A DNA stretch of 64,000 nucleotides from the NCBI GenBank assembly GCA_022539475.1, contig VCMS01000027.1:1-64000 (forward strand), written 5' to 3'. Positions 1 through 64,000 of the stretch are shown here, one piece after another (within the stretch, counting starts at the first letter, position 1; each line of letters starts with the position of its first letter). The DNA comes from Gracilaria domingensis. Its lineage: Eukaryota > Rhodophyta > Florideophyceae > Gracilariales > Gracilariaceae. The notes below the pieces were generated by a model. The model was not told the DNA's origin. It saw only the letters and a list, made by a program, of their open reading frames with translations, and did not search any database. A program made the translations under genes and the position numbers.

Positions 1-658
1 AACTGATGTGAAAGGCCAGTCCCCAGAGCGACAATGCGGAGAATATCCGGCCAAAGCGTGCCACCATAGAAGTGGTGCATGCGGCTAGCCGTTGCGTCCT
101 ATTAAGGTCATGAGGATTCAGCTGTTGAGCCTCCACCGTACCGGCCACCGCAAGAGGATTAACGTTGCTTGGACCCGCGGCGGCTGCGTAGGGATCATAC
201 CCACCGCGACCGTAAGGGTCTTGACGAGATCGCGTACTCGACCGCGTGTTAGGCTTGAAGATGCCACCTCCGCGGCCGCGTGCCACCCCAGGGGTCTTGC
301 CAGCCATCCTCGACCGGGAGGCAACAGTTTCGCGAACCGAACGGTTGACCTCCGCCGAGGGGGAGACTTCAGAAGCCGAATATCCCTTTATAGGGTCGAA
401 GTGCGGCACCTCCAATACCAAGTGGTTGGCCTCCACGGGAGCCTCGGCGCCCGATGGAAAGGACACAGGTGTACCGGTCTGGGACGGCAGACAGGGCTGC
501 GAAGAGTCAACCACGTGGTAATTCGATTGAAACGGCGCCGTCTCACCCCCGGGGTCCACCACAACGGGAAGGGCGCGCGTGATGCCCTCCTCGACACCGT
601 CTTCACGGCGTTCGAACGTCATCGACCACCCCGTTGGGGAAGCGGGTTGATCACCCAT
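1..658 (-). CDS. Antisense gene of element A, partial left copy (N-terminal part)
   Basis: The ATG is at 656-658 on the minus strand and the reading frame matches the first ~185 codons of the intact gene at 9,072-11,798. The frame holds down to about position 96 and is then disrupted by small indels that coincide with the noisy first bases of the window. The rest of the gene would lie to the left. Plus-strand ORFs over the same bases are shadows. Whether this copy is intact beyond the edge cannot be judged. Confidence 0.65.
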   Translation of the reverse strand, partial: MGDQPASPTGWSMTFERREDGVEEGITRALPVVVDPGGETAPFQSNYHVVDSSQPCLPSQTGTPVSFPSGAEAPVEANHLVLEVPHFDPIKGYSASEVSPSAEVNRSVRETVASRSRMAGKTPGVARGRGGGIFKPNTRSSTRSRQDPYGRGGYDPYAAAAGPSNVNPLAVAGTVEAQQLNPHDLNRTQRLAACTTSMVARFGRIFSALSLWGLAFHIS

Positions 659-662
659 GAGG

Positions 663-670
663 TATAAAAG
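663..670 (+). promoter_or_regulatory. TATA box, left repeat of element A
   Basis: The sequence TATAAAAG lies on the plus strand just right of the antisense ATG (656-658), in the orientation needed to transcribe gag-pol at 2,360-8,920. If used, transcription would start near 690 and give a ~1.67-kb leader. The same box is present at 11,803-11,810. The more decayed element C has lost it. Confidence 0.5.
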
Positions 671-1829
671 GCGCGAGTTGGAGCGAGAGCGTGCCACGGA
701 GGATACCAACCGAGAGGGGGAACACCACCAATTGGATGACTAGATGAAACCTGAGGGGTCACAGAGAACGGGCACGCCGCTCGAGCGAGCTGACACACCG
801 TGAAAATGACCAGGGTTGTGCGCCGGCTGGACGGGTTCCGTGAACCAGGGAGGTTACAACCACCCCAGAGGGAACCTAAGGACGGAAGGAGACCGCGAGG
901 AACCAGGTGGAGGGGCGCTGAACGCCACGCAGTCGGGGTAAACCCCTCGGCTGGACCTGAATCAAGCCTGAACACCCCGATGAGGCAGACCACTAGGTAG
1001 AAGCGGCGTCAGCACCGGTACGGTCACGAAGTCTGAAGAGCCACGGCAGGAGTCTCCTCACCCTTGACGCGGCCGCCCAAGGCAACGACACCCCAGTGGC
1101 GCCCTCACTCAAGCGGAGAGACAGTACGTGTCGGAACCAACGAGGTATCACCTCAGTACGGCACAAGACCAAGTGGCCAACAGAGAATAGGAGCGACACC
1201 ACGAGGGGCGGTGTGCCGATCGGTTGACAACTGCGAACCCCACCGAAAGGAGGCTCGAAACCAACTGGTAAGCCGGGACTAACCCGCCCAGGGGGAGGAC
1301 GGACAGGGGAAGATGGAGTGACGGACTCCTCCGGGAGGGACCAAAGAGGCGAAGACAACCACGTGGTACCAGGCGCGCGACAAGATCAACCTGAATGGTC
1401 GCGGTTCGCGGTTTCGCGTTCCAATACCACGAGGGACGTAAGGTACGATCGCACCTACCACAGGGGGTACGGCGGCGTGGGTAATGGCGCTGCAGTGCAT
1501 GTGGCGAACCGCGCCGTGCACCGCGCCATCTTCGCGTCATCGCGAGACGCGCCGTGCCCCAAGCGATGCGCGCCGACGACCGTTTGGTGAAAAGGCGGCA
1601 AACGCCGTGGGACCTTCGCAGCCACGGGGCGTGCCTGTCGGTAGGAGGGGGGTCTGTAGTATAGCTCGGCCAGATCAACGGGGGCTCTACAAGACCAAGT
1701 GGTGACGTCACGGGCTCCCGGGCACGTGTGTCTACTGTACCACGTGGGACGCGCAAGCGCAGGCTTGGACAGGACTAATTAGTCTATTCTCGATAATTTG
1801 GAATTAATAATTACTAGGTAGTGTAGATA

Positions 1830-2226
1830 TGTGGCCGGGGTGGTGCACCACAAATGCACCTCCCGGTGGCCCACGTGGCACTAGGCCCGTGAGAGCCGGA
1901 GGGGCGCTCGGGTGTACTAAACCCCCGAGCCGCCAACCTCCCACACCAAATGGTAAAGTCAAGCACCAACTAGGCTGATTTGACACCAGTTCGGTTCTAC
2001 AGTCACCAATTGGTAAGTCTAGTAGTCCTCTAATAGTTTTGCTGACCTCGAGGGTTATACGTGCCTGCCGCACACCAGTGCGGGCGTATTTACCACTTGG
2101 TCACCGTGCACTATAGGCAACGGTGGGTGCTGCCGACCTATTAGGTGTCACGCGTTTCACTCCTCCGCCGGGTCGAGCCCACGCGGGGCTTCCCACTAGC
2201 AGCTCGCACCGATCGGTTATACAACA
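1830..2226 (+). repeat. 397-bp terminal block of element A (5' side), TGTGG...CAACA
   Basis: This block is 397 bp, exactly the length of its partner at 12,973-13,369. It begins TGTGG and ends CAACA; the partner ends CCACA, giving perfect 5-bp inverted termini. It lies directly before the PBS. It could be the complete LTR, or the R-U5 end of a much longer LTR. It contains palindromes of the ACCANNTGGT type at 1,945, 2,005 and 2,092. Confidence 0.7.
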
Positions 2227-2231
2227 TATTT

Positions 2232-2247
2232 TGGTCTCCCGACTTAG
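2232..2247 (+). other. Primer binding site of element A
   Basis: TGGTCTCCCGACTTAG starts 5 nt after the terminal repeat. TGGTCTCC is shared with element C (43,739) and TGGTCTCCCGACTTA with element D (54,720), in both cases at the end of the LTR. It would pair with a tRNA whose 3' end is ...GTCGGGAGACCA. The tRNA identity was not determined. Confidence 0.75.
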
Positions 2248-2359
2248 AAATCTGTGGATTACCAAGTGGTTTTGGGAATGGAGGATTTGGAAGTCACGAG
2301 ATACCCGAGTGGTTTGGTTCCCGTTGCCGAAGCAATTGGCTCCGACGCCAGTTACCTAA

Positions 2360-4625
2360 ATGGAGAAACGGGGCGCGCGCTACCCAAATAGGGCGCCGAG
2401 CGCTCCACCAAGTGGTCACCCCATACGGGGTTCAGTGTCCTATCCGGTGTTGGATAACCCGGAGGACCTGATTCGGAAGGAACGCCCACCGAGGGGGAAG
2501 AAGGTAGACCGAGAGGCTGGGGCCCCTCGACCCTTCCCCGGGCTGACCAAGTGGACGGAGGAGCAGGCTCCGCAAGGGCGGAGCCCGCTCCTGTAACAAC
2601 CCCAGTGGTAGACCAAATGGAGGTGCCAGTCGGACCGCGACTGGACTTGGACGAGGTCACCCGAGTGGTAGTTGATCGAGCCTCCCAGGAGGTCCTCGAC
2701 AAGGTACCTGTGGTGGTGTTACAGTACCTCGAAAACGAGGTGCGAGGACACATCGACCGATTGGTTATGCTGGCTCTGCAGCAGCAGGGGGCTAAGCTTC
2801 AACCTGAGATGGTGGCCCAGGCCGCGCTCATGAAGCAAGCTCCCCCGCCTGCAGTAGACGCCACCAAACCACTTGGTATTCTCCACCCTAACCTTCCTAC
2901 ACAACCGACTGGTGAAGGATTTATCGACCGTATGGGGAAAGGGGCAGAGCCTCCAGGGATGGAGGGCCCGAGGTACGTTTACCTCCCCAACCTACTGGTG
3001 TAGCTCCGTCAGGACCAAGTGGTGGAGACTCTGATGGAGATTCGTCGAGCTCAGGAGACGAGCGTCGACGTAAACCAAATGGTAAGAAGAAGAAAACCAA
3101 AAGGGGAAAGAGAAAGAGTCGCCGGTCGGACTCGGACTCTTCGTCCTCAGACACCGATTCGGATTCGTCAGGAGACGACGACCGTACAGGTTCACGACGC
3201 AAGAGGAAGGACTCTCGCAAGAAGAAAGGAAAGAATCCCCGCAAGGGTAAGACCAAAAGGTATAACGATTCGGACTCAACTTCCGACGAGGAGACTGACC
3301 TAGAGGTGCTTACGCCGCTCAATGATTTATTCACCAAAGCGGTTGACTATCGTACCTATAGGTTAGAGAACAGACAGGCTGAGTATACCAAAGAGGTAGC
3401 TCAGAAGATAACGAAGCATCATAAAAAGCTTCGTTTCCAACTGGGTGAAACTCGCTTTAGCGGGGATGACCCTATAGCGATCATTGATTTCTTTCAAAGG
3501 TTCAAGATCGCTTGTGATCAGAATGGGTTTTCAGAGGCAGCAGCCATGTGGCTGTTTCAATTCTACCTAACTGGTCAGGCTGGAGCGTTGCTCCACAGCC
3601 GCCTCCAAGGAAACACCATGGCGGTGGACGAAGACCAAACGGAAATGTTGACAACATACCCACAGGTGGTTAACTTCCTACTGGAAACCTACGCGACCGA
3701 TGAGGTAATCCAGGAGGCGTACGCAGAGGTGCTTGCGTACCGCCAGCGCGCGGGACAAACCGAATTGGAATTCGCTCGCTCCTTATGGGCATTAGCCTCC
3801 CGCTGTGGAAGCGTCTTTACTACCAAAAGGTTGAAATCGATGTACGCCGACAACGTGGCGAAGTCTATCCGATCACAGGTTCGTAACTACCTAGCTACCA
3901 ACCGCACGGTCGACTACAACGCACTAGCCCGCCATGCACAGGGACTAGACGACACCGTTCGGTCAGGGGCCAGGAAAGACTCCGCACCACTCGGCAAACC
4001 ATCGAAGGAGAAAGGAAAAACGAGGCGGTCAGTGTTTGACGTAGAGGAAGAGGAGACCACTACGGAGGAGGCGTCCACACAATACGCCTCCCAGGGTCAC
4101 CCAGTCCACTTGGTGCATGCGCAACCGACAACTCGATCGCACGGTAATACCTCTTGGTCCAGCTCGCTATCCAGCGAGCCACCCTCAAGACAAACCTCAG
4201 CTCCACCATCACAGGTATCCGTACCGGTCAGCCCGGTCCTAGCGGTACCATTCAAGCAATATGGTGAACGAGGACCATCCCCGCAGCAACGGAGTGCAGT
4301 ACCTACTGGAGGCCGTCCCCCATCGCGCGCGTCATCGCTCGCGATGAAGGACCCCACAACCGGCAATCTCCTCTGTTGGTTCTGTTTGTCGCCCCACCAC
4401 TTGGCAACAGCGTGCCCAAGTGTGGCTCCGCAGAACAGGAACGCTCTCCTGACTGCTCGCCAGCAGAACCACCAGGATATATTTGGGCCCCCGGCACGGA
4501 GCGCAGGCACGGGACACGCAAATGCGCGACCCAATGCAGCCACACCTCATCAGGTACACCTCGTTGCGGAGCAGGACCAAACGGATCCCGCCCCGCAGGC
4601 GGAAAACGCCGAACAGTTGGGATAG
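2360..4625 (+). pseudogene. gag: gag of element A (frameshifted)
   Basis: Structural polyprotein of a Ty3/gypsy chromovirus. The start is the ATG at 2,360, conserved in element C at 43,868. An N-terminal segment is followed by a Ser/Asp- and Lys/Arg-rich low-complexity linker (about 3,010-3,300), then a helical capsid-like region (3,306-3,990), then a CX2CX4HX4C zinc knuckle (4,374-4,415). The frame changes before ~2,583 and again near 2,988, where element C has one more C in the run; both look like indels in this copy or in its sequence. From 3,306 to the TAG at 4,623-4,625 it is open. The element D gag is recognisably homologous. Protease follows in the -1 frame. Confidence 0.8.
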
Positions 4626-4659
4626 AGGCCTTCCCCAACTGTCCGAAGACGGAAGGCCT
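4626..4659 (+). promoter_or_regulatory. Stem-loop directly after the gag stop codon
   Basis: AGGCCTTCC (4,626-4,634) pairs perfectly with GGAAGGCCT (4,651-4,659) across a 16-nt loop. The gag TAG (4,623-4,625) is immediately upstream and the protease frame is -1 and already open from before 4,376. The position suits a recoding signal, but no canonical slippery heptamer is visible. Confidence 0.4.
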
Positions 4660-5536
4660 TCCAGAACCAAGTGGTGCAAGTATGGACAATTACCCATTGG
4701 TTACAGGGGAGGAGAGCCTCATGGACGGCACCGAACCGATATGCTTTCTCAAGCATAGTAACTATAAGGTAAACGTCACCCTCGGTTTACCTCTAACCAC
4801 TTGGTACCATGCGTCACTGTCCTGGACACCGGGGCAGGACCTAATCTGGTGAATGCCAAACTATTAACTAACAGACAACTTAATAAGCTTCAGCCATGTA
4901 CATTAACTAACCCACTGGTTGACGCCAACAACAGACCACTAACCGTCATGGGAGCGCTTACCATAATGGTATTGATTGATACCATGAGGGTCCGAGTTCG
5001 CTTCATAGTCGTCAACCAACTGGCAACAGACTGTATCCTCGGAACAACTTTTATAGACCAGCATGTCAGGGCAATTTTTCCACGTTCTAAGACAGTTCTG
5101 TTCCATAATGGCCCCGGATCGCCATTATTGGTAACCACAAGGGTGCCTCTACGAAAGAGAACCGCACTCAACACCAACCGGTCCCGGAAAACACACTCTC
5201 CAACAAGGTGCGATTGCAAAGGCGGTAACAATACCGCCTATGAACCACTTGGTAGTGAAGGTCACATGCCAACAACCTGGCCTGTTATCCATTCAGAACC
5301 ATTCACGGTTGGCCGAACGACACATGACCTTAATGGCGAATGGTATAGTCGACAACATACCGACAAAACCGTTTCAGGTCTACCTGAGTAACTTTAGCAA
5401 CCGCCCGGTCAAGTTGCCAAAGCACACCGTAATTGGTCTTGCCTTACCGGCTCCCCGTACGATCTTTACAATTATACCACAATGGTCCCACGAGGTCGTG
5501 AATGCTAAGGAAGGGGGGGGCAGTGTCAATTCGTGA
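4627..5536 (+). pseudogene. Aspartic protease region of element A
   Basis: A retropepsin-like domain with the catalytic LDTGAGPN motif at about 4,819-4,842 and a downstream hydrophobic ILGTTFID segment. It starts in frame -1 relative to gag (about 4,627-4,795). It shifts frame near 4,796-4,805, on one of the recurring palindromes, and shifts back near 5,215, where comparison with element C (45,800) shows one missing base. Downstream, conserved sequence runs in a single frame to the TGA at 5,534-5,536. The element-D protease carries the matching IFDTGDGPN motif. This copy cannot make a continuous protease unless the shifts are sequencing errors. Confidence 0.75.
5504..5520 (+). other. Internal polypurine tract, identical to the 3' tract
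   Basis: GCTAAGGAAGGGGGGGG here is repeated, with one more G, at 8,916-8,933. The 17 identical bases lie in coding sequence in one place and over a stop codon in the other, so shared coding constraint does not explain them. It resembles a central PPT used for internal plus-strand priming. Element C has a degraded version near 46,092. Confidence 0.45.
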
Positions 5537-8500
5537 ATTCGTCGCGAACAGACCATATGGTGCAGCGACTAGCTGAGCGAGAAGACCAGAAACTGGAGCT
5601 CGACTCAGTAACCAATTGGAAGACGGAGGTGAATATAGGACTTGAAGGGGAAGAGCTCAGAGCTCGGATCCTTGGACTCCTGGAGCCATTCAGTACCATG
5701 TGGTCGGGTAAGCTGGGAGCCATTAAGGCCACCCAGCACAGGATTGACCTCAAACCGGACTCCCGTCCCATCCACCAACAGCCATACCGCGCGGGACGTA
5801 AGGCCCGTGAGGTAGAGCTGGAGGAGGTAGAGCAGATGCTCCGCGAGGGGGTTATAGAACCGGCAAACTCGGAATGGGCTAGCCCTGTAGTGCTAGTCCA
5901 AAAACGAGGAGAGACCCGTATGAGGTTCTGTATTGACTACAGAAAACTTAATGCCGTAACGGTAAGGGACTCGTACCTCATCCGAGGATGGATGAATGCA
6001 TCGACTCCCTAGGAGATGCGAACATCTTTACCACACTGGACGCCAACTGCGGGTATTGGCAGATCGAAATACCAGAGGGTGACCGTGATAAGACTGCGTT
6101 TACATGCCACGCAGGCCTGTATCGCTTCTTACGCATGCCGTTTGGTTTAAGAAACGCCCCCGCTACCTTCCAAAGGGCGTTAGACATCAAACTGTCTAAA
6201 GTGAAGTGGACAACCGCATTGGTATACATAGATGACGTAGTCATCTACTCGAGGTCCATAGAGGAGCACTTCTCGCACGTCCAAGTGGTACTGCAGTTGC
6301 TACAAGAGGCAGGCGTGACCCTCAAACTACGAAAGTGTATGTTCTTCAACCAAGAGGTAGAGTACCTAGGGCATACAATAAGCCCCGGGAAACTCGAAGT
6401 GACCAAACGGAATATCCGAGCGGTACAGGAAGCGAAGCTCCCTACGTCGCAGACGGACATACGATCCTTTATAGGTCTATGCAACGTCTACCGGCGGTTC
6501 ATCAAGGGTTTTGCAAAGATAGCCGCACCCCTGAACCGGAGGTTGCAGAAGGGGCAGCCCACACACTTTGACCACCTGGAAGAGGACGAGGTAGAGGCGT
6601 TCTATACATTGAAAGCAGCGCTTCTCTCCCCACCGGTACTGGCATTGCCCAAAACGGGACTCCCGTATACACTGGACACGGATGCGTCGGACGCCCAAAT
6701 AGGTTGCTGCCTAATGCAGGAACAGGAGGACGGCAAGCTCGCACCAATTGGGTATTGGAGTAGAGCTCTTAACCAAGCGGAGCAGAACTACACCGTAACG
6801 GAGAAGGAATGCCTAGCGGTTGTTTGGAGCATGCTCATGCTACGTCCTTACCTATATGGTGTGCGCTTCACGCTCCGAACGGATCACGACTCCTTGAGGT
6901 GGATATTAGGCTTGGCGGACGCATCGGGTCGTCTGGCCCGATGGCGTCTGAGACTCTCGGAGTTTGAGTACGATGTGCAGTACCGCCCCGGGGTCAAGCA
7001 CCGAGTGGCGGATGCATTGTCCCGGTTGAATACCGAAGGATTGGACACTGACCCAGTGGACGACGACATCCCATGCTTTACTATAGAACCAGCTAACCAC
7101 GAGGTCAATGAAGTTCTGAAGGGATACTGGCATGATGACAGTACGTACCAAGTGGTAGTGGAGATCCTCCTTCCTGTGGAGGAAGGGGAACACGCTCCAA
7201 TCACCCGTGAGGAATTCTTACGCGAACAGTCGACCGATAGGTTGTGCAAAACGCTCGCTGACGTACTTGGAAGGAAGGATTCTCATTTCGACGTCGACCA
7301 CAATGGGTACCTCATCAGACGCTCACCTTTAGACGGAGCTCTCCAGAAGGTCGTACCTGAGTCATTAAGACAAAGGGTGTTATATCTGTCACACAATCCA
7401 CGGCTTTCGGGGCACCCTGGAGCCACGCGGTTGTACTATACCCTTCGGAGGCAATTCTACTGGCCGCATATGGCTAACGATGTATATACCTATGTGGCGC
7501 AATGCAATTCGTGCATTAAGACCCGAGGTGGTGTGGCGAAGCACAGGAAGTACCTAAAGCTATTCCCGGCGGCGGGGCCCCTGGAATTCGTAGCAATCGA
7601 CATACTGGGGCCCCTGCCCAAGACCTCAGAGGGTTACCGCTTTGTAGTAGTCATAACCGACAGGTTCACAAAGCTCACCAGAGCCATACCTCTGAAGAAC
7701 CAAACGGCAACGACACTAGCGACAGCCTTCCTGGAGAATTGGGTCTACCCGTAAGGTGCTCCCATGTACCTACTGACCGATAACGGTTCGAACCTAGCTT
7801 CTAAGTTCTTCGAGGCGGTTTGTACAATGCTAGGGTCAAGCACTACTTTACCACGGCCTATCATCCGCAAACAAACGGCCAAGTGGAACGCTTCAATAAG
7901 ACCCTAGTGGCACGCCTACGGCACTATGTCGAAGAGCACCAAACCACATGGTCGGAGTATGTCCAACCATTGACATATGCGTACAACCTCCAGGTCCACA
8001 GGGTCACTCAAACAACCCCATTCGACCTGGTACTTTCGCGAACACCACATGGTATTATCGTCCAGCCCGGACCTGACCGCTCGGAAGCGGCCGGGTTACT
8101 CACACCGGCGAAGGTCAAGAGAGACATACTCCAGAAGTTACGCGCCGCTTTGGCTGCTGCCAAAGTTAAGATGACAGCAGCCCAAGAACGGTATAAAGCG
8201 GACTATGACCGAACGGTGAGCAAAGTGACCAAAGTGGTAGCAGGAGACATGGTCTTCCTTGACGTGCCACCAAAAGGTAAGCGACCAACCCCAGCGGAGA
8301 TGGAAGAGGACATCCGCCTTGAGGAGGATATCAATTCTAAACTACTACCCAAGTCCACGGGACCATACAAGGTGATTCGCTCCGACGAGCATACCGCTAC
8401 GGTCATAATGGAAGGTTTGGAGAACACGGTCTCCATCGACAGGATTGTCAAGGCCGCACAACTGACGACAGCGAATGCACAACCAATAGGTGAGCCAACG

Positions 8501-8920
8501 CAGCAGGAAGCGGAGAGGGAGCAAACGTCTCCCATACCCCCTCCTATGATGAGTCAGCCGAGCGGTCAACCTTCCACCAGAGCCGTAACGGCTGACCCCA
8601 CGACCCAAGCGGCACAGGAGATCGAGCCTCGGCAAGACCAACAGGTCACACCACCCACGGGGAGCCACGCACCCCATGACCAAATGGAAGAGTCACACCC
8701 TCAAGTAGACACTCAGGAGTGCGCTATTGACACCATTGTAGGTCACGAACACACCACAAAGGGTATGCGCTACCGGGTAAGATGGTATGGATGGTCGCCC
8801 GAGCACGACTCTATGGAACCACCTGGTCATATCCCTAACAACTTCATCATCCGATACTGGCGCAAACAAGGGCGAACGCCCCCACCAACTGGTATTGCTT
8901 CGCGTGGTACGCGTCGCTAA
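5533..8920 (+). pseudogene. pol: pol of element A: RT, RNase H, integrase, chromodomain (interrupted)
   Basis: Reverse transcriptase has YIDD at 6,225-6,236. RNase H has DTDASDAQ near 6,675 and TDHDSLRW near 6,880. Integrase has an H2C2 zinc finger (about 7,410-7,530), core aspartates in AIDILGP and LTDNGSN, and the glutamate in NGQVERF. The C-terminus (about 8,725-8,870) reads as a chromodomain (RYRVRWYGW...), placing the element with chromoviruses. Lesions are a one-base loss near 5,980 (CC against CCC in element C), TAA at 7,752-7,754 where element C has TAC (Tyr), and a one-base loss near 7,835. Otherwise the domains are well conserved, so the insertion is young or the lesions are partly sequencing errors. 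Confidence 0.85.
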
Positions 8921-8933
8921 GGAAGGGGGGGGG
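8916..8933 (+). other. 3' polypurine tract candidate of element A
   Basis: GCTAAGGAAGGGGGGGGG overlaps the pol stop codon (8,918-8,920). A PPT normally abuts the 3' LTR, yet the 397-bp TGTGG...CCACA block lies 4 kb further on. If this tract is the functional PPT, the LTR starts just after it and is ~4.4 kb long. Element C has the equivalent G-rich tract at about 49,491-49,507. Confidence 0.5.
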
Positions 8934-9027
8934 TTATCGAAGCCGTTGAACGCCACGCTACACGAAAAGCTAACTAACTAACCTAACAGGAAAACAAAAG
9001 AAGATCAGAGATCACAATGCAAGACAC

Positions 9028-9033
9028 TTTATT
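9028..9033 (-). terminator. Poly(A) signal of the antisense gene
   Basis: The minus strand reads AATAAA, 38 nt after the antisense stop codon (TAA at 9,072-9,074). The same signal sits at the matching place in element C (about 49,582-49,587), although the surrounding sequence there has diverged. Confidence 0.55.
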
Positions 9034-9071
9034 AGTCGAGAAGAATCCACGAGAGGGAACCACGAGGTGAC

Positions 9072-11798
9072 TTAGGAGGCCTTGGAGGACCCACGGCCAC
9101 GTCCGCGTCCACGACTGGTTCCACGACCGCGACCACGTCCACGGGAGGTCCCGCGAGATGAAGCGGAACCTCCACGACCAGAGGACACCGACATAGGTCC
9201 GGCGGAGCTTCCGCCCCCGCCGCTAGCCGCGCTCGGTGGCGCACCACCACTTGGTAAGGGAGCAGAAGTACCAGCAGGTCCCGCAGGGGTACCGCTGCTG
9301 ACTACCGGCATGGTATTCGCAGGACCAGTGGGTGGATGGAAGGAAGGCGGTAAGCTAGACGGAGGGATGCCACCAGAGGTCGGAGGAGCAAGACCACTAG
9401 ACGGCCCTGCACCGGGGGTCAGACCAGTAGGCGGCCTAGGAGCACCGGACGTCGGCGGAAGCGGAGCCGAACGGAAACCAGTTGAGAAACCACTTGGTGC
9501 TCCTGTCCCAGTACTTGCTGGAGGAAGAGGAACGTTGTGAGGACCAAGCGGAGTATGGAAAGGTGCCGCAGGATCACCATCAGGAGGTCCACCAGGGAGT
9601 TGATACGTACCAAGGCCACCAAAGCCTACCATTGGGGTCGCAGGTTGCTGTGACGCAGGAGCGTACGGGTTGAAACTTTCCACAGGGAGTCGATGTAACG
9701 GCGCGTGGCCTTCCACAAGGTTGCTCAACTGACCAACATAGGCTGTCACCTCACGGTAGAGATTGCGCTGGAAGTAGTCGCGGAACTGTCGCAGCTCAGA
9801 AGTGCGCCGCTCGTGGTGAGCAACCACGGGGAGCAAGTTGGTAAGAGTATCCACAGCGGTGAGGATGTCATTGGGACCAGGACGGTTGAAGTGCACCATC
9901 GAGGCGTGGCTGAGACGAGCCAGAGCGCTCCGTATCGCGCCACTATCACCACCAGGGGGCACCGGATTCACCGGAAGCGACTGGAAACCAACCCGAAGAG
10001 GCCCCTGGGCAGCCCGTCCGGGAGGGTGAGCAGCCGCCTGAGGGTTCGCCGGACCACTTGGAACAGGCGCAGCCACGCTGGTCGGAGGAGTAGCCTGTAC
10101 AGGTGCCGACGGAGGCAATGCGGGAGACTCATAGTTCTCGGCAGCCACCATCACGGTATCGTCATTACCAAATGGGTCTTCGCCAGCCATGTGCTGCTGT
10201 TGGAGAGGCACGATGCTATGAACTTCCGGGTCGTAGACATCCCAACCCTGTTCAGGCCCCCAATTGTGGTTACTTACCGCAGTGAGGTAGCCATCCAACT
10301 GCTGCGCAGTATATTTGGTGCCCTCCACGATGTTGGAGAGCCCCATGGCACGAATGTCGCCGACCACATCGTTGGGAATATTGAAGATACGACCAACTGG
10401 TTGAGTTCCGCTGATCCCGACAGACTTGTCAGGGCAGCGCGTGTCCCAAGTCACACCTTCCACGGAAGCCTGAAGGGCGAGGATAGCCACCATGACGGCC
10501 CACTCGCTGCGCGCGACCGACCAAACGGCATATGCGTTGTTCCTCTCGAGGGAGATGCTACTACCAAAGTACGCAAGGACCGGCGGGGTCGGCACTTCCA
10601 GCCACTGACATACTTCATAGTGGTCCCACCAAGAGGGTCGATTGACATACCATGTCCGGCGGTTGTGGTCGCTCTGCGACCAATACTCAACGTTGTGGAA
10701 CAGGAACATGGTCCGCGTACGGTTGTTACGGTGACGAACACGGCTCTCAGCCATCGCATCGGTCGCCCACCTCCCACGGTCAGTCCAATAATTGGTATCT
10801 AAAGGGCGCTCAAACGCGACGTACTCCAGATCGACCTCGATGTGCGTAGCAGGTTCGTCCAAGCGGTGAAGGATATCTACCAAACGGCGGAAGTAGTGGA
10901 CCTCCCCATCGCAGCGGATGAAGGGGAGATCCGACGGTACGGCCACGGGGATGTAGTATAGAAACTTCGTGTGTCGCTGCCGCGCATGGAAACACTGTTG
11001 TCGACCGAACCGGCTCTGCTTCTCGCCCTTGCGTGGTGGAGGAGGTGCCATAGGCACCGCCTCCAACCGGCGACAATCCCAACGGGCAATTGCGGTATAC
11101 TGCGTGAGACCCATGTGGCGGAATCGCAAGGGACAGAGTGAGGAACTGATGTGGAAAGGCCAGTTCCCCAGAGCGACCAATTCGGCGGAGATATCGGCAA
11201 AGCGTGCACCATAGTGGGCATGCGGCTGCCCGTGCGTCCTATTAAGGTCATGAGGATTCAGCTGTTGAGCCTCCACCGTACCGGCCACCGCAAGAGGATT
11301 AACGTTGCTTGGACCCGCGGCGGCTGCGTAGGGATCATACCCACCGCGACCGTAAGGGTCTTGACGAGAACGCGTACTCGACCGCGTGTTAGGCTTGAAG
11401 ATGCCACCTCCGCGGCCGCGTGCCACCCCAGGGGTCTTGCCAGCCATCCTCGACCGGGAGGCAACAGTTTCGCGAACCGAACGGTTGACCTCCGCCGAGG
11501 GGGAGACTTCAGAAGCCGAATATCCCTTTATAGGGTCGAAGTGCGGCACCTCCAATACCAAGTGGTTGGCCTCCACGGGAGCCTCGGCGCCCGATGGAAA
11601 GGACACAGGTGTACCGGTCTGGGACGGCAGACAGGGCTGCGAAGAGTCAACCACGTGGTAATTCGATTGAAACGGCGCCGTCTCACCCCCGGGGTCCACC
11701 ACAACGGGAAGGGCGCGCGTGATGCCCTCCTCGACACCGTCTTCACGGCGTTCGAACGTCATCGACCACCCCGTTGGGGAAGCGGGTTGATCACCCAT
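9072..11798 (-). CDS. Antisense gene of element A: 908-aa RG-tailed protein of unknown function
   Basis: The frame is intact for 908 codons from the ATG at 11,796-11,798; an upstream in-frame TTG adds 17 codons that overlap the TATA box. I do not recognise the family. The order is an N-terminal ~120 aa, an RG patch (about 125-165), a Trp/Tyr-rich core (about 185-545, with GNWPFH, DRGRWATDAM and PSWWDHYEVCQWL), a Pro/Gly/Ser-rich linker containing one helical stretch (about 615-700), and an RG-rich tail (about 865-908). No catalytic motif, membrane helix or zinc finger is evident; the RG tail suggests nucleic-acid binding. Element C carries a decayed but clearly homologous copy at 49,628-52,374. 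It is convergent with pol and has its own poly(A) signal. It is intact although gag-pol beside it has about six lesions. Confidence 0.8.
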   Translation of the reverse strand: MGDQPASPTGWSMTFERREDGVEEGITRALPVVVDPGGETAPFQSNYHVVDSSQPCLPSQTGTPVSFPSGAEAPVEANHLVLEVPHFDPIKGYSASEVSPSAEVNRSVRETVASRSRMAGKTPGVARGRGGGIFKPNTRSSTRSRQDPYGRGGYDPYAAAAGPSNVNPLAVAGTVEAQQLNPHDLNRTHGQPHAHYGARFADISAELVALGNWPFHISSSLCPLRFRHMGLTQYTAIARWDCRRLEAVPMAPPPPRKGEKQSRFGRQQCFHARQRHTKFLYYIPVAVPSDLPFIRCDGEVHYFRRLVDILHRLDEPATHIEVDLEYVAFERPLDTNYWTDRGRWATDAMAESRVRHRNNRTRTMFLFHNVEYWSQSDHNRRTWYVNRPSWWDHYEVCQWLEVPTPPVLAYFGSSISLERNNAYAVWSVARSEWAVMVAILALQASVEGVTWDTRCPDKSVGISGTQPVGRIFNIPNDVVGDIRAMGLSNIVEGTKYTAQQLDGYLTAVSNHNWGPEQGWDVYDPEVHSIVPLQQQHMAGEDPFGNDDTVMVAAENYESPALPPSAPVQATPPTSVAAPVPSGPANPQAAAHPPGRAAQGPLRVGFQSLPVNPVPPGGDSGAIRSALARLSHASMVHFNRPGPNDILTAVDTLTNLLPVVAHHERRTSELRQFRDYFQRNLYREVTAYVGQLSNLVEGHAPLHRLPVESFNPYAPASQQPATPMVGFGGLGTYQLPGGPPDGDPAAPFHTPLGPHNVPLPPASTGTGAPSGFSTGFRSAPLPPTSGAPRPPTGLTPGAGPSSGLAPPTSGGIPPSSLPPSFHPPTGPANTMPVVSSGTPAGPAGTSAPLPSGGAPPSAASGGGGSSAGPMSVSSGRGGSASSRGTSRGRGRGRGTSRGRGRGRGSSKAS

Positions 11799-11802
11799 GA
11801 GG

Positions 11803-11810
11803 TATAAAAG
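11803..11810 (+). promoter_or_regulatory. TATA box, right repeat of element A
   Basis: TATAAAAG on the plus strand, 4 bp from the antisense ATG. It is the counterpart of the box at 663-670 and would drive readthrough into 3' flanking DNA. Confidence 0.45.
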
Positions 11811-12972
11811 GCGCGAGTTGGAGCGAGAGCGTGCCACGGAGGATACCAACCGAGAGGGGGAACACCACCAATTGGATGACTAGATGAAACCTGAGGGGTC
11901 ACAGAGAACGGGCACGCCGCTCGAGCGAGCTGACACACCGTGAAAATGACCAGGGTTGTGCGCCGGCTGGACGGGTTCCGTGAACCAGGGAGGTTACAAC
12001 CACCCCAGAGGGAACCTAAGGGACGGAAGGAGACCGCGAGGAACCAGGTGGAGGGGCGCTGAACGCCACGCAGTCGGGTAAACCCCTCGGCTGGACCTGA
12101 ATCAAGCCTGAACACCCCGATGAGGCAGACCACTAGGTAGAAGCGGCGTCAGCACCGGTACGGTCACGAAGTCTGAAGAGCCACGGGCAGGAGTCTCCTC
12201 ACCCTTGACGCGGCCGCCCAAGGCAACGACACCCCAGTGGCGCCCTCACTCAAGCGGAGAGACAGTACGTGTCGGAACCAACGAGGTATCACCTCAGTAC
12301 GGCACAAGACCAAGTGGCCAACAGAGAATAGGAGCGACACCACGAGGGGGCGGTGTGCCGATCGGTTGACAACTGCGAACCCCACCGAAGGGAGGCTCGA
12401 AACCAACTGGTAAGCCGGGACTAACCCGCCCAGGGGGAGGACGGACAGGGGAAGATGGAGTGACGGACTCCTCCGGGAGGGACCAAAGAGGCGAAGACAA
12501 CCACGTGGTACCAGGCGCGCGACAAGATCAACCTGAATGGTCGCGGTTCGCGGTTTCGCGTTCCAATACCACGAGGGACGTAAGGTACGATCGCACCTAC
12601 CACAGGGGGGTACGGCGGCGTGGGTAATGGCGCTGCAGTGCATGTGGCGAACCGCGCCGTGCACCGCGCCATCTTCGCGTCATCGCGAGACGCGCCGTGC
12701 CCCAAGCGATGCGCGCCGACGACCGTTTGGTGAAAAGGCGGCAAACGCCGTGGGACCTTCGCAGCCACGGGGCGTGCCTGTCGGTAGGAGGGGGGTCTGT
12801 AGTATAGCTCGGCCAGATCAACGGGGGCTCTACAAGACCAAGTGGTGACGTCACGGGCTCCCGGGCACGTGTGTCTACTGTACCACGTGGGACGCGCAAG
12901 CGCAGGCTTGGACAGGACTAATTAGTCTATTCTCGATAATTTGGAATTAATAATTACTAGGTAGTGTAGATA

Positions 12973-13369
12973 TGTGGCCGGGGTGGTGCACCACAAATGC
13001 ACCTCCCGGTGGCCCACGTGGCACTAGGCCCGTGAGAGCCGGAGGGGCGCTCGGGTGTACTAAACCCCCGAGCCGCCAACCTCCCACACCAAATGGTAAA
13101 GTCAAGCACCAACTAGGCTGATTTGACACCAGTTCGGTTCTACAGTCACCAATTGGTAAGTCTAGTAGTCCTCTAATAGTTTTGCTGACCTCGAGGGTTA
13201 TACGTGCCTGCCGCACACCAGTGCGGGCGTATTTACCACTTGGTCACCGTGCACTATAGGCAACGGTGGGTGCTGCCGACCTATTAGGTGTCACGGGTTT
13301 CATTCCTCCGCCGGGTCGAGCCCACGCGGAGCTCCCCACTAGCAGCTCGCATCGATCGGTTATACCACA
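12973..13369 (+). repeat. 397-bp terminal block of element A (3' side), TGTGG...CCACA
   Basis: It begins TGTGGCCGGG and ends TATACCACA, with perfect 5-bp inverted termini. The downstream flank (TGACGAGAG...) is unrelated to the internal sequence that follows the left copy, so the element ends here. No purine tract directly precedes position 12,973. Confidence 0.75.
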
Positions 13370-13736
13370 TGACGAGAGTACAGTACATCGTCACGGTCTA
13401 GAATTTAGCACGTCGTCACCCTTTTTTGTATACAATGAACTATCAATTTTTTAGACAGGATGAAACCTAAACCTCCTCGTGTTTACGGTAGTAGTAAGAC
13501 ACACATCTTGTCATTTTTTTAAGATATTTGTAGACAATCTCAAAAGCGTATTTTCCCGCAGCTCCCAACAGCATTGTTGGCTGTAGACTGTATCTTTAGG
13601 AATAAGGATCTTCTAACTCTTGGATTGAGTTTTCCAATTAGTTTGTACTTTGAAGCGTGCCAGTTCTTCTCGAAAAGGCCTTTGCACACGAGCTCCTTTG
13701 CTGAGCACCTTCGCACTAAGTACTTTCGTTCTTGTC
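13370..13736. other. Flank between element A and the foldback repeat, no gene seen
   Basis: Moderately AT-rich DNA with short T runs. No ORF with protein-like content, no RNA gene and no repeat was recognised. Confidence 0.5.
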
Positions 13737-14535
13737 GCTGGAGAGCACGGAAAATGCAACAGGTACTCAAATGATACGTCTTAAGAAGAGTGTCGGTTCG
13801 TCGAATAAAGTGCTGTATGAGTATTTGTTTTTTTATTTTCATAGAATTCTTTTTCCTTGTGCCCTTGTCACGTTTCATGTAGGCAATGTAAAACGTAAGC
13901 TGTAAGATCCAAACAACGGGACGCTTTAATAAAATGTTGCAGGTTAATGTATCGTCGCATACTTCAAATATTTGTGGTACGTGTTGAAAAACCTGCAATA
14001 TGTCTTTTTCCATATTCAAGAACTGTAATCTATTTGTCTAATTTTGATGCTCATGTACAGATACACAGATGTGAAAAGTATTGGCTTCAATTGCACAACC
14101 AGTAAAACGATAAACTAAAACAAAAATTGCGCATGTCGCTCCAAAACAGCGTTTTTTGCATTATATACATTTTTATACTGCTTAATAAAGCGGTGGTAGT
14201 GGCACAACTTCATGATATATTTTTGGTACTGGTGATATATAGTTTTGCTACACAATCAAAATTTGAACCTAGACGTAGGCCTGCCCATAGAAATCAAAGA
14301 AACTTTTGTGTACTGAAATGTTCGGAGAAACATTTACGTCGTCTAGAATTATGTATTTATGAAACATTTCTTCCCGCTTTCAAGAATGTGCATTGTAAGG
14401 AAGTATCTTGCAAACTTTCAAATGCTATCGAACGTTTGAAATTCAGCAATGAAATTTTTATTGATTCTACGTGACAAATACGACTGTCTTACCCATACAA
14501 ACTTTACGACAGATCATTTGGAAACTAAGCGATTT
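13737..14535 (+). repeat. Left arm of a large inverted repeat (foldback element)
   Basis: The arm is the near-identical reverse complement of 15,055-15,848. Both arms contain the same 115-codon frame (14,127-14,474 plus; 15,114-15,461 minus) with only a few substitutions. They also share a second frame that starts close to the arm centre. Identity fades at the outer ends near AAATGCAAC. The arm ORFs look like shadows of the repeat. Confidence 0.8.
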
Positions 14536-15054
14536 TTCCGTGCTCCCCGGCGATCGACTACACTATGGCGGTTGTTCTCGAGAACCCGCTCATATGACAG
14601 TTCGCTACTCCATTCGGTCATGGTGGACCTCTTATTGCCGGCAGCCTATGAAAACAGCAGCATACGAAAGTTGCAGAGTCGGCGTTTTGGGTTGAGCTCA
14701 CGCAGCCAAGAAGCTTCTTATTCAAGCGGCTGCGTTCATGAACACGTATGATATACGTTACTGCTCCGCCAGCGATTGTACTTGTGTTTTGTGTTGTAGT
14801 AGTACACGTGCGAGATTCCGTACGTGTCCACTAAGCCAAAGGGTATGTTTTGTTGTAGTAGTACACGTGCCACAAAACAAACGTGTCCACCATGCCAACG
14901 AGTCCAGAACCGGACAAACATCCTCTGCTATCTCTAGTTTCGTGCGAAGTAGCCAAAGTACAAAGAGCTACAAAATGAAATACTACATGTCCATGACTTC
15001 TGTCTTCTCAATTTCTCAAAAAGCTTTCGGACACTCGCAAGGGAGCACAGGAAG
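14536..15054. other. Spacer of the foldback repeat, with a short internal duplication
   Basis: About 520 bp between the arms. A TTGTAGTAGTACACGTG unit occurs twice (near 14,795 and 14,853), each followed by similar CGTGTCCAC sequence. No transposase or other protein is recognisable. Confidence 0.5.
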
Positions 15055-15848
15055 ACCATTTAGTTCTCCAATGTTCTGTTGTAAAGTTTTTATGGGTAAG
15101 ACAGTCGTATTTGTCACGTAGAATCAATAAAAATTTCATTGCTGAATTTCAAACGTTCGATAGCATTTGAAAGTTTGCAAGATACTTCCTTACAATGCAC
15201 ATTCTTGAAAGCGGGAAGAAATGTTTCATAAATACATAATTCTAGACAACGTAAATGTTTCTCCGAACATTTCAGTACACAAAAGTTTCTTTGATTTCTA
15301 TGGGCAGGCCTACGTCTATGTTCAAATTTTGATTGTGTAGCAAAACTATATATCACCAGTACCAAAAATATATCATGAAGTTGTGCCACTACCACCGCTT
15401 TGTTAAGCAGTATAAGAATGTATATAATGCAAAAAACGCTGTTTTGGAGCGACATGCGCAATTTTTGTTTTAGTTTATCGTTTTACTGGTTGTGCAATTG
15501 AAGCCAATACTTTTCACATCTGTGTATCTGTACATGAGCATCAAAATTAGACAAATAGATTACAGTTCTTGAATATGGAAAAAGACATATTGCAGGTTTT
15601 TCAACACGTACCACAAATATTTGAAGTATGCGACGATACATTAACCTGCAACATTTTATTAAAGCGTCTCGTTGTTTGGATCTTACAGCTTACGTTTTAC
15701 ATTGCCTACATGAAACGTGACAAGGGCACAAGGAAAAAGAATTCTATGAAAATAAAAAAACAAATACTCATACAGCACTTTATTTGACAAACCGACATTC
15801 TTCTTAAGACGTATCATTTGAGGACATGTTGCATTTCTTATGCTCCCC
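15055..15848 (-). repeat. Right arm of the large inverted repeat
   Basis: Reverse complement of 13,737-14,535; see that arm. The two arms plus spacer span about 2.1 kb. No clear target-site duplication was found, because the outermost ~15 bases of the arms have diverged. Confidence 0.8.
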
Positions 15849-16629
15849 TGTGAAACAGTAGTCTCGAAATGAAATAAAATGAGAGCTTTTTGTTTCAGAC
15901 CGGAAGCGGGAGTGTAGCTCGTTCTCCGCCACGAGAAAGTTGCGAAAAGAAGTTTGCGTCTTGCTTTGAAGCGTTTCAAATCTGTAGCTTGATTCGTGAG
16001 GTCCAGAGCAGCCGGGTGTACCTGTCCCCTATCCGGGTGTGTCTCATCGCCTCGTGCCCCCGACAGCAAAGGGCGAAAATCCTCCCGAAAAAATATCAAA
16101 ATTTCAACAACATCCAAAAGGTGCACCTATGCCATGCTACAACGTAGCATGGCATAATGTCATTATGCCATGTAGATTTACACGTGTGCTAGCTTCCCCA
16201 CTTGGATTGATAGTGTAAGTCAAAAACGGCATTACGGTCCCTCTAAAAGGTCGAAGACGGTCGTGAATCACCGTTGAATTTCTCGTGCACAGCAAAGGTA
16301 ACGACGGTACCAGTGACACCCAATTTCAACCTGACGTTGACTTCATCCATGCTGTTGAAGCTGCGAGAGTCATACTACCGCCATTTCATAGGCTCTCTTG
16401 CGCGTTATTTATTTCGGATTTCATGTTTCAATATCTCATGGTTCAAACGGAAAAAATGAGCCTGCTTGTTAAATCATGTTTGCCTACTCTAAGAATTCAA
16501 TTTCGAATGATAAAGGATTCAGACAGTGAGAAGAAAGAAACTATCAATATCTTAGTCTATATCAATTTTTACTAGTTATTTGCTTGCTCGTCCGCACCAG
16601 ATTCAGAGAAAGCTATTTTCTGTACCGCT
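15849..16629. other. Gene-free interval 3' of the USP gene
   Basis: Apart from the hairpin at 16,128-16,156 nothing was recognised. Short ORFs here lack domain-like content. It probably includes the 3' UTR and terminator region of the minus-strand protease gene. Confidence 0.45.
16128..16156. other. Perfect 13-bp hairpin
   Basis: TATGCCATGCTAC pairs with GTAGCATGGCATA around a 3-nt loop. The partial repeat ATTATGCCATG follows. It may be the remnant of a small inverted-repeat transposon. No T-run follows it. Confidence 0.6.
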
Positions 16630-18087
16630 TTAAGCTATAGTACAACACATGCTCTTTTTCTTTGGAGAGGAAGGAACTTCCTCGTCGTCCACTACTGCAG
16701 CTGTACCTTCGTTTCCATTGAGTCTGTCAAAACTTACTACATCTGCTACACTCCCGCTACCTCGACTGCTAGCTAGCGTGCTCTCTATTGGGCTTGGAGA
16801 TCCTTCGACCAGATCGACTTCGGGATCCTGCATGACTGAAGAATGCTCGTCAAGATCATCCCACTGAAGCAAGGGCACCCGCTTCTGGTAAAACAGCATG
16901 TAAGCTCTGTTACTCAGGGCCATCGCAGCGTTGATCTTCGAGCGCTTGTGATCATTCACATGACACCAATGCCCATCCGAACACTTGACATCAGCAGTAT
17001 AGTGTCCGAAATCTGTGGATGGACCATGGTGAGTAAGCACTGAAACAAGCTCATACATTTCTATTTCCATACCCTCACTGCAATACTCACTCAAGTCGAG
17101 AACCTTAGGGTAGGAAATGAATGCATCCACCTTCCCAATCGAGTCAAATCTGTTCATCTGTACAATGAGCAGGTTGGGTGCTTCGTCGATCTTTTTCGAG
17201 ATAACAGCCTTCGATAGTGCGTGGCAATGGAGGCATTGATATGCATTCTCGCCCTCAAGTATTTCGTCGCCCATATGTGTTGCAAGTGACTCCTCCAAGG
17301 TTCCCACCAATCTGGCTGGGAGCGAAAGCTTTGTGAAGAGATTTCGGCTTGTAGAAGACACCTGACATGAAGAGCAAGTAATGGTGCTTGTCATATATCC
17401 CAAGACAGAGTCCCTCAAGATAAGACCGATCTCATCTGGGTAAACTTCTTCCTGGACCGGCCCATCAGCACATCCATTGCACTGCACTAGATCAAGTGCC
17501 TGGAATAGGACCTGAATGAATTCATCCGCATCTTGCTGATGTCCAGGGACAAAGAATGGGCAGATCCTCCTTACGTTTTCGACGAACACACCAAGGCTCA
17601 TGGCTTTGGGGGCATTCTGCTCGAAGTAGCTCGTAACAAGCTTGTGAAGCTGATCCAATATGCAAAACTGTGTGTGAGGGTCACCGTTAGTGTGCACACC
17701 GTGATCCCTAATCTGTTGGACAAAGGTGACACAATGCAGCAAGCACTGCAGGGAGGCGTTCATATAGCAAGTATTACCCAGATTGTAAAAGCCCGGTTCG
17801 CATCTATGTAACACGGTGTTGATATTCTCCGCAGATTGCTTTTTCTTTCCGATTTGGGGCACTGTTGGGATACTCTTCGGCTTGACGGATACTTTGAAAG
17901 TTCTTCCCAAGTATGTCTCAAGATCAGACTTTGTTCGCTTCCTATGGTTCAGAAGTCGCCCAAATATCGAAATGGGAACTTCTGGGGAGCTAGTTTCACT
18001 GGCCTCATCGGAGTCCGTAAGATAGTCCGTCTCACTTGACTCTGACGGTTGAAAGAAGGGAATGCTATCGTTCTTGTTTTCAGACAT
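16630..18087 (-). CDS. Ubiquitin-specific protease (USP/UBP, peptidase C19) with a CAAX-like C-terminus
   Basis: A 485-aa single-exon deubiquitinase, starting at the ATG at 18,087. It cleaves ubiquitin from proteins. The Cys box lies at about residues 100-117 (YNLGNTCYMN, catalytic Cys107), with HQQDADEF at 183-190. Two CXXC pairs (238/241 and 285/288) form the usual USP zinc ribbon. The His box is at 359-363 (DFGHY, His362), followed by the VND stretch (Asp379) and YMLFYQKR. The Ser/Asp/Glu-rich N-terminal 90 aa are probably disordered. The protein ends in a KKK basic patch followed by CCTIA, where CTIA fits a farnesylation CAAX box with an adjacent cysteine that could be palmitoylated. This suggests membrane tethering. 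The catalytic residues are intact. It points away from a small plus-strand ORF 32 bp upstream. Confidence 0.93.
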   Translation of the reverse strand: MSENKNDSIPFFQPSESSETDYLTDSDEASETSSPEVPISIFGRLLNHRKRTKSDLETYLGRTFKVSVKPKSIPTVPQIGKKKQSAENINTVLHRCEPGFYNLGNTCYMNASLQCLLHCVTFVQQIRDHGVHTNGDPHTQFCILDQLHKLVTSYFEQNAPKAMSLGVFVENVRRICPFFVPGHQQDADEFIQVLFQALDLVQCNGCADGPVQEEVYPDEIGLILRDSVLGYMTSTITCSSCQVSSTSRNLFTKLSLPARLVGTLEESLATHMGDEILEGENAYQCLHCHALSKAVISKKIDEAPNLLIVQMNRFDSIGKVDAFISYPKVLDLSEYCSEGMEIEMYELVSVLTHHGPSTDFGHYTADVKCSDGHWCHVNDHKRSKINAAMALSNRAYMLFYQKRVPLLQWDDLDEHSSVMQDPEVDLVEGSPSPIESTLASSRGSGSVADVVSFDRLNGNEGTAAVVDDEEVPSSPKKKSMCCTIA

Positions 18088-18119
18088 TTGAATACTGAGC
18101 TAGGTGTACAGGGACGTGG

Positions 18120-18368
18120 ATGTATTGGTTTTGGTACGGAATGGTTTTCTTCGACATGCACAGCGACGAGCCACGGGGGATGGCTTTTTATAAGTTTTCA
18201 ACTGGTATCTTCCTGTTGTTCTGGGCAGCTTTGTCGCTTTGCATATTCTGTTTCAGTTTGTGCAGTCTATTTGGTTACCAGACAAGATCGACTTTTCATA
18301 ATCGCATGTGGAACATAAACTTGGAAACAGCTGTGAATGACGCCAATCGCCGTTTCGTGCAAATGTGA
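18120..18368 (+). CDS. Possible small single-helix membrane protein
   Basis: An 82-codon ORF with an ATG start, divergent from the USP gene with 32 bp between the two start codons. It has one strongly hydrophobic segment (about residues 27-50, IFLLFWAALSLCIFCF) and a polar C-terminus. No family is recognised. An overlapping frame of similar length exists, so coding status is uncertain; the region may simply be the USP promoter. Confidence 0.25.
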   Translation: MYWFWYGMVFFDMHSDEPRGMAFYKFSTGIFLLFWAALSLCIFCFSLCSLFGYQTRSTFHNRMWNINLETAVNDANRRFVQM

Positions 18369-19912
18369 TCTCATAATCTTTGGTTAGCACTTGTATTCTC
18401 ATAACTAATCGTCTGAGGTTTGGCACAGTGTGGTTATGAAAAGCATACGTACGAAAGCAATTGAAATCGTAGCAGACGTGAGCAAATGAAATCTATGCAA
18501 GCCGTCTCAGAAGAGTATGACATGTGCATAGATCAAAACTGATCCATTTCGGGGAAAAGATGCAAATCCCATCATTTATGATAGGCAACTGTGTTGAATG
18601 AGATTACATACGTCTCAAGAAAGAAGCTCGCCTGGACACAATATGCTTTGGACCACTTGACGGAGGCCTGTGCGTTGGATATTCTCAGTTGAAGAATTGG
18701 AAGAAGCCATTCCTAAAAATGATAAAGCACGAATGCTACCTCTGTCTGGACCAAAAAGGTTCGTGGCCAAGTCAACGTTGCCGCTCTGCAGCTTAAGATA
18801 GCCGCTGCGTGGTCGAGCCGTCTCGGGATGCCGAGATTGCTACGAACTGAGCTGAAGGCATAAAACGAGAGTGAAGAAATCGAGAGGGGTGGAGAAACAG
18901 CAGTCGCGAGCGATGGTGCGGCGGATGAGAATGACGGTTTAGGAGAGGATGAAATGGTTTGATGGTGGCACACCAGCAATCGGTACAGACGGAATGAAGC
19001 AGAAGGAAGCGCCCGCATTCATCGCGGGCACACCGTGGAAGCGTTCACTTGGGAGAGACGAACATCGACGGCCCATCCGACTACATGTACGACGCGACCA
19101 CCACCGTGTTCAGCAGAGACGTGGTGCAACAGGCGATCAATCACGAGAAAATGCGTGAATGACGACTGGGTCGATGTGTGATGTTGCTGCTGTATCAAGC
19201 GTAGACGAGAGCCGTCTGGCCAGAAGCTCCTCCAACGAGCTGGCAACGTGCTTGTGCTTGGCGACAGTGTTCGTGGCGGAAGAGCCACCACGGCAGCCCG
19301 GGGCGGCGGCGCGCTCGCGCAGCAGGCGCCCACTGGAGGCGTCCTGGTGGGGCGATGACGGGTGTGAATGGCAGCTCCGCACGAACCGCCTTTCGCGTCC
19401 ACGGCGCCGCGCCGGGGTGTGCCCAGTCAAAACGTGCCAAGTCATACCAAAGTGCGTATGTTAGAACAGCGCGTGTCGTGCGGTACGCGTGTTCGCGCTG
19501 CGGGACGCAGATCACGTGGCGGAAACGATGCAAAGTGATGCGGCCCGCGCCGGTTGCGCGAGGCGCGTCTCAAGTTGTGAAGTTTAAATTAAATTAGCAC
19601 TTCAAGCATGGTTGGCGCCATGCAGCACTTGTATTTTCGCACGTGCCCAAACGGTACACATGATGTGTGACAAAAGCAGCACCTCCCATTGGGGCATTTA
19701 AAAAAGCAGGGCTTCCACGTTTTGCGTGGAAGCCGACAAGTGCTTTTCTTGTGCAAAATGTACGCTGAAAATAGTATCGCTCGTCGAGCGCTTTTTACGT
19801 ATTATGCAATATTGTTGGTCCTCAGAATATTTTCGTTGTTTATGAAACAAATATGTAATAAAGAACTAAGAATTTCTGAAACCTTTCATTTGAAGATTCT
19901 GTGATGAGAATC
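18369..19912. other. Intergenic region with a GC-rich, possibly decayed coding patch
   Basis: Positions 18,950-19,600 are much richer in G+C than the surroundings. A short plus frame ending at the TGA at 19,157-19,159 (NIDGPSDYMYDATTTVF...) looks protein-like but has no recognised family and no clear start. A similar GC-rich patch lies at 38,700-40,230. The rest shows nothing. Confidence 0.35.
19710..19734. other. Perfect 10-bp hairpin
   Basis: GGCTTCCACG and CGTGGAAGCC flank a 5-nt TTTTG loop. It lies ~180 bp beyond the stop codon of the minus-strand membrane protein gene, so it could be part of its 3' end. Function is unknown. Confidence 0.5.
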
Positions 19913-20971
19913 TTAAGCCCTTGGTACAGGATTTACTATTTGCCGCTCATTATTGCAAACGGATATGCGGACAAAGCCCTGCTCATCTATACTGATATGG
20001 TCCGAGAATGCTGTTCCATTCTCAAACTGTTGTCTCGTCCACACGAAAGGATCGCTCAAGTTGATGAGAATTTTCTTTCGAATCACTATCCTTAACACGA
20101 TTACGCTTATGATCACAGAGAGCCAAATGGCACCAAGAAAAGCAAGAATAGTGGTAGAAACAGTGACTCCTTCCGTTGTCTCAGATGGAAACAAACATTG
20201 CGTCCGTATCAAATCCGTAAACATGACTTCCCTGGCGTACAGCTCTTCTGTTTCTGGGTCCTGAAGGAAAAAATGAAAGTAGCGTTCTATAATCTTTGGA
20301 ATCAGAGGAATAACATCAGGTTGTATTACCGTGGAAAAGAACGTGTCCTGTTCTGGTGGATCTTCGAAGAACCGAGCACTCAGAAAGAATACATTCCCAA
20401 CGACTTCGTGGAAAGAACATAACTCGGATACTTCTTCCTCCCCTGAAATGTCCGTAAAGGTAAAATTTCTACAGCTTAACTGTGCAGAAGACGTTGATCT
20501 TTCCAGCCGCAAAGAATTGTTGTAAGAATAATGGGATCTCTCCTCGCATGATACATTGAAACTCGCGAGATTGAGGCTTCCTAAGCTCTGTCCAAAGAGT
20601 GTACCGTCAAAACTCAAGCACCGGAAAAGTATGATTTCCGACTGCGGGTCGTGCAGCACGCTTGGAGCAGATTCTTCACTGAGAGGGACGAGCCGAAGAC
20701 ATTCTTCACGCTTTTTCTCATCTCGAAATGCAGTATGTGTAAAATTTGACGTTAACGCCTCCAACGCCAGGAATGAAATCAAAAGAAGGGCGGCGATTAT
20801 ACGCAGTCGGCGACAATGGCGGCGCAGACAAATATTGAACCTCGTGCGGAGCCTTCGCGTCTCTAGCACCACATTGAAGGTCTTTGCGGCCCATAGAGCA
20901 CCCAGCTCTGTTGCGACAAAAACAAGTGTCACCAGAAGACTAAAGAACTGGGCACGAATAGGGATGAACAT
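19913..20971 (-). CDS. Hypothetical three-helix membrane protein
   Basis: 352 aa from the ATG at 20,969-20,971. The frame stays open upstream to a GTG at 21,091, which would add 40 residues including another hydrophobic stretch. Predicted helices lie at about residues 8-28 (LLVTLVFVATELGALWA), 58-75 (IIAALLLISFLALEAL) and 266-292 (ILAFLGAIWLSVIISVIVL). The ~190-residue loop between helices 2 and 3 has several cysteines and N-glycosylation sequons (NFTHT, NVS, NNS, NFT), so it is probably extracytoplasmic. A ~60-aa cytoplasmic tail follows. No family is recognised, and no motif suggests transport or catalysis. Intact frame and composition support a real gene. Confidence 0.65.
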   Translation of the reverse strand: MFIPIRAQFFSLLVTLVFVATELGALWAAKTFNVVLETRRLRTRFNICLRRHCRRLRIIAALLLISFLALEALTSNFTHTAFRDEKKREECLRLVPLSEESAPSVLHDPQSEIILFRCLSFDGTLFGQSLGSLNLASFNVSCEERSHYSYNNSLRLERSTSSAQLSCRNFTFTDISGEEEVSELCSFHEVVGNVFFLSARFFEDPPEQDTFFSTVIQPDVIPLIPKIIERYFHFFLQDPETEELYAREVMFTDLIRTQCLFPSETTEGVTVSTTILAFLGAIWLSVIISVIVLRIVIRKKILINLSDPFVWTRQQFENGTAFSDHISIDEQGFVRISVCNNERQIVNPVPRA

Positions 20972-21471
20972 TTGTTTCGAAACAATTGCTCGGAAACCAT
21001 GAATATCTTCGAAGAAAAAGATGCGTGCAGGGCAAGTTATACAAATTACAATGATAACTTGGCCTGAGCTGATTGTGCTGCCGCGAAACACAGCAAAATG
21101 TCCATGAACCTAAGAGATTCGTGATCGACAAAAACGTGCATGTGAGAAAAAGAGGACGGGTGAGAAGGGAAAAGAAACGAGCAGGGATCGTGCCGAGTCG
21201 GCCTTGCCACGCTGCGGTTTCTGCTTATATCCTGTTGGAAAAGCCTGTTGGTGGCGTTGTGCTTTGTTACTGTGGCTAACTATAGAACGAATCCAGTCTC
21301 GATAGTCATATCGGGACGTTCGGGGCGCTCCACGAAGGATAAATCTGCTCGCTATTTCTTGGCAGTTTCGTTCATTGCTGTGTACTGCTTACAATAAAGT
21401 AATTTTTTCGCTCCCATGATTATACATTCGCAAGATTTTGCGAAGCTTGTACAGAGAACAGGGGAATCATT
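20972..21471. other. Upstream region of the membrane protein gene
   Basis: Contains the N-terminal extension frame of the membrane protein (to 21,091) and about 380 bp of unremarkable sequence up to the target site of element B. No other feature was recognised. Confidence 0.4.
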
Positions 21472-21476
21472 ATCAT
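21472..21476. repeat. Target-site duplication of element B, left (ATCAT)
   Basis: ATCAT directly precedes the LTR and recurs directly after the right LTR at 32,369-32,373. Five bases is the usual length for Ty3/gypsy insertions. Confidence 0.9.
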
Positions 21477-22028
21477 TGTGGACGTCATTTTTGGGCGGAA
21501 TGACGCGGGTGGTGACAAACCCGAGGAGAGCAACAAAGATTGTTCGAGAGTACCAGCCTAAAAGGCGAAAGACGATAGTGTAGCTCAGCGATAGGGACAG
21601 CCCAGAACAACAGAAACAGAGCAACACACCCGGTAACCAACGTGTCTCAAAAGCCCACAGCCAGGTGAAGCGACAACAGGAAGGTACCACGGTAATGCAA
21701 GACACGGCCCGAGTTCGTGAAGGGAACGAGGGCGTTCGAATAGTAAAGAAGATCGCAATGTGCGGACGAGCCCAACAGAGGGCGCCACACTGCAACTTCA
21801 GGAAAGGTGGCGGGAGACCGAGCCGCCAGTAAAGAGGAAAGAGGGAGGAAAGGTTGGTGGCAGGGAAGCACAGACCGTGCTGAGGGGAAATGGTGGGTGC
21901 CAAAAAGAGGAGGTGGAAGTCGACGACGAAGAAGGGGAAGAAACAGTTTGCAAAGGTTGAGGGGGAGGGTCGTCGAGAGAGAGTGGTCTACCCGAGCCGA
22001 GTTAGTGGTGAGGTCTCGAGCTCGGGGG

Positions 22029-22036
22029 TTTATATA
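22029..22036 (-). promoter_or_regulatory. TATA box in the element B LTR (3' copy)
   Basis: TATATAAA on the minus strand, oriented for element B transcription. The copy in the 5' LTR (31,021-31,028) would start the genomic RNA near 30,995. Confidence 0.5.
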
Positions 22037-22382
22037 GAAAGCTGAACTTGAGATATAGTCTGACGTGGCGTGTTCTTTCTATTCTACACCTAGAAAGAAT
22101 GGAGTTATTTCCGTGACGTTTCTCTAAAGTGAGTACATGATCGGTCTTCCATGTCGGGGTGTTGTCCGACTCCATTACACGCTATGATGTATGTACCTGT
22201 GACGGCGTTATGTTATTCGAATATTGGTCAATGTCCCCTTGGTCCCCCAGTTACCCAGGTATGCCCTATCAAAGTCCTGTGCCGACTGTCGCGAACCAGG
22301 ATAAATGTCTTTCCACCCGATGCTCTGCCACTAGTTTTCCGTTCCTCACGATCCCGATCTTAGTTACTTTTCTCCGTTGAAC

Positions 22383-22841
22383 ATGTCGGCCAAGCAAGTT
22401 CTGACTATGGTTACTGATGATGATACGGACCATTCTGGTGTTCCCCATATGCCTTCAACAGTGATAGAGCGCGAAGCTGAAGAGGTTGATAGTGATGCCG
22501 TTGCAAAGGAGGAGGCGGAAGCGGACTCCGATACTGATATCGAGGAGAGAATTGAGGCCGAAATTGCAGACTTCGAGCTCGTCTTGTATCGCCTGTTGTC
22601 CGGCGAAGCGAGGGAGGCTGCCAACCTTTACAAAGGTATCCGGGCTTTGCCGGCTTTGTTTGTGCGAGGTTTGGGCTTTGGTCTTACGCTCTCTGCCTTA
22701 GCGCGGCGCTCATCGCGCCGCGCTGCCGTTGTCGATAGGGTGCGCCTAGCGGCGCGCGACACGGTCAGTGTCGCCAGCGCCCCTGTTGCCAAGAAACAGA
22801 AAACAGGAGACGGGGCATCGAGCCAGTCAGTTGCGACTTGA
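22383..22841 (+). CDS. LTR-encoded opposite-strand ORF, 3' LTR copy (152 aa)
   Basis: The ATG at 22,383 opens 152 codons on the strand opposite Gag-Pol. The N-terminal ~65 residues are strongly acidic (EREAEEVDSDAVAKEEAEAD). A hydrophobic and basic middle follows (LARRSSRRAA) and the tail contains KKQK, a possible nuclear signal. An AATAAA lies 68 nt past the stop. The frame is identical in the other LTR. No family is recognised. GC-rich codons in the second half overlap hairpin-type repeats, so part of the frame may be incidental. Confidence 0.5.
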   Translation: MSAKQVLTMVTDDDTDHSGVPHMPSTVIEREAEEVDSDAVAKEEAEADSDTDIEERIEAEIADFELVLYRLLSGEAREAANLYKGIRALPALFVRGLGFGLTLSALARRSSRRAAVVDRVRLAARDTVSVASAPVAKKQKTGDGASSQSVAT

Positions 22842-22908
22842 TTCAACCTGTGCTGAATGTTGAGGCTGCCGCGTGGCTTTGCTTCTTGCGCGATGCTTCT
22901 GCCTTTCC

Positions 22909-22914
22909 AATAAA
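22909..22914 (+). terminator. Poly(A) signal after the LTR ORF
   Basis: AATAAA on the plus strand, 68 nt past the stop codon of the opposite-strand ORF and before the hairpin array. The copy in the other LTR is at 31,901-31,906. Confidence 0.45.
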
Positions 22915-22963
22915 CTTCCCCTGCTTGCGGCGATATGCGGCGCCACCTCTCTTCTCCTTCTGT

Positions 22964-23249
22964 GCCGCGCGCTACGCGCGGCGTCTTTCATCACCGCCGC
23001 GCGACAGCGCGCGGCACTCTTCATTCCGCACCGCGCAGCGCTGCGCGGCGCTCTTCATTCTGCGCCGCACAGCTCTGCGCGGCGCTTCCCAACGCCCCGC
23101 GGGAGCGCGCGGCGCATTTCCTTCTACGCCGCGCGACAGCGCGTGGCGTACCTCATTCTGCGCCGCGCAGCGGTGCGCGGCGCCCGGCGGCTGTGGCGCG
23201 CGATGATGCGCGACGCCTTCCTGAAGCGCCGCGCAACGCTGCGCGGCGC
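22964..23249. repeat. Array of nine GC-rich hairpins, period ~33 bp (3' LTR)
   Basis: Successive stem-loops start near 22,964, 22,995, 23,028, 23,062, 23,095, 23,127, 23,160, 23,194 and 23,226. Most have the form GCCGCGC-loop-GCGCGGC with 7-9 bp stems. The third contains the perfect palindrome CCGCGCAGCGCTGCGCGG. Spacers resemble TTCATTCTG. Unit loops differ while stems are kept, so structure seems to be what is conserved. Confidence 0.75.
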
Positions 23250-23376
23250 TCGGTGTGTTGGATGAGGGCGCAGCTTCTTGCCGTCGCCCTCATCTCTTCT
23301 TCCGCTGAGCTGGAAAACTTCTTGGGGGGGTGTCCCAGAGAATTCCTTGGACACCCCCCCCGCAAACGCCACCACA

Positions 23377-23391
23377 CACTCCCCCTCTGAG
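23377..23391 (-). other. Polypurine tract of element B
   Basis: The minus strand reads CAGAGGGGGAGTG immediately before the 3' LTR start TGTGG. This is the expected site of plus-strand priming. Confidence 0.75.
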
Positions 23392-23424
23392 CGGTCGCTA
23401 CGCCTGGGCGACCAAGACTCCCGG

Positions 23425-26400
23425 TTATGAACGAGGTGGCAAAGGCCCGTCCCTTGAAACCTCCTCGGTAGTATACCTGAAAGGATAGGAAGGTTCAGTG
23501 TACTCAGGATCTGGTTCAAAGTCAACAAGGAACTCTTCATGATTTTCAATGCGACGAATGTAGTCTTCCACCTGCTCTTCGTGCGTCGCAGCAGCTGGTA
23601 GATGTCCATACTTTCCAATGACATAGTGATATATAAAGAAGATCGTTGCATCAGCGCCTAGTCGGTTCATCTGCGGATGGAGCCTTCTAGCCAATCTGCC
23701 AAGCATCACATGGGCATACTGTGTAAAATACTGACCGTATACGAGATGAATACTCAAGCAGAGATGAAAGCAATTCCAAACAATACAATGCTTCTCCCAG
23801 TCCTCACATTCTAGTGGGGAGAGCCAGTTCTCAAGTGTACGCCCACCGATTTCCATCTCCAAGTAGTTCACGTCCTGGTTGTAGACTTCGTAGTCAACAA
23901 TTATCGGCATTGCAAGAAGAGCCGGCGTTACTGGGGTGGTTTCTTCAATCTGGAGCGGAGGAGGTACGTCACCGCGATCTTGGTCATATGCCAGATCGAT
24001 CTCGAAAGCCTCTCCAGCTTCAATCCGCTGCAGGAAGCTTGACACCTCCACTCCGTAAGTTCTCTGCGGGGGAAGATGTCCATAGCGAGCCACCGCAAAG
24101 TGATAGTAGTAAAAGACAAACTGCTGACCCACAAGCGGTATAATGAAAGGGTTCACCCTTCCTGTCAATGAGACCAGCTTAGTAAGAAGACCCTCGGTTA
24201 TGTAGGGTCCATGTCGTTTGAAAGTCCCAAGGTAAACATGTAATAGGTTCCATGCCACCTTCTGTAGATCGTTCGTACTCGTGCTGACAGGGGAAAGCCA
24301 TTCGGAAAGTCTCCATCCAGCCACAATTATCCTCAGATAGTCAGCAGGGGGTCTGGTTGGATTTGGTCCTTCTTGTACCACGACCGGGCATGCCGCTTCG
24401 GGCTGATTATTTCTTTCATATCGTACTGTTCTCGGGATCATATGCCTTGGTCTAGGACGGTAAGGTCTTAAGCGTCTCGCATGAATGCCCCTTCTCGACA
24501 TACTTCGGTGTGGAGAAACCAATATGTACCGAGGATGATTAGCTCGAATGACGTGGCATGGTCCATAGAACCTCGATTTGAATGATGGCCATTTCACCGA
24601 AGGATTAAGGGCTTCACCACGCATTACCAGTACCTGGTCTCCAACAGCGAACCGATGTCCACGACGCTCATCGTCTTGACGGTGAGGCTGCTGCAATACC
24701 CTTGTGGCCCTCCCAAGAGTGGAGGCTTGTAGTTCCACCTCACGATGATCAAGTGACGGCGTGGCTATCAGGGAAGCAGGATCTGATGGATGCATTCGGG
24801 GCCGTACTCCATACATGAGCTGAAATGGAGAATATCCTTCGGCCATTTGTCGAGTGCGATAACCATAGAGAACCTCCGGGAGTACTTCATCCCAATCAGA
24901 GTTCTGATCATGAATCGTTTTCGCGATCGCCCTCTTGATCGTCCCTACCATTCTTTCTGCGCGTCCATTAGACATAGGTGCATATGCGAGCACCGGTTTG
25001 AGGGTGATATCATGACGCATTAGATAATCTTGGACACTTGACGCGAGAAAGGAGGTAGCGTTATCGGAGACAATCGTGCGCGGGTAGCCGAAGGGTGTGA
25101 CGATCTCCCTTCTAATAAAGTTGACTACGTCGACTGCAGTAGATGTTCGAGTTGCCACTGCGATCGGCCATCCCGTGAGGTGCTCGACCCCAATGAGCAA
25201 GAATCGGTTTCCGTTCCTCGTCACCGTGAGGGGTCCAGCGAAATCAATTGAAAACGTGTGGAAGATATCCGTCAGCGGGGCTCGTTGCCCCGCTCGGTAA
25301 GCAAGAAAAGATCCCATGAACTGGCAGCCATCACAACTCTTGACGTAGATTGTGACATCAGAGTGAATATTGGGCCACCAGAATCGATCAATGACGTGCC
25401 TTCTGGTCGCCGTGATATCCCAGTGTCCCACATCGTCATGAAATGTTTTCAAGAGTTTACGCCTTTCATTGACTTTAGGAAGGAGTCCTAACCCGGACCC
25501 CATTCTACGATACAACTGCCCATTCCATACCATAAACTTCTTAGAATTCCTTTTGATCGCCCCTCTGAGGCTCGAGTTGGGCTCTTCGACCGGAAGGTCG
25601 CTCAGATATCGACCAATATTTGCATAATAAGGTTCGAGGCCTGAGAAAGCTTCACATGTAGGGGAAGAAACAGTAGTCGCCACTTCTGGAGCATGATGCC
25701 CCCTTATCGTGGAGTAGCGAGAAAGATAATCAGCAGCGCAATTCTTATCCCCTGAGCGGTATACAACCTCGAACTCGTATTCAGCTAGGAAATCGAGCCA
25801 CCTGGCCAATCGCCCATGTACATCCTTCTTCTGAAACGCATACTTCAGCGCCTGATGGTCTGTAATCAATTGAAATGGCTTTGATCCAAGAAGATATAGT
25901 CTAAATTTCTTGAACGCGAAGATGACAGCAAGCGCCTCCTGCTCACAGACTGCGTAATTCCTTTCAACTGCAGTCATAGTCCGGCTGGCATACTGAATTG
26001 GGTGAAACATGCCATCAGATTTCTTCTGAGCGAGAACGGCGCCCAACGCAAATGAAGAAGCATCGGTTTCGACCCGAAACGGATTGTCGAAGTCGGGAAA
26101 GGCCAACACTGAGAGACTGGTTAGCTTCTCCTTCAGGTCTTTGAAGGCTTCAACCATTTCATTGTTGAACACTAGTTTCCGATTTCCGGACGTTGCTGCA
26201 TGGAGAACTGCCGAAGTTTTGGCAAAGTGCTTGATAAACCGGCGGTAGTAGCCAGCAAGCCCAAGAAAGCTCCTCAGTTCAGTGGTTGTCTTAGGGATCG
26301 GAGCCGCCTTGATGGCCTCTATTTTCTTCGCGTCCACTGCAACTCCGCTCTGGTCGACAACATGTCCGAGCAGTTCGATCTTGGGATGGGCAAAGTCGCA

Positions 26401-29400
26401 CTTAGAGATCTTCAGCTTCAACCCGTGGGAGGCAATTGTCCTTACTACCAACTTGATGTGCTCGACGTGATCCTCTAAGGTTTTGGAATAGATAACCACG
26501 TCGTCCAGATAGACCCTTACAAACGGATACTTGTTGAGGATAGAGTCCATCATTCTTTGGAATGTTGAGGGGGCGTTCATCAAGCCGAAGGGCATGACGT
26601 CAAACTGATAGGTTCCTTGACGGCAAACGAAGGTGGTCATCTCCTTACACCGAGGTGACATTCTGATCTGCCAGTACCCAGAGAAAAGGTCAAGCGTAGT
26701 GAAAAACGAACAGCCGCCTAAGTCATCAAAGATTTGTTCAATATGAGGTAAGGGCCATCTGTCCGCTTTCATAACTCGGTTCAGAGCTCGGTAGTCTACA
26801 CAGAACCTTGGCTTGCCATCCTTTTTGGTCGCAATGACGATCGGAAAGGACCATGGCGATGTACAAGGTTTGATTATCCCAGCGTCAAGCATTTTACCGA
26901 GTTCCTTCTTGACGACTTCGTCATGTCGCGGCGGAAGCCTACGAACTCTTGAGTGTATCGGAGTCTGGTTCGTGAGTGAGAACTCATGCATGACTGGTAC
27001 ATCTGCGGGTCTAAGATCGTACAAAGACCAGGCGACCACCCCAAGGTCAAGTAAAACACGAAGTAGTTCCTGTTGCTCCCTGCTGGGCAAGTGTGAAAGC
27101 CTTTTGAGGATGACTTCTTCGTGACTCGTGTCAGGAGGGTAATCTCTTCGATCCAGTATACGACCCTTGCCATCAATCGCGACCGGATCTAATAGGGAGT
27201 ATTCGATCTCAGGGGCGGGACACGCAACCGTCGGCTCATTACCACGTGAAGTAGAGTGTCCTTCACCAGAGCCAGTGGTACGCGGCTCTGTTTGCGAGGG
27301 GTCGGGTTGATCTCCCAACTCTCTAACAGGTGGTGGGGGGACCTGCGTCAAGAACTCTTCTTGAGGGAGCTCTTCCTCGAAAGCAATCACGTAGCGGCCG
27401 TCGTCATCCTCCTCCAGTAGCCCGGTACGACCAAAAGGCATGTTGTGCACGCCGAGGTCAGGGGGGTGCGCTGGAGTGGGTACAGGGTACCGAATCTGGA
27501 CACGAACCAAAAGAAAGTCGCTGATAAGTTCCCCTTCTTCAGGTGGTAGCAAAGTGACCTCGTCCGTAATCGGGATGGTGAGGACAGGGTCGCGGTAGAG
27601 AGGGGTACCAGACAGCTCGACTTCTTCTGGTGAGGAACCATCTTCATCTTCTTCATGTTCATCTTCATTTCCATTAATCACCACTTCCTCTTCTACTTCT
27701 ACTTCTGCTTCATGAACTTCTGCTTCTACTTCTACACAATCTTCATCTTCTTCGTCGTTCCTTCCAGAGTTCCTCTCTTCAGCTCCTCTATCGTTGTCAG
27801 ATGACAAAAGGGGAGGGTCAGGTGGTTGAAGGCTAGTGTCTGTCGTGGAACTTTGAAAAGACGAGGGATTCGGGACGTGATAGACCGAGTGGTGCTGATC
27901 GTCATTCGGCTCAGCTAGACCGCTCATCTGGTTATCGGCCTCATCGTCGCTGTGGTCAAGGCTTATAACCATGACATGGTCTTCATGAGCTTCACTTTGT
28001 GATGGGACCGCGAAGGGTTCTTCATCAGCCGGTGCAGGTATAGGCCAGCCTACTCCGAAACGAACTACTGGTTCGGAGCTATTGTCCAGTTCTAGGACAC
28101 CCATTTCTCCGTACGGAAGTTCAGAGATGTGTGGATGAAGTTGTTCTCTGTCCGGTGGTTGAGGATAACGACGGTAGACTCGAAAGATAAGATAATCAGG
28201 CTGTCGTCTCACATCTTCGGCTCGTAGAAGAACAACGTCATCCTTGACTGGGACAACGAGATCGCGTTCGTGCCCTCCATCCGATGGAGAACCTTCGGAG
28301 TCGTTGTCGTCTGCGCTTTCCCCCGATTCTTCATCGTTCTCAAATTCTCTATTTGCTTCCCCAGGGGCGTGAGGAGTAGTAATAGCAGGTTCTGGTTCAA
28401 CATCATTCACACGCAATTGCCTAATGCCTTCCTCCAAATCCTGAGGATCAGCAGGCGAGGGGCTTTCCTGACCGAGACTGATAGCACCAATATTCTCCAG
28501 TTCGTTCGCGGATTCCTCTTCGAGTGGTTGTAAGGAGTCTTGTTCTTCATTCATAGTATTCAAAGCATATACTGACGTGTCAACTTTGTCTTCGGAGAAA
28601 GTGATCGCGTATCCTTCGTCGTCGCTCTCGGAACTCTCAGAGAAGAACGACTCTGAAGCGGAAGTGAAATCCTCACTATCGGTGTGTTCATTCTCTTCGT
28701 CGAACACTACACTAGGGCGATGGTAATCGAGAGGCAAAACAACAGATGCGCCGTCAAATTGCATAGAGACTTGCTGAGTACCGAGGTCCAAGCAGGCTTG
28801 GAGTGACTCAAGAGCGGGACAGCCAACGATCACATTGAAGGGAGGCTTCTCAACGACCAGGAAATCCAACGGGACGCGGAGAGAACCAAACTCGAGGGGA
28901 ACATCGTGCAGGCTTCCGCGAACTAAAGATTTGGTTCCGTCGGCAACGACAATCCTCCTACTCGACGGTTTCATCTCCAACGATAACCGGTTGCATAACG
29001 CAATAGACATAAGATTAGGGATAGCACCAGAGTCCAGCAGCGCCTGGGAACTAGTGCCATAGACAGTAACATTCACCACTTTGAGAGTCTGAGGGAGTGA
29101 ATGAGTATGAGCGTAACTGACACGCCTTGACGAAAAACCTCCGGAAAGAATGCGCCGAATGTCTTTCTTGGCCTCGTCCGCATCACCGCGGACTAGTTGA
29201 CCAAAAGTGATGCCAGAAGGGGCTCTCGCCAATTCTTCGTAAATGTTATATTTCCCAACGTGTTCTTGGATCTTCACTCTCCGGGACTTCCCCTTAGACT
29301 TCTTCCCAGTGCCCTTCCTAGTCCTTGTCGACTTCTTGGGAGGGTTTTTGGCTTGCTGAGAGGGAGTCCTGGTGGTATGGGATTCGGGGAACATTACGGG

Positions 29401-30480
29401 TGAAATCCCTGAGAGAGGGCCAGTTCGTGGTTGCTTGGGCAGAGGCTCCCCTTCCGCGTCTCTTTTTGCGGTTGTAACGGGATCTTCATCATCTGAAGGG
29501 TCAGCAATCACAACTGAGACTTGGTTCTCGCCTGTGTTCTGAGAAGCTCGTTTCTCTTTGAGCAACTTCTCCCTTTCTGATTCAGACTTCACATCTTCGA
29601 ATGACACTTTTCGCACAGTATCATCATTATTCCTTCTCCAGCATGTAGTTGCAGAGTGACCTAACTTGCCACAAACACTACATCGTGTGCCTCGATGCGG
29701 GTTAAGCTCACATCGTGCTGCGAAGTGACCAGGTTGGCTACAATACGAACAAACCTTCTCCGTATCCTGACGTCCGGTGGCAGTCGCAGCGCTCTGAGTC
29801 TTCTTCACTAGGAGGTGCAACTGTGCCATCTGGTCAGCCAACTGATCCACTTTCGACTCCAGCGGACTTGGACGAGCAGGTTCCTTAGCACGTTGAAGAA
29901 TATGCTTCGCCGGTGGGAAAGCGTTGAGGGTACCATACGACCCGAGAGCTTTCTTTCCGCCAACAAATTCCTTAACGAGGACCTTCAAGGATTCATAGTC
30001 ATCTGCTCCACGGAATATGACAAACTGCGCAAGATCTGCAAACTCCATGACAGCGTTTCGTAGTAACCCGAACTTAGCTTTCGAGTTAAAACCAGCCTGA
30101 TCGAAGAAAGAGTCCATCTTCTTCAGGGACCCTAGCAGATCGACATAATCTAAACGCGCCGAAACTGCCCGGCGAATTCTCTCCGCCGGTTCCTCAATTG
30201 CACCGAAACGTTCGATCAAAGCAAGCTTCACATTCTGATAGTCCTTTGCTTCAATCGAAAGAGAGCCATCAACAGCATAATTGTCATAGTAAAAGTCAAA
30301 CGCTTCACCCTCCAGATAGCCGAGCAACTTCATAGCTCGAACACTATCCTCTTCGTTGGGAGTAGCGACATTCTCAAAGTAAAACAGAAACTTCCTTACG
30401 TCGACAGCAGAACCATCAAAAGAAATCACACCAGACTCAGGAGAACCAGGCCCTCCTCGAGAGTACCATGTGGACGTCAT
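23425..30480 (-). CDS. gag-pol: Gag-Pol polyprotein of element B, intact (2,351 aa)
   Basis: One uninterrupted frame. The first ATG (30,478-30,480) lies in the last 12 bases of the 5' LTR, so the frame runs through the PBS. Order along the protein: Gag; two CCHC knuckles (about 29,645-29,755); a basic linker; a retropepsin-like site LLDSGAIPN (about 29,030); a long acidic region containing two copies of an unrecognised ~71-residue module (28,045-28,257 and 27,373-27,593); reverse transcriptase with YLDD (about 26,500); RNase H (TDASSFALG, about 26,065); integrase with H2C2 finger (about 25,320-25,440) and catalytic D, D, E in SIDFAGP, VSDNATS and NGRAERM (about 25,240-24,955). A ~500-aa C-terminal extension follows, holding two copies of a second unrecognised ~118-residue module (23,990-24,346 and 23,519-23,870). 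No chromodomain is seen. All catalytic residues appear intact. Confidence 0.93.
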   Translation of the reverse strand: MTSTWYSRGGPGSPESGVISFDGSAVDVRKFLFYFENVATPNEEDSVRAMKLLGYLEGEAFDFYYDNYAVDGSLSIEAKDYQNVKLALIERFGAIEEPAERIRRAVSARLDYVDLLGSLKKMDSFFDQAGFNSKAKFGLLRNAVMEFADLAQFVIFRGADDYESLKVLVKEFVGGKKALGSYGTLNAFPPAKHILQRAKEPARPSPLESKVDQLADQMAQLHLLVKKTQSAATATGRQDTEKVCSYCSQPGHFAARCELNPHRGTRCSVCGKLGHSATTCWRRNNDDTVRKVSFEDVKSESEREKLLKEKRASQNTGENQVSVVIADPSDDEDPVTTAKRDAEGEPLPKQPRTGPLSGISPVMFPESHTTRTPSQQAKNPPKKSTRTRKGTGKKSKGKSRRVKIQEHVGKYNIYEELARAPSGITFGQLVRGDADEAKKDIRRILSGGFSSRRVSYAHTHSLPQTLKVVNVTVYGTSSQALLDSGAIPNLMSIALCNRLSLEMKPSSRRIVVADGTKSLVRGSLHDVPLEFGSLRVPLDFLVVEKPPFNVIVGCPALESLQACLDLGTQQVSMQFDGASVVLPLDYHRPSVVFDEENEHTDSEDFTSASESFFSESSESDDEGYAITFSEDKVDTSVYALNTMNEEQDSLQPLEEESANELENIGAISLGQESPSPADPQDLEEGIRQLRVNDVEPEPAITTPHAPGEANREFENDEESGESADDNDSEGSPSDGGHERDLVVPVKDDVVLLRAEDVRRQPDYLIFRVYRRYPQPPDREQLHPHISELPYGEMGVLELDNSSEPVVRFGVGWPIPAPADEEPFAVPSQSEAHEDHVMVISLDHSDDEADNQMSGLAEPNDDQHHSVYHVPNPSSFQSSTTDTSLQPPDPPLLSSDNDRGAEERNSGRNDEEDEDCVEVEAEVHEAEVEVEEEVVINGNEDEHEEDEDGSSPEEVELSGTPLYRDPVLTIPITDEVTLLPPEEGELISDFLLVRVQIRYPVPTPAHPPDLGVHNMPFGRTGLLEEDDDGRYVIAFEEELPQEEFLTQVPPPPVRELGDQPDPSQTEPRTTGSGEGHSTSRGNEPTVACPAPEIEYSLLDPVAIDGKGRILDRRDYPPDTSHEEVILKRLSHLPSREQQELLRVLLDLGVVAWSLYDLRPADVPVMHEFSLTNQTPIHSRVRRLPPRHDEVVKKELGKMLDAGIIKPCTSPWSFPIVIATKKDGKPRFCVDYRALNRVMKADRWPLPHIEQIFDDLGGCSFFTTLDLFSGYWQIRMSPRCKEMTTFVCRQGTYQFDVMPFGLMNAPSTFQRMMDSILNKYPFVRVYLDDVVIYSKTLEDHVEHIKLVVRTIASHGLKLKISKCDFAHPKIELLGHVVDQSGVAVDAKKIEAIKAAPIPKTTTELRSFLGLAGYYRRFIKHFAKTSAVLHAATSGNRKLVFNNEMVEAFKDLKEKLTSLSVLAFPDFDNPFRVETDASSFALGAVLAQKKSDGMFHPIQYASRTMTAVERNYAVCEQEALAVIFAFKKFRLYLLGSKPFQLITDHQALKYAFQKKDVHGRLARWLDFLAEYEFEVVYRSGDKNCAADYLSRYSTIRGHHAPEVATTVSSPTCEAFSGLEPYYANIGRYLSDLPVEEPNSSLRGAIKRNSKKFMVWNGQLYRRMGSGLGLLPKVNERRKLLKTFHDDVGHWDITATRRHVIDRFWWPNIHSDVTIYVKSCDGCQFMGSFLAYRAGQRAPLTDIFHTFSIDFAGPLTVTRNGNRFLLIGVEHLTGWPIAVATRTSTAVDVVNFIRREIVTPFGYPRTIVSDNATSFLASSVQDYLMRHDITLKPVLAYAPMSNGRAERMVGTIKRAIAKTIHDQNSDWDEVLPEVLYGYRTRQMAEGYSPFQLMYGVRPRMHPSDPASLIATPSLDHREVELQASTLGRATRVLQQPHRQDDERRGHRFAVGDQVLVMRGEALNPSVKWPSFKSRFYGPCHVIRANHPRYILVSPHRSMSRRGIHARRLRPYRPRPRHMIPRTVRYERNNQPEAACPVVVQEGPNPTRPPADYLRIIVAGWRLSEWLSPVSTSTNDLQKVAWNLLHVYLGTFKRHGPYITEGLLTKLVSLTGRVNPFIIPLVGQQFVFYYYHFAVARYGHLPPQRTYGVEVSSFLQRIEAGEAFEIDLAYDQDRGDVPPPLQIEETTPVTPALLAMPIIVDYEVYNQDVNYLEMEIGGRTLENWLSPLECEDWEKHCIVWNCFHLCLSIHLVYGQYFTQYAHVMLGRLARRLHPQMNRLGADATIFFIYHYVIGKYGHLPAAATHEEQVEDYIRRIENHEEFLVDFEPDPEYTEPSYPFRYTTEEVSRDGPLPPRS
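30451..30468 (-). other. Primer binding site of element B
   Basis: The minus strand reads TGGTACTCTCGAGGAGGG directly after the LTR terminus CCACA. It implies a tRNA 3' end of ...CTCGAGAGTACCA, different from the primer of elements A, C and D. It is also translated as codons 5-10 of Gag. Confidence 0.75.
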
Positions 30481-31374
30481 TTTTGGGCGGAATGACGCGG
30501 GTGGTGACAAACCCGAGGAGAGCAACAAAGATTGTTCGAGAGTACCAGCCTAAAAGGCGAAAGACGATAGTGTAGCTCAGCGATAGGGACAGCCCAGAAC
30601 AACAGAAACAGAGCAACACACCCGGTAACCAACGTGTCTCGAAAGCCCACAGCCAGGTGGAGCGACAACAGGAAGGTACCACGGTAATGCAAGACACGGC
30701 CCGAGTTCGTGAAGGGAACGAGGGCGTTCGAATAGTAAAGAAGGTCGCAATGTGCGAACGAGCCCAACAGAGGGCGCCACACTGCAACTTCAGGAAAGGT
30801 GGCGGGAGACCGAGCCGCCAGTAAAGAGGAAAGAGGGAGGAAAGGTTGGTGGCAGGGAAGCACAGACCGTGCTGAGGGGAAATGGTGGGTGCCAAAAAGA
30901 GGAGGTGGAAGTCGACGACGAAGAAGGGGAAGAAACAGTTTGCAAAGGTTGAGGGGGAGGGTCGTCGAGAGAGAGTGGTCTACCCGAGCCGAATTAGTGG
31001 TGAGGTCTCGAGCTCGGGGGTTTATATAGAAAGCTGAACTTGAGATATAGTCTGACGTGGCGTGTTCTTTCTATTCTACACCTAGAAAGAATGGAGTTAT
31101 TTCCGTGACGTTTCTCTAAAGTGAGTACATGATCGGTCTTCCATGTCGGGGTGTTGTCCGACTCCATTACACGCTATGATGTATGTACCTGTGACGGCGT
31201 TACGTTATTCGAATATTGGTCAATGTCCCCTTGGTCCCCCAGTTACCCAGGTATGCCCTATCAAAGTCCTGTGCCGACTGTCGTGAACCAGGATAAATGT
31301 CTTTCCACCCGATGCTCTGCCACTAGTTTTCCGTTCCTCACGATCCCGATCTTAGTTACTTTTCTCCGTTGAAC

Positions 31375-31833
31375 ATGTCGGCCAAGCAAGTTCTGACTAT
31401 GGTTACTGATGATGATACGGACCATTCTGGTGTTCCCCATATGCCTTCAACAGTGATAGAGCGCGAAGCTGAAGAGGTTGATAGTGATGCCGTTGCAAAG
31501 GAGGAGGCGGAAGCGGACTCCGATACTGATATCGAGGAGAGAATTGAGGCCGAAATTGCAGACTTCGAGCTCGTCTTGTATCGCCTGTTGTCCGGCGAAG
31601 CGAGGGAGGCTGCCAACCTTTACAAAGGTATCCGGGCTTTGCCGGCTTTGTTTGTGCGAGGTTTGGGCTTTGGTCTTACGCTCTCTGCCTTAGCGCGGCG
31701 CTCATCGCGCCGCGCTGCCGTTGTCGATAGGGTGCGCCTAGCGGCGCGCGACACGGTCAGTGTCGCCAGCGCCCCTGTTGCCAAGAAACAGAAAACAGGA
31801 GACGGGGCATCGAGCCAGTCAGTTGCGACTTGA
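31375..31833 (+). CDS. LTR-encoded opposite-strand ORF, 5' LTR copy (152 aa)
   Basis: Identical frame to 22,383-22,841, with acidic N-terminal half, basic/hydrophobic middle and KKQK tail, and AATAAA at 31,901-31,906. Transcription from here would run antisense to the U3 and leave the element to the right. No known family. Confidence 0.5.
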   Translation: MSAKQVLTMVTDDDTDHSGVPHMPSTVIEREAEEVDSDAVAKEEAEADSDTDIEERIEAEIADFELVLYRLLSGEAREAANLYKGIRALPALFVRGLGFGLTLSALARRSSRRAAVVDRVRLAARDTVSVASAPVAKKQKTGDGASSQSVAT

Positions 31834-31955
31834 TTCAACCTGTGCTGAATGTTGAGGCTGCCGCGTGGCTTTGCTTCTTGCGCGATGCTTCTGCCTTTCC
31901 AATAAACTTCCCCTGCTTGCGGCGATATGCGGCGCCACCTCTCTTCTCCTTCTGT

Positions 31956-32241
31956 GCCGCGCGCTACGCGCGGCGTCTTTCATCACCGCCGCGCGACAGC
32001 GCGCGGCACTCTTCATTCCGCACCGCGCAGCGCTGCGCGGCGCTCTTCATTCTGCGCCGCACAGCTCTGCGCGGCGCTTCCCAACGCCCCGCGGGAGCGC
32101 GCGGCGCATTTCCTTCTACGCCGCGCGACAGCGCGTGGCGTACCTCATTCTGCGCCGCGCAGCGGTGCGCGGCGCCCGGCGGCTGTGGCGCGCGATGATG
32201 CGCGACGCCTTCCTGAAGCGCCGCGCAACGCTGCGCGGCGC
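31956..32241. repeat. Array of nine GC-rich hairpins (5' LTR)
   Basis: Copy of the array at 22,964-23,249 with the same ~33-bp period. It lies in U3, between the LTR start and the end of the opposite-strand ORF. Confidence 0.75.
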
Positions 32242-32368
32242 TCGGTGTGTTGGATGAGGGCGCAGCTTCTTGCCGTCGCCCTCATTTCTTCTTCCGCTGA
32301 GCTGGAAAAATTCTTGGGGGGGTGACCCAGAGAATTCCTTGGACACCCCCCCCGCAAACGCCACCACA

Positions 32369-32373
32369 ATCAT
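32369..32373. repeat. Target-site duplication of element B, right (ATCAT)
   Basis: ATCAT immediately after the right LTR, matching 21,472-21,476. Confidence 0.9.
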
Positions 32374-33086
32374 TATACATTCGCTCATCACGGTCGACCC
32401 TTTAGGTCATAGCAAGAAGTGTTTTCGACAAAACAAAAATTCAAAACTGTTAAGGTAGTAAGGGCCTGTGGGACTCAGAAGAATAGGTTCCAGAGGAGAA
32501 AGAAAAGAATATCGAAGGATGAACGGTTGCACAATAGGGCGCCGAGCTGCGGAGTTGGAGCTTGGCAGCTACGTCGAGCTGCGAGCCGGAAGAAGTGCGG
32601 AATAAAGCATTCCAAATTTGCTGTCGAGATTTTGTTTGTAGTCATGCACTTGTGTCACGCTCTTACTACACCAAAGCCAATTTATGGACAAATCGAAAAT
32701 GATATTTTATTGGAGCAATGCTTCTGAGAACGAGACGAAAATGCAGTGGTTCAAATCAGGCTCTAGCATTCTTGGATTTGCGTGGTTGTCAATTTTAATC
32801 TTATGTCACTTGCTAAGTGTTGACAACTTGGTAGTAGTATTTGTCACACATTGCTGCATATCATAATAAGACCAAGATAGCCTTGAATGAGCTGTTGCGT
32901 CGGTAATTGTTGGAAAAAAGTAAAATCGTTTTCATTCTCCCCATTCTGAAACCCCTTACCCCTTCGGCGGTGGGTTCGCCGGTAAGGGTTTTCAGCATGA
33001 AGAGATCCACTCGCGAAGACTTCAGAAAAGATGACTCAGCGACAACCGTTCGGCACTCTGTGACGACGGCCGTTCTGCTCTGATTA

Positions 33087-33565
33087 CGGAAAACGCCGGG
33101 AGACGCGGGATCATGTTGTAGTGACCGTATATGCGGTCCTATGAGGACTGTAAACGACAGCAATGCTGTCTTTCAATGAATATTCTTCGTTCCTCGAAAA
33201 GATCAGTTTTTTGTCAGTGTCACGAGCGAACAACGCGATGTTGAAGATAGCGCTATCGACATCTTCCACATAGCGGTTTTCCCGGAACATCTCGAGTCTT
33301 GGTCTTCCTCTAGTTTGGTCGTCTGCGACTCACTTTTTGCGAGCCTAGCGTACTCCGACGCAAATTGCGATTGTAAAGTGGAGTACGCTAGAGTCGAGTG
33401 AATTAGAGTTTGATAACACCTTAAGTTGAGCATATTAAAAGGCGAGATGTAGAGCAAAAAGCGCTATGTATCATATTGAAAGACAGCATTGCTGTCGTTT
33501 ACAGTCCTCAAAGGATCACCTACACGGTCACTAGAACATGATCCTGCATTTCCCGAGTCTCCCCG
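33087..33565. repeat. ~90-bp inverted repeat with 297-bp spacer (MITE-like)
   Basis: 33,087-33,177 matches the reverse complement of 33,475-33,565. The inner ~30 bases (GACTGTAAACGACAGCAATG...) are identical and the outer part has diverged. Inside the spacer TAGCGTACTCC and GGAGTACGCTA form another 11-bp stem. No coding content. Confidence 0.7.
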
Positions 33566-33710
33566 CAAGGATCACACACACGTCACACGGTATAATGTTG
33601 GCTGGGTTGATTCTGTCGCAATCAGTATCTAGAGTGCTTTGCATTGCGTGTTCAGCAACTAACGTACTGTAGTCTACTATCTATAATTGTATCGATACTT
33701 TCTGCCGTAT

Positions 33711-33757
33711 TGTGGTGTACCGAGAGGAGAGCAATGCTCCCCTCTCGGTACACCACA
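33711..33757. other. Perfect 17-bp hairpin
   Basis: TGTGGTGTACCGAGAGG (33,711-33,727) pairs with CCTCTCGGTACACCACA (33,741-33,757). The loop contains a further 5-bp stem, GAGCA/TGCTC. The sequence suggests a young inverted-repeat structure or small RNA precursor. Confidence 0.65.
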
Positions 33758-34036
33758 GGTATCAACGCAGATGGTTTCTAAGAGAAAAACCCGTAAATCT
33801 ATCTGTGACACAGAAGTAGGTACTACAAGCTGCTGTACACAGACATCCGATAATTCCATAGCTCCTTCGAAGAAGAGTGTTCAAAATTCACGTTGCTGAC
33901 TGACCATCTCAAACGAACCCATAATTGAAAGGGTGCAGTTTTGGAAAGCTTGCTAAACTTGCATATAAGGCGCCAGCCAAGGCTGACCAAGCCTGGCCAA
34001 CGCTGACCGAGTGACTTCATCTGGAACCTGAACCAT

Positions 34037-34558
34037 TTGTACCCCTTCCCCAAATTCTTCCGCCCACCTCCTTTCATCGTCATGAAGGGCTCGCATATTC
34101 TCTGTTTTATCTTTCCGCTTATACTTTCCGAAGCCTTTGGTCATGTCGCAATTTGTGCTAAAAATGGCTTGTGCACTTTGGAAAGCGGTCATCAGATATT
34201 ATGCCCAGCATTGTCAAAACGAGAGGGACTGGTTCTTCAACTGCATTATGCAGAAGAAGGAATGCTGTTCGTAAGACATATGTGGCGCATTGTCGACCTT
34301 GGAAAAAATGATGTTAGAACGGTTGCCAGTATTGGCGCTATACCTAAACCTGTAGGATCTCTACTGGAAAGAATGGAAGCAAACGAAGAGACCAGATGTA
34401 GTTTCTTACCTGACGTGGACCAAGGTGTTGAGCGAAACCTTCAGAAACATATACCGACAGCGGTTAGGCTAAATGGACTAGGAGCTTGTCATGGATCGAG
34501 ATTTTATTTTCCAATACTGCATGGACAGAGATTTAAATGCTGTAAGTTAAGTTCATAG
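34037..34558 (+). CDS. Uncertain ORF, up to 173 codons
   Basis: The frame runs from a non-standard start; the first ATG is at 34,082 (MKGSHILCFIFPLILSEAFG...), which resembles a signal peptide. No family is recognised. It is uninterrupted and not a shadow of a known gene, which is the only support. Confidence 0.25.
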   Translation: MYPFPKFFRPPPFIVMKGSHILCFIFPLILSEAFGHVAICAKNGLCTLESGHQILCPALSKREGLVLQLHYAEEGMLFVRHMWRIVDLGKNDVRTVASIGAIPKPVGSLLERMEANEETRCSFLPDVDQGVERNLQKHIPTAVRLNGLGACHGSRFYFPILHGQRFKCCKLSS

Positions 34559-37256
34559 AAATGAACGTCTTCTCTCCCGTGGGTACAAACTAGATCGCTC
34601 ATTGTAGAGATTTGGAACGCATGTGCTGCTCAGGCAAGAGCGCTAGTATCTCGGAAGAGGACATTGCGAGTGATGGTATCAGGCATATTGCTTTGCATTA
34701 CGTTAGGTATTGTTCTAAGAGCCAGTTTGGTTCCCTGAGCGACGCTGGTTTAGGCAGGTTTACAGCGTCGATAAGTACATAAATCGGTGATGAAGGTGAT
34801 TGATGACAAATAATCATCATTATTGTCTACGTGTATCACAGCTCTCAAGAGCGATCTTTACTGTTTTAGTAGAAGGAACGTGCGGCGTTAACACTGCAAA
34901 CACCACTGAATTATATAGTAATTCAGTTCCACGAGCACCTTGAGTTTGCAACATGTCCCTTGGGAGTGGATGGGTGGGTGAAAATGACAGAGCCTAAACC
35001 ATTTGTACATCCAAAATGAAAAGTGTCAGAGTCACAGAACGGTGCTCACTAGCTTCCTGCCCGCAGGTTTCCACTTCGAGCGGCGTCACCATCTCGATGG
35101 CATCCAAATTGGCAGAAATACTGTACGATTCATTGGAAATGCGATACCTTTAGAATCAGCACATCTGTGAACAAACCAAGGGCATTGATAAACTCCCGAG
35201 ACTCGGAGCTTTCATGCCACACCAAGATATTTGGAATCTAGGACCGCTCCGCGGGAAAACCGGACTGATTTTAGTTCGTCAAAAGCCGTTCTAAAAGTAG
35301 AATCGCGAACCTAAACGATGCCATAACTCCAAACGAAAACAGGATATTTGAGAGCTGTCTTTGCCAAAGAGTTGGAACATGTCGGCAAAATACTGGTGCA
35401 AATCCGTTAATGAAACAGAGTTGTATTTTCACAGATACTGAATTTTCGGAGAATACCTCAATACATTACTGTAGAGGCAGATATTTATATTTTAGATTTG
35501 TCATTCTCGGTTTTGTCATCAGGGTATAAAAGAAGCTTGTTTTTAGGAGATTTGATACAAGATATATGTGATTGTATCATCTCTCCTTTTTTGTCGCTTC
35601 AAAATTCAGACATAAATTGGAATTATATAAGTTTAATATATCCTAAAAATAAATCTAATGAGAATATTCTTAACATTCCCATTAGAGGTTTGCATGGTCA
35701 GCCATATATCCGATACCGGAAGTTGCAAGCAAGGACCACAAATGACTGGGAAACCGTTCCAACGCGTGTTGCGGGTGTCCTGGAGACCATAAGAGTGTAT
35801 GGAGTGTTGAGTACTTCCCAAAGGAGGGTGGCCAACAAAAGATACGTGGTGTAAAACTCTACTTTCGTCAAGTACATGACACCGGTGTCCAAACCGGCAA
35901 ATAAATATGATGCACACAGAAAACGTGCACCCTTTCCAGGAGAAAAACCATGCTCATGGTGTAGCTACAATGGATTTACCGGCGGGCTGAATAAAAAATC
36001 CTTAGGCGTAAGCCTTGATCTAAAACTCGGCGTTCTCATCGCACGCGCCGCTTGATCCGTCAACGCGACGGGCTTCCCACGAAAGTTTTACGAGCTCAAT
36101 TTTTTGTCACACGACTTGTTTTACCAACATGTTATCCATCCGTCTCCACGTCAAACCTTTCTTACTTCGCTATTATGCGGCATCCGTGGTGTGGCCGTTT
36201 ACACGTACCAATAGTAATGTACGACTTTCGAGTGTGGCAGGGGCTCGATGAGCTCGTTATTATCCAACGATGGGTCATAGCCGTACCAACGAACGTGATA
36301 TTGTAGAAGGCGGTCCTAAGCCTAGTTATGCCTAAAACGCCGGTCAACGTTGTACTCTTGAACATACACCTGCCAGCCTTGTCTTGTTGTGATTACTTCA
36401 TCATTTTAAAACCCTTGTAAACGAGTGATTCCGATATCGGGGGTAGCAGGGCGCGCCCGGTTTGGCGCTGCCAGTTCTCTCAGCGGAAAAGCGCTTCTGA
36501 TGTCGCTGCGTACTGCCAGTCGGAAAAAGAGGGTACTTTTGCTTTGGCAGCTTCGGCGGAGCTGCCTGCCTACCACCTCCTATTCCTGCTCCCGAGCTTT
36601 CGGCCCTGCTCTCTAAGAGGGTTGTGAAACCGGACACGTGTTCGGTTAAAAATCGATTCCGTGTTCCGTTGCATAACTCTCTCTAAGACAGCCATCCTAC
36701 ATTGGAGTAAACTATCGTAACATTTCTCTTAGGCGTTCACAGTGCGACTCCGGTACATGCGAAATCACGTTTCTCGAGCGCCTTCAAGACGTTCACCTTG
36801 TCGTAGCCCGTAGGCTTGCGCTTTTCTGTCCTTGACACAGGCTGTAGATCCAAGTCAGTCAGTTTCCTCTCTGTTGAGACGGTCGTGATATTCGTGGAAG
36901 AAGCAGTAATTGCAACTCCCTCCCCCGCCTTAGATGAAGCGACGCCCACTTCGGAGGTAACTATTCCGAGGACATCGGCAGCCGTCATCTTCGTTGGAAG
37001 CATCGCGAGCGAGTGCGCCGTCACGGATCCAGTTGCTTAGTTCTTCACCAGGTACTGAAAAGTGCGGCCAAGGTTGGCGACAAGTATCCAAAACGGAGTA
37101 TCCGGTGTGACTTGCAAAACGCCATTCGCGACAGCGGTTCATTCGAGAATTCCCACTACAGCTACCTTTACAAAGAACATTCTCTGGGCAACTTCCATAG
37201 CTTTTGCATAGCTTGCACGAAAGTTCAAGCTTTTCGAAAGCTACAGACTTTTCAAT
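34559..37256. other. Gene-poor interval
   Basis: No supported gene over 2.7 kb. About 35,500-35,700 is very AT-rich and carries a 118-codon frame that superficially resembles organellar coding sequence, but I cannot match it to a gene. A 95-codon minus frame (36,737-37,024) starts only at GTG and is not supported. Confidence 0.4.
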
Positions 37257-38270
37257 ATGACCGAAGTAAAACAATTCCTGTTGTGGCCATCCAACGATGC
37301 GTATGCACCAGCCGTTACGGGGGCTACAGCAAATGAATTTGTTTACCGCGCCGCGGAGTTTCCAACAGTTTCTTTCAATACAAAGCAATATGCAGCGCAC
37401 ACAAACAGCCGTAGGCCAGCTGCGAAGATCTCGAAGAAGAAGGCGAAAGGAAACTGTGATTCAGACACTTGAGAAGACGACTATATCCCTATTATTCGAC
37501 GTGTTATTTCCAAACATCCGACAGACAACTTTAGTATCTGCCCAAAGCCGCACACGCCCCCAACAAAAGCCACCAAACAGTTCCCCAAACAAACAAAGCA
37601 AAGAGCAAAACGGGCTTCTCAGAAGTCTGAAAAGAAGGGCAACCAGCTTGGTGCAGCAAACTACATCAAGCAGGATATCAATGAGCTGCTGAACATCGTA
37701 GCCGAACGTGAGCCAATTGGGCAAAACCATTGGGCTGGAGTAGCAGCGGAATTTAACAAGTACGCAAATGTCAATGAACGTCCTCAACGGACGCAGAAAA
37801 GTCTCCGTCACAAGTTGGACAAATTACTATACGTTCCAAAGAAAACAGGCGATCCTTCATGTCCTGAAGAAGTTATCCGTGCGAAACGAATTCACCAAGA
37901 AATACTTCATCATTGTCACTCAGATATTTTCAACAGCAACTTGGGAAACGAAAAAGATCTATGGAAAGATCGTTGTCCAGCTGATTCTGATAAAGAAGAA
38001 GAAGAGATTGATGATGTCGACAACGACGAACCGATTTCAAAAAAGAAGAGAAAAACAGTCGGACAGGTAGAGTTCGGATCGCATCACTTAAAGCTGGACT
38101 TGTGCGACAGCATTGAGAAATTGTCAAGGAGCTTGCTCCAGCTGGCCGAACAGCAGCTGCGCAATAGCAAGTATATTCATGCTGCTCAGCTCAAACAATT
38201 TGAGCAAAGCCAGGTACAGAAAGATGATATAGAAAAGGTTCTGTCTGCCATAGTTGAAAAGCGTTCTTAG
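37257..38270 (+). pseudogene. Myb/SANT-like (DUF6818-type) protein gene with one in-frame TGA
   Basis: From the ATG at 37,257 a single frame gives ~337 codons to the TAG at 38,268-38,270, broken only by TGA at 37,470-37,472 (codon 72). The region after the stop contains a Lys/Arg-rich stretch, then a Myb/SANT-like segment (about 37,640-37,890: QDINELLNIVAEREPIG...WAGVAAEFN). An acidic patch, a KKKRK nuclear signal and a C-terminal coiled-coil-like region (SIEKLSRSLLQLAEQQLRN) follow. Proteins of this type are common in algae and oomycetes and often relate to transposons. A CGA-to-TGA change would explain the stop. It lies 2.8 kb from a PIF/Harbinger-type transposase remnant on the opposite strand; such elements often encode a Myb-like partner. 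Family assignment is from memory of the motif. Confidence 0.6.
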
Positions 38271-41030
38271 AAAGTTTCATAAGTCCTTGATTGCATGCAT
38301 CTGAGTGCGGTTCCGTGGACCGGCGACGCGAGCGTAAACCTTCGCTTTCTGGTTAAAACACTCTTCAACGCGCCGCGCAGATACTTGCTTCAGCCGATTA
38401 TGAACAATTAATTCTCTCAGTTTACCTAGGAACCCACCGTCGTTATGAGTCGTGTACGCACCAGTCGCTTTCGTCACCTCATTGTTGGCACGCGGTCGTT
38501 TCCTAGATTTGGCCGTTTATTCTCCGCATTCGATGTGATCCGAGTCTCTTCCTTGTCTACATCCATCGCGTCACTCCGTCCTTTCTTCCGTCGCCATGCA
38601 CGCCATTCGCTGTTGTAGCAGATGACAGCTTCCTGAGCGCTTGCTCCCCGGCATGCAAAAAGCCGCTCACCGCTGCCAATACTTTGTTCATCTGCGCAAC
38701 ATCATGCTGCTGAACAACTGCAGTGGTCTTCGGAGATCTTCGTGGCGGCAGGCGGGCGGAAGAACACGAGCCGCCGCGAGAAAGACCAAGCGTGGAGGCG
38801 ATGCTGTCCTATACGAGCGCGCGGCCAGAGCGCGCCGACGGACGACCTTCTTGAAGTAGATAGATTCATCAGCGTTGATGGTGCAGCGGTTGGACTAGAT
38901 GCGGTCGAGGTCGGCGAGAAGTTCCAAGGGCGTTCGGTACACGCCCATGGCGAGGTTGTTCTGGCAGATGGACAGGGCCATGAGGCGCGCGATGAGCTGC
39001 GCCTAACCGCCGATGGGGTTGACGTCCACGGGTTGCAGAGAGATGCTATAGTGGTGGCGGTCGGAGATCTTGCGCAAGACGTCGGCGCCGCGCTTGTTGA
39101 GCAGCTCCTTGGGGTCGCGCAGCGCGTGCACCAGCGCGCGGGACGGACGCCAAGGAGTCATGTGGACGAGGAGGCCACGCGGGAGCTCAGGTCGGGTGTG
39201 GAGCGCAGCGACTGCTGCCGCTTGCACTCGCGTGTACCGCTGCCACGCCAGCAGCCGCCGCCAGCGCCTGCTCTAGTTGAGCGCCCATTTTGCGCGCGCC
39301 GCCACGCCGCTGGCCCTGCGCGAATATGGCCTTGAAATTAGGAGACGGGCCACTCTAGCACACGAGTTGAAGCGCCCAGGTGCACACCGCGCGCGCCCGA
39401 GCCACTTACCCGCTCTCTCTCTTTTCTCCGCTTGCCAATGGAGAAGCCGAGAACATTCTGGTCTTCGGTGTTCTGGTTGATGCACCAACAACTTGCTGCC
39501 TGCTCCGTCTCTCACCGCACTTCCCAAGTTCACCGCATGAAAGGCGGCGTCAGGGACGGGTCGGTGAACGAGACGCTGTCCGACTGGCTGGTCGTCAGTC
39601 TCATTGCTTTTTATCCCATCTTCCAACTAAGGCTGCACCGCATTGAATCATGGGTACGGTAGCGACATTCACACTTCGAGCCGGTTTTGAACATCGTCTA
39701 ACGCGAGCTCATGGTGCTGGAACTCGTCTCTATCCTCTTCTTCATGTACACGCGGCTGGCGCACCCGAAGGCAACTACAGTCCACTCCTTCGAGTTCGCG
39801 CACGTGTTTATATTCGCCTTTGCCTTTTTCTTTCTCGCTGGGGTCATGGCCTCACTTGCGGCGAGCCTTCGCTTGTCAAGTCATCAGAAGGCCATCGAGC
39901 ACATCCCGCTGCCCCATTACCATGCTCTCACCGCCCAGCCATCTATTCGTCCCTAAACTCTCAGACGTCCGCCCGCAGGAAGCGCTCCTCAGCGCACTGG
40001 CGCGGCTTTCCTCCTAACGCTCCGCGCGACGCGAGTGCCGGTCCGCTCTTGCAGAAGGCTTCAACGCCCGTTTGCACGGCTCCTACAGTCCGTGCTCGCC
40101 TGCCAACAGCGTTCGAATGTCGCGAAGCCGAGATTTCTCCTACCTCATAGCATTCGCCGATTTCACAAGCGATTACCACTTTGACAGGAATCCTGCAGAG
40201 AATGCGATCGCAGAAGTGCTCCGCTTGCAATAAGTCAGGACCCCTGGCCTCTACAAAAGAGTATTCTCAATGCTCTCATGCCTCAGTATACAAAACCAGA
40301 TGGTAGTACTGCTCATATTCCTATAATGCGCTATAACGCTCATGAAGATCACTGGGCTCCAGCTCATCCCATCGAGGCACATACATGTTGTCTCTACTCC
40401 ATTCCACCGCTTCTTTGCCACTGGCTGCCTGCAAACAGACTGTAGAATCCATGTACACCGGATGCGCGAAACGATTCTGTCTATGTCAGCGATTATGCTG
40501 AGTCACTCTACCATTTGATCACAGGTAGTGTTTCGATTGCGTCAGATATTGTCACAGAAATTCTCAGCCACGAGCTCATGCTCCGCACCCAGCAAGAACG
40601 GTTACGAAACAACGGGCTCTGGATCTGGTTGAGGTCCTCGAACACGGATACCCCACGGAGTCATACTGGATCAAAGGATGGGTATGATGCCTAATGCTAA
40701 CTGTTACAAGAACTTTTGCATTCGTTTCCGACTGCACCGATCCAGCAACACGTATACCAGGCCAATCTTCAACGAGCGAACATGGGTGAGTCTGTTCTGG
40801 ACATATTAACAGCAAGTGCCGGCAATCAAGATCGTTCTAATATTCTTTAGCAGCTTCAACGCCCTGGTCCTCCGAGTTTCGTTAGCAAGAAACCAGGTAC
40901 TGTTGAAAGACAGTTGAAGGAACCAGCGCACGCAAGTAGTTCCATCAATTCTGCAATGTTTTCACCGCTACCAGGGGTTGAAATAATCCCCTCTTCAGAA
41001 TCCCTTCGACGGGAAGTTTTTCTTCAGCAC
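38271..41030. other. Decayed coding-like DNA, both strands
   Basis: 38,700-40,230 is GC-rich. The minus strand at about 38,830-39,230 gives a protein-like frame with two stops (ELLNKRGADVLRKI, then ICQNNLAMGVYRTPLEL, then NADESIYFKKVVRRRAL), which I cannot place in a family. On the plus strand, about 40,230-41,070 also reads coherently in one frame (MRYNAHEDHWAPAHPIEAH..., LRTQQERLRNNGLW) with a few stops. These look like two old pseudogenes of unknown type. Confidence 0.35.
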
Positions 41031-42110
41031 TCACACGTTTTGCGTGTTCTGATGAGAATATACAGAACGAATTTTACTGTATCCAACGCGGCGAGTGCGG
41101 TAGTTTACCAAGTGGCATGCAATTTTCAGAATTCTCCGGCGCTTCGCATGTGTGGAAGGCAGTGTACATGACAGACGTTTGAAAGGAGCGAAAAGACCAC
41201 GCACGCTCCATTCTGCACTTTGCCGCTCTCTGAGATAAAGTCGTTGCAGAGTTAAGTCGAGAGCCACCATACCAGTAGATTTTCGAAGATAATTCGATTC
41301 ATTCACCTTGCGCGCTCGCACCAATTGGCCCTTCGCTGCTGCTACATTAGCCACAAAAGCCCGGTCGCCTAAAATCGCATATCCTGGCGTCCTGCTTTCG
41401 TCATCGCGCAAAGAAGGATAATACAATCCGAAAATGTACGCAAGGCGACTATCATGCCAGCAACCAGGAAAATTAACCGCAGCATGGATTATCTACCCAC
41501 GAAAGTTCCATACCAATAGGTTGGTAACTTCAACCTTTTGCGTAAACGCATTATAATATGCGTTTAGCGTATCATAATCTTCGAAGTTGCTAACCTTCAT
41601 TCAGGCTCCGTCGGTTAATCCGAAAATGCCTCCCATTTCAAACCTGTGTGGTCTGTGCCGCTGCAAAAGAGCAGCGAAAGCCTTCATTTCTGCTGGACCT
41701 GGCCACTCAATTCGAAAGACTTTGTTACATTTGTCACTAACAACACCGGCGAGTATCTCTAATGCAAAGTTGAGCCACGCTGACACTGATGATGGGGTCA
41801 TTCCAAACACAGGACATAAGGAGTACATGACGTCTCCTGATCCTATGAACCATAGGCACATTCCAAGAATGTCTACAGTTGACATTATCGCCCGTCGTCC
41901 TGCTTTGCTATTTGTGCGCTTGGATGGAGACTTTCGTTTCACTCTTCGTCGTTGATTTGCAAACAATGGTAACATTTCGTTGAAAAACAAAGATCTTGGA
42001 ATGCTCAAGGCGACGACCAGTTCATGTTCTGTCCCAAATTTAGATGTTGCCTCGCAGTTTCTTCTAACAGTGGATGTTGCAAGCCTGCTCTCCGGTATTT
42101 CTTGGTGCAT
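41031..42110 (-). pseudogene. PIF/Harbinger-like DDE transposase remnant
   Basis: One minus-strand frame of 360 codons with two internal stops, TGA at 41,601-41,603 and TAG at 41,493-41,495. It contains a helical region with WLNFALEIL, then GLTDGA (first catalytic Asp), a NFPGCWHDS segment typical of DDE_Tnp_4 proteins, LGDRAF (second Asp) and RQSAEWSVRGLFAPFKRL (catalytic Glu). The same frame stays open upstream at 42,144-42,407, beyond one more stop, and may hold the N-terminus. Because only stop codons and no frameshifts are present, decay is limited. The Myb/SANT-like pseudogene to the left may be its former partner gene. Confidence 0.65.
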
Positions 42111-42348
42111 GTGTACCTTCTTGTGCGTGTGTGAGTCGTTTCAACTTGTGTGGCTAGAACGAATACAAGCAGTGCCATCAATGCAGTGGCAAGAAAGAGA
42201 AAGTCGTCGTTCCCTTTCGTGGATGAGAGTCGATGGGGCGAGAAGGTTTATTGCGTCGAGCAGCATTAACGGTGGCGGAGCTTGCAAGCCATTTGCACTT
42301 TTTATGCGAGGTAAACGTAAACATGCTTGTTGCTTACATGTAGAGAAC

Positions 42349-42397
42349 GTTTGGGAAACTGTTTCGCGGTCGATAGCCCCGAAACAGTTTCCCAAAC
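42349..42397. other. Perfect 18-bp hairpin upstream of the transposase remnant
   Basis: GTTTGGGAAACTGTTTCG (42,349-42,366) and its exact complement (42,380-42,397) flank a 13-nt loop. It lies ~240 bp upstream of the transposase frame and could be a nested terminal repeat of the transposon, but a second copy on the far side was not found. Confidence 0.6.
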
Positions 42398-42407
42398 ATC
42401 GTGTCAC

Positions 42408-43360
42408 TTACGTTCACGTTGGCGCCCGCTGATTGGCTTACTTGATGGGAAAGTAGGAGTAGTGTTAATTCTCGAATGAACACATTGTTCCCACTGACTG
42501 ACGGCTTAAAATGTCTTGAACATAATGACTATGACTGACAGCATAGTTACAATCTTAAAGCTCCATAAACTTCACAGTAAAAAGATGATGGTATAAGTTT
42601 TAGGCATAACTTCATGTATCTAAACCAGATATACCAATTAAGAATCGTTACAAGGTTAAAATCGAACATTTTCGACAAATTTATGGCATAAACATATCGA
42701 TATTCTCGCCTAAAAATGCTATTTTGGCACTTTTTGTATGCCATAAACTAAGAAGTCATTGCAGCTTTAGCAATCTTTGCGGCTTAGTTTCACTCGATTT
42801 GCGCAAGAGATTACGAATATCGAAGAAATTTCAAGCTCTACGACATGAGTTTATAGTTGACGGCATAATACGATAGTCATCTTTAGTCATCTTTAGTCAT
42901 CTTGAGATGACTTGAGATGCTATATATGGGTTACGTATTGCTGTAAGTCATCTGTTAGTGTGAGTGTCTAGTATGCGCGTATACCATTAAATCACTCCAC
43001 GTGGACAATTTTGCAAACATTCGAAAGAACTAAAACACTCTCAACAAGGCGTCCATTAACAAGACGTGCCTATTACTACAAATATTATCGTATTTTGATT
43101 CTATGGCATTTTCCCGCACTTCCCTGTGATTCTTCAGTTCGTACTATACGTCGTCCACGTGGACATTGCCATGCGCCTATTTATCTTTAAGGCATATCTG
43201 GCGTGGCATATGCCCCATGTTAAGGACGTTATCTATATTATACACTCGTGCATTATAATTTCCATATTTCGCACAGAGCGCTTTTTCCCGCATCTACTAG
43301 CTCAAAAATTGCAATAATACGTAAATAGTAAAACATTTCCAGCAAAGATGCGTAATTTAA
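42408..43360. other. AT-rich gene-free interval before element C
   Basis: No gene seen. Near 42,870-42,925 the unit TAGTCATCTT is repeated in tandem, ending in the palindrome AGTCATCTTGAGATGACT. Confidence 0.5.
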
Positions 43361-43733
43361 TGCTCCTCCCGGTGGCACACGTCGCACTAAGCTCTTGAGA
43401 GCCGGAGCAGGGGCTTGAAGGTATTAGATCCCCGATTTGCCAACCTCCCACACCAAATGGTAGAGTCAAGCACCAACTAGGCTATAGTGATATCAGTTCG
43501 GTTCTGCAGTCACCAATTGGTAAGTCTAGTCGTCCTACTACTAGTTTTGCTAAATACGAGGGTAGTACGTGCTTGCTGCACACCAGTAGGGGCGAATTTA
43601 CCACTTGGTCACTGTGCACGATAGGCAGCGGTAGGTGCTGCCGAACTATTAGGTGTCACGTGTTTCAAGCTCGGCAGAGTCGAGCCCACACGGGACTCCT
43701 CGCTGACAGGTCGCCCCAATCGGTTATACCACA
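43361..43733 (+). repeat. Left terminal block of element C (373 bp, truncated)
   Basis: Homologous to bases ~26-397 of the 397-bp block of element A. It ends TATACCACA, four to five bases before the PBS. The left flank (GCGTAATTTAA) is unrelated, so the first ~25 bp of the block, and any longer LTR, have been lost. Confidence 0.75.
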
Positions 43734-43738
43734 TATTT

Positions 43739-43753
43739 TGGTCTCCTGACCTA
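43739..43753 (+). other. Primer binding site of element C
   Basis: TGGTCTCCTGACCTAG, a two-base variant of the element A site, at the same distance from the terminal block. Confidence 0.65.
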
Positions 43754-43867
43754 GAATATGTGGAGTGTCAAGTGGTTTAGGAAAGGGATGATCTAGAAGT
43801 CACGAGATACCCGAGTGGTTTGGTTTCCGTTGCCGAAGCAATTCATTCCGATACCAATTACCTAACA

Positions 43868-45505
43868 ATGGAGAAACGGGGCGCGCGTCACCCAAGAAGG
43901 GCGCCGAGCGCTCCACTAAGTGATCACCCCATACGGGGTTCAGTGTCTTATCCGGTGTTTGATAACCCAGAGGACCTGATTCGGAACGTTCACCTAAGAG
44001 AAAAAAGGTAGACCGAGAGGCTGGGGCCCCTCGACCATTCCCCGGGCCGCCCAGGTGGACGCAGGGGCTGGCGATGCTGCGGCGGAGCCCGCTACCGTAA
44101 CAACCCCAGTAGTAGACCAAGTGGAGGTGCTAGTTGGTCTGCGACTGGACCTGTACGAGGTCACCCGAGTAGTAGTTGATCGAGCCTCCCAGGAGATTCT
44201 CGAAAAGGTACCCGTGGTGGTGTTACAGTACCTCGAGAACGAGGTAGGCGGACATATTGACCGATTGGTGATGCTGGCTTTGCAGCAGAGGGAAGCTACT
44301 GTTCAGCCGGAGATGGTCACCCAGGCCGCGCACATGAAGCACGCTCCCCCTCCTTCTCTGCAGCATCTGCAGCTAAACCACGGCTCAATCTCCATTCCAA
44401 CCTTCCTACACAACGAATTGGTGAAGGATTTATCGACCGCTTGGGGAAAGGGGCAGAGCCTCCGGGGATGGAGAGCCCGAAGTACGTGTACCTCCCCCAA
44501 CACACCGGTGTAGCTTCGTCAGGATCAGATGGTGGAGACCCTGATGGAGATTCGTCGAGCTCAGGAGACGAGCGTCGATGTAAACCAAATGGTAAGAAGA
44601 AGAAGACCAAACGAGGAAAGAGAAAGAGTCGCCGGTCGGACTCGGACTCTTCGTCCTCGGATACCGATTTGGATTCGTCAGGAGACGACGACCGTAAAGG
44701 TTCACGACGCAAGAGGAAGAACTCTCGCCTGAAGAAAGGAAAGAATTCCCGCAAGGGTAAAACCAAAAGGTATAAAGATTCGGACTCGACTTCCGACGAG
44801 AAAACTGACCTAGAGGTGCTTACACCGCTTAACGATTTATTCACCAAAGCGGTTGATTATCGTACCTATGGGCTGGAGAGTAGACAGGCTGAGTATACTA
44901 GCGAGGTAGCTCAGAAGATAACGAAGCATCATAGGAAGCTTCGTTTTCAACTGGGTGACACTCGCCTTACCGGGGACGGTCCCATTGCGATCATTGATTT
45001 CCTTCAAAGGTTCAAGATAGCATGTGCCCAGAATGGGTTTTCAAAGGCAGCGGCCATGTCGTTGTTTCAAATTTACCTAACCGGTCAGGCTGGAGCCTTG
45101 CTCCACAGCCACCTCCAAGGGAATACTATGGCGGTGGACGAAGGCGAAACGGAAATGTTGACAACGTACCCCCAAGTGGTCAACTTCCTGCTAGAAACCT
45201 ACGCGACCGATGAGGTAATTCAAGAAGCATATGCTGAGGTACTCGCATACCGCCAGCGCGCGAGGCAAACCGAATTGGAGTTTGCTGGCTCCCTATGGGC
45301 GCTAGCTTCAAGCTGTGGAAGTGCCTTTACCACCAAAAGGTTGAAATCAATGTACGCTGACAACGTGGAGAAGTCTATCCGGTCACAGGTCCGTAACTAC
45401 CTTGCTAATAACCGCACGGTGGATTATGACGAAGTAGCTCGCCGTGCGCATGGGCTCGGCGATACCGTTCGGTCGGCTTCCCGGAAGAACCCAGTGCCAC
45501 TTGGC
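43868..45505 (+). pseudogene. gag: gag of element C (decayed, 3' end deleted)
   Basis: The ATG at 43,868 matches that of element A. After an early frame break the frame is open from about 44,441 through the capsid-like region to 45,505. There the sequence jumps into protease (homologue of about 4,935 in element A). The zinc knuckle and the gag stop are lost in the deletion. The uninterrupted middle shows that the frame break near 2,988 in element A is a local indel there. Confidence 0.75.
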
Positions 45506-46083
45506 AAACCATTCAAAGACCATTTACGGTTATGGGGACGCTTACGATAATGGTGTTAATTGACACCATGAAGGTCCGAGTTCGTTTCATCGTCGTTAAC
45601 CAGCTGGCAACAGACTGCATTTTGGGGACAACTTTCATAGACCAGCACGTTCGGGCGATCTAACCCCGCTCCAAGACGGTACTATTCCATAATGGTCCGC
45701 GCATTGCCATCATAGGCAACCAAAAAGGGGCTCCACCCCCGCAAGCGGAGCCTGAACTCCAACCGGTCCCGGAAAATAATCTATCCAATAAGGTTCGACT
45801 AGCACGGGCAGTGACCATACCACCTAAGAACCACTTGGTAGTGAAGGTAACTTGTCAGCGACCTGGCCTGTTGTCCATCCAAAACTAGTACAGGTTAGCT
45901 GAAAGACATATGACCCTAATGGCAAACAGAATAGTCCATAACATTCCCACCAAACCGTTTTAGGTCTACCTGAGCAACTTCAGCAATCGCCCGGTCAAAC
46001 TCTCAAAACATACTGTAATCGGTCTGGCCCTCCGAGTTTCACGTACGATCTTCAACATCACACTACAATGGTCTCACGAGGTC
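45506..46083 (+). pseudogene. Protease remnant of element C
   Basis: Only sequence downstream of the catalytic DTG motif remains, starting at the deletion point. It contains further stops, for example a TAA near 45,662. The region near 45,800-45,850 preserves the ancestral frame and identifies the one-base loss near 5,215 in element A. Confidence 0.65.
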
Positions 46084-49000
46084 GTGGACTGTAAGGAACG
46101 GGGAGGCAGTGTCAAATCGCTACAACCAAGCCAGGAGGTGCAACGGCTAGCCGAGCGAGAAAATCAGAAATTGGAGCTATACCCAGTTACCAGTTGGGAA
46201 AATGAGGTCAACATAGGACGTGAAGGGGAAGAGCTCAGAGCTCGGATCCTAGCACTCTTGGAGCCATTCAGTACCATTTGGTCAGGTAAGTTGGGAGCCA
46301 TTAAAGCCACCCAACAAAGGATCGACCTTAAACCGGACTCTCGTCCCATCCACCAACAGTCCTACCGCGCGGGACATAAGGCCCGTGAGGTAAGACTGGA
46401 GGAGGAGGAGCGGATGCTCCGTAAAGGAGTGGTGGAGCCGGCCAACTCGGAATAGGCTAGCCCAGTAGTGCTAGTCCAAAAACGAAGGGAGACCCGTATG
46501 CGGTTTTGTATTGACTACAGAAAGCTAAATGCCGTAACAGTGAGGGATTTCTAAACGATCCCGAGAATGGATGAGTGCACCGACTCGTTAGGGGATTCAA
46601 ACATCTTCACCACACTGGATGCAAACTGCGGCTACTGGCAAAGCAAAATACCAGAAGGTGATCGGGACAAGACCGCGTTCACGTTTCACGCAAGACTTTA
46701 CGGCTTTCTGCGTATGTCGTTTGGCTTACAAAACGTGCCAACTACCTTCCATGGGGCATTTGACATAATTCTGTCGAAAGTGAAGTGGACGACCGCATTG
46801 GTATATATAGATGATGGAGTCATCTATTCGAAATCCCTTGAGGAGCACTTCACGCACGTCTAAGTGGTGTTAGAGTTGCTACTGAAGACAGGCGTGACCC
46901 TCAAGCTACGGAAGTGTATGTTCTTCAACCAAGATGTAGAGTACCTAGGGCACACAATAGGCCCCGGGAAACTCGAAATGACCAAGCGGAATATCCGAGC
47001 GGTGCAGGAAGCGAAGCTCTTTGCATCGCAGACGGACATACGATCCTTTATAAGTCTATCTAACGTCTACCGACGGTTCATAAAGGGCTTCGCAAAGATA
47101 CCGGCACCACTGAACCGGAGGCTACAGAATGGGAAACCGACCCACTTTGACCACTTGGAAGAGGACGAGGTAGAGGCCTTCTACAAGCTAAAAGCGGCGC
47201 TTCTCTCCCCACCGGTACTGGCACTGCCCCAGACAGGCCTCCCATATACGTTGGACACAGACGCATCAGATGCCCAAATAGGCTCCTGCCTCATGAGCAG
47301 GAGGACGGCATGCTTGCACCAATTGGATATTGAAGTAGGTCTCTCAACCAGGCGGAGCAGAACTACACCGTAACCGAAAAAGAGGGCCTAACGGTAATCT
47401 AGAGCATGCCCATGCTACGCCCGTACCTATATGGGGTGCGATTTACGCTCCGAACGGATCATGACTCCTTAAGGGTGTATCCTGGGCTTAGCCGACGCCT
47501 CGGGACGTTTAGCCCAATGGCAGCTGAGACTCTCTGAGTTTGAATACGACGTGCAGTACGGCCTAGGTGTCAAACACCGAGTAGCCGACGCTATGTCGCC
47601 GCTAAACACCGATGGGTTAGATACAGAACCAGTGGAGGACGATATCCCGTGCTTGACAATAGAGACGACAAACCGGGAGGTCAACGAAGTTCTAAAGGGA
47701 TACTAGGATGATAACAGCCCGTACCAAGTGGTAGTGAAGGCTCTGCTCCTTGTAGAGGCAGGGGAGCATGCCCCAATCACCTGTGAGGAATTTCTACGAG
47801 AGCAATCGACCGATAGGTTCCGAAAGACGCTCGCTGACGGACTGGGAAAGAAGGACTCTCAATTCGACATTGACCACAACGAGTATCTGGTTCGACGCTC
47901 ACTTCTAGACGGAGCTCTCCAAAAGGTTGTACCCGAGTCACCAAGACAAAGGGTGTTGTATCTTTCACACAACCCGCCGCTCTCGGGACACCCCGGAGCC
48001 ACGCGGTTATATTACACCCTTCGGAGGCAGTTCTATTGGCTGCACATGGCCAACGACGTATATACCTATGTGGCGCAGTGCAATTCGTGCATTAAGACCC
48101 GAGGTGGTGTTAGGAAGCACAGGAAGTACCTGAAGCTATTCCCGGGGGCCGGGCCGCTGGAGTTTGTCGCCATCGACATACTAGGGCCCCTGCCGAAGAT
48201 CTCAGAGGGTTATCGCTTTATGAAAGTTATAACGGATAGGTTCAAGAAGGTAACGAGAGCAATACCTCTGAAGAACCAAACGGCGACCACCTTGGCGACA
48301 GCTTTCTTCGAAAACTGGGTTTACCCGTACGGTGCTCCTATATACTTACTGACCGACAACGGTTTGAACTTAGCTTCGAAGTTTTTCGAAGCCGTCTGCA
48401 CCATTTTGGGTATTAAGCACTACTTCACTACGGTCTATCATCCGCAAGCTAACGGCCAAGTGGAGAGATTCAAGAAGACCGTAGTGGCGCGTCTTCGTCA
48501 ATTATGTCGAAGAACATCAAACCTCGTGGTCGGAGTACGTTCAACCATTGGCGTACGCTTACAACCTCCAGGTCCAAAGGATCACACAAATGACCCTCTT
48601 TGACCTGGTACTGTCGCGTAGACCACATGGTACCATTGTCCAGGCTGGAACAGAACGCTGCGAAGCGGTGGGTACGCTTACCTCCGCAAAGGTCAAAAAC
48701 ACGATACTGCAGAAGTTGCGTACCGCCCTAGCGCACGCCAAAGTCAAGATGACGGCGGCCAAGGAGCGATAGAAAGCCGACTATGACCGTCACGTGAGCA
48801 GAACAACCAAAGTGGTAGAGGGAGATATGGTCTTCCTCGACGTACCACAAAAAGGTAAGCGACCGACCCCAGCCGAGATGGAAGACGAGATCCGAATGGT
48901 TGAGGACATCAATTCCAAGCTTCTAACCAAATCAACGAGACCATACAAAGTTATTCACTCCGATGAGCATACCGCTACGGTTATAATGGACGGTTTGGAG

Positions 49001-49500
49001 AATGCCGCCTCCATCGACAGGATTGTCAAGGCAACGCGAGCTGTGGCGATGGCGACATAACCAATAGGCGAAACAACTCAACGACAGGAACAGAGGAGGG
49101 AAGCTCCTCCCTCTCTGACGAGTTCTCCGAAAGGTCAATCTCCCTCGAGGGCCGTAACAGCTGACCCCACAACCCAAACGGCACAGGAAAAGGAGCCATA
49201 ACGAGAATAGAAGGTCACGCTACCGACGGGGAGTCACACTCCCCAAGACCACACGGAACATTCACACCCCCAAGTGGACACTGAGGAGTGTGCGATTGAC
49301 ACAATCATAGGTCACGAACACACCACAGACGGCATTCGCTATAAGGTAAAGTGGTACGGATGGTCGTCAGAGTACGACTCCATGGTACCACCTGGTCATA
49401 TTCCCAACAACCTTATAATAAGATACTGACGCAAACAATGGAGGACGCCCCCCCCAACTGGTACAGCACCGCGTGGTACGCGCCGCTAACGAGGAGGGGG
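46084..49500 (+). pseudogene. pol: pol of element C (decayed RT, RNase H, integrase, chromodomain)
   Basis: RT retains YIDD at 46,804-46,815 but is broken by stops near 46,453, 46,552 and 46,861. RNase H is frameshifted near 47,300. Integrase is the best preserved part (47,728-48,603, with H2C2, DNG and the NGQVERF glutamate). A chromodomain-like end lies near 49,290-49,430. Several element A lesions can be dated by comparison: here the residue at the element A TAA (7,752) is Tyr. Confidence 0.78.
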
Positions 49501-49627
49501 GGGGGGGTCGAAGCCCTTGAACGCCATAGAGAAAGCTAAACTAACATAACAGGAAAACGGAAAGAGATCACAAAGCAAGATATTTTATTAGTCGAGAGGG
49601 GCCCACAAGAGCTAACCGCTAGGTAAC

Positions 49628-52374
49628 CTAGGAGGCCTTAGAGGAATCACGCCCACATCCGCCACCACGAGCGGTCTCGCGACCACGCCCACGGCCACGG
49701 GCGGTGCCGCGGGCCTTCACGACCAGAGGACACCGACGTAGAACCGGCGGAGCAACCGCCTCATCCGCTAGCCCCGCTCGCTGGTGCACCACCACTTGGC
49801 AAAAAGAGTAGAGGCAGAAGGCCCTACCCGGGTGCCGCTGCTAACAACCGTCATGTTGTTCGCAGGGCCAGTGGTTGGATGGAAAGAAGAGGGAAAGCTA
49901 GTCGGAAGGATACCACTGGAGGTCGGTGGGGGAGCAAGACCGCTAGATGACCCCGCTCCAGGGGTTAGCTTAGCAGGTGCGCCGACTTTCGAAGGCCCAG
50001 GACCCGTGAGCGGCATCGGAGCGCTGGATGACGACGGCAGCGGGGCCGAGCGGGAACCAGTATGGAAACCACTTGGTGCTCCCCCAGAGCCCGCAGGCGG
50101 AAGAGAAACGTTATGAGGGCCAAGAGGGGTATAAACCGGTGCGGACGAGTCCGTACCAGGAGGTTCACCAGGCGGTTGATACGTTCCAAGGCTACCAAAG
50201 CCTACCATTTGGGTTGGAGGTGCCTGAGATGTAGGAGCGTATGGGTTGAAGCTTTCCACAGGTAGTCGATGTAGAGTTGCAAGGCTTTCCACGAGGTTGC
50301 TCAACTGACCGACAAAGGCAGTCACCTCACGGTAGAGATTACACTGGAATTAGCCGCGGAATTGCCGCAACTCATTAGTGCGCCTCTCATAGTGAGCTAC
50401 CAATGGGAGCAAGTTCGTCAGAGTATCCACGGCGGTGGGGATGTCGTTCGGACCAGGACGGTTGAAATGCACCATCGAGGTGTAGTTAAGAAGAGCCAGA
50501 GCGCTCCTCATCGCGCCACTGTCACCACCTAGAGGTACCTGATTCACTGGGGGCGACTCAAAACCAATACGGAGAGGCCCATGGGTTCCCCGCCCGGGAG
50601 GATGCGCAGCTGCTTGGGGATTAGGAGAACCACTGGGGGTGGGAGGTGCCACACTAGTGAGAAGAGTGGCCTGTACGGGGGCCGAAGGAGGTAACGCAGG
50701 GGAATCATATTTCACGGCGGTCACTATCACGGTATCATCATCACCAAAAGGTTTCTCGCCAGCCACATGCTTGTTCTGCAAGGGCACAGTGCTCTGAACC
50801 TCGGGTTCATATACGTCCCAACCTTGATGGTCGCCCCAATTGTGGTTACTCACAGCCGTGAGGCAGCTGTCCAGCTGCTGGACAGTATACTTCGTACCTT
50901 CCACAATGGCAGCAAGCCCCATCGAACGGATGTCTCCGATGGCATCAGTGAGGATGTGAAAGATACGACCAACTGGTTGAGTACCGCTGATGCCTATGGC
51001 CTTGTGAGGACAACGGGTGTCCCAAGTTACACCTTCCAAGAATGCCTGAAGGGCGAGAATCGCCACCATAACGGCCCATTCGCTACGCGCAACGGACCAA
51101 ACGGCATACGCATTGTTTCTTTCGAGGACGATGCTACTTCTAAAGTACGCTAGGACCGCAGAGGTCGGTACCTCCAACCGCTGGCAAACTTCTTAGTGAT
51201 CCCACCAAGACGGTCGACTCACATACCACGACCGGCGGTTTTGGTCGCTCTGCGACCAGTATTCAACGTTGTGAAAGAGGTGCATCGTGCGCGTACGCTC
51301 ATGACGGTGAAGGACACGGCTCTCAGCCATCGCGTCGGTCGCCCACCTGCCACAGTCTGTCCAATAGTTGGTGTCTAGAGAGCGCTCGAAAGGCGCATAA
51401 TCGAGATTGACCTCGAGGTGACCAATTGGTTCCTCCAGACGGTGAACAATATCGATCACACGGCAAAAGTAATGGACCTTCCCGTCGCAACGGATGAACG
51501 GGAGTTCCGATGGCATGGCCACTGAGATGCAGTAGAGGAACTTCGTATGCTTTTGCCGGGGTTGAAAGCATTGAGGACGACCAAACCGGTTCTGTTTCTC
51601 ACCCTGACGTGGCGGTGGCGGAGCCATCGGCACCGCCTCCAACCGGAGATAATCCCAGCGGGCGATTGCGATGTACTAGGAGAGTGCCATATGACGAAAC
51701 CGCACCGGGCAGAAGAAGGAGCTGAGGTGGAACGGCCAGTTCCCCAACGCGACCATTTTGGCAGAGATGCCGGCAAACCGAGCGCCATAATGGGCGTGCG
51801 GCTGCCCGTGGGTCCTGTTAAGGTCGTGAGGGGTCAGATTCTGAACCTCCACTTTTCTGGCGACCGCCAAGGGGTTGATGTTGCTGAGACCAGCAGCTGC
51901 GGCTTAAGGATCATAGCCGCCGCCACGACCGTATGGATCCTGGCGCGCGCTCGAGCTCTCCCTAGTAATAGCCTTCAAGATACCGCCGCTGCGGCTGCGG
52001 GCTACCTCAGGGGTCTTCCCAGACAACCTCGAAGCGGCAAGAACCTCGCGGACTGAGTGGAGAGCTTTCGGTGACGGAGATACCTCAGAGGTGGAGCCGC
52101 CCCTTATAGGGTCCTAATGCCGCTCTTCATCCACCACGAGGGTCTCGGCTTCCGGAGCGTCGGCGCCCAACGGGAGCGAAACCGGAGTACCGGTTTGGGA
52201 CAAGCCACGGCGACGCGGATATTTTACCAACGGGTAATCGGGCGCATACAGCGCCCCTGCGTCAGAAGAGCGCACCGCAGCCGTCAGAGTGGGGGAGACA
52301 CAGGCGTCATCCTCGTCAACGCGGCGCTCGAAATTCATAGACCACCCCGTAGGGGAGGTCTACCGTTCACCCAT
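49628..52374 (-). pseudogene. Antisense gene of element C (decayed homologue of the 908-aa gene)
   Basis: The ATG at 52,372-52,374 and a TAG at 49,628-49,630 correspond to both ends of the intact gene. Fragments in several frames align along its whole length, including the Trp-rich core (51,193-51,642: FHNVEYWSQSD, RPSWWDH) and the Pro/Gly-rich region with RG-rich tail. Conservative substitutions dominate in the core. The poly(A) signal is kept at about 49,582. It shows that the antisense gene is an old, family-wide part of the element and not a chance frame. Confidence 0.75.
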
Positions 52375-52912
52375 GAGCTTAGAAGTTGTGCGACGGAAAC
52401 GACGCGGAGGATCGTGACCAAGACGGAAGGCCGTGGGGTAGAGCAGAAGTGCCTCACCAAGTGAGTCTACCGTCGACCGTGGAGAACGCCCCGAGGGGGC
52501 CCAGATCGCGCGTTCGTTGCGCCAAGCGCGCCGATCTATTAGGGCTGGCACTGGCGGGGAGCGTGACCACGAAGGTGTGCAATCAACGCACTCGAGACCC
52601 CCCCTAATGGAGGATGCTGCGCTTAAAGCGCCGTGTCGCGCCAAAGCGCGTGCGACGCGCCGGGCAATGCAAGACCTTGACCGTTTGGCGAAAGGGCGGC
52701 AGACGCCGCGGGGCGTGCCTGTCGGTAGGAGGGGGGTCTGTAGTATAGTACGCCCGATCGGTTGGAGCTCCATTCGACCAAATGGTAACCTCAGGCGCCT
52801 CTGAGCACGTGTGTCTAGTGCACTACGTGGAACGCGTATGCGCACGCATGGCAAGGACTAAGTAGTTTATTTTTGTTAATTTAGAATTAATATTTACTAG
52901 ATAGTGTAGATA

Positions 52913-53308
52913 TGTGGCCGGGGTGGTGCACCACAAATGCACCTCCCGGTCGCTCACGTGGCACTAAGTACTTGAGAGCCAGATAGGCGCTCGGGGTACT
53001 AGACCTCCGAAGCGCCAACCTCCCACACCAAATGGTAAAGTCAAGCACCAACTAGGCTAAGGTGATACAAGTTCGGTTCTACAGTCACCAATTGGTAAGT
53101 CTAGTCGTGCTTCTACTAGCTTTTCTGACCACGAGGGTAGTACGTGCCCGCTGCACACTAGTGCGGGCGTATTTACCACTTGATCACCTTGCGATATAGG
53201 CAACGGTGGGTGCTGCCGATCTATTAGGTGTCACGTGTTTCAACCTCGGCATGGTCGAGCTCACACCGGGTTCCTCGCTGACAGGTCGCACCGATCGGTT
53301 ATACCACA
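52913..53308 (+). repeat. Right terminal block of element C (396 bp)
   Basis: Begins TGTGGCCGGG and ends ATACCACA like the element A blocks. The flank beyond (CAAATACAAACG) is unrelated to element sequence. Confidence 0.75.
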
Positions 53309-54290
53309 CAAATACAAACGAACGCCTACTGAAACATAGTAATTGCAATTAAACTAGGTCATTCCGCAACAACTTATTCTTCTCAGATATAGACACACCA
53401 ATACAACTCTCTAGTACCACTGTTCCGAAACCGGAACTATCACTCCAGAACACGCCGCCGTTTCAGTAAATCTTTTGCAGGAACATTTATTGGAACGAAA
53501 CTCCAAACTTTTGTAGTATAGTGGCACGGATCACTAACCACGGGAGGAACGGTACAAAAGATGAGGGGCCAACGGGGAGATCACTGGTAAAAGGTGCAAT
53601 GGGCGAGCACTATTGGTCGTGGCTGCAGGACACGGCGAGCGACGTAGCGAGGGCCTGAAAAACTTAAGGTACTTGGTACTGGCTAACCTATGGGGTCAGA
53701 TAGTTGCCAAGGGGTCTCTTACTTCACCACAGGAGGGAGGCGCAGCTCGAGTGGCCTAAGTATCGGCCGCGAGGCGCCTCAACCTCAGAAGTGGTGTACT
53801 ATACCGCAATGCATCACGTGTACTATATATACTACCTATGGTACAAAAACTACTAGATACAAATTAGAAGACCAATGGGAGTTAACCAAAGCACATGTAA
53901 TCTACCTCTTGGACATCCACATAGCAACCAGCAATGACAGACCACCAGGAGTCCATCTTGAGGCTCAGTATACTACATACCTCCCCCCTTAGACTTTGCC
54001 GTCTCGGGAAAGGTGGCCATAAATCCAGTTCTTTCTGCATGCATAACCAACGGAACAAGAACACCATATCCCGTTTGAAATCCTGCACACCCTCTGGATA
54101 CTTCACTAGTGAGTGCTCTTTCGCTCAAAGAAATCCGGACCTATGGTCCCCATAACATCCAAAACGTCACGTATTGTGGTCTCCATGAGCAACGTTTAAA
54201 CCTATCAGCTGCCGATGGGGCACAGAAGATGACCAATGGAACATGCCAAGCCGCTGGAGCAATGTTCGCAGACGTAAGCCTTCAGGGCGG
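53309..54290. other. Interval between elements C and D
   Basis: No gene. Part may be U3-like sequence of element D, since TTTGTAGTATAGTGGCACGG near 53,510 recalls the TGTAGTATAG stretch of element A near 1,653. A TATATATACTACC stretch near 53,825 is AT-rich but not clearly a promoter. Confidence 0.35.
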
Positions 54291-54717
54291 TGTTGTGCAG
54301 TGAGAGGCACCACCCTGGCGGGTGCATAGTAGTCGTTTATTTAGTTAGTGTGCACAGGGTGCACCCCAGGGTCCCACACGTGTTGGGTTGTGACAGTTGT
54401 CGTGTTGCCCTTCGGCACCCCCCTTACAGGTAGATAGTTTATTATTTTCGACACGTGGCTACTGCTCGTGGGAGGTGCACTTGAGCATCTCCCGCCGGGC
54501 AGAGCTCATCGTGGTAACCCTCAAGCACCCCCTAGCCGATTCTCCCATCGTCTGGTTTCCCAACAGAGTCATCCTACCGTCACTACCGGTGCTCCACGCC
54601 TATCTCGTGGCCCGTTGTTAGCGTCCGTTGAGTGCTCCTTCGTCCCCGCTTGAGTGCTGCGCAGTTTATTCCTTTTGCAGGGCATAGTACGTTGTCACGG
54701 CCTGTGGCTGTACTACA
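54291..54717 (+). repeat. Probable 5' LTR, or its end, of element D
   Basis: TGTTGTGCAG...ACTACA, ending 2 nt before the shared PBS. The right boundary is well placed by the PBS; the left boundary is a guess, with TGAGAGGCACC at 54,301 as an alternative. No second copy occurs in the window. Confidence 0.45.
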
Positions 54718-54719
54718 AC

Positions 54720-54734
54720 TGGTCTCCCGACTTA
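54720..54734 (+). other. Primer binding site of element D
   Basis: TGGTCTCCCGACTTA, identical to the first 15 bases of the element A site although the flanking LTR sequence is largely unrelated. Confidence 0.7.
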
Positions 54735-54951
54735 TAATAACCCTCTTGGGTCTTTTCTGGTTAACTCGACCCTCATGGGATTCGCGTCGTCGCTTTCAAA
54801 TCATTTCTTCCCTCTCGGGTTTTTCCGACCCGTCGCGGATCATTTGGTTTCACCGCGCCGTTTCATTTTCCCTCTAGGGTTTTCTCAAACTTGCCCGCAT
54901 TTGGGTTCATCTTACCGCAAGCGGGACGAAAATTCCTTTCTGCCTACCGTT

Positions 54952-57171
54952 ATGGCCACCCTACCGGGATCTTCTCATGGACACGCCGGTCTTGCTCCAC
55001 CCCATCGGGATAAAGACACTGATGAAGTGCCGCCTGCTCCCGGTTCAGGGGCTCCGAGCACCCGAAGTACCCATGGAGGGATCGTACCACTCGTGGAGAA
55101 CCCGGAGCGCATACTCCGTCAGTCCTGCCCGACCGACTTTCGGAACCTTCTGGAGGCCATGCGCCAGCATGCCTCACGAGAAGCGACTCCGCAGCCGCAG
55201 ATCCCCAGGGTAATAGCGCCTGAGACTCCCGTTGGGAGTCTGCAACGACCCGCAGGGAGTGAGGTTCAACCCGTTACGGGAGAGCTACTCATTGCCCTGA
55301 AGCCTCTCGTGGAGTCTATGGTGACACTCGAGGTCGAGCGCCGTATTCCCCAAAGGGTTAATGCTGAAGTGGAGGGCCTGCTGGATACCCTTGTCCAGCG
55401 AGTCTCTGCTAAGATGACCGTCATCGCAATTCTGGACGGCGCTTTTGCCACCAGTGTGCACACTGAGGTACAGCGCCGTCTCCAGCTCGCTCCCATTAGG
55501 TATGAGCAAACTGTCAACCGTCAGCCGGCCGTTTCGGTATGGCAACCGACCACTATCCCTGCCGAACATGAAGCAGATTCCAGACCCGGCAGGGACCCCA
55601 ACATTGATAGACCCGACTTGGGCAATCCCCTCCCAGGGCAGCAGAAGAGTACCGGTCGCGATTCCCACGTGGGTCGTGACAAAGAGAGGACCCGGAAGTC
55701 CCCAAGCCGACGTCGGAACAGGAGGAAGTCATCCCGCAAGGGTCGTGGCTTTTCCGACTTGGACGACTCGCCGTCTGACTCAGACAGGTCAGACGCGGTC
55801 GACTCGGACGACTGCGACCCCGAAGTAGACGTTTCGCATTTGCGGCGCATTCGACACAACAATGGGAACTTTACTAAAGTGCTGAGCTTCAAGAACTATC
55901 GCTCGAACGACTGGAGTGGGCGTTACAACGTTTCGGTCGCTCGCTCAGTTGCGAAGCATGCGAAACGCATGCAACTGCAAATGCCCTTGAAGTTCTCGGG
56001 CAAAGGTCCAATTTTGGTCTTACGGTTCTTGGCCGCGTTCCGGAATGCGTGTGACTATAATGGTGTACAAGAAGGAGCAGCCCTCTGGCTGTTTCGCTTC
56101 TTTCTGGAGCAACCCGCTATGGACCCAGTAACCGCCAAGATCACTGGCGAATCCGGGGCCGTGGTCGAGAAGAGTTTTGAACTCCTCTCCCCATACTCCG
56201 AGGTGATCAACTACCTCCTTGAGGTTTAGGCGATGGACGATGTCCTATCGGAGGCCTAACACGACGTCATCACACACCGCCAGAGCTCAGCGGTGTCTGA
56301 GCGCGAACTCGCTGACCAATTGTGGACACAGAACCTCCGATGCGTAAACATCTTCCCTGAGGGTCGCCTCAAGGCCCTTTTCGTTGAGGGATTGCTTCCC
56401 GCAATCAGGGCCGGTGTACGGATGTACTCGTCGACGCATCCTAGAGTGGTTTTCTGCCAGCTTGTCAGCTATGCTAAAAGGCTGAGTGATACCCATCGGG
56501 AAGGCAAGAAGTATTTTAAGACACTGGACGTGGCGACAAACGCACAGACCCGACGAGTCTCATCGAAGGCTTCGCTGAGTGTCTCAAATGACACTGATGA
56601 ACCCGAGTGTGGCCTGCATTTTAAAGACGAGGACGCCCTGGCCCTTGCTGTCCAACCAGCGGCGCCCCCGTCTACTGCCTCTCTCCCTTCTACGGGTACT
56701 TCGACTCCGTCCGCGATACAACCCCGACGGGAAGTCAACTACACGTCCCCCAGCGTTAATCCAGTGACACCCTCTCAGACGCCACCACCGAATCGCGCGG
56801 TACCGAATTCCAACAACAGAACGACTCCCTGTCGTATCTATCTGTCCACCTCTCGGCCTTGCTGCGAATGGCTCCCACCCGAATACCGGAACACGTTGGT
56901 GCAAGTTCGCGAGGCAAAATATCACCGACGTGTCGCTAAAGGGTACTTTAAGCCCCGCCAGGGACAGCCGCCACGTCAAAACCCAAGTGGGCAATTGCCC
57001 TCAGGTCAGGCTGCAGCGCTAGACTGTTGCCTGCAAGAGAGAGTGAACCCCGTGAGACGTGCTCCTGCACCTTCGCGGAGCCCTCAACAGGTCAATCAAA
57101 TCCTCTCCTTTGAGGAGAGTCCTAGCGAAAACAGCGCGCACCTGAAGAGAAACGAGAGGGAGGAAGCGTAG
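54952..57171 (+). pseudogene. gag: gag of element D (two internal stops)
   Basis: From the ATG at 54,952 one frame reaches the TAG at 57,169-57,171, interrupted only by TAG at 56,227-56,229 and TAA at 56,257-56,259. The N-terminal part aligns with element A gag (IVPLVENPERIL). A Ser/Asp/Arg-rich linker follows at about 55,700-55,830, then a capsid-like region (MPLKFSGKGPILVLRFL..., ALWLFRFF). The region around the stops matches the element A stretch FLLETYATDEVIQEAY, so the stops are decay within conserved sequence. A Cys-rich patch near 56,830-56,870 replaces the canonical knuckle. Protease follows in the -1 frame. Confidence 0.75.
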
Positions 57172-57584
57172 GGGCCACGCTTTCCTCTCGAGGTACGAGC
57201 CTCACCCCCCGGGCTGACTCAGAATCCAACCCAATATGGGTTTCTGAAGACGCTCACAGTAATAGTCTCCTTAGATCTGATGACGAGGACGGCCTTGATA
57301 TGGGTACAGTTTTTATTACGACCAGAAAAACCTATAAAGTCCATATGGAAGCGGGATTTACAAAACGCACGACCAGAACCCTCCTGGGAATTTTTGACAC
57401 CGGCGACGGCCCGAACATCATACATGCCAAGAATTTCCGACCTGGGTATGAACGGTTTCTCAACCGTAAACGGACCCCTCGGGTTTTTAACGCGTCGAAG
57501 GAACCCATGAATATACTGGGAACCATCGTGGTTCCGACCCGACTGGGAAATTTGCAGCAGCGCGTACCGTTCCTGGCCCTATGA
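57168..57584 (+). pseudogene. Protease of element D, truncated
   Basis: The frame is -1 to gag and already open across the gag stop. It contains the retropepsin motif IFDTGDGPNIIHAKNF (about 57,390-57,440), matching element A. It ends at a TGA at 57,582-57,584. No RT follows, so the element is broken off here or was interrupted by other DNA. Confidence 0.65.
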
Positions 57585-58544
57585 ACCATGGTTCTAGGCG
57601 AGATGTGTCCGTTCAGTTGCCAAAAAATGCTCAAAAAATAGCAGTAGGTGACGAATAGTCCGCGCGCTATGGCCGTGTTGCATGGAGTGATTTTTTCATT
57701 CTTTTTAATTGGCACCCAACATGTCCGATTGGCAGGCAGCGGATTTACCCTGTCCCAAAAGCAGCCGATTTTATCGAGAAGAGCATATCGTCGCCCACTC
57801 TTTTGTCTCCTGCGGAGATCGGTGTCTTCTTTTCAAAAAAGAATTGCTGTTATATCTATGGGGTTTGCGCCTACCTGGAATTCACTGATATCCGCCCAAT
57901 TTCTTTCGCCCATACATGACTATGTCGCTTCTCTTTCCTCTCAACAGACGTTAGATGGCCTCTTTGCAATTTATGCCTCATCCTTCATAATGATACTATG
58001 GGCTCACCGCCACCATCCCCCACCTGCGGTCTCCAACCTTGCCTACCACTTTCTTGCCCGCTTTCCCAAACTTTACCGTACCGCTCCCGTATTGAAGACA
58101 AGTTCTATTGCGCCCTCGCATTCCACGTGCCCCACTCACTCGTCGCCTCATTTGCTTAGTACTATGCTGGCGCCCCTGTCAATCCGCCTGCACAACCAGT
58201 TCTGCATCCTATACGGTCGACATGGCGGGTCACACCCGCTCAGAAGGAAGCTCTGCTGAAGACGTTGGGCGAGGAGCCGTACTCAGAACGTACACGAAAC
58301 AACACTGTTTCATTAATTCATCGACGCGCTTCATAGCAAAATGGTTTCAACATCGCCACGAGGATCTAAACCACCCAGACTGCTTTACAGTTTAGCACAA
58401 TCGCACTCGCTTTACTCTCAATGGCTGAGCTGTTAGAATGCGCCATACCGAAAGGTCGTAGTCTACGAGCAATCCGTTATTTCAGTCGCCATCATTATGT
58501 TGGCAACAATGTCAAAACTGCTATTCTCTTAAGAGCTGCCAAGG
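57585..58544. other. Interval after truncated element D
   Basis: A 203-codon ORF (57,648-58,259) and an overlapping shorter one show no family and no domain-like pattern. No RT or LTR of element D is seen. Confidence 0.4.
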
Positions 58545-59990
58545 TATACGTGGCGGTGATCAAGCTGGAGATTGCATCTGGGCCTCTCATAAACCTTGCT
58601 ATCCTCACAGAACGACCAAGGAGTCCCTAAAGATTCTGCAAGGGGGGTGCAACTACTAGAACGAGCTGTGAAGCAACTGAACAATCCAACCGCGATATAT
58701 CTTCCTTGGTGACTTTCTCACCTCGAAGCTGCCGGGCGTCGAGTGTATCCCACGAGAAGCAGGAGCAGCAAAGCTCTTTCGACGTGCAATTCGTCAGGAC
58801 GATCATGTCGGGTCGATGTGGGGCTTGGCCCATCTATACGAGGGTTCTCCGGGATTCCCAGCTAATTACAGGCGAGCAGTAAAATGGTATCAACGAGCCA
58901 TTGATAAGGGCAACGGTACTGATTCAAAAGTTTCTTTGGCAAGGTTACTTGTTGCTAGCGCACAAGGAGTCCATCCGAATCCGATTCAGGCACTGCTTCT
59001 CTTCGAGGAGGCGATTAAGTCAAAAAACCACAGCTACGTTTTTTTTGATGTTGCATATTTGCTCACTGAAGGAAGTAACGGAGTTCCAATGTTCCTTGAG
59101 AGGTGGAACTATATGGGTTCTGTATTGGAAAGTATGATTGCTATCATGCAATGTTCTCCCTAGGGTGCATTTTGTCTGAGGGCACCGACGGAGTTCCACG
59201 AGACGTGAAACGTGCTGTAGAATTATATGAGCAGGCGATTACGAAGGGCCAGAGCGAAGATGCTGTGAATAAGTTAGCTTTGCTTCTTGTGAAAGGAGAT
59301 GATAGTGTTCCAGCAGACGAAGAGCAAGCAGTTCAGCTGTACGAAACGTCGATTGAACGTGTCGGATTTGGTCAATTCAATGATGAACTTGGGCCGAATA
59401 CTCAGATATGGAACGAATACAATACCAAAAGATCCTCAAAGAGCTCAATATTTGTTTGTTCAAGCTGTGAGACAACCTAACGAGCCTGAGGCAATCGCTC
59501 TTCTGAGATTCTGTCTTACGGAGCAGATTTGGTGGAACCGGATCCAAAGAGAGCTTTTGGGCTTTGTGAATGCGTCATTAAGGAACGCAACGAAAAGGGT
59601 GCGATTAATTGCATGGCTAAACTCGTAAGCTACGCACACAAAGAAATTCCTATTGACGCAAAAAGAGCAGACATGCTTTATCAACAACTTGTAGATGAGG
59701 AAAACGATGAGGCAGCCATGGTGGGTACAGGAGAGTTGTTATGGAATGGTTTGGAAGAGTTGAGCTCTGATCAAAGAAGAGCCATAGAGAGGTGTGCACG
59801 CCCCATTAAAGAAGCTGAAAGTGACGGCGGTCCAAGATCTACCTCGGCCGTCATGCACAGATTACCAGATGAGGATGTTCCAACTGATCGAACATGGGCC
59901 ATAAAATTGTGCAATGAATCTACTGATGCTAATCAACATGTATTCGGGAAGTTAACGTTGGCATCATTCGAAGTGTTGGTTTCAGTTTGA
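58545..59990 (+). pseudogene. Sel1-like repeat protein, decayed
   Basis: Tandem ~36-residue Sel1/TPR-like units are readable across three frames, for example GLAHLYEGSPGFPANYRRAVKW, SEGTDGVPRDVKRAVELYEQA and SYAHKEIPIDAKRADMLYQQ. Such solenoids act as scaffolds. At least four frame changes, at about 58,700, 59,150, 59,400 and 59,530, break it. The units are otherwise well preserved. No N-terminal signal or catalytic domain is visible; the start is not determinable. Introns could account for some breaks, but no consistent splice pattern was seen. Confidence 0.7.
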
Positions 59991-60444
59991 TGCAGGGGTA
60001 ATCATGGAGGAAAGAGCCCTGTTACAAATGGATCGAATCTTTCGGTCATGTCGAGTGGATGCAAGGGTTGGGAACATGGATGGCTTCTGGCGTTCCCATG
60101 AGAACGAGTGCTGTTCATAATTTAGTATGATAGTATTAGGATGATACTCGAAGGATGGCACTGGTATCTAGTGGCTTGAGTGGGGTGAATACTAACAATG
60201 GCAGAGTGGTTACCGCCAACTGGTTTTCAGACAGGTGTACTGTTTCTGGGTAAGCTTCTCAATGCCTTTCTTCTCTGCCCGGCATATTTCGTAACGCGTC
60301 CATGGTGGGAACGCTGTGAACTCGCACCAATAGAGTTGGTTTCATTATGACCCCATCCCATCGCAGAGCAGATTGATGTCTATCTGTCCCAAAGCGAGAA
60401 CGTACTGACTCATATGCCTTCAAAACATTTTTGTTTCGATTAGT
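59991..60444. other. Short interval between Sel1 and acetyltransferase relics
   Basis: No gene. It may hold the missing 5' part of the acetyltransferase in decayed form, but no matching frame is readable. Confidence 0.4.
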
Positions 60445-60720
60445 GCGAAAGTAACCATCGGAGATAATGTTATCATCGGACCAGGGGTCCACATATACGC
60501 TGCAAATCACCCAAAAGACATCGAATCGAGGTATCATGGAATGGCACGACCTGTTAAAATTGAGAACAACGTATGGCTCGGAGGTAAATCTGTTTTCCTT
60601 CCAGGAGTCACAATCGGAGAGGAAAGCATAATTGGAGCTGGCTCTGTTGTCACCAAAGATGTTTCTCCATTCTGCATGGCTGTCGGGAACCGGGCTAAAG
60701 TCATAAAGAAGTTGAAGTGA
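60445..60720 (+). pseudogene. Maltose/galactoside-type O-acetyltransferase, C-terminal fragment
   Basis: A frame without a usable start codon gives 91 residues of left-handed beta-helix acetyltransferase: AKVTIGDNVIIGPGVHIYAANHP, KIENNVWLGG, FLPGVTIGEESIIGAGSVVTKD and a VGNRAKVIK ending, stopping at TGA 60,718-60,720. The residues match the NodL/LacA/Maa class, including the catalytic-type His in ANHP. Intact proteins of the class are ~180-200 aa, so the N-terminal half is missing. TTAG directly before the fragment could be a 3' splice site, so a spliced gene is possible. The long minus-strand ORF here is a shadow. Confidence 0.7.
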
Positions 60721-61734
60721 TGTCTGATTTTCGTTCTGCAGCAAAAGTCCAGACTGGTGAGTTTTGTTGGGTGTGATGCTTGGTGGCCTTTGACCAAGGT
60801 GTGACCTTAGAAGAGCAAGAGCAAAATGCGAGGTGACGCTTGGAATGAAACCGCACCTTTATCGACATTCCTAATACAACTGGAAGCTGACTTCTGCCTC
60901 ATAACGTAAGGACAGCTGACGTAAAAGAGAAGAGGAGAGAGAGCTGGGAATTTCAGCTACTGGTTTTAACACATTCCTCGTGATTATGAGGATTGGATTC
61001 ATGAATAGAGCCACAACTACCAGCATACCAAGTATTTTGCATTAGCTTTACATTATTATACCTCATGATAGTCATGATGATCATGGTGATCCTCACAAAG
61101 TTTTTACAGGGTGTGCTCTCCATTAGGAAGACGGACCAGAAAGGCTACGTGTACTGTTGGTATCACAATACGTACACCTATAAGTTGTACGCCATAGAGA
61201 AAACCTTCCTAGTGAGAAAGCGATTCTTTCAGAAACGCTGCGCAGCTACGCCCAAAAACAGAGAGAGAGAGAGAGCGAACCTTACAGCAACCTTTGATAA
61301 AGATCTCAATACCGTTCCACTGGTACCAGAAGTACCCGCCTTTTCGCATGATCCGTCGGTAGTACCGACTCGGTACTGATGGCGCTGTTGTTCACTTAAA
61401 TCTTTTCGCTGAACTTTTCTGCATGAACTGTCTTGCCACATGAGGTCCATGTTGCGATACGCTTTGGGTTGTGTTATCCGGAGAATTTCCTAAGGGTAGC
61501 CTTGGGAAGGATAGCTCAGAGGGCTTTCGAAGCGAATACCAAGGTTAAAGGCTATCCTTAGATATCCCCCCGCGTATTGGCCGTCGTTACATACCAACTG
61601 TACTTCAGTCCTGCGTCGTTTCCACAATTTCTTTGCTCTCATCAACTAGATACAAGTACCTTTGATTCCGAAGTTGCTTGGTCAGCAGAGATCATTTCGT
61701 TTAGCACCAACTCTACCCCGAACTCTTTTTCATC
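60721..61734. other. Interval before the M1 peptidase
   Basis: No gene recognised. AAGGATAGC and GCTATCCTT (about 61,508-61,561) form a 9-bp stem. A 104-codon ORF at 61,065-61,379 has no domain. Confidence 0.4.
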
Positions 61735-64000
61735 ATGCCATGTGCTGCAATTCATTTCGCTTCTAGCGCAGATCCTTTCTCTGGATCATACGCTACTCCC
61801 CACTATCAAAGTCGTCTTCCACTGCATCCCACGCATTTGAGTCTTGATCTAAGGTTCTCCATTCCAACGCGAACCGTGCGTGGCATTACTCATTTGCTAA
61901 ACGCCCAGTGGCATAGGGTACATGCTGTTACTCTGCACGCAGAAGACTTCGACCAAGTGCAAGTAACTTCTCCAGAGGACAACATGCTCTCATTCTCCTA
62001 TGATGGGCATTTGGTTCAAGCTGTACTCAGCTACCCGTTACCTAAGGGTGAGACGGTCAAGGTAGTTGTTTCATACCAAGTTGTAGACCCTGTCGATGGT
62101 CTGCTGTTCAGCAGAGAGAATGAGAGACACTGGGTAGTATCCGATCATAAAACTGAGCGAGCTCGTTACTGGCTTCCAGTTGTTGATCACCCTAGTATTC
62201 GTACTACTCTGTCATTCAAGTTGCGCACGCCTGCAGAAGAGAAGAAAACCTGAATGGCCTGGCAAATGGGGAATTGGTGTCCGAAGAAATTGAAGGCCCT
62301 GAGAAAGTTTCACAATTGTAAATGAAGCAAATTACGCCGAGTAACCTGATTCGTGTCGCAATTGGGCGGTTCGTCACTGCAAGTAGAATTGAGCAGCATG
62401 GCAAGCCCATAAAAGTATTCGGCGTGAAAGGCGGGCGCCATCCATACACCGAAGAAGATCTTGCCTTCACTTTGTGTCTGACTAAAGAAATGATAATGTT
62501 CAGTTCGAGCTCCCTTGGCCTAAGTATTACCAATTCTGTGTCGGTGACGTTGGTGAAGCCATGGAGAACAGCTCATTAGTATCATAGGACGAATGGTACA
62601 TGTTGGATAAGCGAAGTTCAAGTGAAAGAGCGCACAGAGTTGATAGCACTGTCGTTCATGAACTGGAACATACTTGGTTTGGAGACATGGTTGTTTGCTC
62701 AGACCTCTGCAATAGTTTTCTCAAGGAATCATTCGCTACTCTGATTTCGGCAGAGTGGTATCATTATAACAATGGTGAGGAAGAGTTTCAAAACACTCTC
62801 ACAAAATATGCTGAAACATATTTCGCTGAAACCTTGGAGTATGTGCGTCCAATTGTATGTAGTAAATAGGAGTCTTCCTGGTCTCTCTTCGACAGACATT
62901 TGTACACGAATGGGGCATGGCGTCTTCACATGCTTCGCCACAAGCTAGGTAATGACACTTTCTGGAGTGCTGTTTCGCATTACCTTCACAAGCGAGCATG
63001 GCAGACAGTCGAGGCTGATGATTTTCGAAGAGATCTTGAGGAATTCTCGAACGAACAGCTTTTTTCTTTCTTTGATCAGTGGTTTTATGGCAAAGGACAC
63101 CCGGTACTAGAAGTTTCGTTCGCTTATGACGCATCAAAAGGTGGATGTGCAACTATTACTCTGAAACAAGTTCAAGCAGACGAGAAGAAAGGTATTGGTC
63201 TTTTCGACATTACAATTGATATTGCGATTGAAGTAAGTTCTGGTACATGGGAGACCCACAATCTCACAATGGAAAGTGGTGCGAGTACAGCGCAGCTGGT
63301 TGACAAAGTTCCGGCAAAGCCGCTTCAGTTGGTCGTTGATCCGGAGAAGAAAGTACTTCATAACCTCATAAATGCTGAACGGTGTCGGTGATGACATGCT
63401 CATCCGTTCTCTTTCATACGCGCCAACATTTGCTGGAAGATACCAGTCCGCTAAATTTCTCTTTGAATCAGGGTCGCGCAGAGCCAGAGTTGCACTACGT
63501 GATGCTTTGAAGAAGGATAGTCATTGGGGTATAAGATCTGCAATTGCTGTTTGGCTGGGAAAAGCAGGGAGGAACGAGTCTTTACTGGCACTGATCGATG
63601 CTGCTTTCCACGAATCTGATGCTCGTGCAACTCCGGCAATCTTGTCTGCACTTGGGGAGTTCCGATAATCGGAGTCTGAACAAGCATTGTTAAAATTTAT
63701 TCATGGGGAACATGATATGATGCGCCCTTACGGTGCGATGGGCATGGCATTCAGAGGTCTGGGCAAGATGCGTAAGATTGAGCATCTAGAGCTTATACAG
63801 AAGTTCCTCGAAGAATTCCTCATGGGCGGCAAGAGCTTTGAAATACCACTTGCGGCAGCAAGCGTGCTAGGACATATGTGTGAATGGAAGGCGATAGAAT
63901 TGATCATAAACAATTCCAGTCCTCTCAACCTAAAGCTTTTCAACCGAGTAAGGTGCGGGCTTTTGTATGCTTTGACGCACGGAATGGAATTTGAAAGTGC
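61735..64000 (+). pseudogene. M1-family zinc aminopeptidase, decayed and cut by the window edge
   Basis: Domains are in normal order. The N-terminal saddle domain is at 61,735-62,253. The catalytic domain has GEAMEN (about 62,550) and HELEHTWFGD (about 62,657-62,688) followed after 18 residues by the zinc-binding Glu in LKESFA. The C-terminal domains include DRHLYTNGAWRLHMLRHKLG and alpha-solenoid (HEAT-like) repeats to the edge. It is broken by frameshifts near 62,255, 62,540 and 63,375 and by stops at 62,867-62,869 and 63,666-63,668. All metal and catalytic residues seen are conserved, so inactivation is recent or the breaks are sequencing errors. The homology continues through the stop at 62,867, which argues against an intron there. 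Confidence 0.75.

Follow-up and report, generated by a model that had tools for sequence, protein, structure and literature searches.

Family-Dependent Spaced Dyads Dispersed through the Coding and Noncoding DNA of Red-Algal Ty3/gypsy Retrotransposons

Introduction

Why should one short palindrome recur throughout a retrotransposon, in its terminal repeats, its genes and its noncoding DNA alike? The question arises from the window, a 64,000-nucleotide stretch of a Gracilaria domingensis contig, and mainly from the element at its start (element A), for which a first-pass annotation had proposed a palindrome with an E-box core, possibly bound by the product of an antisense gene. The features needed below are as follows.

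1..13370, forward: element A, a Ty3/gypsy chromodomain retrotransposon with dispersed dyads (domain matches, motif counts)
1..2227, forward: 5' LTR, maybe cut, as the window begins at a contig end; 13 N4 and 12 N5 sites
2458..4625, forward: gag region, in this copy two overlapping frames (2458-3003, 2916-4625; open reading frames)
4768..5391, forward: protease-like frame, with a DTG motif seen by eye
5952..7754, forward: reverse transcriptase (RT), RNase H, integrase zinc domain and start of the integrase core (domain matches)
7805..8920, forward: end of the integrase, with chromodomain (domain matches)
9072..11879, reverse: antisense gene, 935 codons from stop to stop (open reading frame)
11144..13370, forward: 3' LTR, 98.6% identical to the 5' LTR
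21300..34000, reverse: element B, Ty3/gypsy-type, bounds approximate; internal control, without dyad excess against codon-preserving shuffles
43359..53308, forward: element C, a relative of A with stops in its RT frame; 81.5% identity to A over aligned parts
54201..57600, forward: element D, a fragment with a related gag and a different dyad (codon-preserving shuffles)

Results

Pfam searches of element A matched RVT_1, RT_RNaseH, Integrase_H2C2 and Chromo above the cut-off, and rve and rve_3 below it, with RT and RNase H ahead of the integrase domains in one frame and the chromodomain following. The order RT/RNase H before integrase marks Ty3/gypsy elements, and the presence of RT, RNase H, integrase and chromodomain makes element A a Ty3/gypsy chromovirus. 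A predicted model of its Gag has a capsid-like fold and a zinc-knuckle module, the latter reaching a pLDDT of 49 when folded alone. Matches between the gag profile and PDB sequences (best E 6.6e-05) were set aside, as we took them to reflect charged low-complexity stretches, and IMG/VR scans with gag and RT returned no relative.

Counted over 1-13369, which includes both LTRs, CCANNTGG occurs exactly 60 times, in agreement with the roughly 60 palindromes first reported, and all 12 of the sites offered as examples are exact copies of ACCANNTGGT. This full ten-base form is indeed abundant, at 34 copies rather than the "about 40" claimed. Over 1-11140, the stretch of element A without LTR redundancy, the two forms number 47 and 26; dinucleotide shuffles averaged 3.9 and 0.26, and 0 of 200 reached the observed values. 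The ten-base palindrome is one slice of the true motif, a spacing-flexible dyad, ACC-N4/5/6-GGT, which occurs 60, 38 and 19 times in 1-11140 against about 5 each in shuffles (72, 50 and 19 in 1-13369), so that element A holds more than 100 dyad sites at a mean distance of 91 bp. When spacings of inverted ACC...GGT from N0 to N20 were compared, these three formed the peaks, with 1 to 10 at any other spacing in A and C, and the N4-6 excess was present in these two elements and absent from the remainder of the window. Control dyads lay near background, though not all were flat: everted GGT-N5-ACC numbered 10 in A, where 4.5 were expected and 2 of 200 shuffles came as high, and 8 in C (3.6 expected; reached by 10 of 200), and ACC-N7-GGT numbered 10 in C (3.6 expected; reached by 1 of 200).

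The sites lie, as first described, in the LTR, leader, gag, protease, pol and antisense gene, and use all three phases. Their description as E-boxes is wrong, because CANNTG outside CCANNTGG is not enriched in element A (28 against 41 expected); an E-box/bHLH reading was therefore rejected, these other CANNTG falling below chance and the N5 and N6 forms having no centred core. Site distances in A, L041 and L042 (the latter two being relatives described below) gave no helical phasing at 10 or 10.5; low p values at distances of 147 and 185 are an outcome of the near-exponential spacing and carry no weight. Tandem Repeats Finder listed no tandem array in A, L041, L045 or L046.

Codon bias is insufficient to account for the sites, as had been argued from their phases: codon-preserving shuffles gave far fewer N4 sites in gag (11 against 2.1 in 2919-4622), the protease-like frame (4 against 0.9) and both parts of pol (6 against 1.4 in 5952..7754; 9 against 3.0 in 7805..8920). 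The non-LTR part of the antisense gene carries sites as well (N4, 6 against 1.5; N5, 7 against 2.1). When 64 half-sites were scanned at 12 gaps, the top dyads of A, L041, D and families F and H exceeded the best of 60 shuffles, and those of element B and a non-LTR element did not. A half-site-product score in 3-kb slices also peaked outside these families, at 24000-27000 in B (GGA-N5, z 5.3), at 17000-20000 in host DNA (CGC-N7, 5.7) and in L010 (GCG-N0, 6.0). Since such peaks make the score weak alone, we relied on the codon-preserving shuffles.

The low density first noted outside A and C was borne out, with 4 CCANNTGG and 0 ACCANNTGGT in the 12.7 kb of element B, and 1 to 7 and 0 to 1, respectively, in four other stretches. 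Dyads of the ACC, CCC, CCG and CCT types were not found in element B, the non-LTR element or the tested host stretches, and a host gene likewise had none. CGC/GCG dyads in element B fall mostly inside its tandem repeats, and L007 has 19 GCC-N3-6 dyads against 7.9.

Element C keeps the enrichment, as proposed, with 28 CCANNTGG and 15 ACCANNTGGT in 43359-53308 and, at N4, N5 and N6, 38, 22 and 10 dyads in these bounds (39, 23 and 10 in the spacing comparison). Two more distant relatives, L041 and L042 (about 68-69% nucleotide identity to A; RT 72% and 70% identical to that of A), are as saturated as A, carrying 49/59/18 and 46/49/18 ACC dyads per 10 kb. Other families favour other half-sites, each judged from one copy: element D has 36 CCC-N3/4/5/6-GGG against 7.2 and ACC dyads at background (5 against 5.3); family F favours CCG-N3-6-CGG (3 kb); and family H favours CC-N3-5-GG with little third-base preference (3 kb), along with CCT-N2-AGG, a two-base spacer. 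These family-specific half-sites recur in both halves of each fragment. The preference is not absolute, as D also has CCG (12 against 5.0) and CCT (10 against 4.5) dyads, F has CCC (7 against 2.2) and CCT (10 against 2.9), and A has CCC (32 against 15.9 by half-site product); plain CC-gap-GG reaches a z of only 2.6 in F. The half-sites share a CC/GG core and the third base goes by family, being ACC in A, C, L041 and L042, CCC in D and CCG in F, with spacers of about 3 to 7 bp tolerated.

Comparison of A with 29 sister copies showed differences at the six fixed bases to be half as frequent as at the remaining positions (118/9831 against 3608/144422 elsewhere), while control dyads in the same copies differed at 282/11447. 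Selection on the dense short motif is supported. Elements A and C have 25 of 48 N4 sites in common, where random patterns give 29-30%, and A and L041 have 16 of 33, where random patterns give 10%. Among 91 A sites aligned to C without an indel, 43 are intact and 40 are one base off, and indels affect 2 more, so that sites turn over by point substitution. They also exclude each other within about 20 bp: no pair lies less than 10 bp apart (46 expected), and 20 pairs lie at 10-20 bp (46 expected).

Discussion

The distribution of these dyads points to a putative protein, produced or recruited by the element concerned, that would recognise the DNA of that element from end to end. Our main reading, to which we give a probability of roughly 60%, is that the members of a red-algal Ty3/gypsy clade have distributed sites for a putative element-encoded, dimeric double-stranded DNA-binding protein over their whole length, coding regions included. 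The sites would be bound as double-stranded DNA by a dimer, most likely encoded in the shared gag-pol part, with the Gag zinc module and the integrase with its chromodomain as candidates, and binder and sites would have diverged together among families. Its likely task would be to mark and cover the DNA of its own element, perhaps to protect chromatin against silencing, by analogy with VANC, or to coat the cDNA prior to integration.

A different view is that the sites act at the RNA level, folding into short hairpins of the genomic RNA that might serve, for instance, as scattered packaging signals for Gag. It would fit the spacer range, which resembles that of loops, as well as the strand orientation of spacers in coding parts and the compensated inner pairs of A and C (25 against 8.1 at N4, 20 against 8.1 at N5). 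The compensation does not repeat in L041/L042 (12 against 8.0, 7 against 8.0), however, and G-U forms show no clear preference, with mid-position G-U at 2.4x against 1.25x for the mirror form in A/C and the reverse in L041/L042. Spacers in noncoding parts are near mirror-symmetric, which together with the G-U result points to double-stranded DNA. Moreover, the outer pair needs no pairing, complementary flanks are avoided rather than extended (8/97 against 23.6 at N4 in A/C), and the CCT-N2-AGG of family H would leave a two-base loop. The L041/L042 results, the noncoding spacers and the G-U test led us to lower the hairpin reading, which we regard as improbable. Still less probable is a mutational or gene-conversion bias that makes dyads without function, which we consider barely credible: the fixed bases diverge less than control dyads over the 29 copies and likewise at 69% identity, and the bias would need to differ among families.

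If a protein reads the dyads, its source must be weighed. The first-pass annotation nominated the 908-aa antisense protein of A, which would make it VANC-like. Its gene occurs in A and close relatives, with many open copies, and on sequence grounds is a real gene, given its third-position excess of changes (in L038, for example, 152 against 43 and 43). The protein has no homologue at E 0.01 among 7993 candidates scored, and no Pfam or PDB sequence match. Neither an ORF list nor tblastn found the gene in the fetched parts of L041 and L042. Dyads in these two relatives are as dense as in A, which makes the antisense protein dispensable for their saturation; D, F and H, in addition, favour other dyads. 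The nomination thus fared poorly, and we consider this protein very unlikely to be the binder. A host factor, from which the element would profit in transcription, chromatin or nuclear import, is unlikely to a lesser degree: the element-encoded binder is itself putative, the common CC/GG could fit one host protein family, and related host proteins could supply different specificities. However, half-sites differ among related families, which argues for a binder differing by family; element B, the non-LTR element and tested host DNA are without the four dyad types; and coding bodies, not promoters alone, are filled with sites.

Beyond an element-encoded binder, it is conceivable, although we lean slightly against it, that the dyads form a family identity code, written in A about every 90 bp through tolerated positions across the whole of the element, by which an element's own Gag or integrase would tell self from host and rivals, and that families split when the third base, the spacer and the reader changed together. 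A self-recognition code running through every gene of a mobile element would, to our knowledge, be without precedent. Literature searches, which reached little of the subscription literature, found no earlier report of such dyads among the entries listed.

At more than 100 places in a single element, a second message, at the level of DNA, seems to be superimposed on the coding sequence, selected and family-specific. If a self-encoded protein reads it, these elements would offer a clean system for studying self-recognition of DNA by a retrotransposon, the joint change of binding specificity and targets, and the ways in which elements sharing a genome evade or make use of one another; the sequence itself supplies candidate proteins and dyads for a binding test.

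Among Ty3/gypsy chromoviruses, element A resembles its kin in its RT, RNase H and integrase domains and chromodomain, whereas element B, of Ty3/gypsy type with no chromodomain match, has no such dyads. VANDALs, with which A was first compared, are DNA transposons. The nearest known systems, as far as the accessible parts of the sources describe them, are the VANC motifs of VANDALs and the palindromes of Sireviruses, both mainly noncoding. In Arabidopsis, VANDALs have accumulated a short, family-specific motif bound by their own VANC anti-silencing protein, and the motifs, YAGTATTAY and AGTTGTCC/AC, are located in noncoding tandem repeats, according to the accessible text (PMC5735166). The analogy holds in spirit, in that a dense, selected short motif has accumulated in an element and differs among related families (one copy each of D, F and H). 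It fails in placement, as our sites are dispersed through the open reading frames of LTR elements, beyond codon-shuffle expectation, and in form, as they are dyads with variable spacers and the accessible text does not describe VANC motifs as dyads (PMC5735166). Sireviruses, which are plant Ty1/copia elements, carry family-specific palindromes, of which 12 of 13 show a CGG-CCG signature around varying intervening bases, in 8 to 32 copies per element within the LTR and the linker before ENV, with a few at the ENV start, as stated in the available portion of PMC2829016. They share with our elements, to that extent, a family-specific palindrome repeated within one LTR retrotransposon; element A, in contrast, is not Ty1/copia, its RT and RNase H preceding the integrase and a chromodomain being present, and it is a red-algal Ty3/gypsy element in which more than 100 sites, with flexible spacing inside the one element, extend through all genes.

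Motif excess and the form of the dyad

The features of the window that enter this analysis are:

1-13370 (+), element A, Ty3/gypsy-type
9072-11879 (-), antisense gene of element A
13735-15853, inverted repeat with 819-nt arms, 96% complementary, and 481 nt between them
16630-18087 (-), host ubiquitin carboxyl-terminal hydrolase gene, our negative control
~21300-34000 (-), element B, Ty3/gypsy-type without dyad excess, our internal control
22955-23249 and 31947-32241, the two ends of element B, alike in their GC-rich tandem repeats (34- and 132-base periods)
43359-53308 (+), element C, related to A
54201-57600 (+), fragment of element D, related to A

The first-pass annotation had counted about 60 copies of a palindromic motif in element A; our count of CCANNTGG in 1-13369 was also 60, all 12 of its example positions were exact matches, and the full ten-base form was present, although in 34 copies rather than about 40. 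Because 1-13369 includes both LTRs, we took 1-11140 as the non-redundant set. It contained 47 CCANNTGG and 26 full ten-base sites, compared to dinucleotide-shuffle means of 3.9 and 0.26, and none of 200 shuffles matched either count. In the whole genome (77.9 Mb, 680 contigs), ACCNNNNGGT occurred 21944 times compared to 18689 for the reversed control, indicating that the motif excess is local; the values for ACCANNTGGT were 4164 and 1620.

When 3- and 4-base half-sites were scanned over gaps of 0-12, ACCA-N2-TGGT ranked highest (26 vs 1.0 expected), and ACC-N5-GGT emerged as an additional class. For spacings N3 to N7, ACC...GGT occurred 7, 60, 38, 19 and 7 times in element A, and 5, 39, 23, 10 and 10 times in element C. 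Direct repeats of the half-sites were flat across the spacing spectrum, and everted GGT-N5-ACC was slightly raised from an unexplained cause (10 vs 4.5 in A, 8 vs 3.6 in C). The spacer A-NN-T, found in 41 of 98 N4 sites (ACC-N4-GGT) of A and C, yields the ten-mer of the earlier count. With perfect sites masked, variants in which one half was kept stood at 3.0-4.9 times background for the outer A/T (N4 and N5) and at 0.6-2.3 times for single CC/GG changes; G-U forms of the latter stood at 0.6-3.0 times. The tolerance of outer A/T changes, and the mostly lower tolerance of CC/GG changes, define the core in A and in two relatives elsewhere in the genome, L041 (contig C38) and L042 (C232), as CC-N4-6-GG with outer A/T preferred.

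Codon usage and family specificity

Codon bias had been dismissed as an explanation, and rightly, since the N4 excess survived 1000 synonymous shuffles within each ORF of element A: gag (11 vs 2.1), the RT frame (6 vs 1.4), integrase (9 vs 3.0), protease (4 vs 0.9) and the antisense gene (6 vs 1.5). The short frame at 5512-5951 had no N4 excess (2 vs 1.5), and the strict ten-mer by itself was not significant in the RT frame, where its count of 1 was reached in 225 of 1000 shuffles. Across gag and pol, CC-N4-GG occurred 86 times vs 41.6 (z 10.7), and everted GG-N4-CC 37 times vs 30.8 (z 1.5).

Related families favoured different dyads. Element D, whose gag is 37% identical to that of A over 144 aa, had 36 CCC-N3/4/5/6-GGG (vs 7.2) and 5 ACC dyads (vs 5.3). 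Families F and H, located by gag search and compared over 3 kb from one copy each, have RTs 60% and 63% identical to A's. Family F had 35 CCG-N3-6-CGG (vs 6.3) and 3 ACC dyads (vs 2.6), its plain CC-gap-GG reaching only z 2.6 under codon shuffling. In family H the same shuffling gave CC-N3-GG 44 vs 22, N4 43 vs 19 and N5 27 vs 14, with CCT-N2, CCA-N1/2 and ACC-N3/4 forms as well. A fourth family lies on contig C398; the comparison took in D, F and H. We scanned 64 half-sites by 12 gaps against codon-preserving shuffles, with the best of 60 as null. The top dyads were ACC-N4 in A (z 7.4 vs 5.2) and L041 (8.0 vs 4.3), CCC-N4 in D (5.3 vs 4.0), CCG-N3 in F (5.6 vs 4.4) and CCT-N2 in H (5.6 vs 3.8); those of element B (3.0 vs 4.2) and a non-LTR element (2.9 vs 4.0) fell within the null. 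Each family's signal was found in both fragment halves. Half-site preference was not absolute (CCG 12/5.0 and CCT 10/4.5 in D; CCC 7/2.2 and CCT 10/2.9 in F).

Conservation, turnover and spacing of sites

Between A and C (81.5% identity), fixed bases were conserved at 0.90 (N4) and 0.91 (N5), and flanks at 0.80 and 0.83. The two shared 25 of 48 N4, 15 of 31 N5 and 4 of 15 N6 sites; random patterns gave 29-30%, indicating no extra N6 sharing. Between A and L041 (69%), fixed bases and spacers stood at 0.80 and 0.56 (N4) and 0.91 and 0.67 (N5), with 7 of 16 N4, 6 of 11 N5 and 3 of 6 N6 sites shared (random 10%). The 3' region was also compared with 29 further copies, which are mutually related so that differences are not independent events. 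Difference rates were 0.0120 for fixed bases, 0.0221 for spacers, 0.0246 for control dyads and 0.0250 for others; when the sites were instead taken from the other copy, they were 0.0114 (fixed) and 0.0197 (control). Three copies (L014, L028, L036) were exceptions, their fixed bases differing no less than other bases. Of the 117 A sites, 24 had no alignment to C and 2 carried an indel; the remainder comprised 43 intact sites, 40 with one changed base, 7 with two and 1 with three, indicating that sites are gained and lost mainly via point changes.

Pooling A, C, L041 and L042, and with local jitter of the sites as the expectation, we found no site-pair centres less than 10 bp apart (vs 46), 7 at 10-15 bp (vs 23), 13 at 15-20 bp (vs 23), and close to the expected number beyond 20 bp. 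The deficit below 10 bp is partly imposed by the motif letters; that at 10-20 bp is not obviously so. Spacing was otherwise Poisson-like (CV 0.77 in A, 0.78 in L041, 1.02 in L042).

DNA or RNA, and the antisense gene

The sites could act as double-stranded DNA or as RNA. The N4 spacers in coding parts of A were oriented, with A/C at position 4 in 31 of 35 and a count of 15 of 35 for the mirror of position 5. Noncoding spacers were near mirror-symmetric (16 and 13 of 17 in A, 15 and 13 of 19 in L041, 13 and 11 of 20 in L042). G-U pairing forms compared with mirror forms at 63/27.0 (2.3x) vs 82/44.1 (1.9x) in A/C, and 63/24.7 (2.6x) vs 76/30.0 (2.5x) in L041/L042; compensated inner pairs were present in A/C and not seen in L041/L042. 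Judged from these sequence patterns, action as double-stranded DNA appears more likely than action as RNA. Dyad-flanking bases in A and C (1-11140 and 43359-53308) avoid complementarity, which is unexplained (offset 1: N4 8/97 vs 23.6, N5 9/60 vs 15.2); this was weaker in L041/L042 (19/23.9, 18/26.8).

Searches gave at least 75 matches to the RT of A among the 73 scored of 3007 candidates and at least 53 to the antisense protein among the 49 scored of 2457, both lower bounds in which some matches are pieces of a single copy. There were 23 gag homologues, the 4 with a name all from Agarophyton chilense, and 10 of 12 phycobilisome gene matches lay on contig C680; these results identify the host as a red alga, probably a member of the Gracilariaceae. 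The C4 copy of A seemingly sits in a non-LTR retroelement reading frame (L005 401-3949, L006 5081-5965).

The antisense protein had been proposed as the motif binder. L041 and L042, with RTs 72% and 70% identical to A's, speak against this. Their blastn alignments to A are at 67-72% nucleotide identity, apart from a 45-base stretch at 84%. Both are site-rich (N4/N5/N6 sites per 10 kb: 49/59/18 and 46/49/18), and the antisense gene was not found in the parts of the elements read: the largest antisense frame downstream of pol in L041 was 163 aa, none of five frames of at least 200 aa in L042 was antisense, and tblastn of the protein against L041, L042 and L044 gave no match with E < 5. Beyond the L041 element on its 3' side (L044, after base 500), 4.5 kb held one N4-6 site. 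The antisense gene is open in many copies, with changes mostly at third codon positions; its upstream part lies within the 3' LTR of A, and its product has a tail rich in proline, glycine and arginine. A protein search found no relatives of the product.

Comparison with known systems

VANC motifs are reported to be noncoding and to lie in tandem repeats (PMC5735166, PMC10398659), and Sirevirus motifs are reported as family-specific palindromes, with a CGG-CCG signature in 12 of 13, numbering 8 to 32 per element, mainly in the LTR and linker (PMC2829016). On these descriptions, family specificity is common to all three, and the dyad form is shared with the Sirevirus motifs, whereas the red-algal dyads differ from both in number, placement throughout genes and flexible spacing. 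We class them as a variant of self-motif systems, belonging to neither the VANC nor the Sirevirus type.
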